From: Hydrogenophaga sp.
GTDB taxonomy: Bacteria > Pseudomonadota > Gammaproteobacteria > Burkholderiales > Burkholderiaceae_C
Length of the DNA stretch: 64,000 nucleotides
NCBI RefSeq assembly: GCF_026125785.1
Contig: NZ_JAHCKL010000006.1
Span: 1 to 64,000, forward strand
Direction of reading: 5' to 3'
Each line of letters starts with the position of its first letter. The stretch's first letter is position 1. The position numbers and the translations under genes are program-made. Positions 1 through 64,000 of the stretch are shown here, piece by piece. The notes beneath the pieces were generated by a model, which was not told where the DNA came from, made no database searches, and saw only the letters and a list, made by a program, of their open reading frames with translations.

Positions 1-182
1 TGGGCCAGCTCGATGTCGGCCAGCGGCGCGGCGGGCGCTTCGCGTCGATCGAGGGCGACGTCCAGTCCCGAGATCAGCAGCCGGTCCTCGATCGCGTCGA
101 GCCGCTCCGGGCATTCGGGATGCCCGCGTCCCATCTCATGCTGCCGACAAGACGGATGAGTGAAGTATCCGGTCTTGCTCAT
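1..182 (-). CDS. Histone deacetylase family protein (N-terminal fragment)
   Basis: Sixty N-terminal codons are present; the rest lies beyond the left edge. The start ATG (complement of 180-182) opens with MSKTGYFTHPSC and leads into HEMGRGHPECPERL, which closely matches the N-terminal signature of bacterial class II histone-deacetylase-like amidohydrolases (zinc enzymes related to acetylpolyamine and acetoin-utilisation deacetylases). The zinc ligands and catalytic histidines lie further downstream and cannot be checked. It is divergent from the MoxR gene at 224, leaving 41 bp for both promoters. In bacteria the substrate of such proteins is usually not a histone, and none can be assigned here. 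Confidence 0.85.
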   Translation of the reverse strand, partial: MSKTGYFTHPSCRQHEMGRGHPECPERLDAIEDRLLISGLDVALDRREAPAAPLADIELA

Positions 183-211
183 GGCGTCGCAGCGCGGTCG
201 CGATTTTCGGG

Positions 212-217
212 TAACGT
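212..217 (+). promoter_or_regulatory. Candidate -10 element for leaderless moxR-type transcript
   Basis: TAACGT fits the TANNNT pattern and ends 6 nt before the ATG at 224. No Shine-Dalgarno sequence precedes that ATG. This spacing is what a leaderless transcript would show. It rests on pattern only. Confidence 0.3.
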
Positions 218-223
218 CATGCC

Positions 224-1144
<921 letters not shown>

Positions 1145-1162
1145 GAAAGAAGATCCACCGCC

Positions 1163-2179
1163 ATGGACCTGGCGCAACCCCTGCCCCACCCGTTGCGCAG
1201 CCCGCTGGCCCATGTTCGCGCCCGCGTGCGCCACTGGTTCGCGTCGCGGTTGCCACGGCGCGACGTCACGCTGCTGACACAGCGCAACGTCTACATCCTG
1301 CCGACCCGCGCGGGCTGGATGCTGGCCTTCACCCTGCTGCTCCTGCTGGTGGCCAGCATCAACTACCAGCTCAATCTCGGCTACCTGCTGACCTTCCTGC
1401 TGGCGGGCACGGCCGCCGTGGGCATGCACGTATGCCATGCCAATCTGCGCGGCCTGACCCTGCACCTGCCACCTCCAACACCAGTGCACGCAGGGCAGGC
1501 CGTGCAACTGGACGTGCGGCTGACCAGCGAGCGAGCGAGCGCACGCCATGGCATCGGCATGGGCGTGGTGGGGGACGGTGGCCTGCAGATGACGGCCCTG
1601 GCCTGGACCGACGTGCCCGCCCAGGGCAGCGTGCAACTGCAGGTGGCCTGGCCCACCGCCCGACGGGGCCTGCACGCCCTGCCCGCACTGACCGCGCTCA
1701 CCCTGTTTCCGCTCGGCACCTTCCGTGTCTGGACGCTGTGGCGTCCGGCTGCCACGGTGCTGGTCTACCCCGAACCCGAACACCAGCCTCCAGCACTGCC
1801 CGCGGGTGAACCCGAGCCCGGCAGCTCCGGCAGTGCGCGCGTCCAGAGCACGGGCGAATTCGATGGCGTGCGCAGCTACCAGCGAGGCGACCCGATGAAG
1901 GCGGTGGTCTGGAAAAAAGCCGCGCAGGCTTTTGCCAGCGGCCGCGACGAACTGGTCAGCAGGGAAGCGCTGTCCAGCCAACGCCAGCAGCTCTGGCTGG
2001 ACCACGCCCGCTGTGGCGCCACGGACTTCGAGGCCCGGCTCTCCCGCCTCACCGCCTGGGTCATCATGGCCGACCGCATGGGACTGGACTTCGGCCTGCG
2101 CCTGCCCGGACGCGAAATCGCACCCGCGCAAGGGCCGGCGCACCGCGCACGCTGCATGGAGGCGCTGGCCCTATGCTGA
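1163..2179 (+). CDS. DUF58 domain-containing membrane protein
   Basis: A 338-residue protein with two adjacent hydrophobic segments at about residues 50-95 (WMLAFTLLLLLVASINYQL, then YLLTFLLAGTAAVGMHV) and a C-terminal DUF58 region. The family signature GDPMKAVVWKKAAQ is visible near residue 240. DUF58 proteins are partners of MoxR ATPases and resemble VWA folds; their biochemical role is not settled. It starts 18 bp after moxR, and its stop overlaps the start of the transglutaminase gene by 7 bp, which suggests translational coupling. Confidence 0.88.
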   Translation: MDLAQPLPHPLRSPLAHVRARVRHWFASRLPRRDVTLLTQRNVYILPTRAGWMLAFTLLLLLVASINYQLNLGYLLTFLLAGTAAVGMHVCHANLRGLTLHLPPPTPVHAGQAVQLDVRLTSERASARHGIGMGVVGDGGLQMTALAWTDVPAQGSVQLQVAWPTARRGLHALPALTALTLFPLGTFRVWTLWRPAATVLVYPEPEHQPPALPAGEPEPGSSGSARVQSTGEFDGVRSYQRGDPMKAVVWKKAAQAFASGRDELVSREALSSQRQQLWLDHARCGATDFEARLSRLTAWVIMADRMGLDFGLRLPGREIAPAQGPAHRARCMEALALC

Positions 2180-4254
2180 CCTCCGCCCGCCGCGCTTCGC
2201 GCGCCCATCCTGAAGGAGGCTTGAGCGGCTGGGGATCCCGCCTGCCCCGGGAATCGCGCGACACCCTCTTCCTGCTCGCGGTGATCGGCTGGGTGGTGTT
2301 CCTGCAAGCCGCCCACATACCCTGGTGGTGCACGCTGCTCACCGCCACCGTCCTGGTCTGGCGCACCGTGCTCACGCTGCGCGGCCGGCCGCTGCCGGGC
2401 TGGGCCTGGCGCGTGGGTCTGCTGGCCCTGCTGCTGGGCGCCACCTGGGCCACACACCGCACCATCCTCGGGCGGGATGCCGGCGTCACCCTGATCGTGG
2501 TCTTGCTGGCGCTCAAGACCCTGGAAATGCGCGCGCGGCGCGACGCCTTCGTCATCTTCTTCCTCGGCTTCTTCCTGCTGCTCACCCACTTCTTCTATTC
2601 GCAGACCCTGCTCACGGCCGCGGGCATCCTGGTTGCACTCCTGGCGCTGCTCACCGCGCTGGTCAACGCCCACATGCCGGTGGGCCGGCCCTCGCTGGGC
2701 GAAGCCGCGGGCATTGCCGCCCGCATGGCCCTGCTGGGTGCGCCCATCATGCTGGTGCTCTTCCTGCTGTTCCCCCGGCTCTCCCCTCTGTGGGGCACAC
2801 CCGGTGACGATGCCGCCGGGCGCAGCGGATTGAGCAACAGCATGCGCGTGGGCCAGATCGCCAAGGTGGTGCTGGACGATGCCATCGCCCTGCGCGTGAA
2901 GTTCGACGGCGCAATGCCACCGCCACAGGGCCTGCTCTACTTCCGCGGCCCGGTGTTCAGCGATTTCGACGGTGCCGAATGGCGCCCTCTGCGCTCGGGT
3001 TTCCCAGAGACCATGGCCCTGCCGCCCAATCTGGCGGTGACCGGCGAGCCGGTGCGCTACGAGGTGACCATGGAGCCCAGCCGCCGCCCCTGGCTGTTCG
3101 TGCTGGAGGCCACCCCGCAGGCACCGGAACTGCCCGAAGGCATGCGCACCCGCATGACGCGGGAACTGCAATGGCTGACCAACCGCCCGGTGAGCACGCT
3201 GCTGCGCTACCGCGCCGAGAGCTACCTGGCGTTCCGGCACGGCCCGCTGGAGCCGGAGGTGGCGCTGCAGGACCACATCGAACTGCCGCCGGGCTTCAAC
3301 CCGCGCACCTTGTCACTGGCGCAGGACATGCGCCGCCAGTACGGCCCCGGCCACCAGGCCCACCCCGCGCTGGTGGAGGCCGCTCTGGAGCGCCTGCGCA
3401 CCGGCGGCTACCGCTACGCGCTGGACCCGGGTGTCTACGGTCAGCACACCGCCGACGAATTCTGGTTCGACCGGCGCGAGGGCTTCTGCGAACACATCGC
3501 CAGCAGCTTCGTCATCCTCATGCGTGCGCTGGACATTCCCGCGCGCATCGTCACCGGCTACCAGGGGGGAGAGCTCAACGGCGTCGACGGTTTCTGGACC
3601 GTGCGCCAGCGCGACGCCCACGCCTGGGCCGAGGTCTGGCTGCAGGGGCGTGGCTGGGTGCGCGTGGACCCCACGGCCGCCGTGGCGCCCGGCCGCGTGG
3701 GGTCGCTGGAACGCCTGAGTGCGCCGGAAGGCGCGATCGCGGGCGCCATCCGCAACCTCAACCCGACCTTTGCCACGCAGGTGCGCGCGGCCTGGGAAGC
3801 CGTCAACAACCGCTGGAACCAGTGGGTCCTCAACTACACGCAGGGCCACCAGATCGACCTGCTCAAGCGCCTGGGTTTCGCATCCCCCCGCTGGACCGAC
3901 CTCATCACCGTGCTGCTGGGCTTCCTGGTCCTCGCCAGCCTCGCCGGCGCAGGCTGGACGCTGTGGGAGCGCCAGCAGCACGACCCCTGGTTGCGCCTCC
4001 TGGGTCGCGCAAAGGCACGCCTGAAAACCAGCGGGCTCGACAGCACCGACACCACCCCGCCGCGAGAACTCGCGCGCCAGGTGCGGCAACATTGGCCCAC
4101 GAGCGAGGCCGCCGCGGGCATTGCACAATGGCTGCTGCGGCTCGAGGCCTTGCGCTACGGCCGACCATCGCCCGACACTCCCCTCACCCTCGCGGTCCTG
4201 CAGCGCGAGTTCAGACAACTCGCATGGCCCGGCAAGCACCCCTCCTCCGCATGA
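2173..4254 (+). CDS. TgpA-like DUF3488/transglutaminase membrane protein
   Basis: A 693-residue protein: about six N-terminal membrane segments (residues 30-205), a periplasmic transglutaminase-like domain, a further membrane helix at about 577-598 and a cytoplasmic tail. The triad is visible as Cys439 (GFCEHIASSF), His483 (DAHAWAEVW) and Asp499 (VRVDPTAAV). The layout matches Pseudomonas TgpA, an inner-membrane protein whose transglutaminase domain faces the periplasm. It is the third gene of the MoxR operon; its start overlaps the DUF58 stop, and its last codons overlap the MltB start. The likely role is envelope or peptidoglycan-related peptide processing, inferred from family and from the mltB neighbour. 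Confidence 0.9.
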   Translation: MLTSARRASRAHPEGGLSGWGSRLPRESRDTLFLLAVIGWVVFLQAAHIPWWCTLLTATVLVWRTVLTLRGRPLPGWAWRVGLLALLLGATWATHRTILGRDAGVTLIVVLLALKTLEMRARRDAFVIFFLGFFLLLTHFFYSQTLLTAAGILVALLALLTALVNAHMPVGRPSLGEAAGIAARMALLGAPIMLVLFLLFPRLSPLWGTPGDDAAGRSGLSNSMRVGQIAKVVLDDAIALRVKFDGAMPPPQGLLYFRGPVFSDFDGAEWRPLRSGFPETMALPPNLAVTGEPVRYEVTMEPSRRPWLFVLEATPQAPELPEGMRTRMTRELQWLTNRPVSTLLRYRAESYLAFRHGPLEPEVALQDHIELPPGFNPRTLSLAQDMRRQYGPGHQAHPALVEAALERLRTGGYRYALDPGVYGQHTADEFWFDRREGFCEHIASSFVILMRALDIPARIVTGYQGGELNGVDGFWTVRQRDAHAWAEVWLQGRGWVRVDPTAAVAPGRVGSLERLSAPEGAIAGAIRNLNPTFATQVRAAWEAVNNRWNQWVLNYTQGHQIDLLKRLGFASPRWTDLITVLLGFLVLASLAGAGWTLWERQQHDPWLRLLGRAKARLKTSGLDSTDTTPPRELARQVRQHWPTSEAAAGIAQWLLRLEALRYGRPSPDTPLTLAVLQREFRQLAWPGKHPSSA

Positions 4255-5375
4255 TGTCCTTGGCCCTTCTGGGCGCCACCGCCCTCCTGGCCGTCCTGCC
4301 TGCGGTCTCATCGGCACAAGGCGGCAGTGCCGCCAAGACACGCCCAGCCCCACAGGTCTCCGCCAGATCGCAAGGCTTCAGCTACGCTCAGAGCGAGCCC
4401 GCCATGGCTTTCGCCACCGACCTCGCCAGCCGCCGCAACCTCGACCCCGCCTGGGTGCGCCAGCAGATCGGCCAGGCACAGCGCCTGCCAACAGTCATCC
4501 GCCTCATGCAGCCCGCGCCCAGCGGCACGCCCAAGAACTGGGCCGCGTACCGGGCTCGCTTCATCGAGCCCGTGCGCCTGCGTGCCGGCCAACTTTTCTG
4601 GGAGGCCAACCGCGACACCCTGGCGCGGGCCGAGCGCGAGTTCGGCGTGCCCGCCAGCCTCATCGTGGGCGTGATCGGCGTGGAGTCGCTCTATGGCCGC
4701 CACACCGGCACCTTCCGCGTCATCGACGCGCTGGCCACACTGGCCTTCGATTTCCCGGCCACGCATCCCCGCGCGGCCGCGCGCACCGAGTTCTTCCGAG
4801 GCGAACTCGAACAGTTTCTCAGCCTCACCGAACGCACCGGCACCGACCCGCTGAGCCTGCTGGGCAGCTATGCGGGCGCCATGGGCTGGCCACAGTTCAT
4901 GCCCAGCAGCTGGGTGAAGTACGCCATCGATTTCGATGGCGACGGCAAGGTCGACCTGTTCGACAGCCAGGCCGACGTGATCGGCTCGGTGGCCAACTAC
5001 TTCAAGGCCTTCGGCTGGCAGACCGGCGTGCCCACCCACTACCCGGTGAGCTTCGCGCCCGGCCAGAGCCGCGAAGACCTGGACACGCTGCGCGCACCCG
5101 ACATCCTGCCCAGTTTCAGCGCGGAGAGCTTCGCCACCAGGGGCGCCGTACTGGAAGGCCCGGCCCTGCAACACACCGGCAAGCTGGCGCTGGTGGAACT
5201 GGAGAACGCGGGTGCGCCCTCCACCTACATCGCCGGCACCGAGAACTTCTACGTCGTCACGCGCTACAACTGGAGCAGCTACTACGCGCTGGCCGTGATC
5301 GAGCTGGGGCAGGCGGTGGAGGCGCTGGTCGGCCGCCCGGAGGCCGCCACTCCGGACGCCGGGCAGCAGCGCTGA
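4224..5375 (+). CDS. mltB: Membrane-bound lytic murein transglycosylase B
   Basis: A 383-residue periplasmic enzyme that cleaves the MurNAc-GlcNAc bond of peptidoglycan with formation of 1,6-anhydroMurNAc. The catalytic Glu is residue 154 in GVESLYGRHTG, followed by the MltB-family segments GSYAGAMGWPQFMPSSW and DFDGDGKVDL. The N-terminus has a basic start and a hydrophobic stretch ending at about VSSAQG, a signal peptide with no lipobox cysteine, so the product is probably soluble periplasmic (SltB-type) rather than lipid-anchored. The ATG at 4224 is preferred because it includes the basic n-region; ATGs at 4251 and 4254 are alternatives. It overlaps the TgpA-like gene by 31 bp, a link between the MoxR operon and cell-wall turnover. 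Confidence 0.9.
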   Translation: MARQAPLLRMMSLALLGATALLAVLPAVSSAQGGSAAKTRPAPQVSARSQGFSYAQSEPAMAFATDLASRRNLDPAWVRQQIGQAQRLPTVIRLMQPAPSGTPKNWAAYRARFIEPVRLRAGQLFWEANRDTLARAEREFGVPASLIVGVIGVESLYGRHTGTFRVIDALATLAFDFPATHPRAAARTEFFRGELEQFLSLTERTGTDPLSLLGSYAGAMGWPQFMPSSWVKYAIDFDGDGKVDLFDSQADVIGSVANYFKAFGWQTGVPTHYPVSFAPGQSREDLDTLRAPDILPSFSAESFATRGAVLEGPALQHTGKLALVELENAGAPSTYIAGTENFYVVTRYNWSSYYALAVIELGQAVEALVGRPEAATPDAGQQR

Positions 5376-5399
5376 TCCGCTGTTCAAGGCACGGGAACG

Positions 5400-6848
5400 T
5401 CACATCACGAACCCAAGCACCTCCACGGCCACCAACCGGCTTTGCTCGGCGCCCACCACGCTGTACACATTGGACCCCCCGTCCATGGCGAAATCGTGGT
5501 GGTACCGGAGAACAGGGGCACCTATCATGAACTCGATCAAACTGGTTGACGAACTGGTGTAGCGGCCCGCGAGCCATCCCGGGGGGGCACCATGCAGGTT
5601 CATGCCCGTGGAAGACCCGTTGAAGGCGTCCCATATGGCCTGGAGGTCGTCGTAGGTGGGGTTGATCTGGCTCGGGTCGTTGATCGCAGTGCCCGCCGCC
5701 TGGTACCACGAGAATGGCCGTTCTGGCAACGCAAGCTTCACGCCATTGATGGTGGCCCATTTCGAGTATTGCGAAGGGGTCGACTGAGATCCCATGTCGT
5801 ATCCACTTTCGGTGAACCGGAAGTAGTCGCGCCGCAAGGCGTCCTGGTTGAAGTAGTCCCCGCCGTCGTGGACGCCGTTCTTGTTGAAGTCCACCACGTA
5901 GTACCACTTGCCCTCCACATTGACCCCATTGATGAGGTTGCCGAAGTCTCCCAGCGAGATCACCTTGTCACCCGCCAGGGGGCGGGCAATGTCCGTCACC
6001 GTGATCGCCACGGCCTGCGCGGCCGAGGATTTCACGCCATCGCTGGCCGTGACGGTGATGTCGTAGACGTTGTTCTTGCCGCTGTCCATCGGGCGCTGGA
6101 AGTTGGGCACCGCCTTGAAGCTCACCGCCCCGGAGTTCGCATCGATGTTGAAGAGCGCGGCATCGGTGCCGCCCAGGCGGTAGCTCAGCTTCGAGGTCAG
6201 GTCGCCATCGCTGGCCTTGGTCTGGTACGCCGTGCCGTTGCCCCCTTCGGCGAAGCTCACCGACTTCGCGCTGGAGATGCCGTAGACGGTGCCCCATCCC
6301 AGGTCGACCATTGCATGCTGTGCTGAACTGCCGTTGGTCGTGGCGGACCAGTACGCGCTCGTGAGCCACCCGGCCGGTACACCGGCAACGTTGGTGACGT
6401 CCTGGCCGTTGCCGTTGTAGGCGTCCCAGATCGCCAGCAGGTCGTCGTAGCGGCTGTTCGTTGTCTGCGCGCTGGCCACGGCCGTGCCCGCCAGGTTGGC
6501 CCAGCCCCGGTTGGGCATGGTGACGTTGACGCCCTGGGTGGGGAGGGCCAGCCTGAGGCCGCCCAGCGTGGCGTAGCGGAAGGTGTCGTCGGTGTCGCCC
6601 ACCAACCCCACCGCGTTGGCCTCCGTCTCCACCTGCCCGGCGGCGTTGTAGCGGAACACCGCGTCCAGCGCGTCGTGCGTCGTGCTGTCGCCCACGCCGT
6701 GCGCCCCATCGCGGTTCACGTCCAGCACGTAGTACCACTTGCCTTCGACCTGGACCCCCTTGATGAGTTGGCCCAGTTCGCCCAGGTCGATCACGTCGTC
6801 ACCGGCTTTGGAGGCATTGGTGTTGCTGGCATCGGATGCGTCGCTCAT
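5400..6848 (-). CDS. Duplicated-module protein with central cadherin-like repeat
   Basis: A 482-residue acidic protein. Residues 17-195 and 293-482 are diverged copies of one module: each has GELGQLIKGVQVEGKWYYV-like and DFGNLINGVNVEGKWYYVV-like openings, an Asp-rich DxNxdGxHxxGD segment that could bind calcium, YDDL-AIWDA-NG in the middle and GxPxGWL near the end. Between them lies a cadherin-like repeat (about 197-288: FNIDANSGAVSF, YDITVTASDG, AVAITVTD). The ATG at 6848 is chosen because AGGAGCGACC lies just upstream; the frame stays open for 40 more codons. No signal peptide or C-terminal RTX repeat is seen, so its location is unclear. It is convergent with mltB (24 bp between stops). Function unknown. 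Confidence 0.75.
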   Translation of the reverse strand: MSDASDASNTNASKAGDDVIDLGELGQLIKGVQVEGKWYYVLDVNRDGAHGVGDSTTHDALDAVFRYNAAGQVETEANAVGLVGDTDDTFRYATLGGLRLALPTQGVNVTMPNRGWANLAGTAVASAQTTNSRYDDLLAIWDAYNGNGQDVTNVAGVPAGWLTSAYWSATTNGSSAQHAMVDLGWGTVYGISSAKSVSFAEGGNGTAYQTKASDGDLTSKLSYRLGGTDAALFNIDANSGAVSFKAVPNFQRPMDSGKNNVYDITVTASDGVKSSAAQAVAITVTDIARPLAGDKVISLGDFGNLINGVNVEGKWYYVVDFNKNGVHDGGDYFNQDALRRDYFRFTESGYDMGSQSTPSQYSKWATINGVKLALPERPFSWYQAAGTAINDPSQINPTYDDLQAIWDAFNGSSTGMNLHGAPPGWLAGRYTSSSTSLIEFMIGAPVLRYHHDFAMDGGSNVYSVVGAEQSRLVAVEVLGFVM

Positions 6849-7010
6849 GATGGTCGCTCCTGAAAGGCAAATAGATGAAGGGAAATCTAGGCAACCGTGG
6901 ACCCCGTTGGCCGCCATGTCACCAACCGCCCTTTTTCGTCCCCTCAAATGAGCGGTATTCCGCGTCAAGCAGCGAGGCCGTCGCCCACCGATCGCAACGT
7001 TGGTGAAAAT

Positions 7011-7895
7011 TCAGAGGCCCGTGGACTCGTAGCCACGAAAATCCGGCACCCGACCTTCAGCGATGTCTTGCTGCCAGCGGGTGAGCAGTTCCCGTCTGTA
7101 CCAGAACGTCGCGCAGTCGCTCAGGTATTCCTGCACCACCTGCCGCTGGCCCGCCGCCAGCAGAGCAGCCGCCAGCCCCATATTTGGCCCAAAGGTTTTC
7201 AGCGTGGCTGCGGTCGGCCCTCGTCCCGATGCCTTGAGGTGCCCGCTGGCGCCCGCCACGTCACCGCGCTGCAGCGCAACGAGGCCCATATGGATGTGAA
7301 TGGCATGCAGCTCACGCCCCACGTCGCCGATGAATCGGCTCAACAGACCGGCGTCTTCCCAAAGCCGCAAGGCCTCCTGCCCGTAGCGCACAACGTCGTT
7401 GTGGTGTCCGGCGCGAAAAGCGGTGCGCACGACGGCATACAGCGCCTCGATGCGCCGCGACATCGACGCCTGGGCCTGCGGCTCCTGCAGGCGCGCCAGC
7501 GCCTCTTCGTACTGCTCCTGCTCGCGCGTTGTCCGGGCCTTGAAGCTCGCAGGAATCAACTCCGCCTTCGACGGATGCCCAAGGCGGAAGCGGTTCTCGT
7601 TCTGCTCATACACGAACACCTGCCCTGCTGGCGGCGTCTGTATGGTGATCACCTCCCGCGGCACCTTGAATTCACCATGAGGCCCCAGTGGTCCGAACTT
7701 GCCCTGCTCTCGGAAGAAGTAAAAAAGCGGGTCACGGTCGGCATAGACCAGATAGCGCGAAGGCCGAAAGACATCCGCCACCCGGGCCAGTTCCTCCTGG
7801 CTGTCCACCTGTTGCGGCGATGCCTGGGCCACCCCCAGGGCGAAAACATTGGCCAAGAACAGGAACAGGGCATGCCGCAGCGTTTTCAGAATCAT
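7011..7895 (-). CDS. Hypothetical exported protein
   Basis: A 294-residue protein that I do not recognise. It begins MILKTLRHALFLFLANVFALGVAQA, a clear Sec signal peptide with cleavage probably after AQA. The mature part has an N-terminal portion rich in aromatic residues (YLVYADRDPLFYFFREQG), a likely helical central region (residues 140-180, Gln/Glu-rich) and a C-terminal half with alternating helices resembling tetratricopeptide repeats (GRELHAIHIHMGLVALQRGD). The start is chosen for the signal peptide and for AGGAGCC four bases upstream; the frame extends 37 codons further without either feature. It is flanked by two other minus-strand genes of unknown function. Confidence 0.7.
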   Translation of the reverse strand: MILKTLRHALFLFLANVFALGVAQASPQQVDSQEELARVADVFRPSRYLVYADRDPLFYFFREQGKFGPLGPHGEFKVPREVITIQTPPAGQVFVYEQNENRFRLGHPSKAELIPASFKARTTREQEQYEEALARLQEPQAQASMSRRIEALYAVVRTAFRAGHHNDVVRYGQEALRLWEDAGLLSRFIGDVGRELHAIHIHMGLVALQRGDVAGASGHLKASGRGPTAATLKTFGPNMGLAAALLAAGQRQVVQEYLSDCATFWYRRELLTRWQQDIAEGRVPDFRGYESTGL

Positions 7896-8081
7896 GGAAG
7901 GCTCCTGGAAAAAAAGGAGCACCCAGTATGAAAACCGCCTCGCCAGCAACTTCGGGAGAATGACGAGACCTTGTCTGCGCGGAACCGGCGTACGCTCGGC
8001 CAACACCGGCGAAAGACAGGGAGGCCCTGGTTTCGCTCCTCAGCGCCCACCAGGCCAGATGGCCCGCGCGCGCAGCACCTT

Positions 8082-8954
8082 TCAGTGCGCCTGTACGCCC
8101 AGCGGAAAGTCGTAGTGGGCGTCCACCACCCGCGCGGCCATGACGGGCAGCATGCGGTCTATGAGGAATTCGCCGATCCATTGCCGCAAATCCGAAGGCT
8201 GGGTGGTGTCGCCGCAGGCCGCGCGCAGGCTCAGGCCACTGAAGGTCTCGATGCCGTCCTCCACCTGCAGGCCCTCGGGCAGCGGGGGCAACAGGCCGCC
8301 GAGGTCGTCCACCGGAGCACAGGCCAGTTGCTGCCAGGCCATCAGGAAACGGTCGAAGCTGCCCACCGTGCCCTGGCGCCAGACGTCGGCGATGTAGATG
8401 CTCCAGACGCCCTGGTCCTCAGCGATGAAGCCCCAGGAGAACTCGTGGATGCCGTCCGGTGCCTGCGCGAAGACACCGATCTCGCGCACATCCTCCCGCG
8501 CCATGAACTCGGCGAACAGAGGGCCCGGACCGCTGAGCTCACCTCGCACGAAGCGCTGCAGTTGACCCGGGTCTGAGCTGAAGAGCGGCAGGGGATCGGT
8601 CCAGGCGCGCTTGGCGCGGTGAATGAGGCGCGAGGTCGCATCGGCGCTCTTCTGCGCGGTGATGCAGCGGTCCATGAAGGTCTTGCGGCCTTCGGGCGTG
8701 GAGATCAGGCTCACGGTCTTGTCGAAGGCGGCGTCCTCCTTGAGGTAGCCGTCCTCCCTCAAACGCAGCACGATGTCGAGCATGGCGTTGCGGGTGATGT
8801 GCTCGATCATGAGCGCCATCTCGCCACCTTCGTGGTCGTTCATGGAGCGCTGGATCCAGGCCACCGTCTCTTCAGGCGACAGCCCCTGCGGCGCGCGCGG
8901 CATGTCGTTGAAAAGGGCCCTGAGCACCCTGACCGTATCCAGATCGCTGGCCAT
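8082..8954 (-). CDS. Hypothetical cytoplasmic protein
   Basis: A 290-residue, mostly hydrophilic protein with no signal peptide or membrane segment; I do not recognise a family. It begins MASDLDTVRVLRALFNDMPRAPQGL, and the start is supported by GGAGG nine bases upstream. The middle contains GIHEFSWGFIAEDQGVWSIYIADVWRQG and FDRFLMAWQQLA, a Trp/Phe-rich stretch likely to be beta structure. Codon composition is like the neighbours. The frame stays open for 67 more codons upstream, but these lack a ribosome-binding site. It may be transcribed with the EamA gene upstream, since both lie on the minus strand 169 bp apart. Confidence 0.65.
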   Translation of the reverse strand: MASDLDTVRVLRALFNDMPRAPQGLSPEETVAWIQRSMNDHEGGEMALMIEHITRNAMLDIVLRLREDGYLKEDAAFDKTVSLISTPEGRKTFMDRCITAQKSADATSRLIHRAKRAWTDPLPLFSSDPGQLQRFVRGELSGPGPLFAEFMAREDVREIGVFAQAPDGIHEFSWGFIAEDQGVWSIYIADVWRQGTVGSFDRFLMAWQQLACAPVDDLGGLLPPLPEGLQVEDGIETFSGLSLRAACGDTTQPSDLRQWIGEFLIDRMLPVMAARVVDAHYDFPLGVQAH

Positions 8955-9123
8955 CGATGTCGCCTCCGGTGAAATCTTGCTGCGTGGTCGCGAACCGCCA
9001 CGTCCCAACGCCCGCCAGCATAGGTCCTTGGGCCTGCGGATGGATGTTGCCGGCAAGCCCGAGCGTGACTTTTGCAGGCGGGCAAGCGCTTTTTCTTGAC
9101 CCGGCGATGACGCCCGGCGCCCC

Positions 9124-10065
9124 TCAGCCTCGCCCAAGCGTGGACTTTTCCGCACCCGCGACGACCAGCGCCACCAGCATCAGCACCACGCCGGCCAATT
9201 GCCCGGGGCTCAGGGCGCGGCCGTACACCAGCCAGTCCACCGCCACGGCACTGGCCGGGTAGACGAACACCAGCACCGCCACCCGCCCGGCGCTCAGGCG
9301 CGACACGCCGGCGTACAGCACCACGTACGCCAGGCCGGTGTGGATGACCCCCAGGCCGATGAGCCAGCCCCATGCGGCCCCCCAGGCCGGCCAGCCTTGC
9401 GAGAGCGGCCAGACCAGCAGCACCACCGCGCCCACGGCGCACTGCCACCAGGAGAGCGCGAGCGGGCTCACGCCGCGCGCGCGGTTGGCGATCAGGGTGA
9501 GCGCGGCGTAGCCCACGGCATTGAGCAGCGCCAGGGCGATGCCCCAGGCATACGCGGAGGATCGGGCTACGCCACCCAGGGCGCCGTCCACCCAGCCAGA
9601 GGCGAGCGCCAGGCCCAGCAGCGCCGCCACCACCGAAGCCGCCTGCAGGCGCGTGACCCGTTCGCGGGCCCACCAGGCGCCAAAGGCCATCACCAGGAAC
9701 GGCTGCACGTGCACGACCACCGTGGCCACGCTGATGGACGTGCGCGCGATCGCTTCGAAGAACAGCACCCAGTTGACGACGGCCAGCACACCCGCGCTCA
9801 CCGCGGCCAGCAATGAGCGCCCCGCCAAGCGAAGCTCGCCCCAGCGGCGGGTGACGGCAAACCACAGCGTGAGCGCGAGCAGGCCGAAGGCGCAGCGGAA
9901 CCAGACCGCCATCAGCGGTGCCTGGCCCGCCTCTTCCAGAAACACGCCCAATGTGCCCAGCAACAGGCCACCGGCCACCATGAGGCCGGTGCCACCGCGC
10001 GCCGAGGCATCCGGCAAGGCGAGAGAAGGCGTGGTGGTGGTGCTGGCTTGGGACATGGCCGGCAT
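9124..10065 (-). CDS. EamA/DMT family transporter
   Basis: A 313-residue inner-membrane protein with about ten hydrophobic helices in two EamA repeats (first opening GLMVAGGLLLGTLGVFLEEAGQ, second opening AYAWGIALALLNAVGYAAL). Members export amino acids, metabolites or drugs by drug/metabolite-transporter mechanisms. It is divergent from a LysR regulator at 10143, with T-N11-A inverted repeats between the genes, which suggests that the regulator controls the exporter in response to its substrate. The substrate cannot be told from sequence. The second Met (MSQA, 10056) is an alternative start. Confidence 0.85.
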   Translation of the reverse strand: MPAMSQASTTTTPSLALPDASARGGTGLMVAGGLLLGTLGVFLEEAGQAPLMAVWFRCAFGLLALTLWFAVTRRWGELRLAGRSLLAAVSAGVLAVVNWVLFFEAIARTSISVATVVVHVQPFLVMAFGAWWARERVTRLQAASVVAALLGLALASGWVDGALGGVARSSAYAWGIALALLNAVGYAALTLIANRARGVSPLALSWWQCAVGAVVLLVWPLSQGWPAWGAAWGWLIGLGVIHTGLAYVVLYAGVSRLSAGRVAVLVFVYPASAVAVDWLVYGRALSPGQLAGVVLMLVALVVAGAEKSTLGRG

Positions 10066-10083
10066 GATCGGTCGCTCATGCGC

Positions 10084-10098
10084 ATCCGTACAGCGGAT
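10084..10098. promoter_or_regulatory. Candidate LysR-type operator, T-N11-A
   Basis: ATCCG-TACAG-CGGAT is a perfect 5-bp-arm inverted repeat of the T-N11-A form expected for LysR-type regulators. It lies between the divergent EamA and LysR start codons. Confidence 0.5.
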
Positions 10099-10109
10099 AA
10101 TCCAAAACC

Positions 10110-10134
10110 CATCTATTCGAAAAACGGATAGATG
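10110..10134. promoter_or_regulatory. Second inverted repeat in the EamA/LysR intergenic region
   Basis: CATCTATTC and GGATAGATG form 9-bp arms with one mismatch around a 7-nt A-rich centre. The right arm ends nine bases before the LysR ATG at 10143, so binding here could repress the regulator's own synthesis. Together with the repeat at 10084 it makes a two-site LysR arrangement. Confidence 0.45.
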
Positions 10135-10142
10135 TGCATACC

Positions 10143-11009
10143 ATGAACCATGCAGACCTGCAGCTCGACTGGCTGCGCGCCTTCGTCACCGTGGTCGACA
10201 GCGGGTCGCTGTCGGCCGCCGCCCCGCTGCTGCACCGCTCGCAGTCGGCTGTCAGCATGCAGCTCAAGAAGCTGGAAGACGCCGTGGGGCGGCCGGTGCT
10301 GCTGCGCGGTCCCCGGCACCTGGAGATCACGCCGGTGGGCGGCGAGTTGCTGGGCTACGCACGCCGCCTGTTGGCGTTGCATGGCGAAACGCTGGAGGCC
10401 CTGCACGGCCCCGTGCTCTCCGGCCAGGTGAAGCTGGGCGTGCCGGACGACTACGCCGCCACCTACCTCACGCCGGTGCTGCGCAGCTACGCCAGTCGCC
10501 ATGCGGGCGTGGAGATCGAGCTGCTGTGCGAGCAGTCCACCGCGCTCATCCCCAAGGTGCAACGCGGCGAGATCGACATCGCCCTGGTCTCGCGCGACAA
10601 ACCTTCGCGCGGCACCCTGCTGTTCCACGAGCCGCTGGTGTGGGTGGGTGCCGCGGCGTTCGAGGCCTGGCGGCGCGATCCGCTGCCGCTGGCGGTGTAT
10701 GAGCCCGCGAGCCTGGCCCGGCGTTTCACCATGGCCGCGCTCCACGCCCAGCGCCGCAGCCATCGGCTGGTCTACAACAGCTCCAGCCTGGCCGGGCAAC
10801 TGGCGGCGGTGGAAAGCGGGCTGGCGGTGGCGGTGCTCACCCGCTGCAGCGTGCCGGCGCACCTGCCCATCCTGGGTGAGCGGCATGGCCTGCCGCCGCT
10901 CTCTCACATGGAGGTGGCGGTGTACCGCAGCCAGGCCTCGCGCGGCCTGCCGGCGGTGGACGCGCTGTTCGAACAGATGGTGCAGACGCTGAATCGCCAA
11001 GGCCTCTGA
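10143..11009 (+). CDS. LysR family transcriptional regulator
   Basis: A 288-residue regulator with an N-terminal winged helix-turn-helix (residues 5-65, including LRAFVTVVDSGSLSAAAPLL and SAVSMQLKKLEDAVG) and a C-terminal periplasmic-binding-protein-like effector domain (from about residue 92, VKLGVPDDYAATYL). It most likely senses a small molecule and controls the divergent EamA exporter. The ATG at 10143 begins MNHADLQLDWLRAF, the usual LysR spacing; an in-frame GTG nine bases upstream is possible. The effector is unknown. Confidence 0.88.
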   Translation: MNHADLQLDWLRAFVTVVDSGSLSAAAPLLHRSQSAVSMQLKKLEDAVGRPVLLRGPRHLEITPVGGELLGYARRLLALHGETLEALHGPVLSGQVKLGVPDDYAATYLTPVLRSYASRHAGVEIELLCEQSTALIPKVQRGEIDIALVSRDKPSRGTLLFHEPLVWVGAAAFEAWRRDPLPLAVYEPASLARRFTMAALHAQRRSHRLVYNSSSLAGQLAAVESGLAVAVLTRCSVPAHLPILGERHGLPPLSHMEVAVYRSQASRGLPAVDALFEQMVQTLNRQGL

Positions 11010-11016
11010 TGGCATG

Positions 11017-11032
11017 CCAGGGTTAACCCTGG
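11017..11032. promoter_or_regulatory. 16-bp perfect palindrome upstream of acetoacetate-CoA ligase
   Basis: CCAGGGTTAACCCTGG reads the same on both strands. It sits 8 bp after the LysR stop and 92 bp before the ligase ATG. There is no T-run, so an operator is more likely than a terminator. The Crp/Fnr-type regulator two genes on is the obvious candidate to bind here, but this is inference. Confidence 0.4.
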
Positions 11033-11124
11033 GGTCAAACGTCGTCACGCGGACTGTCTGCTTGCGCCCGCTTCACAAGAATGTCGCCAGCCCTGCGGGG
11101 CTTCACCGAAAGCGACGGGACACC

Positions 11125-13125
11125 ATGAAGGCATCAAGGCAGGAAGAGGGTTTTGGCGAACTGCTGTGGGCGCCGACGGCCGAAGCGGTCGCCGCCACCC
11201 GGCTGACGGACTTCCAGCGCTGGCTGGCGCGGGAACGGCATGTGACCACCACCGACTACGACAGCCTGTGGCGCTGGTCGGTCAGCGATCTGGACCGCTT
11301 CTGGAATGCGGTCTGGGACTACTTCGACGTGCAGGCCGAAGGCGATCGCACGCCGGCCATCGAGCACCCTGCGATGCCAGGCACGCGCTGGTTCCCGCGC
11401 ACCCGCCTGAACTACGCCGAGCACGTTTTCCGCATGGCCACGGACGCACGGCCAGCCTTGATCGCACGCTCGGAAAGCGCACCCGCGCAGGAGGTTTCGT
11501 GGCGCGAACTCAAGGACAGCACCGCCGCGCTGGCGGCCTGGCTGCGCGCGCAGGGTGTTCTGCCTGGCGACCGGGTGGCCAGCTACATGCCCAACCGCGT
11601 CGAGACCGTGGTGGCCTTCCTGGCCTGCGCGAGCATTGGTGCCATCTGGTCGAGTTGCGCGCCGGACATGGGCACATCCGTCGTGCTGGACCGCCTGCGG
11701 CAGATCGAACCGGTGGTGCTGTTCGCGGTGGACAGCCATGCCTACGGAGGCAAGTACCACGAGCGCATCCCTCAGGTGGACGAGCTGCTGGCCGCCTTGC
11801 CCAGCGTGCGCAAGGTGGTGCATGTTCCCGGGCCGCTGCCGCAGGGCCGGTCCATGGCGTGGCGCGACCGCGCCGCCTGGGCCGATTGCCTGGCGACGGC
11901 CGCGCCGCCCCAGTACACCCGCCTGCCGTTCGATCACCCGCTGTGGATCGTGTATTCGTCCGGCACCACGGGGCTGCCCAAGGCCATGGTGCACGGGCAC
12001 GGTGGCATCGTGCTCACGCACCTCAAGACCATGGCACTGCAGCACGACCTGCGTCCGGGAGACCGCCTTCTGTTCCTTGGCAGCACCGGCTGGATCGTCT
12101 GGAACCTGCAGGTGGGTGCCTTGCTCACAGGCGCATCCATCGTGCTCTACGACGGCCACCCTGCATGGCCCGATCCCCAGGCGCTCTGGCGCTTCGTCGA
12201 CGAACAGCGCGTGAGTCTCCTGGGTTGTGGCGCGGCCTACCTGATGAACAGCATGAAGGAGGGTCTGCGCCCGAGGGACTTCGCGTCCCTGGCCTCGCTG
12301 CGCGCGATCAACTCCACCGGGTCGCCCCTTTCACTGGATGCCTACCGCTGGGTCTACGAGGCGGTCAAGCCGGATGTGTGGCTGGCATCGATCAGCGGCG
12401 GCACCGACATCGCCTCGGGCTTCGTGGCCTGCGCCCCCACGTTGCCGGTGCACGCGGGCGAGATCCAGTGCCGCGAACTGGGCGTGGATGCCCAGGCCTT
12501 CGACGACGCCGGCCAACCGGTGACGGGCGAAGTGGGTGAGCTTGTCGTCACCCAGCCCATGCCCTCCATGCCGGTGCGGTTCTGGAACGACGATGGCATG
12601 CGGCGCTATCACGAGAGCTACTTCGAGATGTACCCAGGTGTCTGGCGCCACGGCGACTGGATCCGCTTCACCGAACGCGGCACGTGTGTGATCTACGGAC
12701 GATCGGACAGCACGATCAACCGGTTGGGCATCCGCATGGGCACGGCGGAGATCTACCGCGTGGTCGAAGAGATCGAGCAGGTGCGCGACAGCCTCGTGGT
12801 CGACCTGGAGTACCTGGGCAGGCCTTCCTTCATGCCCCTGTTCGTCCAACTCGCGCCCGGTGCGTCGCTGGACGATGCCCTGCGTCAGCGCATCCTGCAG
12901 CAGATCCGCACCAAGGCGTCGGCCCGGCATGTGCCGGATGCGGTCGTGCAGGTGGACGACATCCCACGCACGCTCAGCGGCAAGAAGATGGAAGTGCCGG
13001 TGCGCCGCCTGCTGCTGGGCGCGCCACCCGACAAGGTGGCCAGCCCCGACGCCATGCAGAACCCGGCCAGCCTGCATTTCTTTGTTCGGTATGCTGAGGG
13101 GCTGCAGTCCCATGCCACCGCATGA
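11125..13125 (+). CDS. Acetoacetate-CoA ligase (acetoacetyl-CoA synthetase)
   Basis: A 666-residue ANL-superfamily ligase that forms acetoacetyl-CoA from acetoacetate, ATP and CoA. It shows the adenylation motif YSSGTTGLPKAMVHGHGG, family-typical segments (GAIWSSCAPDMG; STGSPLS; FWNDD) and the C-terminal lysine segment PRTLSGKKMEVPVRRLL expected for the CoA-ligation domain. Length matches AacS enzymes (about 650-670). The ATG at 11125 gives the usual N-terminus; the frame continues 37 codons upstream without a better start. It opens a + strand gene set with a Crp/Fnr-type regulator and a biotin-dependent carboxylase, so acetoacetate or a close 3-oxoacid is probably the carboxylation product. 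Confidence 0.9.
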   Translation: MKASRQEEGFGELLWAPTAEAVAATRLTDFQRWLARERHVTTTDYDSLWRWSVSDLDRFWNAVWDYFDVQAEGDRTPAIEHPAMPGTRWFPRTRLNYAEHVFRMATDARPALIARSESAPAQEVSWRELKDSTAALAAWLRAQGVLPGDRVASYMPNRVETVVAFLACASIGAIWSSCAPDMGTSVVLDRLRQIEPVVLFAVDSHAYGGKYHERIPQVDELLAALPSVRKVVHVPGPLPQGRSMAWRDRAAWADCLATAAPPQYTRLPFDHPLWIVYSSGTTGLPKAMVHGHGGIVLTHLKTMALQHDLRPGDRLLFLGSTGWIVWNLQVGALLTGASIVLYDGHPAWPDPQALWRFVDEQRVSLLGCGAAYLMNSMKEGLRPRDFASLASLRAINSTGSPLSLDAYRWVYEAVKPDVWLASISGGTDIASGFVACAPTLPVHAGEIQCRELGVDAQAFDDAGQPVTGEVGELVVTQPMPSMPVRFWNDDGMRRYHESYFEMYPGVWRHGDWIRFTERGTCVIYGRSDSTINRLGIRMGTAEIYRVVEEIEQVRDSLVVDLEYLGRPSFMPLFVQLAPGASLDDALRQRILQQIRTKASARHVPDAVVQVDDIPRTLSGKKMEVPVRRLLLGAPPDKVASPDAMQNPASLHFFVRYAEGLQSHATA

Positions 13126-13152
13126 GGCCCGCCCACCCGCCCCTCCTCCGCC

Positions 13153-13857
13153 ATGACCCGCGCGCTCCACGTCCGCTCCGTCGAGCTTTCGATGGACGAC
13201 CTGCTCTCCGGCTCGATCTGGTTCAACCGGATGAGCGAGGCCGGACAGCGCCAGGTGCGCGCCGACATCATGGAACGCGCGCTGTCCACCGGCGAGACGC
13301 TGGGACACCACGGCGAGATGCAGCATCACTGGTTCGGCGTGATGGAAGGCCTTCTGAAGTGGTCGATCAACGCCGTCGATGGACGCACGGTCACACTCGG
13401 TGGCCAGTCGGTGGGCAGTTGGTTCGGCGAGGGCACGCTGCTGCGTGGCAAGCCGCGCAGTTCGGACATCGTGGCCCTGCGCCACAGCCGCGTGGCGATG
13501 CTGCCGTACGAGACCTTCGAGTGGCTGCGCCACCACGAGCCCGCGTTCGCCGAGTTCCTGCTGCAGCAGATCAACGAGCGCCTGCACTGGTTCATGGGCA
13601 ACATGGCCGCACACCGGCTGCTGGATGCGGACCGGCTGGTGGCGCGGGCACTCTGGGGTCTCGTTCACCCGCTGCTCAATCCGCTCGGGCTCAACCACCT
13701 CTTCATCTCGCAGGAAGAGCTGGCCAACCTGGCCACCGTCTCGCGGCAGCGCTGCAACGTGGCCCTGGTGGAGCTCAAGCGCGCAGGACTGCTGGAGCTG
13801 GAGTACGGCGCCATCACCATCCTGGACATGCAGGCCCTGCAGGACCGCGTGAGCTGA
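13153..13857 (+). CDS. Crp/Fnr family transcriptional regulator
   Basis: A 234-residue regulator: an N-terminal cyclic-nucleotide-binding-like beta barrel (about residues 20-135, including WSINAVDGRTVTLGGQSVGSWFGEG) and a C-terminal winged helix-turn-helix with SQEELANLATVSRQRCNVAL as recognition region. The Fnr iron-sulfur cysteine cluster is absent, so it is not an oxygen sensor of that type; the ligand is unknown. It lies 27 bp after the acetoacetate-CoA ligase and 141 bp before the biotin-carrier gene, and is probably the local regulator of this catabolic cluster. Confidence 0.88.
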   Translation: MTRALHVRSVELSMDDLLSGSIWFNRMSEAGQRQVRADIMERALSTGETLGHHGEMQHHWFGVMEGLLKWSINAVDGRTVTLGGQSVGSWFGEGTLLRGKPRSSDIVALRHSRVAMLPYETFEWLRHHEPAFAEFLLQQINERLHWFMGNMAAHRLLDADRLVARALWGLVHPLLNPLGLNHLFISQEELANLATVSRQRCNVALVELKRAGLLELEYGAITILDMQALQDRVS

Positions 13858-13906
13858 CGCGGCGCGACCACCGCCCGTGTGCGGTCGGTACTTTCCCGGG
13901 GTTCAA

Positions 13907-13924
13907 CTGTCGTTCCACTGACAG
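13907..13924. promoter_or_regulatory. Candidate Crp/Fnr-type operator before the carboxylase operon
   Basis: CTGTC and GACAG form an inverted repeat around an 8-nt spacer, 75 bp upstream of the biotin-carrier ATG. The flanking GGGGTTCAACTGTCGT resembles GGGGTCAAACGTCGT at 11031 in front of the ligase, as would be expected if one regulator served both promoters. Weak, pattern-based. Confidence 0.3.
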
Positions 13925-13998
13925 AAGCCGTTTCCCATTTCCGAAATCATTCGTCCCCGGCGCAGACAACGCGCCCTGACGAACCACAAGAGACCTCC

Positions 13999-14484
13999 AT
14001 GGACATTGACTTTGCCGAACTGGCCTCGCTGGTGACATTGCTGAAGGAAGCGGACTTCACCGAGTTCCGCTATGAAAAGGGCGAGGTGCGCATCGTCGTT
14101 CGGCGCGGCGACGAGCCCGCCAACGCGACGGGCACCACGGCCCCGCCAACCGCCGTACCCGCGGCAGCGCCCGCCAGGGCATCCCGGACGGCGCCGGCCG
14201 CCCCGGCAGCGGCAGCGGCCGCTCCCTTGCCGCCCGGCGCGCAGCGGGTGACGGCTCCGCTGCTGGGTACCTTCTACGCCGCACCCAAGCCCGGTGAAGC
14301 GCCGTTCGTGAAAGTGGGCGACCGCGTGGAGCCCGACACGGTGTTGTGCATCGTCGAGGTAATGAAGCTCATGAACTCGGTGCACGCCGGCTGCAGCGGC
14401 GTGGTGCTCGCCGTGCACGCCAGCAACGGGGACCTGGTGGAGTTCGGCCAGCCGCTGTTCAGCATCCAGGCCGGGAACGCCTGA
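13999..14484 (+). CDS. Biotin carboxyl carrier protein (AccB-type)
   Basis: A 161-residue AccB-type carrier: a short N-terminal domain (residues 1-40), an Ala/Pro-rich linker (45-80) and a C-terminal biotinyl domain. The biotinylation motif is EVMKLMN with Lys123 as the attachment site; PGEAPFVKVGDRV just before it is typical of AccB rather than of pyruvate-carboxylase carrier domains. Here it pairs with the following biotin carboxylase and a pyruvate-carboxylase-type transferase instead of AccA/AccD. Its stop overlaps the biotin carboxylase start (TGATG). The ATG at 13999 is chosen for family agreement; the frame runs 40 codons further upstream. Confidence 0.9.
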   Translation: MDIDFAELASLVTLLKEADFTEFRYEKGEVRIVVRRGDEPANATGTTAPPTAVPAAAPARASRTAPAAPAAAAAAPLPPGAQRVTAPLLGTFYAAPKPGEAPFVKVGDRVEPDTVLCIVEVMKLMNSVHAGCSGVVLAVHASNGDLVEFGQPLFSIQAGNA

Positions 14485-15848
14485 TGGCGGCGCAGCAAGT
14501 CTTCGTGGCCAACCGCGGCGAGATCGCGCTGCGCGTGATCGAGGCCTGCGACCGCCTGGGCGTGCCCACGGTGCTGGGTGTTTCGCAGGCCGACCAGGAC
14601 ACGCTGGCCGCGCGCCGCGCCAGCCGCACCGTGGTGCTGGGGCCGGCCCGCGCATCGCAGAGCTACCTGTCGCTGGACACTGTGGTGCATGCCGCGGTGG
14701 AGACCGGTTGCACGGCGGTGCACCCAGGCTACGGCTTCCTGTCCGAGCGCGCGGACTTCGCGCGGCTGTGCGCGCAGAACGGCCTGACCTTCGTCGGCCC
14801 GAAGCCCGAGCACCTGGAGACACTGGGTGACAAGCTCAGCGCGCGGCGCGTGGCGGAGTCGGCCGGCGTCCCGGTATCGCCCGGCGGCCCCACCGCCACC
14901 CGCGCGGAAGGATTGGCCGTCGCGCAGCGCATCGGCTACCCGGTTCTGGTGAAGGCGGCCTTTGGCGGCGGCGGCCGCGGCATGAAACGGGTCGACGACG
15001 CGAGCGAGTTCGAGGCCGCATGGGAACTGGCCTCGTCGGAGGCTGCGGCGTCGTTCGGCGATGGCACCGTCTTCGTGGAACGTTTCGTTCGCAACGCCAA
15101 GCACGTCGAGGTGCAGATACTGGGCGACACGCACGGCCACCGAATCCACCTGGGGGAGCGCGAGTGCTCGGTGCAGTACCGCTACCAGAAGATGATCGAG
15201 GAGGCGCCGTGCACCGCCCTGACGCCACAGGCGCGAGAACGGTTGCACGCGCATGCCTTGCGCATCGCCGATGAGATCGGCTATGTGAGCCTGGGCACGG
15301 TGGAGTTTCTCTACGACGTGGAACGCGACGCGCTGTGTTTCCTTGAGGTGAATCCTCGCGTGCAGGTCGAGCACCCCGTGACCGAAGCCGTCACCGGCAT
15401 CGACCTCGTGCGCGAGCAACTCCTGGTGGCCTTCGGAGAACCGCTGAGCGTGCGCCAGGAAGACGTGCATCTGGACGGCCATGCGGTGGAGCTGCGCCTC
15501 ACCGCACAGGACCCCTCGCAATCGCTGCGGCCGTCACCGGGCCGCCTGGTGCGCTGGCGCCCCCCGGCGCTGGGCGGCGTTCGCTGGGACACGCACCTGT
15601 ACGAAGGCTATCTCTTCCCGCCGTACTACGACGCGCTGATGGCCAAGGTCATTGCGTACGGGGCGGACCGCGACGCGGCATTGGCGCGGCTGCGAAAGGC
15701 CCTGGCGCGGTTGGACCTGCAGGGCCCGACGACCAATCTGCCGCTGCTGCGCGCCCTGCTGAATGCACCCGAGGTGGTGCACAACACCGCCAGCACCCGC
15801 TGGCTGGAAGACGCCTTGCCTGCGCTGATGGCGGGAGACATGCCATGA
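14484..15848 (+). CDS. Biotin carboxylase subunit
   Basis: A 454-residue AccC-type biotin carboxylase that carboxylates carrier-bound biotin using bicarbonate and ATP. Features: N-terminal FVANRGEIALRVIEA, the ATP-grasp glycine-rich loop KAAFGGGGRGMKRV at about residues 156-170, HVEVQILGDTHG, and the bicarbonate/biotin region EVNPRVQVEHPVTEAVTGIDLVREQL. Length is normal for a stand-alone subunit. The start at 14484 overlaps the carrier stop, and its own stop overlaps the carboxyltransferase start (ATGA), so the three are translationally coupled. It is a second, dedicated copy, because AccC for fatty acid synthesis normally sits with accB elsewhere. Confidence 0.92.
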   Translation: MAAQQVFVANRGEIALRVIEACDRLGVPTVLGVSQADQDTLAARRASRTVVLGPARASQSYLSLDTVVHAAVETGCTAVHPGYGFLSERADFARLCAQNGLTFVGPKPEHLETLGDKLSARRVAESAGVPVSPGGPTATRAEGLAVAQRIGYPVLVKAAFGGGGRGMKRVDDASEFEAAWELASSEAAASFGDGTVFVERFVRNAKHVEVQILGDTHGHRIHLGERECSVQYRYQKMIEEAPCTALTPQARERLHAHALRIADEIGYVSLGTVEFLYDVERDALCFLEVNPRVQVEHPVTEAVTGIDLVREQLLVAFGEPLSVRQEDVHLDGHAVELRLTAQDPSQSLRPSPGRLVRWRPPALGGVRWDTHLYEGYLFPPYYDALMAKVIAYGADRDAALARLRKALARLDLQGPTTNLPLLRALLNAPEVVHNTASTRWLEDALPALMAGDMP

Positions 15849-17338
15849 CCGACGTGCGCCTGATCGATGTCTCCCTGCGGGACGGCAACCAGAGTCTGTG
15901 GGGGGCGGTGGGCGTGCGCACGTCCACCGTGCGGCGCATGGCCCCGCTGATGAACACCGTGGGCTACCACGCGGCCGAAATCGCCACCAGCACGCTGCTG
16001 GCCACGGCTGTCCGCTACCACCAGGAAGATCCCTGGGCGCGCATCGACGCCATGCGCCAGGCGGCACCGGACACGCGGCTCGGCTTCCTCACCACCGGCA
16101 AGCGGTTCATCAGCTTCTCGCGCACCCCGGCCAACCTGTTCCAGCTGGCGTTCGACCTGCTGCGCCGCCACGGCGTGACCCGCATGTGGGTCATCGATCC
16201 GATGCACGACATGGCATCGGCCATGGAGACCGCGCGCATGGCCAAACGGGCCGGCTTCGAAGAGGTGGTTGGAGGTCTCTGCTACACCGTCAGTCCGGTG
16301 CACACCGACGCCTACTTCGCCGAGAAGCTGGCGCAGTTCGACGGCTGCGAAGCCATCGACAGCATCTACATCAAGGACCCCGCGGGTCTGCTGACGCCGG
16401 AGCGCCTGCGCACCTTGCTGCCCACGCTGCGCTCAGGCCTGCGGCACAAGGCCATCCAGGAACTCCACACCCACTGCAACACCGGCCTGGCACCGCTGAC
16501 GCTGCTGTGCGCGGCCGACATGGGCGTGAACCACCTGCACTGCGCGCTGCCCCCGCTGGCCGACGGCGCCTCCCATGCATCGGGTCTGCAACTGGTGGCC
16601 AATCTGCGCGCACGCGGCCACCGCGTGGACGTGGACCTGGACGCCATGCAGCGGGCCAGCGACGCGCTGCGGCGCGAGGCCACGCTGCGCGGTCTGCCCG
16701 AGGGCAGGCCCATGGCCTACGACGAGTCTTACTACCGCCACACGCTGCCGGGCGGGGTGCTCAGCACCACCCGGCGGCAGTTGGCGGAAATGGGCCGCGC
16801 CGACCTCATGCCCGCCGTCATCGAGGAGGCCGTGCAGGTGCGCGCCGATCTGGGCTGGCCCATCGTGGTCACACCCTTCGCGCAGTACATCGTCACCCAG
16901 GCCGCCCTCAATGTGATCGCGGGTGAACGCTACCGCCAGGTCAGTGACGAAGTGGTGGACATGCTGCTGGGCGACTGGGGCGAGATGCCGGGTCCGGTCG
17001 ACGGCGCCTTGCTGGACCGCGCCCGCCAGTCACCACGTGCCAGGGCCCGGCCAGCCGACCCCGCAGAGCCGCCCAGCCTGGACGCGCTGCGCGCTCGCCT
17101 GGGCAGCGGCCTCAGCGACGAAGACCTGCTCCTGCGCGCACTCATGCCTGCCGGGCAGGTAGACGCCATGGTGAGCGAGCGCGGGCGGGCGCAGCGCCTG
17201 CAGGCAACGGGCCAACCCGCGGGTCTGGCCGACCTGGCCCGCGCCCTGGGTGACCGCCAGCGCCCACTGTCCATCGCCATCACCCAGGGCAGCACCACCT
17301 GGGCCCTGAGCGGCAGCCGCCAGGGCAAGCCGCACTGA
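15845..17338 (+). CDS. Pyruvate carboxylase/oxaloacetate decarboxylase-type carboxyltransferase
   Basis: A 497-residue HMGL-like TIM-barrel carboxyltransferase. The metal site is seen in IDVSLRDGNQSLWG (residues 7-20) and ELHTHCNTG, and the active-site lysine segment is IKDPAGLL. This protein moves CO2 from carboxybiotin to an organic acceptor. It has no attached biotinyl domain; the carrier is encoded two genes upstream. Where pyruvate carboxylases have a GxTSQP segment with a catalytic threonine, this protein reads ADGASHASG, so pyruvate may not be the acceptor. With acetoacetate-CoA ligase and a PEP-synthase-like pair in the same operon, a ketone enol (phosphate) is my preferred acceptor. 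Pyruvate or another 2-oxoacid remains possible. Confidence 0.82.
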   Translation: MTDVRLIDVSLRDGNQSLWGAVGVRTSTVRRMAPLMNTVGYHAAEIATSTLLATAVRYHQEDPWARIDAMRQAAPDTRLGFLTTGKRFISFSRTPANLFQLAFDLLRRHGVTRMWVIDPMHDMASAMETARMAKRAGFEEVVGGLCYTVSPVHTDAYFAEKLAQFDGCEAIDSIYIKDPAGLLTPERLRTLLPTLRSGLRHKAIQELHTHCNTGLAPLTLLCAADMGVNHLHCALPPLADGASHASGLQLVANLRARGHRVDVDLDAMQRASDALRREATLRGLPEGRPMAYDESYYRHTLPGGVLSTTRRQLAEMGRADLMPAVIEEAVQVRADLGWPIVVTPFAQYIVTQAALNVIAGERYRQVSDEVVDMLLGDWGEMPGPVDGALLDRARQSPRARARPADPAEPPSLDALRARLGSGLSDEDLLLRALMPAGQVDAMVSERGRAQRLQATGQPAGLADLARALGDRQRPLSIAITQGSTTWALSGSRQGKPH

Positions 17339-17351
17339 GGAATCCGACCCC

Positions 17352-18245
17352 ATGAACGACCCCATGAAACCCACTCCCTGGACACCCCCCGCGTCGTTTG
17401 CCAGCGTCGTGCCCGCGCTGGTGCAGGCCGATGGCTGGATGCTCGACGTGGATGGCTGCCTGGTGCGCACCAGCCAGGCTGGCGGCTCCGGCGGCAGCGC
17501 CATCGAAGGCGCGGCCGAGCTGCTCGGCTGGCTGCGCCGCCACGGCAAGGACGTCGTGGTCTGCACCAACGCCTCGCAACGGCCGGTGCGCACCTACGCT
17601 GCCCACCTGCGGGCGATCGGCCTGGACGTGGCCGACGAGGACATGATGACCGCGGCCACCGCGGCGGCCGACCACATCGCCACCCACCACCCCGGCGCGC
17701 GCGTGCTGGTGGTGGGCGACGAAGGCCTGCGCGAGGCGGTGAGCGAGCGTGGCCTGGTGCTGGCGGACCCTCGGGACACCGATGCCGACGTGGTGGTGGT
17801 GGGTGCCGCAGACAGTTTCCAGTCCGCCCACCTGAACGGCGCCTGCCTGTCGATCGCGGACCACGGCGCGCCGCTCTATGTGTCCGTGGACACGCCGTGG
17901 TTCCATGGCGGCGTGAAACGGTCCGTGGCCTCGTCGTCGGCCATCGCCATGGCCATCAGCGCCGTGACCGGCGTGCGCGCCCAGGTCTGCGGCAAGCCAT
18001 CGCAGGCCATCGGCGAGGTGCTGCGCAGGCGCCTGGGCGGCGCTGGCCGCCGCCTGGTCGTCGTCGGCGACATGGCATCGATCGAGGTCCAGCTCGCCCA
18101 CCAGATGGGTGCGCTGGGCGTGTTGGTGATGAGTGGCGGTACCTCGATGGAACAACTGCCCCATCTGCCGCCCGCGCACAGGCCCGATTGGGTCGGGCGT
18201 GACGTGGGCGAACTGGTTCAACAACTGAAGGCCGTGCAGGCCTGA
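17352..18245 (+). CDS. HAD superfamily (subclass IIA, NagD-like) hydrolase
   Basis: A 297-residue haloacid-dehalogenase phosphatase. Motif I is LDVDGCLVR with nucleophile Asp32 and general acid Asp34; motif II lies in VVVCTNASQRP; the C-terminal motif region is CGKPSQAI with GDMASIEVQLAHQMGA. The cap arrangement is that of NagD/p-nitrophenyl-phosphatase-like members, which dephosphorylate small phosphoesters. It lies inside the carboxylase/phosphotransferase operon with GAGGAATCC ahead of the start, so it may remove a dead-end or excess phosphorylated intermediate. The substrate is not predictable from sequence. Confidence 0.85.
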   Translation: MNDPMKPTPWTPPASFASVVPALVQADGWMLDVDGCLVRTSQAGGSGGSAIEGAAELLGWLRRHGKDVVVCTNASQRPVRTYAAHLRAIGLDVADEDMMTAATAAADHIATHHPGARVLVVGDEGLREAVSERGLVLADPRDTDADVVVVGAADSFQSAHLNGACLSIADHGAPLYVSVDTPWFHGGVKRSVASSSAIAMAISAVTGVRAQVCGKPSQAIGEVLRRRLGGAGRRLVVVGDMASIEVQLAHQMGALGVLVMSGGTSMEQLPHLPPAHRPDWVGRDVGELVQQLKAVQA

Positions 18246-18263
18246 CCGACAGGAGACAAGACC

Positions 18264-20090
18264 ATGACAGACCGATCCAAGCGTTTCGCGTTCTTCCACG
18301 AAGCCAAGGCCCCGGCCGGCGCCGAGGGCTGGGAACGCATGTACCCCTATTTCCTCACCTCGCAACCTGAAGGCCGCCCCTCGGAAGACCAGCGGTTCTG
18401 GTTCGCCGACTCCATGCACTGGTCGCGCGCGGTACATCCGTTCGACAGCATCGGCGCCGAGGCCGTGTACTACGGCTGCGGCGTGAACGGCGCGCGCAGC
18501 ATCGTGCTGCCCGCGGCGCTGGGCCTGGACGTGCGCATGGTCAACGGCTATGTCTACATCTGCCCCATGCCGGTCACCGACCCGGCCGAGATCGAGCGCC
18601 GCCTGGGCATCTTCCAGGAGCGCGCGGGCCACTACTACAAGAACTGGGACCACCTGTACGCCCAATGGAAAGAGAAGATGACGGTGGTGGTGCGGCGCAT
18701 GAAGGCACTGCGCTTCGAGCCGCTGCCGGAGATCGAGCCGATCGAGGTGGTCACGGAAGGCAAGGGTCGCTCGGTGTCCTGGGACCTGGTGGAAAACTAC
18801 CACCGGCTCGTCAACGACTTCTTCCTGGTCTGGCAGTACCACTTCGAGATGCTGGGCCTGGGCTATGGCGCCTACCTGGTGTTCTTCGATCTCTGCAAGC
18901 GCGCCTTCCCCGAGATCCAGGACCAGACCATCGCCCGCATGGTGGCCGGCGTGGAAGGCATCGCCTTCAGGCCCGACGATGAGTTGCGCCGCCTGGCCAA
19001 GCTGGCGGTGGAACTCCAGGTGGACGCGGGGCTGACGGTGCGCGGAGATGCCGACGACATGCTCGCCGGCCTGCGCGCCACGCCGGCCGGCGTGCGCTGG
19101 GTGGAAGCCTTCCACGCAGTGCGCGACCCCTGGTTCAACTACTTCGCGGAGTACGGCTTCCTGCACGACCAGGAAACCTGGAACCAGAACCTCTCGATCC
19201 CGCTGCAGGGCATTGCGCGCTACATCGAGCTGCTGCGCGCAGGCGAGGACATCGACCGGCCGATCGCCAAACTTCACGAGGACCGGGACGAGATCGCCGC
19301 CGAGTACCGCGCGCTGCTCGCGCCCGAGGAAGTGGGACCGTTCGACGAGGCCCTGGCGCTCTCGCGCAATGTCTTCCCGTACATCGAGGAGCACAACATC
19401 TACGTCGAGCACTGGACGCACTCGGTGTTCTGGGAAAAGGTGCGCGACCTGGCGGGCGTGTTCGTGAAGGCGGGCTTCTTCCAGCAGGAGAGCGACCTCT
19501 ACCACCTCAACCGCTTCGAGCTCGACCAGGCCCTGTTCGACATGGTGGAGTCCTGGGCCATCGGCGTGCCCGCGCGCGGCGTGCAGCACTGGCGTGGAGA
19601 GATCGCGGCGCGGCGCAAGATCATGGCGGCGCTGCGCTCGACAACCGCCGCACCGGCCTATGGCATGCCGCCCAGCGAAGTGACCGACCCCTTTGCCATC
19701 ATGAACTATGGCGTCACCACCGAGCGGGTGCAGGAATGGCTGAGCCAGTCGGGCGAAGGCGCAAGCAGCCGGCTGCAAGGCATTCCTGCTTCTCCCGGCG
19801 TGGTGGAAGGCGTGGTGCGCGTGATCCGGCACGAGGACGAGCTGAGCCAGTTGCAGCCGGGCGAGATCCTGGTCGCGGCGATCACCGCGCCGTCCTGGGC
19901 GTCGGCGTTCTCCACCATTTCAGGCGTGGTCACGGACATCGGCGGCATGATGAGCCACGCGGCCATCGTCTGCCGCGAATACGGCATGCCTGCGGTGGTC
20001 AGCACCGGCTTTGCCACGGCCCGCCTGGAGAGCGGGCAGCGGGTCCGCATCGACGGGTACAAGGGCACGGTCATGCTGATGGACGCATGA
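18264..20090 (+). CDS. PEP-synthase-like phosphotransferase subunit, phenylphosphate-synthase alpha type
   Basis: A 608-residue protein. Its last 100 residues are a PEP-utilising mobile domain with phospho-acceptor His565 in GGMMSHAAIVCREYGMPAVV. The first 500 residues are a Trp/Tyr-rich region seen in two-component PEP-synthase relatives such as phenylphosphate synthase, whose large subunit is also about 70 kDa and uses a histidine near 569. The C-terminal pyruvate/PEP-binding TIM barrel of true PEP synthase is missing, which argues against pyruvate as substrate. An AGGAGAC site precedes the ATG. The next gene supplies the ATP-binding half. Predicted role: transfer of the beta-phosphoryl group of ATP, through His, to an enol or phenol hydroxyl. 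Confidence 0.8.
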   Translation: MTDRSKRFAFFHEAKAPAGAEGWERMYPYFLTSQPEGRPSEDQRFWFADSMHWSRAVHPFDSIGAEAVYYGCGVNGARSIVLPAALGLDVRMVNGYVYICPMPVTDPAEIERRLGIFQERAGHYYKNWDHLYAQWKEKMTVVVRRMKALRFEPLPEIEPIEVVTEGKGRSVSWDLVENYHRLVNDFFLVWQYHFEMLGLGYGAYLVFFDLCKRAFPEIQDQTIARMVAGVEGIAFRPDDELRRLAKLAVELQVDAGLTVRGDADDMLAGLRATPAGVRWVEAFHAVRDPWFNYFAEYGFLHDQETWNQNLSIPLQGIARYIELLRAGEDIDRPIAKLHEDRDEIAAEYRALLAPEEVGPFDEALALSRNVFPYIEEHNIYVEHWTHSVFWEKVRDLAGVFVKAGFFQQESDLYHLNRFELDQALFDMVESWAIGVPARGVQHWRGEIAARRKIMAALRSTTAAPAYGMPPSEVTDPFAIMNYGVTTERVQEWLSQSGEGASSRLQGIPASPGVVEGVVRVIRHEDELSQLQPGEILVAAITAPSWASAFSTISGVVTDIGGMMSHAAIVCREYGMPAVVSTGFATARLESGQRVRIDGYKGTVMLMDA

Positions 20091-20125
20091 CCCAGGCCAC
20101 CGCGCGCACCACGACAGGAACGTCG

Positions 20126-21175
20126 ATGAACACCATCACCACAGCATTCGAGCACGCCCAGGCGCTGGACAAGCGCCTGGTGGGCGGCAAGGCCCACGGC
20201 CTGGCGACCATGGCCCAGGCCGGCATACCCGTGGCGCCAGGCTTTGCCGTGACCACGCAGGCCTACGAGGCCTACCTGCGCCACACCGGTCTGGACCAGC
20301 GGCTGGCGCAGGCGCTGGGCCGTGTCGACCGGGAGGCCCTGGGCGCCCTGGAGGCCTGCGCCCGCGAGGTGGAGGCGTGGTTCGACGAAGTCCCGCTGCC
20401 CGACGGCTTGATGGCTCCCCTGGCCCAGAGCTATGCCAGCCTGTGCCAGGCGCTGCAGATGACCGACGTGTCCGTCGCCGTGCGCTCCAGCGCCACGGCG
20501 GAGGACTCGGCCGGCGCCAGCTTCGCGGGCGAGTACGAGACCTTCGTCGGCCTGCGCGGCATCGCCGAAGTGGAGCGGCACCTGCGGCGCTGCTGGGCCA
20601 GCGCGTTCTCGGCGCGCGCCCTGACCTATGCCTGGAAGAACGGCATCGATCCGCTGGCGGTGGACATGGGCGTGGTGGTGCAGAAGACCGTCCATGCGCG
20701 CGCCGCGGGTGTGATGTTCACCGTCAGCCCCGTCACCGGCGACCGCTCGCGCATCGTCATCGAGGCGTCCTATGGGCTGGGGCTGGGCGTGGTCGGTGGC
20801 GACGTCACGCCGGACCGCTTCGTGGTGGCCAAGGTGGAGGGCCATGTGATCGAGCGGGTGCTGGGCGACAAGCACATCGAATACCTCAGCGGCCAGCAGG
20901 CCACGCCGGTGGACGACGAACGCCGCGCCCTGCTGTGCATGGACGACGCCGAACTGACCGCTCTGGCCAAGGTGGGCAAACGCCTGGAACGCCTGCACGG
21001 AGCGCCACAGGACATCGAGTTCGCCCTGGACCGCGAGCTGCCTCGCGGAGACAACATCGTCCTGCTGCAATGCCGCCCGGTGACCGTGCTGCCTGACCGC
21101 AAGGCCCCTGGCCGGGCGGCGGACGATGCGCTGATGCGCTTTGCCAGCGGCGTGCTCAGCGCCGCCTCGCGCTGA
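20126..21175 (+). CDS. PEP/pyruvate-binding (ATP-grasp) subunit, phenylphosphate-synthase beta type
   Basis: A 349-residue protein equal to the N-terminal ATP-binding half of PEP synthase: LVGGKAHGLATM near the N-terminus, SVAVRSSATAEDSAGASFAGEYETF, and the C-terminal GAPQDIEFALDRE with LLQCRPVT. It should phosphorylate the catalytic histidine of the preceding protein and release AMP and phosphate. Size (about 38 kDa) matches the 40-kDa subunit of phenylphosphate synthase. The ATG at 20126 has AGGAACG upstream; an in-frame ATG at 20087 overlapping the previous stop (ATGA) would add 13 residues. It closes the operon, two bases before the stop of the convergent alpha-E gene. Confidence 0.82.
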   Translation: MNTITTAFEHAQALDKRLVGGKAHGLATMAQAGIPVAPGFAVTTQAYEAYLRHTGLDQRLAQALGRVDREALGALEACAREVEAWFDEVPLPDGLMAPLAQSYASLCQALQMTDVSVAVRSSATAEDSAGASFAGEYETFVGLRGIAEVERHLRRCWASAFSARALTYAWKNGIDPLAVDMGVVVQKTVHARAAGVMFTVSPVTGDRSRIVIEASYGLGLGVVGGDVTPDRFVVAKVEGHVIERVLGDKHIEYLSGQQATPVDDERRALLCMDDAELTALAKVGKRLERLHGAPQDIEFALDRELPRGDNIVLLQCRPVTVLPDRKAPGRAADDALMRFASGVLSAASR

Positions 21176-21177
21176 CT

Positions 21178-22137
21178 TCAGTTCGACGGCACCAGGAAGT
21201 CCTGGCTGATGCGCACGCCGAGTTCGTTCACGCGGTCCAGGAACTGCGTGAGGAACGCGTGCAGGCCGGTGGAGAGGATTTCGTCGATGCGGGCGAACTG
21301 CAGATCGGCACGCAGCTTGCCGGCGCGGCGCAGCGTCTCGCCCGAGTGTTCGTTGGCCACCACGGTCAGGTTGTTCACCACTTCGTTCAGGCTGGCGGCC
21401 AGGCTGCGCGGCATGTCGGCGCGCAGGATCAGCAGTTCGGCCACGCGCTCGGGCGTGATCACGTCGCGGTAGACCTTGCGGTAGACCTCGAAGCCGCTGA
21501 CGCTGCGCAGGATCGCGCTCCAGTGGTAGAAGTCGTACTCCTGGTCCAGCTCGCTGGCAGCGCCGAAGAAGTCGCTGTGCACGGCGTGGAACTTCACATC
21601 CAGCAGGCGCGCCGTGTTGTCGGCGCGCTCCAGGAAAGTGCCCATGCGGTAGAAGTGGAAAGCTTCGTCCTGGAGCATGGTGCCAATGGCCACGCCACGC
21701 GAGAGGTGCGAGCGGAACTTGACCCATTCGAAGAACTCGCCCGGGTCGCGCTCGAAATTCTTGCTCTTGAGCATGCGGTTGAGCTCCAGCCAAGTCTGGT
21801 TCTGCGTTTCCCAGAACTCGGTGGTGAGCGCGCCGCGCACGGCGCGCGCGTTCTCGCGCGCGGCCTTGAGGCAGGCAAAGATGCTGGACGGGTTGGACTC
21901 GTCGCGCACCATGAAGTCCAGCACATTGCGCGGCGTGATCTCCTTGCCGTACTTCTGCGTGTAGGTGTACATCAGCTCGCTGATGAGCAGCAGGCCTTCC
22001 CAGCCCACCTGGGCCACTGCGGCGGACTGCGGCAGCAGGGAGGTCTGGTAATTGACGTCGAGCATGCGGGCGGTGTTCTCCGCGCGCTCGGTGTAGCGGG
22101 ACATCCAGAAAAGGTGGTCGGCGGTGCGCGAAAGCAT
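21178..22137 (-). CDS. Alpha-E domain-containing protein
   Basis: A 319-residue all-alpha protein of the alpha-E family: it opens LSRTADHLFWMSRYTERAENTARML, the family signature, and repeats FLERADNTARLLDVKFHAV in its second half. Members are found almost only beside circularly permuted ATP-grasp and transglutaminase genes, and are predicted to belong to a peptide-ligation/protease system (comparative genomics by Iyer and co-workers). It begins 12 bp after the ATP-grasp gene, with GAGGGAC ahead of its ATG. No enzymatic activity has been assigned to the domain as far as I know. Confidence 0.88.
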   Translation of the reverse strand: MLSRTADHLFWMSRYTERAENTARMLDVNYQTSLLPQSAAVAQVGWEGLLLISELMYTYTQKYGKEITPRNVLDFMVRDESNPSSIFACLKAARENARAVRGALTTEFWETQNQTWLELNRMLKSKNFERDPGEFFEWVKFRSHLSRGVAIGTMLQDEAFHFYRMGTFLERADNTARLLDVKFHAVHSDFFGAASELDQEYDFYHWSAILRSVSGFEVYRKVYRDVITPERVAELLILRADMPRSLAASLNEVVNNLTVVANEHSGETLRRAGKLRADLQFARIDEILSTGLHAFLTQFLDRVNELGVRISQDFLVPSN

Positions 22138-22148
22138 GGTCTTGTCCC

Positions 22149-23588
22149 TCAGTCTTCGAGAATCCAGGTGTCCTTGGTACCGCCGCCCTGTGACGAGTTG
22201 ACGACCAGCGAGCCTTCCTTGAGCGCCACCCGCGTGAGGCCGCCGGGCACCATCTGGACCTCCTTGCCGGACAGCACGAAGGGCCGCAGGTCGATGTGGC
22301 GCGGCGCGACGCCGCTCTGGACATAGGTGGGACAGGTGGAGAGCGAGAGCGTGGGCTGGGCGATGTAGCCACCGGGGTTGGCGACCACGGCCTTGCGGAA
22401 GTCCTCGATCTCGGCCTTGGTGGAGGCCGGGCCGACCAGCATGCCGTAGCCGCCGGCACCATGCACCTCCTTGACCACCAGGTCCTTGAGGTGGGCCAGC
22501 ATGTACTTGAGGTCCTCGGGGTCGCGGCCCATGTAGGTGGGCACGTTGTTGAGGATCGGTTTCTGCCCCAGGTAGTGCTCGATCATCTTGGGCACGTAGG
22601 GGTAGATGGACTTGTCGTCCGCCACGCCCGTGCCCACCGCGTTGCAGATCGCCACGTTGCCGCTGCGGTACACGCCCAGCAGGCCGGCGCAGCCCAGCGT
22701 GGACGTGGGGCGGAACACCAGCGGATCCAGGAAGTCGTCGTCCACGCGCCGGTAGATCACGTCCACGCGCTTGGGGCCGCGCGTGGTGCGCATGTAGACA
22801 AAGTTGTCCTTGACGAACAGGTCCTGCCCTTCGACCAGTTCCACGCCCATCTGCTGCGCCAGGAAGGCGTGCTCGAAATAGGCGCTGTTGTACATGCCGG
22901 GAGTCAGCACCACCACGGTCGGCTCGGCCGTGGTGGCGGGGCTGACCGCGCGCAGGGTTTCCAGCAACAGGTCGGGGTAGTGGGCGACCGGGGCCACGCG
23001 GTTCTCGCCGAAGAGTTCGGGGAACAGGCGCATCATCATCTTGCGGTCTTCCAGCATGTAGCTCACGCCGCTGGGCACGCGCAGGTTGTCCTCCAGCACG
23101 TAGTACTCGCCCACCCCGTCGCTGTTGGGCGCGCGCACGATGTCGATGCCGGAGATGTGCGAGTAGATCTGGTTCGGCACGTCCACACCCATCATCTCCG
23201 GGCGGAACTGCGCATTCTGGAAGATCTGGTCGGCCGGGATGATGCCGGCCTTGATGATGTCCTGTTCGTGGTAGACGTCGTGGATGAAGCGGTTGAGCGC
23301 CGTCACGCGCTGGACCAGGCCTTCTTCCATGCTCCGCCATTCGTCGGCGGGGATGATGCGGGGAATCAGGTCGAAGGGAATGAGCCGCTCGGTGCCGGAG
23401 CCGTCCTCGTCCTTGGCGCCGTACACCGCGAAGGTGATGCCGACGCGGCGGAAGATCATCTCCGCCTCCTCCCGCCGGGCGGCCATCACATCGTCGGGCT
23501 GCTGAGCCAGCCAGCGCGCATAGTTCTGGTAGTGGGCCCTGACCTCGCTGGGCGAGGCGTTCATTTCGTCAAACATCGGTCTGCTCAT
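22149..23588 (-). CDS. Circularly permuted type 2 ATP-grasp protein
   Basis: A 479-residue predicted ligase with a circularly permuted ATP-grasp fold. Family-typical stretches are FAVYGAKDEDGSGTERLIPF, LEDNLRVPSGVSYMLEDRK, GVELVEGQDLFV, VDVIYRRVDDDFLDPL and HGAGGYGMLVGP. Such proteins are predicted to join amino groups to carboxylates in peptides or peptide-like metabolites with ATP. The ATG at 23588 has GGAG eight bases upstream. It forms a two-gene operon with the alpha-E protein. A second, fused version is encoded at 31383. The substrate is unknown. Confidence 0.88.
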   Translation of the reverse strand: MSRPMFDEMNASPSEVRAHYQNYARWLAQQPDDVMAARREEAEMIFRRVGITFAVYGAKDEDGSGTERLIPFDLIPRIIPADEWRSMEEGLVQRVTALNRFIHDVYHEQDIIKAGIIPADQIFQNAQFRPEMMGVDVPNQIYSHISGIDIVRAPNSDGVGEYYVLEDNLRVPSGVSYMLEDRKMMMRLFPELFGENRVAPVAHYPDLLLETLRAVSPATTAEPTVVVLTPGMYNSAYFEHAFLAQQMGVELVEGQDLFVKDNFVYMRTTRGPKRVDVIYRRVDDDFLDPLVFRPTSTLGCAGLLGVYRSGNVAICNAVGTGVADDKSIYPYVPKMIEHYLGQKPILNNVPTYMGRDPEDLKYMLAHLKDLVVKEVHGAGGYGMLVGPASTKAEIEDFRKAVVANPGGYIAQPTLSLSTCPTYVQSGVAPRHIDLRPFVLSGKEVQMVPGGLTRVALKEGSLVVNSSQGGGTKDTWILED

Positions 23589-23700
23589 GGGCTTTTTCTC
23601 CTGCCCACAGCATAGCAAGGACCGGGCCAGGGCCGATGGCTGCCGCCTCCTTCAACGGCCTTCCATCGGGAAGAACCCGCGCGAGCCCGGGTTCCTCAAG

Positions 23701-24918
23701 CTAAGGCGCCTCGCTGAAGGTGCCCGCGAACCGGAACGCATCCGAGTCGATGTTTCTGGCGCGGGTGTCCTGCAACTGGCTTTTCAGGCTCTCCCTGGCC
23801 CTTCTTTCGTCGCCAAAGCCACTTTTCAGATCGTCACCGGCACTTTGCCAATGGGCATGGCGGATGTAGAGCTGGTAGCAGCCCGGCGTCGCCCCATTCG
23901 TGCACAGGTTGTAGCGCGACGCAAGGTGTCTTTCATAGGCGCCAACGACCAGTTGGCCCGAACCGATCTGGCTGCGCTCCGCCGCGTTGAGCACCGGCGC
24001 GGACACGAACCGCACAGTGGGCACGTTCCGCTCGAAAATCTGCACCACCTCCAGGCCGCCCTTGGGGTCGGACCGCTGCAGCCTGGCCCCCACCACGTAC
24101 GACAGCTCCCCGCTGAGCCTGGGCCGGCCCATGGCCGCTGGAGCCGCCGCGGTGGAGCCGACCTGCGCGGGGCTGTCCGTTCGAGACGGCACCGCGGGTC
24201 CTGACTGTGGGACAGGCCCAGGGGCCGCGCTGGCAAGCCCAGGGTTCAGTCGACTGGCGGACTGGGCCGCCGAAGCCATGGAAGGCCTGTCGCTCAGGAC
24301 CTTGGCCGCGACCATGGTTCCTGCCACCACGCCGACGCCTTTGAGCAAGGCATTCCGGGATTCGACGATTTCGTTGTAGCTTTGGATCTGGCCGGGAATC
24401 ATCCGGTCCGAAGCCTCGATGCTCTCGCGGATCCGCTGCTTGACGTCGGCCATCGTCATGGGGCCGGTCCTCGACCGCCCACCCATGCCCACCAAGCGCT
24501 CGGCATAGCCCAGGTAGGTGGGAATATGTTCTGGCCGGTACTGCTTGTTCACCCGGAAAGGGCTGTCAATGGCCCCGCGCAGCGCGGCGGTGTCCATCAC
24601 GATGTCCAGCGGCAACCCGTCCGATCGGGCACTGCAGGGCATGTTGACGTCCGCGCCACGGTTCAGCAGGGTATTCACGGCCGACGCGCCGGCCACGGTG
24701 CCGATGAGCGCACAAAGCGGGGTAATGGTGTTCGCCGTGTCGCCAGGCAGGTTGCTCGCCAGCAGGCGCTCATTGGGCGCCACCTGCCCGGCCTGAACCA
24801 TCTCGATCAAAGGGAAAGGATTGCCAAACAGGGCCTGCTCCGCCGGTGGACTGGCGCAGCCCGCCAACACAAGAAGAAACAACGACGCTCCGCACGCCTT
24901 ATGCGCTCTTTGACTCAT
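23701..24918 (-). CDS. Hypothetical lipoprotein with ankyrin-like segment
   Basis: A 405-residue predicted lipoprotein: MSQRAHKACGASLFLLVLAGCASPP has lipobox LAGC with Cys21 as the lipidation site. Residues 60-90 contain ALIGTVAGASAVNTLLNRGADVN, close to one ankyrin repeat. A hydrophobic stretch near residue 210 (LLKGVGVVAGTMVAAKVL) is followed by an Ala/Pro/Ser-rich low-complexity linker and a C-terminal beta-rich part (LSYVVGARLQRSD, LVVGAYERHLASRYN). AGGA lies six bases before the start at 24918. It interrupts the two halves of the ATP-grasp/transglutaminase region, but nothing ties it to them functionally. Family not recognised. Confidence 0.7.
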   Translation of the reverse strand: MSQRAHKACGASLFLLVLAGCASPPAEQALFGNPFPLIEMVQAGQVAPNERLLASNLPGDTANTITPLCALIGTVAGASAVNTLLNRGADVNMPCSARSDGLPLDIVMDTAALRGAIDSPFRVNKQYRPEHIPTYLGYAERLVGMGGRSRTGPMTMADVKQRIRESIEASDRMIPGQIQSYNEIVESRNALLKGVGVVAGTMVAAKVLSDRPSMASAAQSASRLNPGLASAAPGPVPQSGPAVPSRTDSPAQVGSTAAAPAAMGRPRLSGELSYVVGARLQRSDPKGGLEVVQIFERNVPTVRFVSAPVLNAAERSQIGSGQLVVGAYERHLASRYNLCTNGATPGCYQLYIRHAHWQSAGDDLKSGFGDERRARESLKSQLQDTRARNIDSDAFRFAGTFSEAP

Positions 24919-25048
24919 GAAATTCCTGCTCCTCTGGATCGGTCCTTGAAATGCTTCCGCATTCGAGCATGAAAACCTTTGAGCCCATACAGGCTCGGTG
25001 TTCCGTAGACCTTTTGCAACGGTGAAAGCGGCGGGCGTGAGAGAAATG

Positions 25049-27592
25049 TCACTCCCCATGTGCCGCCAACGCGTGCCAATAGCGGCGAACCATCTCGCGC
25101 TGGCAGGCGATGGCATCGGGTTGGTCGCTGCGCCACGTGGCCGCACCACACTCCGGCGAAGCCACCCAGGGAATGCCCCGCTGGCGGTAGCGTTCCAGCA
25201 CCGATTCAGCCGGATGGCCGAATCGGTTGCGGTAGCCGGACTGCACGATCACCCAGCGCGGCGCAAGGGTGTTGAGCAGCACGGGGCTGCTGGAAGTCTG
25301 GCTGCCGTGGTGCGGCGCCAGCATGACCGTGGCGCGCAAACCGGGCCGGGCCAGCGCCAGGCGCACCTCCTGTGCCGCGTCGATGTCTCCGCCGAGCCAG
25401 GCGCTGTGTCGCCCGTTGGAGACATGCAGCACGCACGACATGGCGTTGCTGGAGAGGCGCGGCGCGCCGCCCTCGCCATAGTGAACAGGCTGGGGGTGCA
25501 GCACTTCGAAGTCCACGCCATCCCAGTGCCAGCGCTGGCCCGCGACGCAACGGCGCCCGGGTTCGGCGTCGTACGAGGACAGCCAGCGCGCATGGGGCTG
25601 GGCGGCCTGGACCGAGGCCGCACCGCCAGCGTGGTCGCTGTCACGGTGGCTGACCACCACCGCGTCCAGTGTCTCGCCCAGGGCGCGCAGCAGCGGCAGC
25701 ACCACGCGGTCACCCGCATCTGCGGCGTCGTTCTGGGGTCCATAACGCGGACCGGTGTCGTAGAGCAGGCTGTGGCCTGCCGTGCGCAGCAGCACGGCGC
25801 TGCCCTGCCCCACGTCGAGCGCGATCAGCTCGAACTCCCCAGCGGCCGGGCGCGGCGGCAGGTACAGCAGCGCCGGCCAGACCAGGGTCAGTCCGGCCAG
25901 GCGCAGGCTCCACGGCAGGCGCGACACCAGCAGCACCCCACCCACCACCGCGGCCAGCGCGAGCGGCCAGGGTGCCACGGGCCGGACGATGGCGGCCCAG
26001 GGCCACTGCGCCAGCCAGGCCAGCCCCAGGGACATGGCCTGCACCGCCCAGGCCGCGGCGTCCCACACCGGCGGCAGCAGCACGCCCAACATGGCCAGCG
26101 GCGTGATCCACAGAGTGACCAGCGGAATCGCGACCAGATTGGCCAGCAGCCCCACCAGCGAGAACTGGCCAAAGAGCACCAGCGTGAGCGGCGCCAGCGC
26201 CACCGTGACGACGCCCTGCTCACGCACCAGCGACACCAAAGCCCGCGCCACACGCGGCAGCCCGCCCCGCGGCGCCGGGCTGCTCGCATGGCTACCCGGG
26301 TCGGTGGCGAACAGGACGCCCACCGCGACGAAACTCAGCCAGAAACCAGGCTGCAGCAAGGCCCAGGGATCCAGGGCCAGGACGGCCACCATGGCCAGCA
26401 GCCACACCACGGGCCAGGGCCAGCGCCGCACCCCGAACCGCAAGCCGACCACGACCGCGAGCATGATCAACGTGCGCTGCGAGGGCACGCCCCAGCCCGA
26501 GAACACCGCGTACGCCGCCGCCAGCGCCACGCCCCCTGCACCGGCCACCCACTGTGTCGGTACCGCATGCACGGCGGGTGGCCACCGATGCGCCAGCCGC
26601 CCCCACATGGCCGTCAGCAGCACGGTGGCGAGCCAGGCAAACATGGTCACATGCAGGCCCGAGATGCTCATGAGATGCGCCACGCCGGTGGTGCGAAACA
26701 GATCCCAGTCGGCGCGCTCGATGGCCGACTGCTCGCCGACCACCAGCGCGGCAATGACACCGGCACTGCGCGGGTGCTCCGCCAGACGGATATCGATGCG
26801 CTCGCTCACCGCCTGGCGCGCCGCGTCCAGCGAATACCAAGGGCTCGCGCCCAGCCGCTGCGGCGCGGGGTCGCGCGGGCCGCTGCGCACGTAGCCGGTG
26901 GCCTGGATGCCGCGCTCCCAGAACCAGAGCTCACGGTCGAAGCCATGCGGATTGGCATGGCCGTGCGGACTGCGCAAGCGTGCGGTGAAGCGCCAGCGCT
27001 CACCCGCGCGCAGGCCTGGGCTGCGCGCCGCCAGCACGCCGCCGCCATCGCCCGAGGCGTCCAACCCGCCGTACCAGCTCAATTGCAGGAGCGGTGGCAA
27101 GCGCACCGGCTCACCGCGCAGCTGTGCGGTATCCACCTGGAAGTCGAAACGCTCGCCCTGCGGGCCTTGCTGAGGCAGCGATGCAATGCGCCCCGTGAGC
27201 TCGATGTCATGCCCTTGCAACGCGGGATCCAGTGCGCCGCGCGCGAGCAGAGCCCCGCGCAAGCCGGCGTAACCGAACCCGGCCAGCACGCCCGCCAGCA
27301 GGGCAAGCACCATCCCGTGGCGAGCCCAGGGCCACCCCGCCCGGCCAGAACGCCACCCCCAGGCCATCACCCACGGCACAAGCGCCAGGCCCAGCAGCGC
27401 CAAGTAAACGCCGAGCGGGCTCAGTGCGGCCTGCTGCAGTTGCAGCGCCACGCCCGACACCCCACCCACCAAAGTACCCGTGAACCGCGCGCCTGGTCGG
27501 CCGCTGTGCGGCCCGTTGTTGTTCTTGTCTGGCGCAAGGCTTGCCAGGAGGCCTGCAAGCCACGCCGGCAATGGCCTTGCCCGCGGACCCAT
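25049..27592 (-). CDS. comEC: DNA internalization competence protein ComEC/Rec2
   Basis: An 847-residue inner-membrane channel protein for single-stranded DNA uptake in natural transformation. Order: N-terminal membrane helices with an OB-like DUF4131 region (GHDIELTGRIASLPQQG at about 130-145), the competence domain with many helices (about 250-560, including GVAHLMSISGLHVTMFAW), and a C-terminal metallo-beta-lactamase-like domain (ALDVGQGSAVLLRT, SHRDSDHAGG, APHHGSQTSSSPVLL). Length is usual for Gram-negative ComEC. The gene stands alone on the minus strand between the lipoprotein and the divergent DUF2126 transglutaminase. No late-competence regulatory element was recognised. Confidence 0.92.
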   Translation of the reverse strand: MGPRARPLPAWLAGLLASLAPDKNNNGPHSGRPGARFTGTLVGGVSGVALQLQQAALSPLGVYLALLGLALVPWVMAWGWRSGRAGWPWARHGMVLALLAGVLAGFGYAGLRGALLARGALDPALQGHDIELTGRIASLPQQGPQGERFDFQVDTAQLRGEPVRLPPLLQLSWYGGLDASGDGGGVLAARSPGLRAGERWRFTARLRSPHGHANPHGFDRELWFWERGIQATGYVRSGPRDPAPQRLGASPWYSLDAARQAVSERIDIRLAEHPRSAGVIAALVVGEQSAIERADWDLFRTTGVAHLMSISGLHVTMFAWLATVLLTAMWGRLAHRWPPAVHAVPTQWVAGAGGVALAAAYAVFSGWGVPSQRTLIMLAVVVGLRFGVRRWPWPVVWLLAMVAVLALDPWALLQPGFWLSFVAVGVLFATDPGSHASSPAPRGGLPRVARALVSLVREQGVVTVALAPLTLVLFGQFSLVGLLANLVAIPLVTLWITPLAMLGVLLPPVWDAAAWAVQAMSLGLAWLAQWPWAAIVRPVAPWPLALAAVVGGVLLVSRLPWSLRLAGLTLVWPALLYLPPRPAAGEFELIALDVGQGSAVLLRTAGHSLLYDTGPRYGPQNDAADAGDRVVLPLLRALGETLDAVVVSHRDSDHAGGAASVQAAQPHARWLSSYDAEPGRRCVAGQRWHWDGVDFEVLHPQPVHYGEGGAPRLSSNAMSCVLHVSNGRHSAWLGGDIDAAQEVRLALARPGLRATVMLAPHHGSQTSSSPVLLNTLAPRWVIVQSGYRNRFGHPAESVLERYRQRGIPWVASPECGAATWRSDQPDAIACQREMVRRYWHALAAHGE

Positions 27593-27843
27593 CGTCTCGT
27601 GTCGCTCCCATCAACGGCTTCGCGTGGCCCGCCGCGCTGCCGCAGGCAGGCCACGCCGCCATTATCCGAGCAAGGGAGGCCGCGTTCTGCCGTTCGCCGA
27701 CCCAGGGCGACACGCTTCTGCAGCGGCACCGTCATTCTTCTCTGGCGCGAGACTTGCTAGGATGGCAGGCAGCCGTCGCAGCCCCCCGCGGGCGCGCGGT
27801 CCCCAAGTGGTAGTTCCCCTGACGTACGCACCGAAAGCATTGC

Positions 27844-30800
27844 ATGGCCATCCACGTTGCCCTGAGCCACATCACCCACTACAGGTACGACCGGCTGGTC
27901 AAACTGGGGCCTCAGGTGATCCGCCTGCGACCGGCGCCGCACAGCCGCACCAAGGTGCTTTCGTACTCGCAGCGCGTCGAACCCGCCAACCACTTCATCA
28001 ACTGGCAGCAGGATCCGTTCGCCAACTACCAGGCACGCCTGGTGTTCCCGGAGCCCACCACCGAGTTCAAGGTCACCATCGACCTGGTGGTGGAAATGGC
28101 GGTCTACAACCCGTTCGACTTCTTCCTCGAACCCTCGGCGGAGAACTTCCCCTTCGACTACGACGCGGCACAGAAGCAGGAACTCGCGCCCTACCTGGCC
28201 ACCGCACCGCTGACGCCGCTGCTCAAGGCCTATCTCGCGCAGGTGGACCGCCGCGAACAGCGCACCATCGATTTCCTGGTGAGCATCAACCAGCGGCTGC
28301 AGCAGGACATTGCCTACACCATCCGCATGGAACCCGGCGTGCAGGCGCCGGAGGAGACCCTGCAGCTCAAGAGCGGCTCCTGCCGCGACAGCGGCTGGTT
28401 GCTGGTGCAGATGCTGCGCCACATGGGACTGGCCGCACGCTTCGTCTCGGGCTACCTGATCCAACTCACGCCCGACGTCAAGTCGGTGGACGGACCGAAT
28501 GGCCCGGAGAGCGACTTCACCGACCTGCACGCCTGGTGCGAGGTCTTCCTGCCCGGCGCGGGCTGGATCGGGCTGGACCCGACCTCGGGCCTGCTGGCGG
28601 GCGAGGGGCACATTCCCCTGGCCTGCACGCCGCAGCCGTCCAGCGCTGCCCCGGTGGAAGGTGCCGTGGACAAGAGCGAGGTGGAGTTCAGCCACCACAT
28701 GAGCGTGACGCGCATCTACGAGTCGCCGCGCGTGACCAAGCCCTACACCGATGACCAGTGGGCCGGCGTGCTGGCGCTGGGCGAGAAGGTGGATGCGGAC
28801 CTGGAGCGGCACGACGTGCGCCTGACCATGGGCGGCGAACCCACCTACGTGGCCACCAGCGACCGCGACGCGCCGGAGTGGAACACCGACGCCCTGGGCC
28901 CTACCAAGCGCGGCTACGCCACCGAGTTGCTGGGCCGGCTGCGCGAGCAGTACGGCGCGGGCGGCTTCGTGCACATGGGTCAGGGCAAGTGGTACCCGGG
29001 CGAGCAGTTGCCGCGCTGGGCGCTGTCCATGTTCTGGCGCGCCGACGGCGAGACCATCTGGCACAACCCGGCGCTGCTGGCCGACGAGCGCGACGAGGCC
29101 CACTACACCAGCGACGACGCCCGCCGCTTCACGCAGGCGCTGGCACGCCGCCTCGGCCTGTCCACCCAGTACATCACGCCGGGCTACGAGGACACCTGGT
29201 ACTACCTCTGGCGCGAACGCCGCCTGCCGGTGAACGTGGACCCCTTCGACAGCCGGCTGGACGACGAACTCGAGCGCGCGCGCCTGCGCCGCGTCTTCAG
29301 CCAGGGACTGGACGCCACCGTGGGCTACGTGTTGCCGCTGCAGGCGGCCGGGCCCAGCGGCATGCTCTCCAGCCAGGGCAAGAGCAGCTACCCGCGCCTG
29401 TCGGGCACGGTGTGGTCCACCGGCCCCTGGTTCTTCCGCGACGAGCGCATGTACCTGGTTCCCGGTGATTCGCCCATGGGCTACCGCCTGCCGCTGGACT
29501 CGCTGCCCTGGGTCTCCGCGAGCGACTACCCCTACCACATCGAACAGGACCCGCACACCGCACGCGACCCGCTGCCACGCGGGGCAGCCACCCGCCACCA
29601 GGTGGCTCCGCACCAGGTGGGGGGCGGCTTTGCCGAAGGCGGCACCGTCTCCCTGCAGGGCATGGACTTCGACCCCGACAGCGAAACCGTGGAGGGGGGC
29701 CTGCGCCCAGGCCAGCCCGGCCCTGGCGCCGCGCCTGCACAGGCGCTGTCCGCGCGCTTTCCGCAGCGCGGCGAATCGGCCGCCTGGCTCACGCGCACCG
29801 CGCTGTGCGTGGAGGCACGCGACCCGCACCGAGCGAACGGCCCCAAGGCCGAGAAGGCCGGCGGCGGCAAGACCAGCCATCTCTACGTGTTCATGCCGCC
29901 GCTGGCGCACCTGGAGGACTACCTGGACCTGCTGGCCGCGGTGGAGACCACGGCGGAAAAGCTGGGCATGTCCATCGTGCTCGAAGGCTACCCCCCGCCC
30001 CGCGACCCCCGCCTGAAGATGCTGCAGGTCACGCCCGATCCGGGTGTGATCGAGGTCAACATCCACCCCGCCCACAACTGGGGCGAGCTGGTGGAACACA
30101 CCGAATTCCTCTATGAGGCCGCGCACCAGACCCGGCTGTGCGCAGAGAAGTTCATGACCGATGGCCGCCACACCGGTACCGGCGGTGGCAACCACTTCGT
30201 GCTCGGTGGCGCCACGCCGGCCGATTCACCCTTCCTGCGCAAACCCGAGCTGCTGGGCAGCCTGCTGGCCTACTGGCACAACCACCCTTCCCTGTCCTAC
30301 CTGTTCAGCGGCCTGTTCATCGGCCCGACCAGCCAGGCCCCGCGCGTGGACGAGGCCCGCAACGACCAGTTGTACGAACTGGAGATCGCGCTCTCGCAGA
30401 TCGAGCAGAACCGCCAGATACACGGCCCACAGATGCCGCCCTGGCTGGTGGACCGCACGCTGCGCAACATCCTCATTGACGTCACCGGCAACACCCACCG
30501 CAGCGAGTTCTGCATCGACAAGCTGTACTCGCCCGACGGCCCCACCGGCCGACTGGGCCTGCTTGAGCTGCGCGCCTTCGAGATGCCACCGCATGCGCGC
30601 ATGAGCATCGCGCAGCAATTGCTGCTGCGCGCCATGATCGCGCGCTTCTGGCAACAGCCCTGGCAAGGACCGCTCACGCGCTGGGGCACCGAGCTGCACG
30701 ACCGCTTCCTGCTGCCGACCTTCGTGCGCATGGACTTCGAGGACGTGCTCGCCGACATGGCACTCTGCGGCTACCGCTTCGACATGGCCTGGTTCGAGCC

Positions 30801-31353
30801 GCACTTCGAGTTCCGCTTCCCGCTGGTGGGCGAGGTGGCCGCGCGCGGCATCGAACTCACCCTGCGCAGCGCCCTCGAACCCTGGCACGTGATGGGCGAG
30901 GAAGGCGCGATCGGCGGCACGGTGCGTTACGTGGACTCCTCGCTGGAACGGCTGGAGGTCCGGGTGAAGGGCCTCAACCAGAGCCGCTACGTGGTCACCT
31001 GCAACGGGCGCGCCGTGCCGCTGCAGAGCACCGGCACGGTGTCGGAGTACGTCGCCGGCGTGCGCTACAAGGCCTGGAGCCCGCCGTCGGCCCTGCACCC
31101 GTCGATACCCGCTCACGCGCCGCTGACCTTCGACATCGTCGACAACTGGCTGCAGCGCTCGTTGGGCGGCTGCCAGTACCACGTGGCCCACCCCGGTGGC
31201 CGCAACTACGACACCTTCCCCGTCAACGCCTACGAGGCCGAAAGCCGCCGGCTCTCGCGCTTCTTCCAGATGGGCCACACGCCCGGGCGCATGGTGGTGG
31301 AGCCGGCGGCCAGCAGCCGCGAGTTCCCCTTCACCCTGGACCTGCGGACATGA
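27844..31353 (+). CDS. Transglutaminase-like protein with DUF2126 domain
   Basis: A 1169-residue protein. The N-terminal 290 residues are a transglutaminase-like peptidase with a visible triad, Cys180 (GSCRDSGWL), His229 (DLHAWCEVF) and Asp245 (GLDPTSGL), preceded by the bacterial transglutaminase N-domain. The remaining 850 residues form DUF2126, including LTMGGEPTYVATSDRDAPEW and GGGNHFVLGGATPADSPFL. It is one of the two usual transglutaminase partners in ATP-grasp/alpha-E clusters and is predicted to cut or rearrange the peptide links the ligases make. It starts an operon with the fused ATP-grasp/alpha-E protein and a second transglutaminase. No Shine-Dalgarno sequence is evident before the ATG. 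Confidence 0.9.
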   Translation: MAIHVALSHITHYRYDRLVKLGPQVIRLRPAPHSRTKVLSYSQRVEPANHFINWQQDPFANYQARLVFPEPTTEFKVTIDLVVEMAVYNPFDFFLEPSAENFPFDYDAAQKQELAPYLATAPLTPLLKAYLAQVDRREQRTIDFLVSINQRLQQDIAYTIRMEPGVQAPEETLQLKSGSCRDSGWLLVQMLRHMGLAARFVSGYLIQLTPDVKSVDGPNGPESDFTDLHAWCEVFLPGAGWIGLDPTSGLLAGEGHIPLACTPQPSSAAPVEGAVDKSEVEFSHHMSVTRIYESPRVTKPYTDDQWAGVLALGEKVDADLERHDVRLTMGGEPTYVATSDRDAPEWNTDALGPTKRGYATELLGRLREQYGAGGFVHMGQGKWYPGEQLPRWALSMFWRADGETIWHNPALLADERDEAHYTSDDARRFTQALARRLGLSTQYITPGYEDTWYYLWRERRLPVNVDPFDSRLDDELERARLRRVFSQGLDATVGYVLPLQAAGPSGMLSSQGKSSYPRLSGTVWSTGPWFFRDERMYLVPGDSPMGYRLPLDSLPWVSASDYPYHIEQDPHTARDPLPRGAATRHQVAPHQVGGGFAEGGTVSLQGMDFDPDSETVEGGLRPGQPGPGAAPAQALSARFPQRGESAAWLTRTALCVEARDPHRANGPKAEKAGGGKTSHLYVFMPPLAHLEDYLDLLAAVETTAEKLGMSIVLEGYPPPRDPRLKMLQVTPDPGVIEVNIHPAHNWGELVEHTEFLYEAAHQTRLCAEKFMTDGRHTGTGGGNHFVLGGATPADSPFLRKPELLGSLLAYWHNHPSLSYLFSGLFIGPTSQAPRVDEARNDQLYELEIALSQIEQNRQIHGPQMPPWLVDRTLRNILIDVTGNTHRSEFCIDKLYSPDGPTGRLGLLELRAFEMPPHARMSIAQQLLLRAMIARFWQQPWQGPLTRWGTELHDRFLLPTFVRMDFEDVLADMALCGYRFDMAWFEPHFEFRFPLVGEVAARGIELTLRSALEPWHVMGEEGAIGGTVRYVDSSLERLEVRVKGLNQSRYVVTCNGRAVPLQSTGTVSEYVAGVRYKAWSPPSALHPSIPAHAPLTFDIVDNWLQRSLGGCQYHVAHPGGRNYDTFPVNAYEAESRRLSRFFQMGHTPGRMVVEPAASSREFPFTLDLRT

Positions 31354-31373
31354 GCCCGGGGTACGTCCGGGCT
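31353..31373 (+). other. Intercistronic hairpin
   Basis: AGCCCGG and CCGGGCT make a perfect 7-bp stem with a 7-nt loop right at the DUF2126 stop codon, ahead of the next gene in the same operon. No T-run follows, so it is more likely an mRNA-processing or stability element than a terminator. Confidence 0.45.
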
Positions 31374-31382
31374 GTGTGAAGG

Positions 31383-34046
31383 ATGCAACAGGCTGACACC
31401 GGTGGCTCCGCGCCCGGAGCGCCCGCACGGGCATACTCGGTGCCAGTGAATCCCGACCCCACCGAATCCCTGTTCTCGGGGCTGCGCCCCACATCGCCGG
31501 CCGATCTGGCGTTGTCGCTTTCGGTGCCGGCAGATGCCGGCCACCGCGACGAACTGCGGGCCGCAGGGGCTCCTGACGCACCCACGCTGGCCGCGCCCTG
31601 GGCCAGTTTCTTCGAACACATCGGCGCCGACGGGTTCGCCGACCTGGACCGCCGTCACGAGAACCTGCAGCGCCAGATCCGCGACAACGGCGTCACCTAC
31701 AACGTCTATGCCGATGCCGCGCGTGGACTGGAGCGGCCCTGGGCCCTGGACCTGTTCCCCAAGCTGATCGGACCGCAGGACTGGGCACAGATCGAGGCCG
31801 GCGTGCTGCAGCGCACCCGGCTGCTCAACGCGATGATGGCCGACCTCTATGGCCCGCGCGAACTGCTGCAGCGTGCCCTGCTGCCAGCGGCGCTGGTGCA
31901 GGGCCACCCGGGCTACCTGCGCGCCATGCAGGGCATGCGCCCGCCGGGCGACACCTGGCTGCACATCGTGGGCTTCGACCTCGCCCACGGTCCCGATGGC
32001 CGCTGGTGGGTGGTGGGCCAGCGCACGCAGGCGCCCTCGGGCCTGGGCTACCTGCTGGAAAACCGCATCGCGATTTCTCGCCAGTTCCCCAAGGCTTTTT
32101 CCGGCATGAAGGTGCAGCGCCTGGCCGCCAGCTACCGCGCGCTGATGGATGGCATCAAGCGCATGGCGCCCGAGGGCGAGAACGCACGCATCGCGCTGCT
32201 CACGCCCGGGCCGTACAACGAGACCTATTTCGAACACGCCTACCTGGCCCGCTACCTGGGCCTGACCCTGGTGGAGGGCAGCGACCTGACAGTGCGCGAC
32301 CAGCGCCTCTTCCTCAAGACACTCAGCGGTCTGGAGCCGGTGCATGCGCTGATCAAGCGCCTGGACGACGAGTGGCTGGACCCGCTGGAGCTGCGCGCCG
32401 AGTCGCGCCTGGGTGTGCCTGGCCTGCTGCAGGTGCTGCGCGCGGGCAACGTACTGCTGGCCAACGCGCCCGGCTCGGCACCGCTGGAGTCGAGCGCGCT
32501 GCTGGGCTTCCTGCCGGCCATCAGCCGCCACCTGCTAGGTGAGGAACTGCACCTGCCCTCGCTGGCCACCTGGTGGTGCGGCGAGGATGCCGCGCTGCGC
32601 GAGGTGCTGCCCTTGCTCAAAGGCAGCGTGATCAAGCCCACCTACCCGCGCTCGGGACTGGAAACCGTCATGGGCCAGAGCCTGGACGAGCGCGCCCTGG
32701 ACGAATGGTCGGGCCGCATGGCGCGCCACCCGGACGACTACACCGTGCAGTCCTGGCTGCCGCTGTCGCAGACACCGACCTGGACCGGCGGCCGGCTGAT
32801 CCCCCGCTCGGTGATGCTGCGCGTGTTTGCGCTGGCCGATGGGCCCGGCTCCTGGCGCGTGCTGCCCGGCGGCCTGGTCCGGCTGGCGCCGCGCGGTGAA
32901 CTGATCGCGGCCATGCAGCGCGGCGGCAGCAGCGCGGACTGCTGGGTGCTGACCGACGGTCCGGTGGACCACACCAGCCTGCTGCAGGCCGCGCCCAGCA
33001 CGCTGGCCCTGGCGCAACAGAAACAGCCCGTGACCAGCCGCGCCGCCGAGAACCTGTTCTGGCTCGGCCGCTACACCGAACGCGCCGAGAACACCATCCG
33101 CCTCGCGCAGATCGTGCTCGACCACCTCGGCGGCGAGGAGCCCAGCTCGCGCCCGCTGATGGCCTGGCTGTCGGACACCGCGCGTGAAAACGCCCTGGTG
33201 CTGCCGGACGTGCCGGCGGCCACGCTGTCGCCGCGCGTGTTCGCACGCAGCCTGATCGCCTCGCTCTCACCCCGGCCGGACGCCCCGCAGGAAACGCAGA
33301 CGCTGAGCGTGGGTTTCAACCTGCGCGCGCTCAAGAACGCGGCAGCCCAGGTGCGGGAGCGGCTGTCGCAGGAGCACTGGAACCTGATCGAGCGCGTGGA
33401 AGCCGGCTTCGCCCGCGACGGCGAGGCCTTGTCCACCGATGCCGAGTACGCGACGGCCGAGGCCCTGTCGGCCCTGCAGCACGCCAGCGAACTGCTGGCG
33501 GCCATCACCGGCTCGCAAACCGACCGCATGGTGCGTGACGACGGCTGGCGCATGCTCTCCATGGGCCGACACATCGAGCGGCTGATCATGCTCTCCCGCG
33601 CGCTGGCCCTAGCGCTGGAACACCGCTGCCTGCACGATGCCGCGGGCTTCGAGGCCGTGGTCGCCCTGTTCGACAGCACCATCACCTTCCATGCCCAGTA
33701 CCAGCAGCGCCGCGACATGGTGGCGCTGGTCGACCTGCTGGTCATGGACCGGGACAACCCCCGCTCCCTGGCCTGGGTGGTGCAAACCCTGCGCTCCCGC
33801 CTGGCCAAGCTGGCCCACAGCGCCACGCCCGAGGACGCGGCGCTGGCGCGCGCCCTGCCCAACCCGGACACCTGGGTGCTGGCCGATCTGAGCAACTGGC
33901 AACGCAGCCCCGAAGGCCTGCGCACCTGGCGCGCACTCGCGGAACTGCTCGACGACTGCGAAGCCTCCGCGGTGGACCTGTCCAACGAGATCACCCGGCT
34001 GCACTTCAGCCACGCCGATCAGCGCAACCAGAGCCTGGGAGGCTGA
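31383..34046 (+). CDS. Fused circularly permuted ATP-grasp / alpha-E protein
   Basis: An 887-residue fusion. Residues 70-530 are a circularly permuted ATP-grasp ligase (NGVTYNVYADAARGLERPW, LLENRIAISRQFPKAF, GLTLVEGSDLTVRDQRLF), and from about 540 onward an alpha-E domain starts with AAENLFWLGRYTERAENTIRLA. The same two modules are separate genes at 21178-23588, so the genome holds both split and fused forms. The start at 31383 gives an extra 60-residue Pro/Ala-rich N-terminus; no good ribosome-binding site is seen and a later start cannot be excluded. The stop at 34046 is one base before the GTG of the next gene. Confidence 0.88.
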   Translation: MQQADTGGSAPGAPARAYSVPVNPDPTESLFSGLRPTSPADLALSLSVPADAGHRDELRAAGAPDAPTLAAPWASFFEHIGADGFADLDRRHENLQRQIRDNGVTYNVYADAARGLERPWALDLFPKLIGPQDWAQIEAGVLQRTRLLNAMMADLYGPRELLQRALLPAALVQGHPGYLRAMQGMRPPGDTWLHIVGFDLAHGPDGRWWVVGQRTQAPSGLGYLLENRIAISRQFPKAFSGMKVQRLAASYRALMDGIKRMAPEGENARIALLTPGPYNETYFEHAYLARYLGLTLVEGSDLTVRDQRLFLKTLSGLEPVHALIKRLDDEWLDPLELRAESRLGVPGLLQVLRAGNVLLANAPGSAPLESSALLGFLPAISRHLLGEELHLPSLATWWCGEDAALREVLPLLKGSVIKPTYPRSGLETVMGQSLDERALDEWSGRMARHPDDYTVQSWLPLSQTPTWTGGRLIPRSVMLRVFALADGPGSWRVLPGGLVRLAPRGELIAAMQRGGSSADCWVLTDGPVDHTSLLQAAPSTLALAQQKQPVTSRAAENLFWLGRYTERAENTIRLAQIVLDHLGGEEPSSRPLMAWLSDTARENALVLPDVPAATLSPRVFARSLIASLSPRPDAPQETQTLSVGFNLRALKNAAAQVRERLSQEHWNLIERVEAGFARDGEALSTDAEYATAEALSALQHASELLAAITGSQTDRMVRDDGWRMLSMGRHIERLIMLSRALALALEHRCLHDAAGFEAVVALFDSTITFHAQYQQRRDMVALVDLLVMDRDNPRSLAWVVQTLRSRLAKLAHSATPEDAALARALPNPDTWVLADLSNWQRSPEGLRTWRALAELLDDCEASAVDLSNEITRLHFSHADQRNQSLGG

Positions 34047-34047
34047 G

Positions 34048-35001
34048 GTGCTGCTCAGGATCCTTCACCGCACGCGCTACCGCTACCAGAGTCCCATCGA
34101 CATGGCGCAACACATGTTGCACCTGCAGCCAAGGGACACGGCGTGCCAGCAACTGCTGTCCCACGAACTGCGCCTGGACCCCGAACCCGCGGCGCGCAGC
34201 GATGCGGTCGACGTGTTCGGCAACGCGCGCACCTTCTTCTCGCTGCAGTCCTCGCACACCCGGCTCACCGTGGAAGCCGACAGCCTGGTGCAGACACAGG
34301 CGCCCCAGCGCCTGCCCGAGGGCCCGCCCTGGCGCGGCATGGGCTGGGAGCGCGTGCGCGAGCACTTCCGTTACCGCGCGCAGGCACCGTTCGATGCCGC
34401 CAGCGAGTTCCTCTTCGCCTCGCCCTATGTGCCCCGCGACGACCGTTTCGCCGAGTTCGCGCGCCCCTCTTTCCAGCCGGGGGCTCCGATGCTGCTGGCG
34501 GTGCGCGACCTGATGGAGCGCATCCACGGTGAATTCACCTACGAGGCCGACAGCACCGAGGTCAACACCCCCGCGCTCAGGGCGCTGGCACAGCGCAAAG
34601 GGGTGTGCCAGGACTTTGCCCACATCATGATCGCCAGCCTGCGCAGCCTGGGCCTGCCCGCACGCTATGTGAGCGGCTACCTGCTCACCCGACCGCCACC
34701 CGGCAAGCCGCGCCTCATCGGCGCCGACGCCTCGCACGCGTGGGTCTCGGTCTATGTGCCGGCCCCGGCGGAGGACAGCGCCTCGCCTGGCGCCTGGTTC
34801 GACTTCGACCCGACCAACAACCGCTGCGGCTGGGGCAGCCCGGGCGAGGACTACGTGACCCTGGCCACCGGCCGCGACTTCGGCGACGTCTCGCCCATGC
34901 GCGGCGTGATCCAGGGCGGCACGCACCACCAGCTCACGGTGGAAGTCACGGTGGCGCCACCGGACGAATTCGCCGGGCTGATGGCACCGGAACCTGCCTG
35001 A
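34048..35001 (+). CDS. Transglutaminase family cysteine peptidase
   Basis: A 317-residue protein with a bacterial transglutaminase N-domain (LHRTRYRYQSPIDMAQHML) and a catalytic domain with Cys187 (GVCQDFAHIMIASL), His230 (DASHAWVSVYV) and Asp254 (FDFDPTNN). No signal peptide is present, so it should act in the cytoplasm beside the ATP-grasp ligase. The start is GTG, supported by GGGAGG five bases upstream and by the one-base gap from the preceding stop. It is the third gene of the operon and completes the predicted ligase/alpha-E/transglutaminase system. Confidence 0.9.
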   Translation: MLLRILHRTRYRYQSPIDMAQHMLHLQPRDTACQQLLSHELRLDPEPAARSDAVDVFGNARTFFSLQSSHTRLTVEADSLVQTQAPQRLPEGPPWRGMGWERVREHFRYRAQAPFDAASEFLFASPYVPRDDRFAEFARPSFQPGAPMLLAVRDLMERIHGEFTYEADSTEVNTPALRALAQRKGVCQDFAHIMIASLRSLGLPARYVSGYLLTRPPPGKPRLIGADASHAWVSVYVPAPAEDSASPGAWFDFDPTNNRCGWGSPGEDYVTLATGRDFGDVSPMRGVIQGGTHHQLTVEVTVAPPDEFAGLMAPEPA

Positions 35002-35030
35002 AGCAGGCTGGGCGCAGACCTCCCCGCCGA

Positions 35031-35036
35031 TAGAAT
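35031..35036 (+). promoter_or_regulatory. Candidate -10 element for ridA-like gene
   Basis: TAGAAT lies 28 nt before the ATG at 35064, leaving room for a short leader with CCAGGAGCC as ribosome-binding site. No clear -35 box is visible. Confidence 0.3.
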
Positions 35037-35063
35037 GGCCGGCTCAATTCCAGGAGCCCTTCC

Positions 35064-35531
35064 ATGACCATCCAAGACAAGCTCACCAGCCTGGGCATCA
35101 CCCTGCCGCCCGTCGCCGTGCCCGCAGCCGCCTACGTGCCTTTTGTGCAGACCGGCAAGCTGATTTTTCTCAGCGGCCACATCGCCCGGCGCGAAGGCAA
35201 ACCCTGGGTGGGCCAGCTCGGCCTGACCATGGCCACCGACGAAGGCAAGGCCGCGGCCCGCGCGGTGGCCATCGACCTCATGGGCACCCTGGCCGCGGCC
35301 TGCCAGGCGGCTGGCAAGAGCCTGGACGACGTCAAGCGCATCGTGAAGGTGCTCAGCCTGGTCAACTCCACCCCCACCTACACCGAGCAGCATCTCGTCA
35401 CCAACGGCTGCAGCGAACTCATCGGCGAGGTGTTCGGTCCGGTGGGCGCGCATGCCCGCAGCGCCTTTGGCGTGGCGCAACTGCCCATGGGGGCCTGCGT
35501 GGAAATCGAGCTGATCGCGGAACTGGCCTGA
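35064..35531 (+). CDS. RidA family protein
   Basis: A 155-residue protein of the RidA/YjgF/UK114 superfamily (YjgF-like subgroup with about 155 residues, as in many betaproteobacteria). Classical RidA hydrolyses reactive enamines/imines made by PLP enzymes. Segments such as YVPFVQTGKLIFLSGHIAR, LDDVKRIVKVLSLVNSTPTYTEQHLVTNGCSELIGEVFG and GVAQLPMGACVEIELIAELA match the family. The conserved Arg of enamine-deaminating RidA (usually in the R-S/A-x-V-x-x-x-x-L segment) is not obvious here, where HARSAFGVAQLPMG occurs, so activity could differ. It is followed convergently by a TerC-family gene. Confidence 0.85.
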   Translation: MTIQDKLTSLGITLPPVAVPAAAYVPFVQTGKLIFLSGHIARREGKPWVGQLGLTMATDEGKAAARAVAIDLMGTLAAACQAAGKSLDDVKRIVKVLSLVNSTPTYTEQHLVTNGCSELIGEVFGPVGAHARSAFGVAQLPMGACVEIELIAELA

Positions 35532-35597
35532 CCCGCCGTCCGGGTGGCCGCAAGGCAACCCGGCAGCCACAGGCAGTGGCCGAGGGCACCCGAGGTC

Positions 35598-36296
35598 TCA
35601 GGCCTCGCCCGCGACCTCTTTCCGGCTCGCCGAGCGGGCCTGCATGAGCTTGCCCATGCCGACCACCAGCACCACGCCTGCCGCCGCAGCGGCATAGTGC
35701 ACCCAGGGGTGCGCCATGGTGTAGCCGTGCATCAGGTTGTCGTTGACGATGGTCTCGCCACCGACCCAGCCGATCAGGGCGGCCCCCAGCGTCACGATGA
35801 CCGGGAAGCGGCCCATGAGCTTGATGATCAGCGTGGAGCCGAAGATCACCAGCGGAATGCTGATGGCCAGGCCCAGGATCAGCAGGACCATATTGCCGTG
35901 CGCCGTCGCGGCCACCGCAATCACGTTGTCCAGGCTCATCACCAGGTCGGCGATCAGGATGGTGCGGATGGCCGCCCACATCGTGCCTGTGCCCTTGTGC
36001 TCGCCATCGCCGTCCTCCTGGTCGGTCAACAACTGGTAGCCGATCCACAGCAGCAGCACGCCGCCAATGACCTGCAGGAACGACAGTTCCATCAGCTTGG
36101 CGGCCACCACCGTCAGCACGATGCGCAGCACCACGGCCGCGCCGGAGCCGAACACGATGGCCTTTCTCTGCTGTTCAGGAGGTAGCGAGCGGGCCGCCAG
36201 GGCGATGACCACGGCGTTGTCGCCGGAGAGGATGATGTTGATCCAGATGATCTTCACCAGGCCGATCCAGAAATCGGCGGTACTCAGAAATTCCAT
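35598..36296 (-). CDS. TerC family membrane protein (YjbE-type)
   Basis: A 232-residue inner-membrane protein with about seven helices. The TerC-family acidic motifs are visible: IILSGDNAVVIALAA near residue 20 and LIADLVMSLDNVIAVAA in the second half, both with Asp-Asn pairs in membrane helices that are thought to bind metal. Related proteins export manganese or protect against metal stress. TGGAGC precedes the ATG. The 5' leader holds a hairpin but no recognisable yybP-ykoY manganese riboswitch. Confidence 0.87.
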   Translation of the reverse strand: MEFLSTADFWIGLVKIIWINIILSGDNAVVIALAARSLPPEQQRKAIVFGSGAAVVLRIVLTVVAAKLMELSFLQVIGGVLLLWIGYQLLTDQEDGDGEHKGTGTMWAAIRTILIADLVMSLDNVIAVAATAHGNMVLLILGLAISIPLVIFGSTLIIKLMGRFPVIVTLGAALIGWVGGETIVNDNLMHGYTMAHPWVHYAAAAAGVVLVVGMGKLMQARSASRKEVAGEA

Positions 36297-36311
36297 CGTT
36301 GCTCCACGGTG

Positions 36312-36339
36312 GGAAAGCCCCGACGCGACGGCGCTTTCC
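36312..36339. other. Inverted repeat in the TerC-family leader
   Basis: GGAAAGC and GCTTTCC are perfect 7-bp arms around a GC-rich 14-nt loop, just upstream of the TerC ribosome-binding site in the minus-strand mRNA. On the + strand it is followed by TTCG and seven Ts, so it would also end transcription running rightwards. Confidence 0.45.
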
Positions 36340-36453
36340 TTCGTTTTTTTACGGAAGCACGCAGTCTAGAACGCCGCAGCGATTCTGGCTGTTCGTAGTT
36401 TTGCGTAAACCTCCCGGCGGCAGGGTCTGCGGGCGCACCGGGGCCGCCGCATC

Positions 36454-36633
36454 TCATTTCTGGCGGCGCTCCCTGGCCCTGCGCACCTGCCGGCTCTCCT
36501 GGGCTTTCGCCTCTGCCTGCGCGGCGTCCTGGCGCCGCTGGGTGATGCGCCGCATGACGAAACGGGAGATGCCAAAGGCCAGCAGCGCCACCAGGCCGGC
36601 CAGCACCAGGCCTCCGATGTCTCCGTTGCCCAT
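36454..36633 (-). CDS. Small membrane protein downstream of parC
   Basis: A 59-residue predicted protein: MGNGDIGGLVLAGLVALLAF forms one membrane helix, followed by a basic, Gln/Arg/Ala-rich amphipathic tail (FVMRRITQRRQDAAQA and onward) that ends RRARERRQK. Its ATG lies 5 bp after the parC stop, so it is probably cotranscribed with parE-parC. The hydrophobic-then-charged layout, with in-frame stop and tight spacing, supports a real gene. Function unknown. Confidence 0.65.
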   Translation of the reverse strand: MGNGDIGGLVLAGLVALLAFGISRFVMRRITQRRQDAAQAEAKAQESRQVRRARERRQK

Positions 36634-36638
36634 GCCGC

Positions 36639-38981
36639 TTACTCCACGCGTGTGACGCGAGCGGGCTTGAAGCCCAGGTCCGCCGCCTTGCCCTTGCGCC
36701 CGCGCGCCGCGCGCGCGTTGTTCAGGCTGCGGATCTCCAGCGTTTCATCGCGCTCCTTGCCGCCACGGCCCAGGCCTTCGATCTTCACGCTGCGCGTGTA
36801 GGCCGCAGCGCCGGCCAGGGCATCCTTGGGTTCGAGATCGATCAGCATCAATCCACGCCCCCCCTTTTCCATCAGCTTGAGTTCACCGATCTCGAAGGTC
36901 AGGATGCGTCCGCCGGTGGAGGCGCAGCACACGTGCGTGGCCGGCGCCAGCGGCTGGCCGCCGGAAGAAAACGCCGCGTGCGAGGGCGCGCAGGGCGTTT
37001 CGCCCTCACCCAGGTTCATGAAAGTCTTGCCGCCGCGCTGGCGCGAGCTCATGTTCTCCACCGTCGCCAGGAAACCGTACCCGCCACTGCTGCTCAGCAG
37101 CAGCGCGGCCTGGGCCGGGCCCGCGAAGTAGTGCAAGGGCTGCGTGCCACTTTCCAGGTCGATCAGCGTGGTGATGGGCTGGCCATCCCCGCGCGCTCCG
37201 GGCAGGTTGGCGACCGGCACCGAATAGACACGGCCGTTGCTGCCGATCACGATCAGCGTGTCCACGGTGCGGCATTCGAAGGTGCCGTACAGGCCGTCGC
37301 CGGCCTTGAAGGCGAAGCTGCCCGCATCGTGGCCGTGGCCGGTGCGCGCACGCGCCCAGCCCTTGCTGGAAATCACCACCGTCACCGGCTCGTCCACCAC
37401 CTTGATTTCGGCCACAGCCTTCTTCTCAGCCTGGATCAGGGTGCGGCGCTCGTCTGCGAAGGTCTTGGCGTCGGCCTCGATCTCCTTGACCATGAGGCGC
37501 CTGAGGCTGCCAGGGTTGGCCAGGATGTCCTCGAGCCGGCCCTGCTCTTCGCGCAGGTTCTTGAGTTCCTGCTCGATCTTGATGGCCTCCAGCCGCGCCA
37601 GTTGCCGCAGACGGATCTCCAGGATGTCCTCGGCCTGCCGGTCGCTCAGGCGGAAGCGTTCGATCAGCGCGGCCTTGGGTTCGTCGCTCTGCCGGATGAT
37701 GGCGATCACCTCGTCGATGTTGAGCAGCACAAGCTGCCGCCCTTCGAGGATGTGGATGCGGTCCAGCACCTTGTTCAGGCGGTGCTGCGAGCGGCGGGTG
37801 ATGGTGCCCTGGCGGAACTCGATCCATTCGGCCAGCATCTGCCGCAGAGATTTCTGCGTCGGCCGGCCATCCAGGCCCACCATGGTCAGGTTGATCGGCG
37901 CGGAGGTTTCCAGGCTGGTGTGCGCCAGCAGCGCGGTGATGAGTTCCTGTTGTTCGATGCGACTGCTCTTGGGTTCGAACACCACGCGCACCGGCGCGTC
38001 CTTGCTGGACTCATCGCGCACACCGTCGAGCACCGCCAGGATGCTGGCCTTGAGCTGCGTCTGGTCCTGCGTGAGCGCCTTCTTGCCCGCCTTGACCTTG
38101 GGGTTGGTCAGTTCCTCGATTTCCTCCAGCACTTTCTGCGCGCTCACGCCGGGCGGCAGTTCCTGGACCACGAGCTGCCATTGGCCCCGTGCGAGATCCT
38201 CGATCTTCCAGCGCGCGCGCACCTTGAGGCTGCCACGCCCCGTGCGGTAGGCGTCGGCAATGTCGCTCGCCGGACTGATGATCTGGCCACCACCGGGATA
38301 GTCCGGCCCGGGCAGCAGGGCGAAGAGGTCCTCGTCGGTCAGCTTCGGGTTCTTCACCATCGCCACGCAGGCATCGGCCACTTCGCGCAGGTTGTGGCTG
38401 GGAATCTCGGTGGCCAGCCCCACCGCGATGCCGCTGGCGCCGTTGAGCAGGCTGAAAGGCAACCGCGCCGGCAATTGCCTGGGCTCCTCGGTGGAGCCGT
38501 CGTAGTTGGGCACGAAGTCCACCGTACCCTCGTCGATCTCGTCCAGCAGCAACGTGGTGATCTTGGCCAGTCGCGCTTCGGTGTAGCGCATCGCGGCTGC
38601 GCCGTCGCCGTCGCGGCTGCCGAAATTGCCCTGCCCGTCGATCAATGGGTAGCGCTGCGCAAAGTCCTGCGCCATGCGCACCAGCGCGTCGTAGGCGGCC
38701 TGGTCGCCATGCGGATGGAAACGGCCCAGCACATCGCCCACCACGCGCGCGCTCTTGACCGGGCGCGCCGCCGTGTTGCCGGAGTAGCCCAGCCCCATGC
38801 GCTCCATGCTGTAGAGGATGCGGCGTTGCACGGGCTTCTGGCCGTCGCAGGCGTCCGGCAGGGCGCGGCCCTTGACGACGGAGAGCGCGTATTCAAGGTA
38901 GGCGCGCTGGGCGTAGCTGCCCAGCCCGTCCTCGGGTTCGGCGGGGGACAGCGGCAGTTCGGGGTTGTTCAGTTCAGACAT
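36639..38981 (-). CDS. parC: DNA topoisomerase IV subunit A
   Basis: A 780-residue type IIA topoisomerase subunit that breaks and rejoins DNA to unlink daughter chromosomes. The catalytic Tyr is residue 133 in [10 protein letters not shown]; the quinolone-resistance region reads [16 protein letters not shown], with Gln94 at the place of the E. coli Ser80. The C-terminal beta-pinwheel domain is present, with [13 protein letters not shown]-type repeats. The start overlaps the parE stop, and both lie in the same minus-strand operon. Tower and coiled-coil segments ([18 protein letters not shown]) are in the expected place. Confidence 0.95.
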
Positions 38982-40951
38982 CAGATATCCACTTCCACGG
39001 AGTCACCGTGGCGTTCCATCAGGTCGCGGCGCGAGCCGGCTTCGCCCTTGCCCATGAGTTTGGTGATCAGGGCTTCGGTGGCGGCAAAATCCAGCCCGCC
39101 CAGGGTGACGGGCATGAGGCGGCGGGTGTCGGGGTTGAGGGTGGTGTCCCAGAGCTGCTCGGCGCTCATCTCGCCCAGGCCCTTGAAGCGGCTGATCTGG
39201 CATTTCTCGCGCGGCACGCCTTCCTTGGCGGCCTTGTCCAGAATGGCGTGCAGTTCACCCTCGTCCAGCGCGTACTGCTTGGCTGCGGGCTTCTTGCCAC
39301 GCGCAGGAATGTCCACGCGGAACAGCGGCGGGCGCGCCACGTACACGTGGCCCGCCTCGATGAGCCTGGGGAAGTGGCGGAAGAACAGCGTCAGCAACAG
39401 CACCTGGATGTGCGAGCCATCGACATCGGCGTCGGAGAGGATGCAGATCTTGCCGTAGCGCAGTCCGCTGAGGTCCGGCGCATCGCCAGGGCCATGCGGA
39501 TCGACACCGATGGCGACCGCGATGTCGTGGATCTCGGTGTTGGCGAACAGGCGGTCGCGCTCGACCTCCCAGGTGTTGAGCACCTTGCCGCGCAGCGGCA
39601 GCACGGCCTGGCATTCCTTGTCGCGGCCCATCTTGGCGCTGCCGCCGGCGGAGTCGCCTTCCACGAGGAACACCTCGTTGTGCGACAGGTCGCGGCTCTC
39701 GCAGTCGGTCAGCTTGCCGGGCAGCACGGCCACTCCCGAGCCCTTGCGCTTCTCGACCTTCTGGCCGGCGCGCTGGCGGGTCTGCGCCGCCTTGATGGCC
39801 AACTCGGCCAGCTTCCTGCCGTAGTCCACGTGCTGGTTCAACCAGAGTTCGAGCGCCGGCCGCACGAAGCTGCCGACCAGGCGCACGGCGTCGCGCGAGT
39901 TCAGGCGTTCCTTGATCTGGCCCTGGAACTGCGGGTCGAGCACCTTGGCCGACAGCACGTAGGAAGCGCGCGCGAACACATCCTCGGGCAGCAGCTTCAC
40001 CCCCTTGGGCAGCAGCGCATGCAGCTCGATGAAGCTCTTGACCGCCTGGAACAGGCCGTCGCGCAGGCCGCTGTCGTGCGTGCCCCCGGCGCTGGTGGGA
40101 ATCAGGTTGACGTAGCTCTCGCGCACCGGCTGGCCGTCTTCGGTGAAAGCCACGCACCAGGCGGCCCCTTCGCCCTCGGCGAAGCTGTCGTGCCCGGCAT
40201 CGGCATAACCCTCCCCTTCGAAAAGCGGGATCACCGGGTCGGCCGGCAGGGTCTGCTGCAGGTAGTCGCGCAGGCCGCCCTTGTAGAGCCAGGTCTGGGT
40301 TTCCTTCGTCTTTTCGTTGGCCAGCGTGACGCTCACGCCGGGCATCAGCACCGCCTTGCTGCGCAACAGGTGGGTGAGCTCGCCCATGGGCAGTGCCGCC
40401 GACTCGAAGTACTTCGCGTCGGGCCAGGCGCGCACTGTGGTGCCCTGCCGCCGGTCGGTCTCGCCGCGCGGCGCCACCGCCAGCGGTTCGGCCACGTCAC
40501 CGGCCTTGAAGGCGATGCGGGCCACCTGGCCTTCGCGGAAGCTGCTCACCTCCAGGCGCGTGGACAGCGCATTGGTGACCGAGACGCCAACACCGTGCAG
40601 CCCACCAGAGAAGCTGTAGGCCCCGCCCTTGCCCTTGTCGAACTTGCCGCCCGCGTGCAGGCGCGTGAACACCAGTTCCACCACCGGCGCTTTTTCCTCC
40701 GGGTGCAGGCCAAAGGGAATGCCCCGCCCATCGTCTTCGACGCTGACGGAACCGTCGGTGTGCAGCGTCACCTTGATCTTCTTGCCGTGCCCAGCCAGGG
40801 CCTCGTCGGCCGCGTTGTCGAGCACTTCCTGGATGATGTGCAGCGGGTTGTCCGTCCGGGTGTACATACCCGGACGCTGCTTGACCGGCTCCAGCCCCTT
40901 GAGGACGCGGATCGAGCCTTCGGAGTATTCGTTGGGTGTTTGGGTCGCCAT
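38981..40951 (-). CDS. parE: DNA topoisomerase IV subunit B
   Basis: A 656-residue ATPase subunit of topoisomerase IV. The GHKL ATPase domain shows [34 protein letters not shown] and [15 protein letters not shown]; the TOPRIM region has [18 protein letters not shown] and [18 protein letters not shown]. The ATG at 40951 gives [20 protein letters not shown], the normal N-terminus; a longer in-frame reading (to 41026) has no support. TACAAT sits 8 nt upstream with no ribosome-binding site, suggesting a leaderless or very short-leader transcript. It is divergent from the MFS gene at 41107. Confidence 0.95.
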
Positions 40952-40959
40952 GGGGGCGG

Positions 40960-40965
40960 ATTGTA
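40960..40965 (-). promoter_or_regulatory. Candidate -10 element for parE
   Basis: On the minus strand TACAAT ends 8 nt before the parE ATG and is preceded by GCGCA. The ATG lacks a Shine-Dalgarno sequence. Confidence 0.45.
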
Positions 40966-41094
40966 TGCGCGCCAGCCCCCAACCACTGTATGCAAATACA
41001 GACCTCATGCCGATCGGACCATCCATGCGTCCGAATCATCAATCCCGGCGTCCGATGTCAAGGGCCCACGCGCGCAAGCCTCTGCCTTCTTCGC

Positions 41095-41100
41095 TACATT
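41095..41100 (+). promoter_or_regulatory. Candidate -10 element for the MFS gene
   Basis: TACATT ends 6 nt before the ATG at 41107, which has no Shine-Dalgarno sequence. This is consistent with leaderless initiation. Confidence 0.35.
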
Positions 41101-41106
41101 TCCCGG

Positions 41107-42345
41107 ATGTCCTCTGCCACCACCTCCCCAGCCCCACGCCTGTCCGCCCTGCAGGTGCTGGCCTGCGGCGCCCTCATCGTCACCCTGTCCATGGGCGTTC
41201 GCCATGGCTTCGGCCTGTGGCTTCAGCCCATTACCCAGGCCCAGGGCTGGTCGCGCGAGACCTTCTCCTTCGCACTGGCGATCCAGAACCTCTCCTGGGG
41301 CCTGTTCGGCATCTTCGCCGGCATGGCGGCCGACCGTTTCGGCGCTTTCCGCGTGCTGGCCGGTGGCGCCCTCCTCTACGCCCTGGGCATGGCGGGCATG
41401 GCCTTGAGCACCACCCCGCTGGGCTTCGCCCTCACCACCGGCGTGCTCATCGGTGCGGCCCAGGCCGGCACCACCTATGCGGTGATCTACGGCGTGATCG
41501 GGCGCCAGATCCCGGCCGAGCGGCGTTCATGGGCCATGGGCGTGGCCGCCGCCGCCGGCTCCTTCGGCCAGTTCCTGATGGTGCCGGTCGAAGGCCTGCT
41601 GATCAGCGGACTGGGCTGGCAGCAGGCGCTGCTGTTCCTGGGCGTGGTGGTGCTGCTGATCGTGCCGCTGGCGCTGGGCCTGCGCGAGCCGGGCTTCGCC
41701 AGTGCGCAGGCGCAGGCACGCGAACAGACTGTCGCCCAGGCGCTGCGCGAAGCCTTCCGCTACCGCAGCTTCCAGTTGCTGATGGCGGGCTACTTCGTCT
41801 GCGGCTTCCAGGTGGTCTTCATCGGCGTGCACATGCCCAGCTACCTCAAGGACCACGGCCTGTCGCCGCAGGTAGCCAGCTATGCGCTGGCCCTCATCGG
41901 GCTGTTCAACGTGGTGGGCACCTACGCGGCGGGCGCGCTCGGCCAGCGCCTGGCCAAGCGCCACATCCTGGCCTTCATCTACTTCGCGCGCGCGGTCGTG
42001 ATTGCCATCTTCCTCGCCGCGCCACTGACCCCGATGAGCGTGTACATCTTCGCCGCCGTCATGGGCGTGCTGTGGCTCTCCACCGTGCCGCCGACGAACG
42101 CGGTGCTGGCGCAGATCTTTGGCGTGGCGCACATGTCCATGCTCAGCGGCTTCGTCTTCTTCAGCCACCAGATCGGCAGCTTCCTGGGCGTCTGGCTGGG
42201 CGGTGTGCTGTACGACCACACCGGCAGCTACGACATCGTCTGGTACATGGCCATTGCCCTGGGCGTGTTCGCTGGCCTGGTGAACCTGCCTGTGCGCGAA
42301 ACGCCTATCGCACGCGCGCCGCAGCGCGTGGGAGCCGCGGCGTGA
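41107..42345 (+). CDS. MFS transporter (OxlT/monocarboxylate-like)
   Basis: A 412-residue major-facilitator protein with about twelve hydrophobic helices. The first helix region ALIVTLSMGVRHGFGLWLQP and the loop-2 motif GMAADRFGAFRVLAGGALLY (GxxxDRxG type) are visible, as are ALIGLFNVVGTYAAGALGQRLAKR in the second half and the C-terminal FSHQIGSFLGVWLGGVLYD. These features fit bacterial oxalate/formate or monocarboxylate MFS relatives, but the substrate is not certain. The ATG at 41107 is preferred over longer in-frame readings because the preceding residues are not hydrophobic and TACATT sits in them. Its stop overlaps the next GTG. Confidence 0.87.
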   Translation: MSSATTSPAPRLSALQVLACGALIVTLSMGVRHGFGLWLQPITQAQGWSRETFSFALAIQNLSWGLFGIFAGMAADRFGAFRVLAGGALLYALGMAGMALSTTPLGFALTTGVLIGAAQAGTTYAVIYGVIGRQIPAERRSWAMGVAAAAGSFGQFLMVPVEGLLISGLGWQQALLFLGVVVLLIVPLALGLREPGFASAQAQAREQTVAQALREAFRYRSFQLLMAGYFVCGFQVVFIGVHMPSYLKDHGLSPQVASYALALIGLFNVVGTYAAGALGQRLAKRHILAFIYFARAVVIAIFLAAPLTPMSVYIFAAVMGVLWLSTVPPTNAVLAQIFGVAHMSMLSGFVFFSHQIGSFLGVWLGGVLYDHTGSYDIVWYMAIALGVFAGLVNLPVRETPIARAPQRVGAAA

Positions 42346-42470
42346 ACCGTGCCGCCGCCCGCGCCCTGGCCTGGGCTGCCGTGGCCCTGGGCCTGCTGGC
42401 CACGCTGGCGCTCTACCAGCGCCCGGACTTTCTGGTCAGCCTGGCCGACCAGCTCTGGAGCTGCTTTTGA
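42342..42470 (+). CDS. Small single-span membrane protein
   Basis: A 42-residue protein starting at GTG that overlaps the MFS stop (GTGA). It has one hydrophobic helix, ALAWAAVALGLLATLAL, followed by YQRPDFLVSLADQLWSCF. The overlap and the clean helix suggest a translationally coupled accessory protein of the MFS transporter. No family is recognised. Confidence 0.6.
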   Translation: MNRAAARALAWAAVALGLLATLALYQRPDFLVSLADQLWSCF

Positions 42471-42491
42471 AGGCTCCGGGCATCTGTCTGC

Positions 42492-43046
42492 ATGCACGGT
42501 ACTGAAGCCCCTTCGGCCTGGGTGCGGCGCTGGTCGCACCTCCTGCCCGCCAATGCCAGCGTGCTGGACGTGGCCTGCGGGCATGGCCGGCACATGCGCT
42601 GGTTCGCACAGCGCGGGCACACCGTCACGGGCGTGGACCGCTCGCCGCAGGCCATCGAGGCGGTGCGCGCACTCGGACGCGTGCTGCAGGTCGACATCGA
42701 GAACGGACCCTGGCCCTTCGAAGGCGAAACCTTCGGTGCCGTGGTCGTGACGAACTACCTCTGGCGCCCCCTGCTGCCCTCCATCGTGGCGGCCGTGGCC
42801 GAGGGCGGCGTGCTGATCTACGAGACCTTCGCCGAAGGCAACGAGAGCGTGGGCAAGCCCTCGCGGCCGGATTTCCTGCTGCACCACGGTGAACTCCTGC
42901 ACGCCTGCGAGGGTCTGCATGTGGTGGCCTATGAAGACGGCTTCTGCGACCACCCGGAGCGCTTCGTCCAGCGCATCGCGGCGGTCCGAAAACGTCCTGT
43001 CCCGCCCGGCTCCCCCCAGCGGTATCCGCTCGGTACCGCTGAGTAG
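42492..43046 (+). CDS. Class I SAM-dependent methyltransferase
   Basis: A 184-residue protein with motif [20 protein letters not shown] and TGVDRS after it, motif II near [17 protein letters not shown] and post-motif [10 protein letters not shown]. It resembles TehB-like/ubiquinone-type small methyltransferases; the acceptor is unknown. It starts 21 bp after the small membrane protein and may share its transcript. dapA follows 67 bp later. Confidence 0.82.
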
Positions 43047-43049
43047 AAT
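43044..43049 (+). promoter_or_regulatory. Candidate -10 element for dapA
   Basis: TAGAAT lies 64 nt before the dapA ATG at the end of the methyltransferase gene. A short hairpin (CCGTC-GGCT-GACGG) falls in the intervening leader. No convincing -35 box. Confidence 0.3.
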
Positions 43050-43113
43050 GCGTGATTCGCGCGCCAGGGGCCCGTCGGCTGACGGACTTGGCGCCAACCT
43101 TGGACTCCTCAAC

Positions 43114-44013
43114 ATGACAACCATCACCGGCAGCATCGTCGCCCTGGTCACGCCCATGCAGGAAGACGGCAGCGTGGACTACCCCACCCTGCGCAAACTG
43201 ATCGACTGGCACATCACCGAAGGCACCGACTGCATCGGCGTGGTGGGCACCACGGGCGAGTCACCCACCGTCACGGTGGAGGAACACTGCGAGATCATCC
43301 GGGTCGCCGTGGAACAGGCCCGCACCCACGGCGACAGGCGCGTGCCCATCATGGCGGGCTGCGGCGCCAACTCCACGGCCGAGGCGATCGAGCTGGCCAA
43401 GTTCGCGCGCAGCGTCGGCGCCGACTGCCAGCTCCAGGTGGTGCCCTACTACAACAAGCCCACCCAGGAAGGCCAGTACCAGCATTTCAAGGCCATCGCC
43501 GAGGCCGTAGGCGACCTGCCGATCGTGCTCTACAACGTGCCTGGCCGCACCGTGGCCGACCTGCAGCACGACACCGTGCTGCGCCTGGCGCAGGTGCCCG
43601 GCATCGTCGGCATCAAGGAAGCCACCGGCCATATCGAGCGCGCCCAATGGCTGATCCGGGAAGCCCCCAAGGGCTTCGCCATCTATTCGGGCGACGATCC
43701 CACCGCCGTGGCCCTGATGCTCTGCGGCGGCCAGGGCAACGTGAGCGTGACGGCCAACATCGCGCCGCGCCTCATGCACGAACTCTGCGTGGCGGCCATC
43801 GCGGGCGATGCCCGCCGGGCCATGGACATCCAGCTGCGCCTGCTGCCGGTGCACAAGCAGCTCTTCGTAGAAGCCAACCCGATTCCGCTGAAGTGGGCCA
43901 TGTCGCGCATGGGCCTGTGCCAGGAAACCATGCGCCTGCCCATGACGCCGATGTCGCGCCAACTGGTGCCCGTGGTCGAAGGTGCCTTGCGCCAAAGCGG
44001 CCTTCTGTCCTGA
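43114..44013 (+). CDS. dapA: 4-hydroxy-tetrahydrodipicolinate synthase
   Basis: A 299-residue enzyme condensing pyruvate with aspartate semialdehyde in lysine and diaminopimelate synthesis. Schiff-base Lys168 is in VGIKEATG, Tyr140 in LYNVPGRT, and the GTTGES motif is at residues 45-50; YYNKPTQEG precedes Tyr140 as expected. Length is standard. The ATG at 43114 matches the family N-terminus [15 protein letters not shown]. It is followed 35 bp later by bamC, the same gene order as in E. coli and many betaproteobacteria. Confidence 0.95.
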
Positions 44014-44048
44014 CCGCGCCCTCTCACCGTTCCTAGCGAGCCTGCTCC

Positions 44049-45170
44049 ATGTCCTTCCGTTCCCTGAAACCGCAACCTTCTTCGCGCCACTTGGCGGGCC
44101 GCCTCAGCCTGGTGGCCGCAGCCGCCCTGGTGGTGTCGGGCTGCTCCGTCTTCCAGGAAGACAAGATCGACTACAAGAGCGCGGCGCGCGGCAGCACGCT
44201 GGACGTGCCGCCGGACCTGACCCAGCTCAGCCGCGACTCGCGTTACAACGTGCCGGGTTCGGTCGTCACGGCCAGCGGCTACCAGACCGCCCAGCCCGCA
44301 GCGACCGCAGCGGGCACCGCCGCGGTCACCGTGGGTGACGTGCGCATCGAGCGCGCAGGCACGCAGCGCTGGCTGGTGGTGGACCGTCCGGCCGACAAGC
44401 TCTGGAGCCCGATCCGCGATTTCTGGCAGGAGAACGGCTTCCTGCTCGACGTCGACCAGGAAGCCCTGGGCATCATGGAAACCGACTGGGCAGAAAACCG
44501 CGCCAAGCTGCCGCAGGACATCATCCGCTCCACCATCGGCAAGCTCTTCGACAGCCTCTATTCAACCGGCGAACGCGACAAGTTCCGCACCCGCCTGGAG
44601 CGCACGCCGTCGGGTGGCACCGAGATCTACATCAGCCACCGCGGCATGGTCGAGGTCTACTCCACCACGCAGAAGGACCAGACGGTATGGCAGCCGCGCC
44701 CGGCCGATGTCGAACTGGAAACCGAGTTCCTGCGCCGCCTCATGGTCAAACTGGGCGTGAGCGAAGCCCAGGCCAAGGCGGTGACCGCCACCGCGCCCGC
44801 ACAGGCGGCCGCACGCGTGACCATGGTCAACAACGCGCCCGTGGTGCAGTTCGACGACAACTTCGATCGCGCCTGGCGCCGCGTCGGCCTGTCGCTGGAC
44901 CGCACCGGCTTCACGGTCGAGGACCGCGACCGCAGCCAGGGCACGTACTTCGTGCGCTACGTCGAACCGGTCACGGCCGCCAAGCCCGGCTTCTTCAGCC
45001 GCCTGTTCGGCTCGTCCACACCCGAAGCCAGCGCAGCACGCTACCGCGTGGTGGTCAAGAGCGATGCCGCCAACAAGACCACGGTCTCGGTGCTGGACAG
45101 CCAGGGCAAGCCCGACGGATCGGCGAGTGCCCAACGCATCGCCCAGTTGCTGGCCGACGACCTGAAGTAA
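44049..45170 (+). CDS. bamC: Outer membrane protein assembly factor BamC
   Basis: A 373-residue outer-membrane lipoprotein of the BAM complex. The signal peptide ends in VVSGC with Cys32 as the lipidation site, followed by the conserved unstructured BamC segment (YKSAARGSTLDVPPDLTQL) and two helix-grip domains (about 90-200 and 265-370). It lies directly after dapA, as in most proteobacteria. It is convergent with the minus-strand gene ending at 45181. Confidence 0.93.
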   Translation: MSFRSLKPQPSSRHLAGRLSLVAAAALVVSGCSVFQEDKIDYKSAARGSTLDVPPDLTQLSRDSRYNVPGSVVTASGYQTAQPAATAAGTAAVTVGDVRIERAGTQRWLVVDRPADKLWSPIRDFWQENGFLLDVDQEALGIMETDWAENRAKLPQDIIRSTIGKLFDSLYSTGERDKFRTRLERTPSGGTEIYISHRGMVEVYSTTQKDQTVWQPRPADVELETEFLRRLMVKLGVSEAQAKAVTATAPAQAAARVTMVNNAPVVQFDDNFDRAWRRVGLSLDRTGFTVEDRDRSQGTYFVRYVEPVTAAKPGFFSRLFGSSTPEASAARYRVVVKSDAANKTTVSVLDSQGKPDGSASAQRIAQLLADDLK

Positions 45171-45180
45171 GCCGGGGCGT

Positions 45181-45693
45181 TCAGAGACCGAGCACGGACG
45201 CCGGGAAACCCGGCGTCCCCTTGATCCACCAGCCCTCCAGGTTTTCCTGCAGCGCCACACGGCGCGATGGATCGCGGCTGGCGACGCAGACACCGCGCAC
45301 GGCATCCAGCCGCTCCATTGTCCAGCCCGGTGACCACAGCAGGCTGGGCAGTTCATCCACCGAAGCGCCGGCGCAGACACGCGCCTCGAACAGGTGCCCC
45401 CAGGTGACGCGCCATTGCACGAAGCGAGGTTGCTGCTCGCGCAAGGTGCGGTATTGGCGGGCGATCATGTGCAGGGTGCGCCCCTGTTTCGCCCAGGCGT
45501 TCAGCGAAGCCACCACCTCGCGCTCACCCAATGGCCAGTCGGCGAAATCACCGTCGCACACCACGATGTGCTTCCAGCCTTCGGTGGCTGCGGTGGCGAA
45601 AGCCTGACGCACCAGGTCGCTGAACTGGGCGCGGCCTTCCCGTCGACCCTCAGGCAGCGGCGGCGGTGGGGCATCCGGGTCCTGCGGTTCCAT
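45181..45693 (-). CDS. Hypothetical protein partnered with JmjC oxygenase
   Basis: A 170-residue cytoplasmic protein that I do not recognise. A Pro-rich N-terminus (DPDAPPPPLPEGRREG) is followed by a compact domain with HIVVCDGDFADWPLGEREVV, NAWAKQGRTLHMIARQYRTL and a C-terminal WTMERLDAVRG segment, a layout that might suggest a small phospholipase-D-like or PIN-like alpha/beta fold but lacks clear catalytic motifs. GGAGG six bases upstream supports the start at 45693. It begins 22 bp after the JmjC stop, so the two are cotranscribed. Confidence 0.7.
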   Translation of the reverse strand: MEPQDPDAPPPPLPEGRREGRAQFSDLVRQAFATAATEGWKHIVVCDGDFADWPLGEREVVASLNAWAKQGRTLHMIARQYRTLREQQPRFVQWRVTWGHLFEARVCAGASVDELPSLLWSPGWTMERLDAVRGVCVASRDPSRRVALQENLEGWWIKGTPGFPASVLGL

Positions 45694-45715
45694 GAAGCAC
45701 CTCCACCGTTTGGGT

Positions 45716-46849
45716 TCAATCGTCTGCGCGCCGCAGCCAGCCCGCTTCGAACCAGTCCCGCAGCACCGCCTGAGCGTCTGCGCTGGCGCGAGCGACCTCG
45801 CGCGCCGACAGGTTGCGGCGGTCGGCCAGGGTGCGCATGAGACGGGCGTCGGCCCCGCCCGCGCGCAGGCTCTCGCCATTGATGAACACATGGTGCTCGT
45901 CGTACATCATGCGGGTTCGCCGATCCAGCCGCACAGCGCCGGGCCGCCAATCGCCTTGCGCCTCGTCGAACCAGACCTGCGGCTTGGGTTCGGTCATCAC
46001 CTCGCCCAGTGCGCAAGCGAGCGAGCGTGGGTCGGCCAGCAGGCGCTGCAGCGCGTCCCGCGCGAAATCCTGCAGCGCCACGGGCATGGCGGCGGGGTGG
46101 TCGGTGGCCGCTTGCCGTGGGTCGCGGTAGAGCGTCTCGTCCTCCAGGTCATCGGCCATGCGCTGCAACAGTTCACCAGCCAGGCCTCCTCTTTGCGGCG
46201 CGCGAAAACCGATCGAATAGGTGGTGCAGTCGCCACCCACGGCAACGCCGTCGTGCGCCCAGCGGGGCGGCAGGTACAGCATGTCGCCCGGGCCCAGCAG
46301 GTGTTCTTCCTCGGGCTCGAAATGGCGCAGGATTTTCAGCGGCACGTCCGGCTGCAACGACAGGTCGGTCTGGCGGCCGATGCGCCAGAGCCGCTGCCCG
46401 CTGGCCTGCAGCAGGAAGACGTCGTAGCTGTCGAAATGCGGTCCCACCCCACCGCCGTCACTGGCCCAGGAGATCATGAGATCGTCCAGCCGCGCGTCGG
46501 GCACGAAGCGAAAGCGCTGCAACAGTTCATGGGCCGCCTGCAGATGCTGGTCCACCCCCTGCACCAGCAGTGTCCAGGCCGGGCGCTTCAGAGGGGGCAG
46601 ACGGTTGAACGGGCCGTGGCGCAAATCCCAGCCGGCCGGCTTGCGCACGATGAGCCGGGACTCCACCGTTTCCCGCGCCGCCAACGCAAACAGCTCCGGG
46701 CGTGAGACCAGAGGAACAAAGCCCGGGATGGCGCCCCGGATGAGCAAGGGTTTCTTCTGCCAATGCCGGCGCATGAAGGCGTCGGGGGAGAGGCCGCCCA
46801 GCAAGGCGGTGGGCAGAGCCGTGGCGCTGGATTCCATGGTGAGGGTCAT
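45716..46849 (-). CDS. JmjC/cupin ribosomal oxygenase-like protein (RoxA/YcfD type)
   Basis: A 377-residue Fe(II)/2-oxoglutarate-dependent oxygenase. The metal triad is visible as His138 and Asp140 in GVGPHFDSYDVFLL and His199 in PPRWAHDGVAV; the N-terminal FMRRHWQKKPLLIRGA and C-terminal winged-helix-like region match E. coli YcfD, which hydroxylates an arginine of ribosomal protein L16. The start at 46849 is only 14 bp from the divergent FKBP start and shares a palindromic -10-like element with it. A second Met at residue 5 is possible. Confidence 0.88.
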   Translation of the reverse strand: MTLTMESSATALPTALLGGLSPDAFMRRHWQKKPLLIRGAIPGFVPLVSRPELFALAARETVESRLIVRKPAGWDLRHGPFNRLPPLKRPAWTLLVQGVDQHLQAAHELLQRFRFVPDARLDDLMISWASDGGGVGPHFDSYDVFLLQASGQRLWRIGRQTDLSLQPDVPLKILRHFEPEEEHLLGPGDMLYLPPRWAHDGVAVGGDCTTYSIGFRAPQRGGLAGELLQRMADDLEDETLYRDPRQAATDHPAAMPVALQDFARDALQRLLADPRSLACALGEVMTEPKPQVWFDEAQGDWRPGAVRLDRRTRMMYDEHHVFINGESLRAGGADARLMRTLADRRNLSAREVARASADAQAVLRDWFEAGWLRRADD

Positions 46850-46851
46850 GG

Positions 46852-46861
46852 GACAATTGTC
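46852..46861. promoter_or_regulatory. Palindromic, possibly bidirectional -10 element
   Basis: GACAATTGTC is a perfect 10-bp palindrome centred between the divergent ATGs at 46849 (JmjC, minus) and 46864 (FKBP, plus). Read either way it gives GACAAT ending 6 nt before the respective ATG, so one symmetric element could drive leaderless transcripts in both directions. Neither gene has a Shine-Dalgarno sequence. No good -35 is visible on either side. Confidence 0.5.
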
Positions 46862-46863
46862 GG

Positions 46864-47418
46864 ATGAAAATCAACCAACAATGCGTGGTCGCGCTGACCT
46901 GGACCCTCAAGGACACCTTGGGCGAGGAACTCGATGTGCTGGACGAGCCGGTGGAGTTCCTGGTCGGCGGCAACGACTTGCTGGCCAAGATCGAAGAAGC
47001 GCTGCTCAACCATTCGGCGGGCGACACGGTCGAGCTGCAGCTCGAACCCATGGACGCCTTCGGCGACTACGACGACCGGTTGCTGTTCCTGGAGCCCCGC
47101 AACCTCTTTCCCGAGAACCTCGAAGAAGGCATGGGTTTCGAGGGCCTGCCGGCAGGCTGCAACCCCAGCGCACCCAGGGATCGCCTCTATTTCGTGAGCG
47201 ACATCTACCCGGAACATGTGGTGCTGGACGGCAACCATCCGCTGGCCGGAATCGCCCTGCGCATCGCGCTCAAGGTGCATGCCGTGCGCGAGGCCGAGGA
47301 GAGCGAGGTCGGACGCGGCACGCTGGGCACCGGCTTCTTCCGCATGGAAGTCGGGCCGCAGGATGGCGAGGAACCCGACGACGGGCCGCAGGCGCCCGGT
47401 TCACGCACCCTTCATTAA
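46864..47418 (+). CDS. FKBP-type peptidyl-prolyl isomerase, SlyD-like
   Basis: A 184-residue isomerase/chaperone: an FKBP core split by an insert-in-flap domain. VALTWTLKDTLGEELDVL opens the FKBP fold, GGNDLLAKIEEALLNHSAGD forms the central helix, and LEPMDAFGDYDDRLLFLEPRNLFP corresponds to the SlyD segment with the acidic-aromatic run. The His/Cys-rich metal-binding tail of SlyD is missing; the tail here is acidic (EEPDDGPQAPG). It probably assists folding. No Shine-Dalgarno sequence is present. Confidence 0.85.
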   Translation: MKINQQCVVALTWTLKDTLGEELDVLDEPVEFLVGGNDLLAKIEEALLNHSAGDTVELQLEPMDAFGDYDDRLLFLEPRNLFPENLEEGMGFEGLPAGCNPSAPRDRLYFVSDIYPEHVVLDGNHPLAGIALRIALKVHAVREAEESEVGRGTLGTGFFRMEVGPQDGEEPDDGPQAPGSRTLH

Positions 47419-47447
47419 AGCCAGAACCGGGTGCGGGAACGGCCGGA

Positions 47448-47897
47448 TCAGCCGCGCCCCGTGGAGCCGTAACCTCCGGCGCCCCGTTCGCTCGCCGCGG
47501 CGAAGTCGTCCACCACGTTGAACCGCGCCTGCACCACCGGCACGATCACCATCTGCGCAATGCGCTCCATGGGTTCGATGGTGAAGGGCACGTCGCTGCG
47601 GTTCCAGGCGCTCACCATGAGCTGGCCCTGGTAGTCGCTGTCGATCAGCCCCACCAGATTGCCGAGCACGATGCCGTGCTTGTGGCCCAGTCCGGAGCGC
47701 GGCAGGATCATGGCGGCGTAGCCAGGGTCCGCGAGGTGGATGGCCAGGCCCGTGGGCACCAGTTGCCAGGCGTTGGGCGCGAGCGTGAGCGGCACGTCCA
47801 GGCAGGCGCGCAGGTCCAGTCCCGCGCTGCCCGCGGTGGCGTAGGCGGGCAACTGGCCCGCCATGCGCGGGTCCAGCACCTTCACGTCGATCTGCAT
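47448..47897 (-). CDS. dut: Deoxyuridine 5'-triphosphate nucleotidohydrolase
   Basis: A 149-residue homotrimeric dUTPase that hydrolyses dUTP to dUMP. Conserved motifs: [12 protein letters not shown] (1), [17 protein letters not shown] (2), [17 protein letters not shown] (3), [12 protein letters not shown] (4) and the C-terminal [11 protein letters not shown] (5). Length and order are normal. It starts 30 bp upstream of the TRAP permease on the same strand, but the two are unlikely to be functionally linked. Confidence 0.95.
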
Positions 47898-47926
47898 GTG
47901 TTCACTCCGGCCCGTGGGCCATATCG

Positions 47927-49710
<1,784 letters not shown>

Positions 49711-49714
<4 letters not shown>

Positions 49715-50313
49715 GATGCGACTCCCGCCTGGCGGGCCTTGTCCGAATGGGCCAGTTCTTCAGCAAGCTGCTCCACTTCGCTGGGCCCTTCATGGCTCAG
49801 CAAGTCCGGTCCATGCCCGGTGAGGAAGGCCACGCGCTTGATCAGTTCTGAAACGCCTTGCGCAAACAGAACGGCAAAGCCCAGGGGAATCAGGCCATAC
49901 ACCGGCCAGCGGATCAGGCCACCCGCGTTGGAAGACATTTCGCCCGTATCCCACGCACGCTCGAACAAGGGCCAGCCCAGGGAGGCCATCATGTAGCACA
50001 GCGGCAGCAGAAAGACCACGATGCCCACGATGTCGACCCAGTGGCGCATGCGCGGGCTGAACTTGCTGGAGAGGAAGTCGATGCGCACGTGGGCGTTGCG
50101 CAGGAAGGCGTAGCCACCACCGAGCATGAAGGCGGCGGCGAAGAGATACCACTGGATTTCCAGCAGGCCGTTGGAACTGGTGTTGAACACTTTGCGAACA
50201 ATGGCGTTGCCGGCGCTGATCAGCGTGGTCGCCAGGATCAGCCACATGGCCAGCTTGCCGATCAGGTCGTTCACGGCGTCGATCAGGCGAGATATCTGTA
50301 GTAGGAGCGGCAT
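49711..50313 (-). CDS. TRAP transporter small permease subunit (DctQ type)
   Basis: A 200-residue protein with four hydrophobic helices (AMWLILATTLISAGNAIV; WYLFAAAFMLGGGYAFL; IVGIVVFLLPLCYMMASL; YGLIPLGFAVLFAQGVSEL) and the family core LEIQWYLFAAAFMLGGGYAFLRNAHVRID. It couples with the large permease, whose start codon overlaps its stop. It is separated from dctP by a terminator and 120 bp, so less of it may be made than of the binding protein. Confidence 0.9.
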
Positions 50314-50384
50314 GGAACTACCCGAAGGGAGTTGAAAGAGAACCTGGAAGTCTAAACAGCCTCAACAGACCGGGCTGTTGCAAA

Positions 50385-50406
50385 AAGCCCCGCCGAGGCG
50401 GGGCTT
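50385..50406 (-). terminator. Rho-independent terminator between dctP and the permease genes
   Basis: Position and polarity: the perfect 10-bp stem AAGCCCCGCC/GGCGGGGCTT with a 2-nt centre is followed on the minus strand by TTTTTG. It lies between the stop of the binding-protein gene (50434) and the start of the small permease (50313), so it either ends the dctP transcript or attenuates read-through into the permeases. Confidence 0.8.
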
Positions 50407-50433
50407 GGTGCTGCGCTGCGCAGGCGAAGCGCC

Positions 50434-51513
50434 TTACAGCTTGGCGGACTGCATGTAGCTGTCGAAACGCGCTTCCGTGAAACGGAACCAGAGGTTCTGG
50501 TCGCGGCGGAAGTTGGCGTAGTCGGTGTAGACCTTCTTCCAGGCCGGGTTGGTGTTGTTCAACTCGTTGTAAACCTCCATGGAGGCCTTGAAGGCTGCGT
50601 CCATGATGGCCTTGGGGAACGGCACCAGCTTGGCCTTGTTGGCCACCAGCTGCTTGAGCGCCACCGGGTTGCGGGCATCGTACTTGGCCTGCATGTCCAC
50701 GTGGGCGAAGGCCGATGCGGCTTCGACGATGGCCTTGTTCTCGGCAGACAGGCTGTCATAGGCCTTGCGGTTGATGAACACGTCCACCTGCGGGCCGCCT
50801 TCCCACCAGCCGGGGTACACGTAGTAGGGTGCCACCTTGTAGAAACCCAGCTTCTGGTCGTCGTAGGGGCCCACCCACTCGGCCGCGTCGATGGTGCCCT
50901 TCTCCAGCGCCTGGTAGATCTCGCCACCAGGAATGTTCTGGGGCACCGCGCCCAGGCGCTCGACGATCTTGCCGGCGAAGCCGCCGATGCGGAACTTCAG
51001 GCCCTTCATGTCGTTGAGGGTCTTGAGCTCCTTGCGGAACCAACCGCCCATCTGGGCGCCGGTGTTGCCGTTGGGGAAGTTGATGATGTTGTAGTTGGCG
51101 TAGAACTCGCGCATCAGCTTGAGGCCGTTGCCCTCGAACATCCAGGCGCTCATCTGGCGGCTGTTCAGGCCGAAGGGAATGGCCGCGCCGATCGCGAAGG
51201 TCGGGTCCTTGCCGAAGAAGTAGTAAGGCACGGTGTGGCAGCACTCCACGGTGCCTTCCTGGACGCCGTCCACCACGCCGAAAGCAGGCATCAGCTCGCC
51301 GCCCGGGTGCACCGAGATGGTGAACTTGCCACCCGACATCTCGCCCACCTTCTTGGCGAACACCTCACCCGCGCCATAGATGGTGTCGAGGGCTTTGGGG
51401 AAACTGGAGGCCAGGCGCCAGCGGATGGTGGCCTGGGCATGCACGGCAGGTGCCACGCCTGCGGCCAGCACGCCTGCGATGCCGGTGTGCTTGATGAGGG
51501 AACGACGATCCAT
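50434..51513 (-). CDS. TRAP transporter substrate-binding protein (DctP/TakP-like)
   Basis: A 359-residue periplasmic binding protein. The N-terminus MDRRSLIKHTGIAGVLAAG carries a twin-arginine motif (RRSLIK), so Tat export in a folded state is likely. The mature protein has WRLASSFPKALDTIYGAG and the ligand-region segments EWVGPYDDQKLGFYKVAPYYV and YPGWWEGGP, typical of the TakP/lactate-binding branch that takes 2-oxo or 2-hydroxy monocarboxylates rather than C4-dicarboxylates. GGAG lies nine bases upstream of the start. It is the first gene of the TRAP locus. Confidence 0.87.
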   Translation of the reverse strand: MDRRSLIKHTGIAGVLAAGVAPAVHAQATIRWRLASSFPKALDTIYGAGEVFAKKVGEMSGGKFTISVHPGGELMPAFGVVDGVQEGTVECCHTVPYYFFGKDPTFAIGAAIPFGLNSRQMSAWMFEGNGLKLMREFYANYNIINFPNGNTGAQMGGWFRKELKTLNDMKGLKFRIGGFAGKIVERLGAVPQNIPGGEIYQALEKGTIDAAEWVGPYDDQKLGFYKVAPYYVYPGWWEGGPQVDVFINRKAYDSLSAENKAIVEAASAFAHVDMQAKYDARNPVALKQLVANKAKLVPFPKAIMDAAFKASMEVYNELNNTNPAWKKVYTDYANFRRDQNLWFRFTEARFDSYMQSAKL

Positions 51514-51640
51514 GTTGATTGACTCCGAAGTTGGGTATGGATACACAAGCGGCCCATGCACAGGGACAGGGCCGCAGACCGAAGGGGTCAGAGGCCATTG
51601 TAGAAACGGACCTGAGGGGGGATTCGGGGGTTTTCCCTCG

Positions 51641-51667
51641 AAAAACGCCTCGCTGGTGCAAGGCGTT
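51641..51667 (-). terminator. Rho-independent terminator of dxs
   Basis: AACGCCT and AGGCGTT form a 7-bp stem with a 10-nt loop; on the minus strand the stem runs into a T-run (TTTTT). It lies 77 bp after the dxs stop and before the TRAP locus. Confidence 0.65.
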
Positions 51668-51743
51668 CAGCCTCTTGCAAGCTTTCTGACAGCCTCGTGC
51701 CAGCCTGCCCCTGTTTTGGTGCACGCGCAGGTGCGTGATCCGT

Positions 51744-53654
51744 TCAGCCTACGGCTTTGAGGGATGTCGGCACCTGCTGCAGAAGCGCGCCGAAACGCGT
51801 GCGGACCGAGGCCTCGATGCCTTGCGCATCCAGCCCCTGCAAGGCCAGCAGCTTTGCCGGGTCGCCATGTTCGATGAACTCGTCGGGCAGGCCCAGCTGA
51901 AGCACCGGCAGCGTGACGCCTTCGGCCTGCAGCGCCTCCAGCACGACCGAGCCCGCACCGCCCTGGATGCAGCCCTCCTCCACCGTCACGATGGCCTCGT
52001 GCGTGCGGGCCAGTTCGCGCAACAGGTCCAGATCCAGCGGCTTGGCCCAGCGCATGTTCGCCACGCTGGCCCCCAGCTTTTCACCTGCCGCCAGGGCCGG
52101 GTACAGCAGCGTGCCGAAAGCAAGAATGGCCACGCCACGCCCCTGACGCCGCAGTTCGCCGCGACCGTAGGGCAAGCCTTCGAGGCCAGGCGGCTGCGCC
52201 GCGCCCACACCGGCACCGCGCGGGTAGCGCACCGCCACCGGGTGGTTTTGCGCAAATGCGGTGCTGAGCAGTTGCCGGCACTCGGCCTCATCGGCAGGGC
52301 AGGCCACCGCCATGTTCGGAATACAGCGCAGAAACGCAATGTCGTAGGCGCCTGCGTGTGTTGCGCCGTCGGCCCCCACCAGGCCGGCTCGGTCCAGTGC
52401 GAACACCACCGGCAGGTTCTGCAGGGCAACGTCATGGATCAGTTGGTCGTAGGCTCGCTGCAGGAAGGTCGAGTAGATCGCCACCACCGGCTTGAGTCCT
52501 TCGCAGGCGAGGCCGGCGGCAAAGGTCACCGCGTGCTGCTCGGCAATGCCCACGTCGAAATAGCGCGCCGGGAAACGGCGTTCGAACTCGACCATGCCCG
52601 AGCCCTCGCGCATCGCGGGCGTGATGCCGATGAGGCGCGGGTCAGCCGCTGCCATGTCGCACAGCCAGTTGCCGAACACCTGGGTGAAGGTGGTCTTGGG
52701 TGGCGTGGCCGGTTTGGTCAGTCCGACAGCGGGGTCGAACTTGCCCGGTCCGTGGTAAGCCACCGGGTCGGCCTCGGCCAGTTTGTAGCCTTGCCCCTTC
52801 TTGGTGACCACGTGCAGGAACTGCGGCCCGCTGTCGGAATCGAGCAAGTGCCGGATGTTCTCCAGCGTGGGAATCAGCGAATCCAGATCGTGCCCGTCAA
52901 TGGGACCGATGTAGTTGAAACCGAACTTCTCGAACAACGTCGCCGGGACCACCATGCCCTTGGCGTGCTCTTCGAGCCGCTTGGCCAGCTCGAACAGGGG
53001 TGGCGCCCCCTTGAGCACCTGTTTGCCCACGCTCTTGGCGGCGGCATAGAACTGGCCGCTCATGAGCTGTGCGAGGTAGCGGTTGAGCGCGCCCACCGGC
53101 GGCGAGATCGACATGTCGTTGTCGTTGAGCACCACCAGCAGACGGCCATCGGCCACGCCCGCGTTGTTCAGCGCCTCGAACGCCATGCCCGCGGTCATGG
53201 CGCCGTCGCCGATGATGGCCACCGAACGGCGCCCCTCGCCCTTGAGCTTGGCGGCCAGCGCCATGCCCAGCGCGGCGGAAATGCTGGTGGAGGAATGCGC
53301 GGTGCCGAAGGTATCGAACTCGCTCTCGTCACGGCGCGGGAAGCCGCTGATGCCACCGAGTTGGCGCAGCGTATCCATGCGGTCGCGCCGGCCGGTAAGG
53401 ATCTTGTGCGGGTAGGTCTGGTGGCCCACGTCCCAGACCAGCCGGTCCTCCGGCGTGTTGAAGACGTAGTGCAGCGCCACGGTGAGCTCCACCGTGCCGA
53501 GGTTGGAACTGAGGTGCCCACCGGTGCGCGCCACACTGTCCAGCAGAAAGCTGCGCAATTCATCGGCCAGCGGCGGCAGCTGGGCTCGGCTGAGGCGGCG
53601 CAGGTCCTGCGGCGACTCGATGGTGGACAGCAGAGAGCTCATGGGCAGGGTCAT
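51744..53654 (-). CDS. dxs: 1-deoxy-D-xylulose-5-phosphate synthase
   Basis: A 636-residue thiamine-diphosphate enzyme that condenses pyruvate and glyceraldehyde 3-phosphate, the first step of the MEP isoprenoid pathway. The TPP motif is [18 protein letters not shown] to NDNDMSIS; the transketolase-type segments [34 protein letters not shown] and [18 protein letters not shown] follow. The start is taken at [15 protein letters not shown]; Met at 53642 and a TTG at 53708 overlapping the ispA stop are alternatives, and none has a clear ribosome-binding site. It follows ispA, as is usual in proteobacteria. Confidence 0.94.
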
Positions 53655-53704
53655 GGGATGTTGTGGTGCCGCGCGAGGGGTCTTGGGGTCGTCTTTTGGG
53701 ATCG

Positions 53705-54610
53705 TCAATAGGCACGCCGGCCCACCCAGTCGGCCAGCGCGTGCAGGATGCCGGCATCGGGCAGGCCGCTGTGGTCAAGGGCCTGGTGCGCCTCATCGAT
53801 CACGGAGTCGGCATAGGCCTGGGCCGCTTCCAGGCCCAGCAGGGACACGAAGGTCGGCTTGTCGGCGGCGGCGTCCTTGCCTGCCGTCTTGCCCAGCGTG
53901 GCCGAGTCGGCAGTGACATCGAGCACGTCGTCCACCACCTGGAACGCCAGGCCGAGGCTGGCCCCGTAGCGCGCCAGATGAACCAGGACGTCGCGATCGG
54001 CCTGGCCGGTGGCCGCGCCCATGAGCACACTGGCCTGCAGCAGGGCACCTGTCTTCTTGCGGTGCATGGCCTCGAGCGCGGGCTGGTCCAGCACGTGGCC
54101 CACGCTGGCCAGGTCCACGGCCTGACCGCCGGCCATGCCGTTCGCGCCGGCAGCCCGGGCCATCTGGCGACACAGCTGAGCGGCCATGGCCGGCCCCACG
54201 CTGCCATCGTCCGGCACCAGCAACTCGAAGGCCAGGGCCTGCAAGGCATCGCCGGCCAGCAGGGCCTGGGCCTCGCCGTACCGCACGTGCACCGTGGGCT
54301 TGCCCCGGCGCAGCACGTCGTTGTCCATGCAAGGCATGTCGTCGTGCACCAGCGAATAGGCGTGGATGAGTTCAACCGCACACGCGGCACGCATGGCCGC
54401 CTCGGCAGAGCCCGCCACGGCCTCGCTCGCGGCCAGCACCAGCAAAGGGCGCAGCCGCTTGCCGCCATCGAGCACGGCGTAGCGCATGGCGTCGCCCAGC
54501 CCGGCCGGCGCGTCGGCAGAAACCCATTCCGAGAGCGCGGCTTCCACCGCATCCTGTCGGGCCTGCCGCCAGGCGACAAACGCACCCTGGTCCGACAGCA
54601 CCGCGCTCAC
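53705..54610 (-). CDS. ispA: Farnesyl diphosphate synthase (geranyltranstransferase)
   Basis: A 301-residue prenyltransferase that makes farnesyl diphosphate from dimethylallyl and isopentenyl diphosphates. The first aspartate-rich motif is [10 protein letters not shown] and the second is [20 protein letters not shown] and the [10 protein letters not shown] segment are also present. The start is a GTG at 54610 that overlaps the xseB stop (GTGA) and gives the family N-terminus. It sits between xseB and dxs, a widespread arrangement. Confidence 0.93.
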
Positions 54611-54849
54611 GGGGAACCGTCCAGGGGTTTGAGCTCGTTGCCTTCGAGCACCTTGATCTGTTGCTCCACCGCGTCCAGCCGGGCACGGCAGAAGGCCAGC
54701 AGTTCGGCGCCCCGCTGGTAGTGGGTGAGCAACTGGTCCAGGGGAAGCTGGCCGCCATCGAGCTGCGCCACCAGCTTCTCGAGTTCCGCAAGGGCTGCCT
54801 CGTAGCTGGCCGGCGCACGCGCGGAGCGGGGGGCTGGGGATGTGGTCAT
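54607..54849 (-). CDS. xseB: Exodeoxyribonuclease VII small subunit
   Basis: An 80-residue helical protein: [56 protein letters not shown] is the characteristic XseB pattern. It joins the large subunit (encoded elsewhere) to degrade single-stranded DNA. The ATG at 54849 gives the usual short N-terminus; the frame remains open upstream, but without support. Its stop overlaps ispA. Confidence 0.93.
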
Positions 54850-54973
54850 AGGATTCTGTCGTCGTGGGCCGTGGAGGCCGGCGGGCGGCGGTGCCTCGGG
54901 CACCCCGAAAGGGTTCGGGCACGCCGCTTGCAAGCGCCATTTTATGCCCAGGACGCCCCGTTCACCCCCGGGG

Positions 54974-54979
54974 TACAAT
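54974..54979 (+). promoter_or_regulatory. Candidate -10 element for the Rieske oxygenase
   Basis: TACAAT lies in the divergent xseB/Rieske interval and would give a leader of about 140 nt. A 6-bp-arm hairpin (CGGGCC-CCGT-GGCCCG, 55010-55025) and a smaller CCCC-TTCATA-GGGG stem fall within that leader. No -35 box is evident. Confidence 0.4.
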
Positions 54980-55123
54980 CCGCCCTCTTTTTTCCTCTTC
55001 TCATACTGACGGGCCCCGTGGCCCGGAGGGACGCACCACTTCACCCACCCCGCGCGAATTCGTCTGACGAGCACAGCGCTTACCCTGCCCCTTCATAGGG
55101 GGAGTCTCTAGGTCAGGACCACG

Positions 55124-56278
55124 ATGTCTGATTTAAGTCTTCAACTGCAGCAGGCCGCAAGCCAACTTCCGGTTTCCAGCTACTTCAGCGAGGCGCTGTT
55201 CCAGCGCGAAAAGGAAACACTCTTCCAGCGCGGGCCCCGGTATGTGGGGCACTCACTCTCGGTACCCCAGCAGGGGGACTACCACGCACTGCCGCAGGAA
55301 AACGGCGGCAGGGCCCTGGTGCACACCGCCAGCGGCATCGAACTGGTCTCCAACGTCTGCCGCCACCGCCAGGCCCAGATGCTGCGCGGACGAGGCAACC
55401 TGATGGAGACCCGCAGCGGCAGCGCGGGCGGCAACATCGTCTGCCCCCTGCACCGCTGGACCTACAGCGGCGTGCATGGCGAGCAGGCCGGCCAGTTGCT
55501 CGGCGCGCCCCATTTCGAGCAAGACCCCTGCCTGAACCTGCGCAACTACCCGCTGCGTGAATGGAATGGCCTGCTGTTCGAGGACAACGGCCGCGACGTC
55601 ACCGCCGACCTCGCCGACATGGGGCCGCGCGCCGCGCTCGACTTCGAGGGCATGGTGCTCGACCACGTGGAACTGCACGAGTGCAACTACAACTGGAAGA
55701 CCTTCATCGAGGTCTACCTGGAGGATTACCACGTGGCGCCTTTCCACCCGGGTCTGGGTGGCTTCGTCACCTGCGAGGACCTTCGCTGGGAGTTCAAGCC
55801 CGGGTACTCGGTCCAGACCGTGGGCGCAGCCAACCTGCTTGGCAAGGCTGGCAGCCCGGTCTATCAGCGCTGGCACGAGCAGCTCATGCAATACCGCCAG
55901 GGCCAGGTGCCCGAACATGGCGCGATCTGGCTGACCTACTACCCGCACATCATGGTGGAGTGGTACCCGCATGTGCTGACGGTCTCCACGCTGCACCCGA
56001 TCAGCGTGGACAAGACGCTCAACATGGTGGAGTTCTACTACCCGGAGGAAATCGCCGCCTTCGAGCGCGAGTTCGTGGAGGCGCAGCGCGCGGCCTACAT
56101 GGAGACCTGCATCGAGGACGACGAGATCGCTGAACGCATGGATGCGGGGCGCAAGGCGCTGCTGGCGCGTGGCGACAACGAGGTGGGGCCCTACCAGAGC
56201 CCGATGGAAGACGGCATGCAGCACTTCCACGAGTGGTACCGCCGGCACATGGCCGGTGCCCCCACGCTCGAAGACTGA
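55124..56278 (+). CDS. Rieske-type aromatic ring-hydroxylating oxygenase, alpha subunit
   Basis: A 384-residue protein. The Rieske [2Fe-2S] ligands are Cys79-His81 (VCRHRQ) and Cys107-His110 (CPLHRW); the catalytic iron domain has NYNWKTFIEVYLEDYHVAPFHPG with His203 and His208. Oxygenases of this class hydroxylate or demethylate aromatic or quaternary-amine substrates. The interval between the two Rieske pairs is 25 residues, longer than the usual 15-17. No ferredoxin or reductase gene is near, so the electron donor must come from elsewhere. The closest named substrate class cannot be told from sequence. Confidence 0.85.
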   Translation: MSDLSLQLQQAASQLPVSSYFSEALFQREKETLFQRGPRYVGHSLSVPQQGDYHALPQENGGRALVHTASGIELVSNVCRHRQAQMLRGRGNLMETRSGSAGGNIVCPLHRWTYSGVHGEQAGQLLGAPHFEQDPCLNLRNYPLREWNGLLFEDNGRDVTADLADMGPRAALDFEGMVLDHVELHECNYNWKTFIEVYLEDYHVAPFHPGLGGFVTCEDLRWEFKPGYSVQTVGAANLLGKAGSPVYQRWHEQLMQYRQGQVPEHGAIWLTYYPHIMVEWYPHVLTVSTLHPISVDKTLNMVEFYYPEEIAAFEREFVEAQRAAYMETCIEDDEIAERMDAGRKALLARGDNEVGPYQSPMEDGMQHFHEWYRRHMAGAPTLED

Positions 56279-56333
56279 AGGAGCGGCCCATTCGCTTGCC
56301 AGTCCGCCCCACCTTGGCCCCGGGAGCCTGAAC

Positions 56334-57224
56334 ATGCAGGCCTGGTGGGTTGTCCTGGCATCGCTGCTCTTCGCCTCCATGGCGGTGTGCATCAAGTACG
56401 CCGCGGCGTACTTCAACAGCTTCGAGGTCGTGTTCTACCGCGGCCTGTTGGGCATGGTCTTCCTCATGGGCATGGCGCGCATGCAAGGCATCTCCCTGCG
56501 CACCAGCGTCCCCATGATGCATGCCTGGCGCGGCGTGGTGGGCGTGATTTCGCTGACCACCTGGTTCTACGCCATCGCCCACCTGCCCCTGCCCACCGCC
56601 ATGACGCTGAACTACATGAGCAGCGTCTGGATCGCGACCTTTCTGCTGGGTGGCGCGCTGCTCATGCAAGGCCGCAACGCGCCCATCCGTCAGCAAGGCC
56701 CGCTCTTTCTCACGGTGATCACCGGCTTTGCTGGCGTGGCGCTGATGCTGCGGCCGTCCCTGAACGAAGACCAGGTGGTGGGCGCGTTCGTGGGCCTGCT
56801 GTCAGGGGTGTTCGCGGCCCTGGCCTATCTCCAGGTGGCGGCGCTTTCGCGCGCGGGCGAACCGGAGAGCCGCGTGGTGTTCTATTTTTCGCTCTGTGCC
56901 ACGCTGGTGGGCGGGATGGGTATGGCCTTCACGGGCATCAGCGACTGGCACTGGCCCTCGGCGCTGTGGCTGCTGCCCATCGGCCTGTTGGCGGTGCTGG
57001 GCCAGCTCTGCCTGACACGCGCCTACTCGCGTGGCGCCACCATGGTCGCGGCAAGCCTGCACTACACCGGCATCGTGTTCGCCGCGCTCTACAGCCTGCT
57101 GCTGTTTGGCGAGCACATCCCGTTGGTCGGCTGGCTCGGCATGCTCCTGATCGTGGCCAGCGGTGTCGCGGCTTCGGTGCTGCGCGCACGCGCCGTACCC
57201 AATGCCCCGGCAGAAGAGCACTGA
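56334..57224 (+). CDS. EamA/DMT family transporter
   Basis: A 296-residue membrane protein with ten helices in two repeats (MQAWWVVLASLLFASMAVCIK and the second around VGLLSGVFAALAYLQVAALS). The pattern FYRGLLGMVFL and GAPVTAMTLNYMSSVW-like TAMTLNYMSSVWIATFLL is close to the RhaT/YdcZ-type drug-metabolite exporters. GGGAG sits before the ATG. It follows the Rieske gene by 55 bp and may export or import its substrate, but this is only proximity. Confidence 0.85.
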   Translation: MQAWWVVLASLLFASMAVCIKYAAAYFNSFEVVFYRGLLGMVFLMGMARMQGISLRTSVPMMHAWRGVVGVISLTTWFYAIAHLPLPTAMTLNYMSSVWIATFLLGGALLMQGRNAPIRQQGPLFLTVITGFAGVALMLRPSLNEDQVVGAFVGLLSGVFAALAYLQVAALSRAGEPESRVVFYFSLCATLVGGMGMAFTGISDWHWPSALWLLPIGLLAVLGQLCLTRAYSRGATMVAASLHYTGIVFAALYSLLLFGEHIPLVGWLGMLLIVASGVAASVLRARAVPNAPAEEH

Positions 57225-57238
57225 ATACCGCTCTGCCG

Positions 57239-57244
57239 CACAAT
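57239..57244 (+). promoter_or_regulatory. Candidate -10 element for the sulfurtransferase
   Basis: CACAAT ends 6 nt before the ATG at 57251, with no ribosome-binding site. Fits leaderless initiation. Confidence 0.3.
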
Positions 57245-57250
57245 GCGGAC

Positions 57251-58108
57251 ATGTACACCACCCTGATTTCCGCCGCCGAGCTGCGGCAACTGATGGACAG
57301 CGGCCGACCCTTGAGCGTGCTCGACTGCAGTTTTGACCTCATGAACGCCGACGCCGGCCAGGCGCAGTTCGAGGCCGAGCACATCCCCGGCTCGCTCTAC
57401 GTCCATCTGGACCGGCACCTGAGCGACAAGACCGGCGCAGACCGTGCCAGCGGGGGGCGTCACCCCTTGCCATCGCGCGAGACCTTCGCACGGCGCCTGG
57501 GCGACCTGGGCGTGTCCAACGATGCGCAGGTGGTGGTGCTGGACCGCCAGGGGGCCAACTACTGCGGACGCCTCTGGTGGATGCTCAAGTGGAGCGGCCA
57601 CGAGGCCGTGGCGGTGCTCGATGGCGGGCTGCCCGCCTGGAAAGCGGCCGGCGGCGCCATTGCGCAGGGCCCTGCAAGCGCCCCCGCCACGACCCGCTTC
57701 GAGTTGCGTCCACCGCTGGCCCACACCGCCTCCACCCAGGACATCCTGGACACGCTGGGCCGACCCGGGTTGACCTTGATCGATGCGCGGGCACCTGCCC
57801 GCTTCCGCGGCGAAACCGAGCCATTGGACCCGGTGGCCGGCCACATTCCGGGGGCCCTGAATCGCCCGTTCGGCCTGAACGTGACCCCCGATGGCCGATT
57901 CCGGCCGGTGGACGAATTGCGCGCCGAGTTTCACCGCCTGCTGGCGGGTCGCGACCCCGCCAGCGTCGTTCACCACTGCGGCAGCGGCGTGAGTGCGATC
58001 CCCAACCTGATCGCCATGGAACTCGCCGGACTGGGTCGCGCCCGGCTGTACCCGGGCAGCTGGAGCGAATGGAGCAATACCCCCGGAACGCCTCGCGCAC
58101 AAGGCTGA
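57251..58108 (+). CDS. Thiosulfate/3-mercaptopyruvate sulfurtransferase
   Basis: A 285-residue two-domain rhodanese. The inactive N-terminal domain starts LISAAELRQLMDSGRPLSVLDCSF; the catalytic C-terminal domain carries Cys243 in HHCGSGVSAIPNL, the loop CGSGVSA being of the mercaptopyruvate-sulfurtransferase (SseA) type rather than the CRKGVT type of thiosulfate enzymes. It transfers sulfur to thiols or cyanide. It starts 26 bp after the EamA gene. Confidence 0.9.
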   Translation: MYTTLISAAELRQLMDSGRPLSVLDCSFDLMNADAGQAQFEAEHIPGSLYVHLDRHLSDKTGADRASGGRHPLPSRETFARRLGDLGVSNDAQVVVLDRQGANYCGRLWWMLKWSGHEAVAVLDGGLPAWKAAGGAIAQGPASAPATTRFELRPPLAHTASTQDILDTLGRPGLTLIDARAPARFRGETEPLDPVAGHIPGALNRPFGLNVTPDGRFRPVDELRAEFHRLLAGRDPASVVHHCGSGVSAIPNLIAMELAGLGRARLYPGSWSEWSNTPGTPRAQG

Positions 58109-58241
58109 CCTTGAAGGACAGCATGTCTTTCACGCCCCCGCTGAGGTCGCTGGCCAACCCGCCTCAAGAGCGCCTGCAGAAAGCCGATATTTCCAACAGG
58201 ACCTCCTTTCGCCAACCCCGGCCCAGGTCCTCGCCAGCCCC

Positions 58242-60794
58242 ATGCCCAGCCGCCTGACTCCGCAGGAGACCTCCAACCACGACATCACCGGCCACCGCAG
58301 CAGCAAGGCAACCATGCTGCTGCTCACGATGCTGATCGGCGTGGCCGCCGTGTTCGTGGCTGTGGCAGACCTGCTGCTGGCCCCGCCAGGCCAGCGCGAG
58401 GCTTGGGTATCCGCCATCCTGGCCTTGATCGCGGGCAGTTGCCACCTGCTGGTGCGCAAGGGCTACCTGCGCCTGGTGGCCCACATCATCGTCGCGGGCC
58501 TTCTGCTCACCGCCATCTTCTCGGTGCTGACGTATGGATCGGTGCGCACCGCGGTGGGTTTTCTGTTCGTGGGCGCGGTGGTCGGCGCGGGCATCTTTCT
58601 CGAACGCACCGCGCTGCTCGTGACGCTGATCGCCACCGTGGCGGTGCTGGGACTGCTCACCTGGGCCGAAGTACAAGGCCTGCTGCCGGGAAGGCCGTAC
58701 TTCGAGGTCGGCGTGCGGGTGTGGATCATCTACTCCGCCACGCTGCTGGTGGTGGCCATCATGGTCTACCACAGCCGCATGCGCACACGCGACGCGCACC
58801 GCAGCCAGATGGCGGAACTGGAGCGCCGCAAGAAGACGGAGCAGGAACGCGATCGCAACCTGGAGCGTTTCGCCCGCATCTTCCGCACCAACCCCATTCC
58901 CATGGTGGCGCAGTCGGCACGCTCGGGCATGATCCTGGACGTCAACCCGGCTTTCGAGCGGTGCTACGGCTACCAGCGCGCGCAGGTCCTGGGCCGCCAG
59001 GACGCGTTTCTGTGGGCGCGGCCCCAAGAGCGCGAGACCTTCATGGCCTACCTGTTCACCGCGCGGCGAGCCGAGCAATACCCGGCCCAGGGTCTGCGCG
59101 CCGACGGCAGTGTCTTCGATGCCCTGATCTCCAGCGAGATGGGCGACGACCGCGAAGACAGGCTCATCATCACAACCATCGCCGACGTCAGCGCGCAGAA
59201 CGAGGTGCTGGAGCGCCTGCGCCGTTCGGAGGAGCGATTCTCCAAGGCCTTCAACTTCAGTCCGCTGAACATGACGCTGACCCGGCTGGCGGACGGATCT
59301 TTCATCGAGGTCAATCGGGCACAAGACAAAGCCCAGGGACTCTCGCCCGAAGAGCACAAGGGCAAGACATCGGTGGAAATCGGCGCCTGGCTGACGCAGC
59401 AAGACCGGGAGGTCTTCGTCGCCAAGCTGCTGCGCGAGGGCCGCATCGATGGCTACGAGACGCGCATGCGGCACAAGGATGGGCATCTGGTGGACACCCG
59501 CGTGTGGGCGGAGCTGGTGGAGGTGGACGGCGAGCGCTGCATCCTCTCGTGCACCGTCAACATCAGCGATGAAAAGCGGCGCGAGGCCCTGCTGCTGAAC
59601 GTGGCGCGCGGTGTCGCGGCGGAAACCGGAGAGGCCTTCTTCGGCGCACTCACGCGCCACCTGGGCGAAGCGGTGGAAGCGGACATGGTGGTGATTGGCG
59701 AATGCCGTGAAGATGGCCGCGTGCGCACGCTGGCCATCGAACAGCACGGCAGCGCGGCCTCCAACTTCAGCTTCAACCCGCAGGGCACTCCTTGTGGCCA
59801 GACGCTGATGCAGCAGGACATGCTGGTGTGTGCCAGCGGTCTTGCGGAGCAGTTTCCGCAGGCCACCAGCCTGATCGCCTCGGGTTGCCAGGCCTACCTG
59901 GGCAAGGCGCTGCGCGATGCCGACGGTACGCCGATCGGCGTGATCTTCGCGCTCTGGGGCCGGGAGGTGGAGATCGGCCAGGGCACCCAGGCCCTGATCG
60001 CCATCTTTGCCAGCCGCGCGAACGCCGAGTTGGTGCGGCTGCGCCGCGACCGGGAAATCCAGCAGTTCAATGAAACGCTGGAACAGCGTGTGCGCGAGCG
60101 CACCGCCGACCTGCAGACCCTCAACGCGGAGCTGGACTCCTTCGCCTACTCGGTCTCGCACGACCTGAAGTCACCGCTGCGGGCCATCGACGGGTTCACC
60201 CAACTGCTGCACGAATCCGCCGGCGAGCGCCTGCAGGCAGACGAGCGGCAGTTGCTGGAACGCGTGCTGCAGGCCACCGCTCGCATGGGGACGCTCATCA
60301 ACGATCTGCTGGCGCTCGCGCGCGTGAGCCAGGGCAAACTGGACCGGCAACTGCTGGACCTCAGCGCGATGGCCGAGCAGGTCTTCAAACAGGAGCGCCA
60401 GAGGCATCCGGCACGCGATATCCGCCTGCGACTGACCCCTGGGCTGTGGGCCCATTGCGACCCGCGCCTGACACGCATTGCACTGGAGAATCTGTTTGCC
60501 AATGCGGTCAAATACAGCCGCACGCGCGAGGTGAGTGAAATCGAATGGGGCCGTCTGGAAGCACAGGGCGACCAGCCTGAGCGCTTTTTCATCCGCGACA
60601 ACGGTGTGGGCTTCAACGTGGCGTACGCCGACAAGCTCTTCAAGCCCTTCCAGCGTCTGCACATGCCCAGTGAGTTCGAAGGCACGGGAATTGGCCTGGC
60701 CACGGTGCGGCGGATCATCGAGCGCCACGGTGGCTCCATCACGGGTGAGAGCCAGCCCGGCGAGGGCGCCACCTTCAGCTTCTGGCTCGGCTAG
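58242..60794 (+). CDS. Orphan PAS/GAF sensor histidine kinase
   Basis: An 850-residue sensor. Residues 25-165 hold about five membrane helices; a PAS domain follows at about 205-300 (FARIFRTNPIPMVAQSARSG), a second PAS at 320-440 (FSKAFNFSPLNMTLTRLADG), a GAF-like domain at 455-600, a dimerisation domain with phospho-accepting His640 (SYSVSHDLKSPLRAIDGF-type) and a C-terminal HATPase (NLFANAVKYSRTRE; GTGIGLATVRRIIERHGG). The PAS-GAF-kinase layout resembles phytochrome-like or light/redox sensors. No response-regulator gene lies in the window, so the partner is unknown. Confidence 0.88.
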   Translation: MPSRLTPQETSNHDITGHRSSKATMLLLTMLIGVAAVFVAVADLLLAPPGQREAWVSAILALIAGSCHLLVRKGYLRLVAHIIVAGLLLTAIFSVLTYGSVRTAVGFLFVGAVVGAGIFLERTALLVTLIATVAVLGLLTWAEVQGLLPGRPYFEVGVRVWIIYSATLLVVAIMVYHSRMRTRDAHRSQMAELERRKKTEQERDRNLERFARIFRTNPIPMVAQSARSGMILDVNPAFERCYGYQRAQVLGRQDAFLWARPQERETFMAYLFTARRAEQYPAQGLRADGSVFDALISSEMGDDREDRLIITTIADVSAQNEVLERLRRSEERFSKAFNFSPLNMTLTRLADGSFIEVNRAQDKAQGLSPEEHKGKTSVEIGAWLTQQDREVFVAKLLREGRIDGYETRMRHKDGHLVDTRVWAELVEVDGERCILSCTVNISDEKRREALLLNVARGVAAETGEAFFGALTRHLGEAVEADMVVIGECREDGRVRTLAIEQHGSAASNFSFNPQGTPCGQTLMQQDMLVCASGLAEQFPQATSLIASGCQAYLGKALRDADGTPIGVIFALWGREVEIGQGTQALIAIFASRANAELVRLRRDREIQQFNETLEQRVRERTADLQTLNAELDSFAYSVSHDLKSPLRAIDGFTQLLHESAGERLQADERQLLERVLQATARMGTLINDLLALARVSQGKLDRQLLDLSAMAEQVFKQERQRHPARDIRLRLTPGLWAHCDPRLTRIALENLFANAVKYSRTREVSEIEWGRLEAQGDQPERFFIRDNGVGFNVAYADKLFKPFQRLHMPSEFEGTGIGLATVRRIIERHGGSITGESQPGEGATFSFWLG

Positions 60795-60825
60795 GGTCTG
60801 TTCACACGCTGTCCCCGGTGTATAG

Positions 60826-60848
60826 GGCATGGGCGAAGTGCCCATGCC
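60826..60848. terminator. Inverted repeat between convergent kinase and ZIP genes
   Basis: GGCATGGGC and GCCCATGCC form a perfect 9-bp stem with a 5-nt loop between the stops of the histidine kinase (60794) and the ZIP gene (60861). No T-run follows on either strand, so it may act as a bidirectional stability element or a weak terminator. Confidence 0.5.
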
Positions 60849-60860
60849 AGGGCGAATGCC

Positions 60861-61679
60861 TCAGTGCCAGTGGGCCAGGCCGCTCACGACGGTCACCAGG
60901 CCTATGCCACCCAGCAGCCAGGCCACCTGGGCCACGGTGGCCCGCAGGCCCAGGCGCTTTTGCAGTTGCGGAATGAGGTCGGCCAGCGCCACGTACACGA
61001 AGCTGCTGGAGGCCGCCACCAGGAAATACGGCAGGTAGTCCTGCAGACGGGTCAGCAGGAAATAGCCGACCAGGCCGCCCAGCGCGGTGACGGTGCCCGC
61101 GAGCGAGACCTTCACCAGCGCCGCCGCGCGCGAGTTGCCCGACGTCTGGCGCAGCACCACCAGATCGCCCATGTGGTGCGGTACCTCGTGGGCCAGCACC
61201 GCCAGTGCGGCCACCACGCCCAGCCGCAGATCCGCCATGAACGCGGAGGCGATCAGGATGCCGTCGCCAAAGGCATGCACGCTGTCGCCGGCCAGCACGG
61301 CCCAACCACCGGACCGCGGGCCATGGTGGTGGTGACCATGGTGATGTCCGTGGTCGTGTCCATGGGCCTGGGCATGGTCGTGGTCGTGCGCCTCGTCGTG
61401 CCGGTGCTCATGCCCGTGGTGCCAGAGTTCGGCCTTGTCCAGCAGGAAGAAGAACACCAGTCCGCCCAGCAACAGGGCAAAAAGCTCGTGCGCGCTGGCC
61501 TCGCTCTCGAAGGCCTCGGGCAGCAGGTGCATGAAGGCGGTGGCCATCAGCGCACCGGCCGCCAGGCTGAGCATGTGCTGGGTAAACCGCGCCAGCATGG
61601 CAAAACCCAGCAGCGCGGCCAGCCACACGCTGCCCACACCGGCAGCCACAGTTCCAATCAGGATCGCAATCAGGGTCAT
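60861..61679 (-). CDS. ZIP family metal transporter
   Basis: A 272-residue membrane protein with about eight helices. The metal-binding loop between helices 3 and 4 (residues 90-125) is extremely His-rich (HGHEHRHDEAHDHDHAQAHG and onward). Membrane motifs SVHAFGDGILIASAF and AVLAHEVPHHMGDLVVL carry the conserved ZIP histidines, glutamate and aspartate. It probably takes up zinc or a related divalent metal. It begins 87 bp downstream of the dienelactone-hydrolase stop. Confidence 0.9.
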   Translation of the reverse strand: MTLIAILIGTVAAGVGSVWLAALLGFAMLARFTQHMLSLAAGALMATAFMHLLPEAFESEASAHELFALLLGGLVFFFLLDKAELWHHGHEHRHDEAHDHDHAQAHGHDHGHHHGHHHHGPRSGGWAVLAGDSVHAFGDGILIASAFMADLRLGVVAALAVLAHEVPHHMGDLVVLRQTSGNSRAAALVKVSLAGTVTALGGLVGYFLLTRLQDYLPYFLVAASSSFVYVALADLIPQLQKRLGLRATVAQVAWLLGGIGLVTVVSGLAHWH

Positions 61680-61722
61680 GTTGTTCGTTCGGTACGGCCA
61701 GACTCAGCGGTGCTTCAGACAC

Positions 61723-61746
61723 AAAAAGGGCCGCTCTCGGCGGCCC
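61723..61746 (-). terminator. Rho-independent terminator of the dienelactone hydrolase gene
   Basis: GGGCCGC and GCGGCCC make a 7-bp stem with a 5-nt loop; on the minus strand it is followed by TTTTT. It lies between the stop at 61767 and the ZIP start at 61679. Confidence 0.8.
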
Positions 61747-61766
61747 CAGGACGGTGCACAAAGGCC

Positions 61767-62666
61767 TCAGGCCACACCGTGTTGCTTGAACCATGCCAGG
61801 GCCCGCTTCCAACCATCTTCCGCCGGCTCCTTGCGGAAACTCGGCCGGTAGTCGGCGTGGAAGGCATGCGGCGCATCGGGATACACCACGAAGGTCGACG
61901 CCTTCGCCGCCGCATTGCCAGCCGCCAGCGCAGCCTTCATCTTATCAACCGTGTCCAGCGGGATGCCGGTGTCCGCCGCGCCATACAGACCAAGCACCGG
62001 ACCGTGCAGCTTTGCGGCCACGTCCACCGGCTGGCGGGGGGTGAACTCGGTTGCATCACCCACCAGACGCCCGTACCAGGCCACGCCAGCCTTCACCGCC
62101 GGGTTGTGCGCGGCATAAAGCCAGACCTGGCGACCACCCCAGCAGAAGCCGGTGATGCCCAGCTTGCTGGTATCGCCTCCGTTGGCCGCCGCCCACTTCA
62201 CCGTGGCATCCAGATCACCCAGCACCTGCGCATCGGGCACCTTGGAAATCACCTCGGAGATGAGTTTCGCCATCTCGCCATAGCCCTGGGCATCGCCTTG
62301 GCGTACAAACAGTTCGGGCGCAATGGCCAGGTAGCCCGCCTTGGCAAAGCGGCGGGTGGTGTCGGCGATGTACTCGTGCACACCAAAGATTTCGGACAGC
62401 ACCAGCACCACCGGCAGGCCGGTCTTGCCAGCCGGAGCGGCGCGGTAGGCAGGCATCTTGAAGCCGTTCACATCGATCATGACCTCCCCCACCGTCAGGC
62501 CATCGGAAGGGGTCTTGATGGCGGTCTGCGCCATCAGTGGTGCCGCGGCGACGGCATAGCCCACGCCCAGCGCGGCCTTGAGGGCGGTACGGCGGGTGGC
62601 GCCGTCCTCGGTGGTCTGGCCGGGCAGCAGTGCTTCCAGGTCCTGGGTGTGCCGATCTTCGAGCAT
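61767..62666 (-). CDS. Dienelactone hydrolase family protein, Tat-exported
   Basis: A 299-residue alpha/beta hydrolase. Nucleophile Cys175 is in the family motif GFCWGGRQVW, and the C-terminal HAFHADYRPSF holds the histidine. The N-terminal 45 residues contain TRRTALKAALGVGYAVAAAPLMAQT, a twin-arginine signal, so the enzyme should act in the periplasm. Most dienelactone hydrolases are cytoplasmic; similar Tat-type homologues (YsgA-like) exist in betaproteobacteria. GGAGACAAGACG precedes the ATG. Substrate unknown. Confidence 0.87.
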   Translation of the reverse strand: MLEDRHTQDLEALLPGQTTEDGATRRTALKAALGVGYAVAAAPLMAQTAIKTPSDGLTVGEVMIDVNGFKMPAYRAAPAGKTGLPVVLVLSEIFGVHEYIADTTRRFAKAGYLAIAPELFVRQGDAQGYGEMAKLISEVISKVPDAQVLGDLDATVKWAAANGGDTSKLGITGFCWGGRQVWLYAAHNPAVKAGVAWYGRLVGDATEFTPRQPVDVAAKLHGPVLGLYGAADTGIPLDTVDKMKAALAAGNAAAKASTFVVYPDAPHAFHADYRPSFRKEPAEDGWKRALAWFKQHGVA

Positions 62667-62750
62667 CGTCTTGTCTCCTTTTGGGTGGGTTAAAAAGCCA
62701 AAGACTCCGTGGAACGCACGAAGTTCACCTTTTCCCCGAGGGGCTGTGGC

Positions 62751-64000
62751 TCAATGCGCCTTGTCCCAGTTCGGGCCGACGCCGACCTCGGCGACCAGTG
62801 GCACGCGCAGTGCCGCCACGCCCGCCATCAGCGCCGGAACCTCGGTCCGCAGCCAGTCGACCTCTCCTTCGGGCACCTCGAACACCAGTTCGTCGTGCAC
62901 CTGCATGATCATGCGGGTGCGCCGGCGCTGCTCATCCAGGGCCTTTTGCACCGCCACCATGCTCAGCTTGATCAGGTCGGCCGCCGTGCCTTGCATGGGC
63001 GCGTTGATGGCGGCCCGCTCGGCGCCGCTGCGCCGCGGACCGTTGGGGCTCTTGATCTCCGGCAGGTAGAGGCGGCGCCCGAAGACGGTCTCCACGTAGC
63101 CCTTTTCCCGGGCGCTCTCGCGGGTGTCGTCCATGTAGCGCCGCACCCCTTCGAAGCGCTCGAAATAGCGGGTGATGTAGTTCTTGGCCGCGGTGTTGTC
63201 GATGCCCAGTGCCTTGGCCAGACCGAAGGCACTCATGCCGTAGATCAAGCCGAAGTTGATGACCTTGGCGTAGCGGCGCTGTTCGCTGCTCACCTGGGCC
63301 GGTTCAACGCCGAACACCTCGGCAGCGGTCGCGCGGTGCACGTCCTGCCCCTCATGAAAGGCGCGCAGCAACGCCTCGTCACCGCTGATGTGGGCCATGA
63401 TGCGCAGTTCGATCTGCGAATAGTCGGCGCTGGCGATCAGGTAACCGGGCGGCGCGACGAAAGCCTCGCGCACACGCCGCCCCTCGGGCGTGCGGATGGG
63501 GATGTTCTGCAGATTGGGGTCGTTGCTGGACAGACGCCCCGTCACGGCCACGGCCTGCGCGTAGTGGGTGTGCACCCGGCCGGTGCGCGGCAGCGCCAGT
63601 TGGGCCAGCTTGTCGGTGTACGTCCCCTTGAGCTTGGAGAGACTGCGGTGTTCAAGGATCTTGGCCGGCAGCGGGTAGTCCTCGGCCAGTTTCTCCAGCA
63701 CCTCCTCGTCGGTGCTGCGTGCGCCGGTAGCGGTCTTCTTGACCACCGGCAGGCCCAGCTTGTCGAAGAATATCTCCCCCAGTTGTTTGGGGCTGGAGAG
63801 ATTGAAGGGCTGGCCAGCGATGGCATAGGCCTCCTGCTCCAGGGCAACGATGCGCTGCCCGAGTTCGTGGCTTTGCGTGGCGAGGGTCTGTGCGTCGATC
63901 AGCACACCATTGCGTTCCACGCGGTAGAGCACCTCGCTGCAAGCCATTTCCAGTTCGTAGATGAAGCGCAAGCGCTCGTCGGCCTGCAGGCGGGGCCAGA
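62751..64000 (-). CDS. polA: DNA polymerase I, C-terminal part (window edge)
   Basis: At least 416 codons of DNA polymerase I; the 5' portion (5'-nuclease and 3'-exonuclease domains) is beyond the right edge. The A-family polymerase motifs are complete: motif A DYSQIELR, motif [16 protein letters not shown] and motif [10 protein letters not shown]. Upstream of them, [18 protein letters not shown] and [14 protein letters not shown] match the thumb region. The reading frame is open to the last base of the window ([17 protein letters not shown]). Stop is TGA at 62751-62753. Confidence 0.95.

Follow-up and report, generated by a model that had tools for sequence, protein, structure and literature searches.

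A Hydrogenophaga operon that pairs a two-component dikinase with a biotin-dependent carboxylase, and its likely role in phosphate-dependent carboxylation of a phenolic methyl ketone

Gene content and layout of the operon

The window, the whole 64,000-nucleotide stretch of Hydrogenophaga sp. DNA that was analysed, contains an operon of eight genes that combines an acyl-CoA ligase and a biotin-dependent carboxylase with a phosphatase and a dikinase. ORF calls and Pfam agree with the initial annotation that all eight lie on the + strand in the order below and mostly overlap or nearly so.

10134..11009, + strand: gene adjoining the cluster, presumably for a LysR-type regulator from its translation; membership uncertain (ORF list)
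11017..11032, no strand: 16-bp perfect palindrome CCAGGGTTAACCCTGG between the LysR gene and the ligase gene (sequence scan)
11125..13125, + strand: acetoacetate-CoA-ligase-like acyl-CoA ligase of the HpeE/AcsA1 kind (TIGR01217, 810.3 bits)
13153..13857, + strand: Crp/Fnr-family regulator (Pfam)
13999..14484, + strand: biotin carboxyl carrier protein (BCCP) of the HpeC kind, biotin site VMKLM (Pfam, NCBIfam, motif)
14484..15848, + strand: biotin carboxylase (BC) (Pfam; NCBIfam matches under cut-off)
15845..17338, + strand: carboxyltransferase (CT), pyruvate-carboxylase fold, motifs RDGNQ, IKDP and HTHCN (Pfam, motifs, tree)
17352..18245, + strand: HAD-IIA phosphatase of the HpeD kind, DVDG motif (Pfam, motif)
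18264..20090, + strand: dikinase large subunit of the HpeH/PpsA/CreH kind with substrate and swivel domains, phospho-His motif TDIGGMMSH (His565) (Pfam, NCBIfam, sequence and structure comparison, motif)
20087..21175, + strand: dikinase ATP-grasp subunit of the HpeI/PpsB/CreI kind (Pfam PPDK_N, 312.6 bits)

Each of the eight assignments is backed by Pfam families above cut-off. The ligase also passes NCBIfam TIGR01217 (cut-off 520.9 bits), the BCCP passes TIGR00531 (134 bits against 115.2), and the 608-aa large dikinase subunit passes NF006153, a "hypothetical protein" family (938.8 bits against 578). The best NCBIfam matches of the BC, CT, HAD, Crp and PPDK_N proteins lie under cut-off, as expected for unusual members. 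The three CT motifs are assumed to have the roles usually ascribed to them. Overlaps amount to 1 base between BCCP and BC and 4 bases each between BC and CT and between HpeH and HpeI; gaps measure 27 bases (ligase to Crp), 141 (Crp to BCCP), 13 (CT to HAD) and 18 (HAD to HpeH). By Pfam, the operon contains no hydantoinase-type (Acx/Apc) subunits, and no HpeF-type hydrolase is found in it.

The dikinase pair

The last two genes had been read as a split PEP-synthase-like pair. Both proteins lack the PEP/pyruvate-binding TIM-barrel domain, Pfam finding only PEP-utilizers and PPDK_N, and in sequence the solved PEPS/PPDK chains align with HpeH solely at residues 495–607. The HpeH model has a TMq of 0.15–0.16 against the PPDK rows and of 0.44–0.63 (best 0.63) against six rifampin phosphotransferase (RPH) entries, over 601–654 columns at an rmsd of 7.3–16.3 Å. 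The large subunit is thus predicted by the model to resemble RPH, without the pyruvate-binding domain of PEP synthase. Domain content and fold rule out a split PEP synthase: the window pair, with its catalytic histidine in the swivel domain and its RPH-like substrate domain, belongs with the two-component dikinases of the HpeHI/CreHI/phenylphosphate-synthase kind.

A window-type clade of 29 of the 103 rows has a support of 1.0 in the HpeH tree, in which hpe-type rows group with PpsA-like rows (0.811); in the HpeI tree two hpe-type rows join the window-type clade (0.907). Sixteen Aromatoleum rows, which owe their PpsA-like label solely to the presence of such a gene in 16 of 17 genomes, make up a clade of their own (0.999), and the window dikinase is not among them. 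The window-type clade keeps 105 HpeH positions that hardly vary across PpsA-like, other and hpe-type rows; 26 otherwise near-invariant positions fall short of the 90% criterion there, and 10 positions, E296, I379 and N481 among them, are clade-specific. The 24 window-type CTs among 37 rows (34 different) likewise occupy one side of a branch supported at 100/100, to which a long-branch warning applies. As the window-type CT and HpeH branch apart from the Hpe and 4-hydroxyacetophenone types, the substrate may differ.

A separate branch of a published route

Whether such a route had been described was left open in the initial annotation. It is already in print, and the window set is a separate branch of it. 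The Hpe pathway of Rhodococcus rhodochrous GD02 was published in 2022; according to PMC9618137 and PMC12167813, HpeHI adds a phosphate to the phenolic OH of 4-hydroxyacetophenone or acetovanillone, the resulting phospho-ketone is carboxylated by HpeCBA and HpeD then removes the phosphate, and the kinase, carboxylase and phosphatase steps of hpeHICBADE were assayed. PMC9618137 adds that HpeCBA is active on phosphorylated ketones only, that HpeE is proposed to form the CoA ester, and that a homologous pathway, acv of Sphingobium SYK-6, has also been published. The window operon and GD02-type Hpe have in common the two-component dikinase, the three-part biotin carboxylase, the HAD phosphatase and the acetoacetate-CoA-ligase-like HpeE. 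They differ in gene order (ligase-Crp-BCCP-BC-CT-HAD-H-I in the window, H-I-BCCP-BC-CT-HAD-ligase-HpeF in Hpe). The window genome has an HpeF relative (57–58% identical to the Rhizobium gene, 74% to that of P. putida YC-AE1) outside the operon, next to an AMP-binding ligase. With Rhodococcus JS3073 (L202) and Rhizobium pRlBT01c (L201), which have the synteny of GD02 hpeHICBADEF, standing in for GD02, identities are 41–46% for CT, 43–45% for HpeH and 36–38% for HpeI. Judged by its separate CT and HpeH clades and its gene order, the window operon is not the GD02 Hpe orthologue.

Conservation of the gene set and its partner genes

The window-type clade extends over beta- and alphaproteobacteria and actinobacteria. 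Within the stored flanks of its 29 dikinase loci (window counted), 24 have a CT, 26 a HAD gene and 16 a ligase, and BC-CT-HAD-HpeH-HpeI are contiguous in the 23 other CT-bearing loci, HpeI being missing from the cut locus L054. Given these counts and this contiguity, the association is not due to chance. Five loci are without the contiguous set, two of them on cut contigs. Outside the clade, 32 of 53 loci carry a P450 that shares 45% identity or more with the one next to the Rhodococcus oxybenzonivorans dikinase, and CT occurs in 4 of the 53.

It is very unlikely, in our estimate, that the dikinase is a mere neighbour acting on another phenol, like CreHI or phenylphosphate synthase, and that the carboxylase uses the unphosphorylated ketone. 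Such a division would suit two Actinophytocola loci (L050, L051), which have the clade dikinase without carboxylase, and EbN1, YC-AE1 and pBAR1, whose likely 4-hydroxyacetophenone operons have carboxylase and HAD genes with no HpeHI within the 16–40 kb examined. Against it, HAD, HpeH and HpeI adjoin the carboxylase without a break in 24 of 29 loci, and GD02 HpeCBA takes phosphorylated ketones only (PMC9618137).

Partner genes point to aromatic substrates. An HpeF-type amidohydrolase, 50–59% identical to the Rhizobium hpe-type gene, is present in 11 of the 29 loci (the Rhizobium gene is itself 56% identical to its JS3073 and 60% to its YC-AE1 cluster counterpart). Three loci have an SDR 49–52% identical to the EbN1 gene for R-HPED, an enzyme that makes 4-hydroxyacetophenone (PMC11242144), and in two a BKACE shares 60% identity with the one next to the S. 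bisphenolicum carboxylase. PobA is above cut-off in three of the six operon-bearing genomes searched, and scores 691.5 bits in the window genome (cut-off 538.7).

The initial annotation had proposed a small ketone, with acetone or butanone converted via isopropenyl phosphate or the like to acetoacetate and acetoacetyl-CoA; we consider this very unlikely. The ligase does score above the cut-off set for the acetoacetate--CoA ligase equivalog, and the window genome yielded no recognised Acx-type enzyme, its two Hydantoinase_B matches being ORFs of 1249 and 585 aa, sizes that would fit oxoprolinase and hydantoinase rather than the Acx beta subunit (ca. 720 aa; PMC5214803). However, hpe-type and 4-hydroxyacetophenone-type ligases are also annotated as acetoacetate--CoA ligase or closely related to such enzymes, so the name tells little about the substrate. 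Moreover, the partner genes near the same operon type elsewhere belong to aryl ketone catabolism, and none of the annotated window-flank genes, which are only some of the flank genes, hints at ketone formation. The window ligase is 44–48% identical to ligases of the Rhizobium hpe-type, EbN1, A. toluclasticum and YC-AE1 clusters, and would act on an aryl beta-keto acid.

Proposed pathway

We consider it likely that the operon serves to carboxylate a hydroxyphenyl methyl ketone, for instance 4-hydroxyacetophenone, in a phosphate-dependent manner, a phenolic ketone being favoured because partner genes are shared with 4-hydroxyacetophenone pathways. Further points in favour are the parts in common with hpeHICBADE, the 105 retained HpeH positions, the grouping in the HpeI tree, and the HpeF relative and PobA of the window genome. 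From the observed gene content, domains, motifs, conservation and phylogeny we infer each reaction, and the phenolic substrate, by homology. The ATP-grasp subunit would transfer the ATP beta-phosphate to His565 of the large subunit, and the swivel domain would carry it to the phenolic OH (ATP to AMP + Pi). BC and BCCP would form carboxybiotin, with which CT would carboxylate the phospho-aryl ketone at its alpha-methyl group; dephosphorylation by the HAD enzyme would give the aryl beta-keto acid, and the ligase would convert this to its CoA ester. Cleavage by a hydrolase of the CouO/HpeF type, whose gene lies outside the operon, would then yield acetyl-CoA and hydroxybenzoate. The initial annotation had instead placed the phosphate on an enol; in the characterised relative it sits on the phenolic OH and HAD removes it after carboxylation (PMC9618137, PMC12167813), and 26 of the 29 loci retain a HAD gene.

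The Aromatoleum loci

The closest kin in a studied organism are a second locus of EbN1 (G048:C1, about 3.42–3.45 Mb) and a locus of A. toluclasticum (G040), whose BCCP-BC-CT-HAD-HpeH-HpeI are 59–79% identical to those of the window; a badly cut EbN1 CT fragment was left out of this comparison. Unlike the window, both have ebdABCD, a Ped-like SDR and a thiolase alongside, and no Crp gene was found in them. The operon adjoins ebdABCD and the SDR in two different gene orders in these two genomes, the only Aromatoleum genomes bearing it, and the EbN1 set is a second ebd set. Together, ebdABCD and the Ped-like SDR form a set leading to non-phenolic acetophenone. ORF L048:4184-5209, for which no family was found, lies where the thiolase is, in a different frame.

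These neighbours raise an alternative, which we regard as unlikely, in which a non-phenolic aryl ketone (acetophenone, propiophenone or one with a substituted ring) is converted by the dikinase to its enol phosphate and then carboxylated by the biotin enzyme, with HAD either taking off the phosphate or disposing of dead-end enol phosphate; a route through a ketone with no ring hydroxyl, such as acetophenone supplied by ethylbenzene dehydrogenase and the Ped-like enzyme, is quite unlikely. In its favour, the crystallised EbdA of EbN1 is encoded elsewhere (1.39–1.42 Mb), with hydantoinase-type genes about 20 kb away that are probably apc from order, size and weak similarity (L189/L199), and the XylR-type regulator L048:14343-16142 has Val and Leu in place of the phenol-anchoring His and Trp. 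An EbN1 etpR mutant does not grow anaerobically on p-ethylphenol or 4-hydroxyacetophenone (PMC4630880), which implies that the second locus does not substitute for the 4-hydroxyacetophenone pathway. Against it, the ligase and thiolase of this locus share 78% and 83% identity with their counterparts in the EbN1 4-hydroxyacetophenone operon, which, with the shared partner genes, weakens the step from ebd neighbourhood to acetophenone. Ethylbenzene dehydrogenase also accepts 4-ethylphenol, both His and Trp are present in the second XylR-type regulator of the A. toluclasticum cluster, HpeH lacks the pyruvate/PEP domain, and a HAD phosphatase would be unneeded if phosphate departs during carboxylation of the enol phosphate. 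The points that count against the preferred phenolic ketone are the HpeH/CT clade split, the grouping of hpe-type with PpsA-like rows in the HpeH tree, the 26 and 10 HpeH positions, the ebd neighbours, the regulator without His/Trp, PobA in only three of six genomes and the place of HpeF outside the operon.

The known 4-hydroxyacetophenone operon of EbN1 (XccABC/HacABC, about 0.19–0.20 Mb) likewise has BCCP-BC-CT-HAD and an AcsA-type ligase, with a UPF0261/Tm-1-like ATP-binding gene in place of HpeHI. Its CT belongs to a different clade (43–47% identical to the window CT) and the window operon is not its orthologue. PMC9618137 reports, citing an SI figure, that EbN1 xcc genes cluster with hpeHI homologues; we found neither HpeH nor HpeI in EbN1 178000–216900 by tblastn (E 1e-4), nor HpeH by hmmsearch, and among the EbN1 matches listed the two occur together only at the 3.43-Mb locus. 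Our literature searches, beyond whose reach lay supplementary figures and most subscription papers, found no study of the window-type clade or of the second EbN1 locus.

Comparison with other systems and significance

PpsAB (phenylphosphate synthase) and CreHI share with the window a two-component dikinase and phospho-His swivel domain and lie outside the window-type clade. AcxABC and ApcABCDE carry out ATP-dependent ketone carboxylation before CoA activation, as proposed for the window operon, but are hydantoinase-type and biotin-independent (PMC5214803), whereas the window operon is of the biotin type. The original proposal that kinase, biotin carboxylase and acetoacetyl-CoA-synthetase-like ligase form a ketone carboxylation route distinct from AcxABC and acetophenone carboxylase stands. 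Our results indicate that phosphorylation followed by carboxylation occurs in at least two separate carboxylase lineages, and the window-type enzymes would extend the set for lignin-derived aromatic ketones. The EbN1 orthologue beside the second ethylbenzene dehydrogenase set makes phenol versus enol phosphorylation directly testable; an enol phosphate of a hydroxyl-free aryl ketone, if true, would be a third, convergent solution to the carboxylation of inert ketones, beside Apc and Acx.

Flanking genes and regulation

Pfam assigned no family to four of the ten window-flank ORFs tested. No Crp/FNR-like consensus sites were found in the two window stretches and one L029 stretch scanned. The palindrome at 11017–11032 was the sole element to stand out in the operator search (one match in the window at ≤2 mismatches, 0.02 expected), and is possibly an operator or a piece of a terminator. 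The Crp gene is present in two of the 29 clade loci, the window counted, and a gene 75% identical to that of the window lies directly 3' of the orthologous operon in Eoetvoesiella caeni.

Architecture of the operon and its dikinase

The eight genes named in the initial annotation are all present on the + strand, with Pfam assignments consistent with their labels; in an NCBIfam search of the operon proteins, part of the best matches fell below the cut-off. The motifs are unbroken: the biotin carrier (BCCP) has VMKLM, the carboxyltransferase (CT) RDGNQ, IKDP and HTHCN, the HAD protein DVDG and the large dikinase subunit TDIGGMMSH. The assembly containing the window (G000:C43:1-64000) comprises 4.17 Mb, and the G+C fraction of the operon is 0.688 versus 0.679 and 0.673 in its flanks. 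Two further features border the operon:

Window 11017-11032: perfect 16-bp palindrome between the LysR gene and the ligase gene
Window 22152-23618, - strand: gene of a circularly permuted ATP-grasp type 2 protein, ordinary, adjoining the operon on the opposite strand

The 608-aa large subunit (HpeH) is similar in sequence to solved chains of PEP synthase, PPDK, RPH and PTS enzyme I only inside residues 495-607, and the sequence matches of the 362-aa protein are ATP-grasp domains. The 608-aa protein was modelled with AlphaFold2 using 23 rows (mean pLDDT 89.4). Over 601-654 columns the model aligned with the six rifampin phosphotransferase entries listed, with TMq 0.44-0.63 and an rmsd of 7.3-16.3 Å, and TMq against the PPDK rows was 0.15-0.16. 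By its sequence matches and model fold, the pair, previously described as split and PEP-synthase-like, is thus a two-component small-molecule dikinase lacking the pyruvate-binding barrel of PEP synthase, with a large subunit whose model resembles rifampin phosphotransferase. HpeH of the published Hpe pathway is likewise described as related to rifampin phosphotransferase in PMC12167813.

A probable new Hpe-type branch

PMC9618137 and PMC12167813 describe how HpeHI phosphorylates the ring hydroxyl of 4-hydroxyacetophenone and acetovanillone, converting ATP to AMP, how HpeCBA carboxylates these ketones in phosphorylated form only, and how HpeD, a HAD protein, takes the phosphate off the carboxylated product; HpeE (AcsA2-like) and HpeF are proposed there for the final steps. 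The window operon has the same parts, but its gene order is another and the HpeF relative of the window genome lies on a separate contig, where it adjoins an AMP-binding ligase. We consider it likely that the operon carries out phosphate-dependent carboxylation of a hydroxyphenyl ketone, as a new Hpe-type branch. The text and Table 1 of PMC9618137 give HpeA as 57.4 kDa and HpeB as 49.3 kDa, and the window biotin carboxylase (BC) and CT have 454 and 497 residues; we infer that the A and B subunit labels may be swapped in that paper.

Related loci were taken as the best 80 of 372 confirmed candidates from the genome_contigs collection, and the family counts refer to those 80 plus named additions. 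Twenty-seven of the 80 (L029-L055; HpeH identity 59-80%), the window and L174 of Aromatoleum EbN1 form one HpeH clade (29 of 103 tree rows, support 1.0). Of its 29 loci, 23 have BCCP, 24 BC, 24 CT, 26 HAD, 28 HpeI and 16 the ligase. The five loci without CT are L031 and L055, which are cut contigs, L038, where CT is partial, and L050 and L051, which have none. Within the flanks of the 53 other loci, CT occurs in 4 and a P450 resembling the one at the R. oxybenzonivorans dikinase locus in 32. In an IQ-TREE analysis of CT (37 rows, 34 different), the 24 window-type rows form one side of a branch with support 100/100, for which the program issues a warning of long branches meeting; the hpe-type rows (L201, L202) and the likely 4-hydroxyacetophenone-type rows (L197, L203, L204, L141) stand apart. 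The two hpe-type rows group with the window clade in the HpeI tree (0.907) and are placed with PpsA-like rows in the HpeH tree (0.811). No full-length HpeH homologue was found in the 23 relatives searched within the window's genus, so the operon is patchy.

L050 and L051, both from Actinophytocola, hold a clade dikinase without carboxylase. The L050 dikinase is surrounded by genes for a ketosynthase III, a ketosynthase, a UbiA-like protein (below cut-off) and a HAD protein, and in view of these neighbours it possibly has a biosynthetic role.

Partner genes and the substrate

The partner genes speak for aryl ketones as substrate. An HpeF-type amidohydrolase that shares 50-59% identity with the hpe-type gene of Rhizobium occurs in 11 of the 29 clade loci; the Rhizobium gene itself is 56% identical to that of JS3073 and 60% to that of P. 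putida YC-AE1, which, like S. bisphenolicum, is a bisphenol A degrader. Two clade loci carry a BKACE with 60% identity to its counterpart adjoining the S. bisphenolicum carboxylase, and three an SDR that shares 49-52% identity with the R-HPED gene of EbN1. This EbN1 gene matches PDB 4URE, which we take to be R-HPED from its former name ChnA, with 538.5 bits over 248 of 248 residues. Among solved structures, the Georgenia SDR matches 4URE best, at 268 bits, followed by two others at 238 and 236. PobA scored above cut-off in the window genome and in two of five other operon-bearing genomes searched. Given these partner genes in relatives, the earlier proposal of a small ketone, such as acetone or butanone, as the substrate appears very improbable.

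The Aromatoleum loci

The operon type occurs in 2 of 17 Aromatoleum genomes, A. toluclasticum (L048/L135) and G048 (L174/L175). We equate G048 with A. aromaticum EbN1, since 976 residues of its other EbdA copy are identical to PDB 2IVF; that copy belongs to an ebd set at 1.39-1.42 Mb with hydantoinase-type genes. Both operons adjoin ebdABCD and a Ped-like SDR, in differing gene orders. Acetophenone, to which ethylbenzene dehydrogenase leads, carries no hydroxyl on its ring, so that an enol phosphate would be required. Such a route for a non-phenolic aryl ketone is nevertheless unlikely in our view, as the EbN1 3.43-Mb ligase and thiolase share 78% and 83% identity with their counterparts in the 4-hydroxyacetophenone operon; it is directly testable in EbN1.

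In the A. toluclasticum cluster, two XylR-type regulators were compared with CapR and EtpR at the phenol-anchoring positions, the alignment positions being our own reading. The hydroxyl is anchored by a His and a Trp, according to PMC10715001. One regulator retains His and Trp and the other has Val and Leu, so the two disagree.

The second EbN1 module (chromosome about 3.42-3.45 Mb) comprises a ligase, MMPL/DUF1329/DUF1302 genes, BCCP-BC-CT-HAD-HpeHI, an SDR, ebdABCD and a thiolase; we found no description of its function in the literature consulted. We take the operon at about 0.19-0.20 Mb for the known 4-hydroxyacetophenone operon of EbN1. An EbN1 etpR mutant did not grow on 4-hydroxyacetophenone, as stated in PMC4630880, and the 3.43-Mb locus is therefore no substitute under those conditions.

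The 4-hydroxyacetophenone-type operons

We found no HpeHI in the sequence examined around the likely 4-hydroxyacetophenone carboxylase operons L198, L203, L204 and L141. Each of these operons contains a UPF0261/Tm-1-like ATP-binding gene:

L198 (EbN1), 2709-3947: UPF0261/Tm-1-like ATP-binding gene
L203, 5972-7204: UPF0261/Tm-1-like ATP-binding gene
L204, 5883-7130: UPF0261/Tm-1-like ATP-binding gene
L141, about 11237: UPF0261/Tm-1-like ATP-binding gene

These genes show 54-59% identity in four comparisons, and their product may have replaced the kinase without being homologous to it. The Eoetvoesiella caeni genome holds both a window-type carboxylase (L029, CT 75%) and a 4-hydroxyacetophenone-type carboxylase (L141, CT 47%), and the presence of the two types in one genome suggests different substrates.
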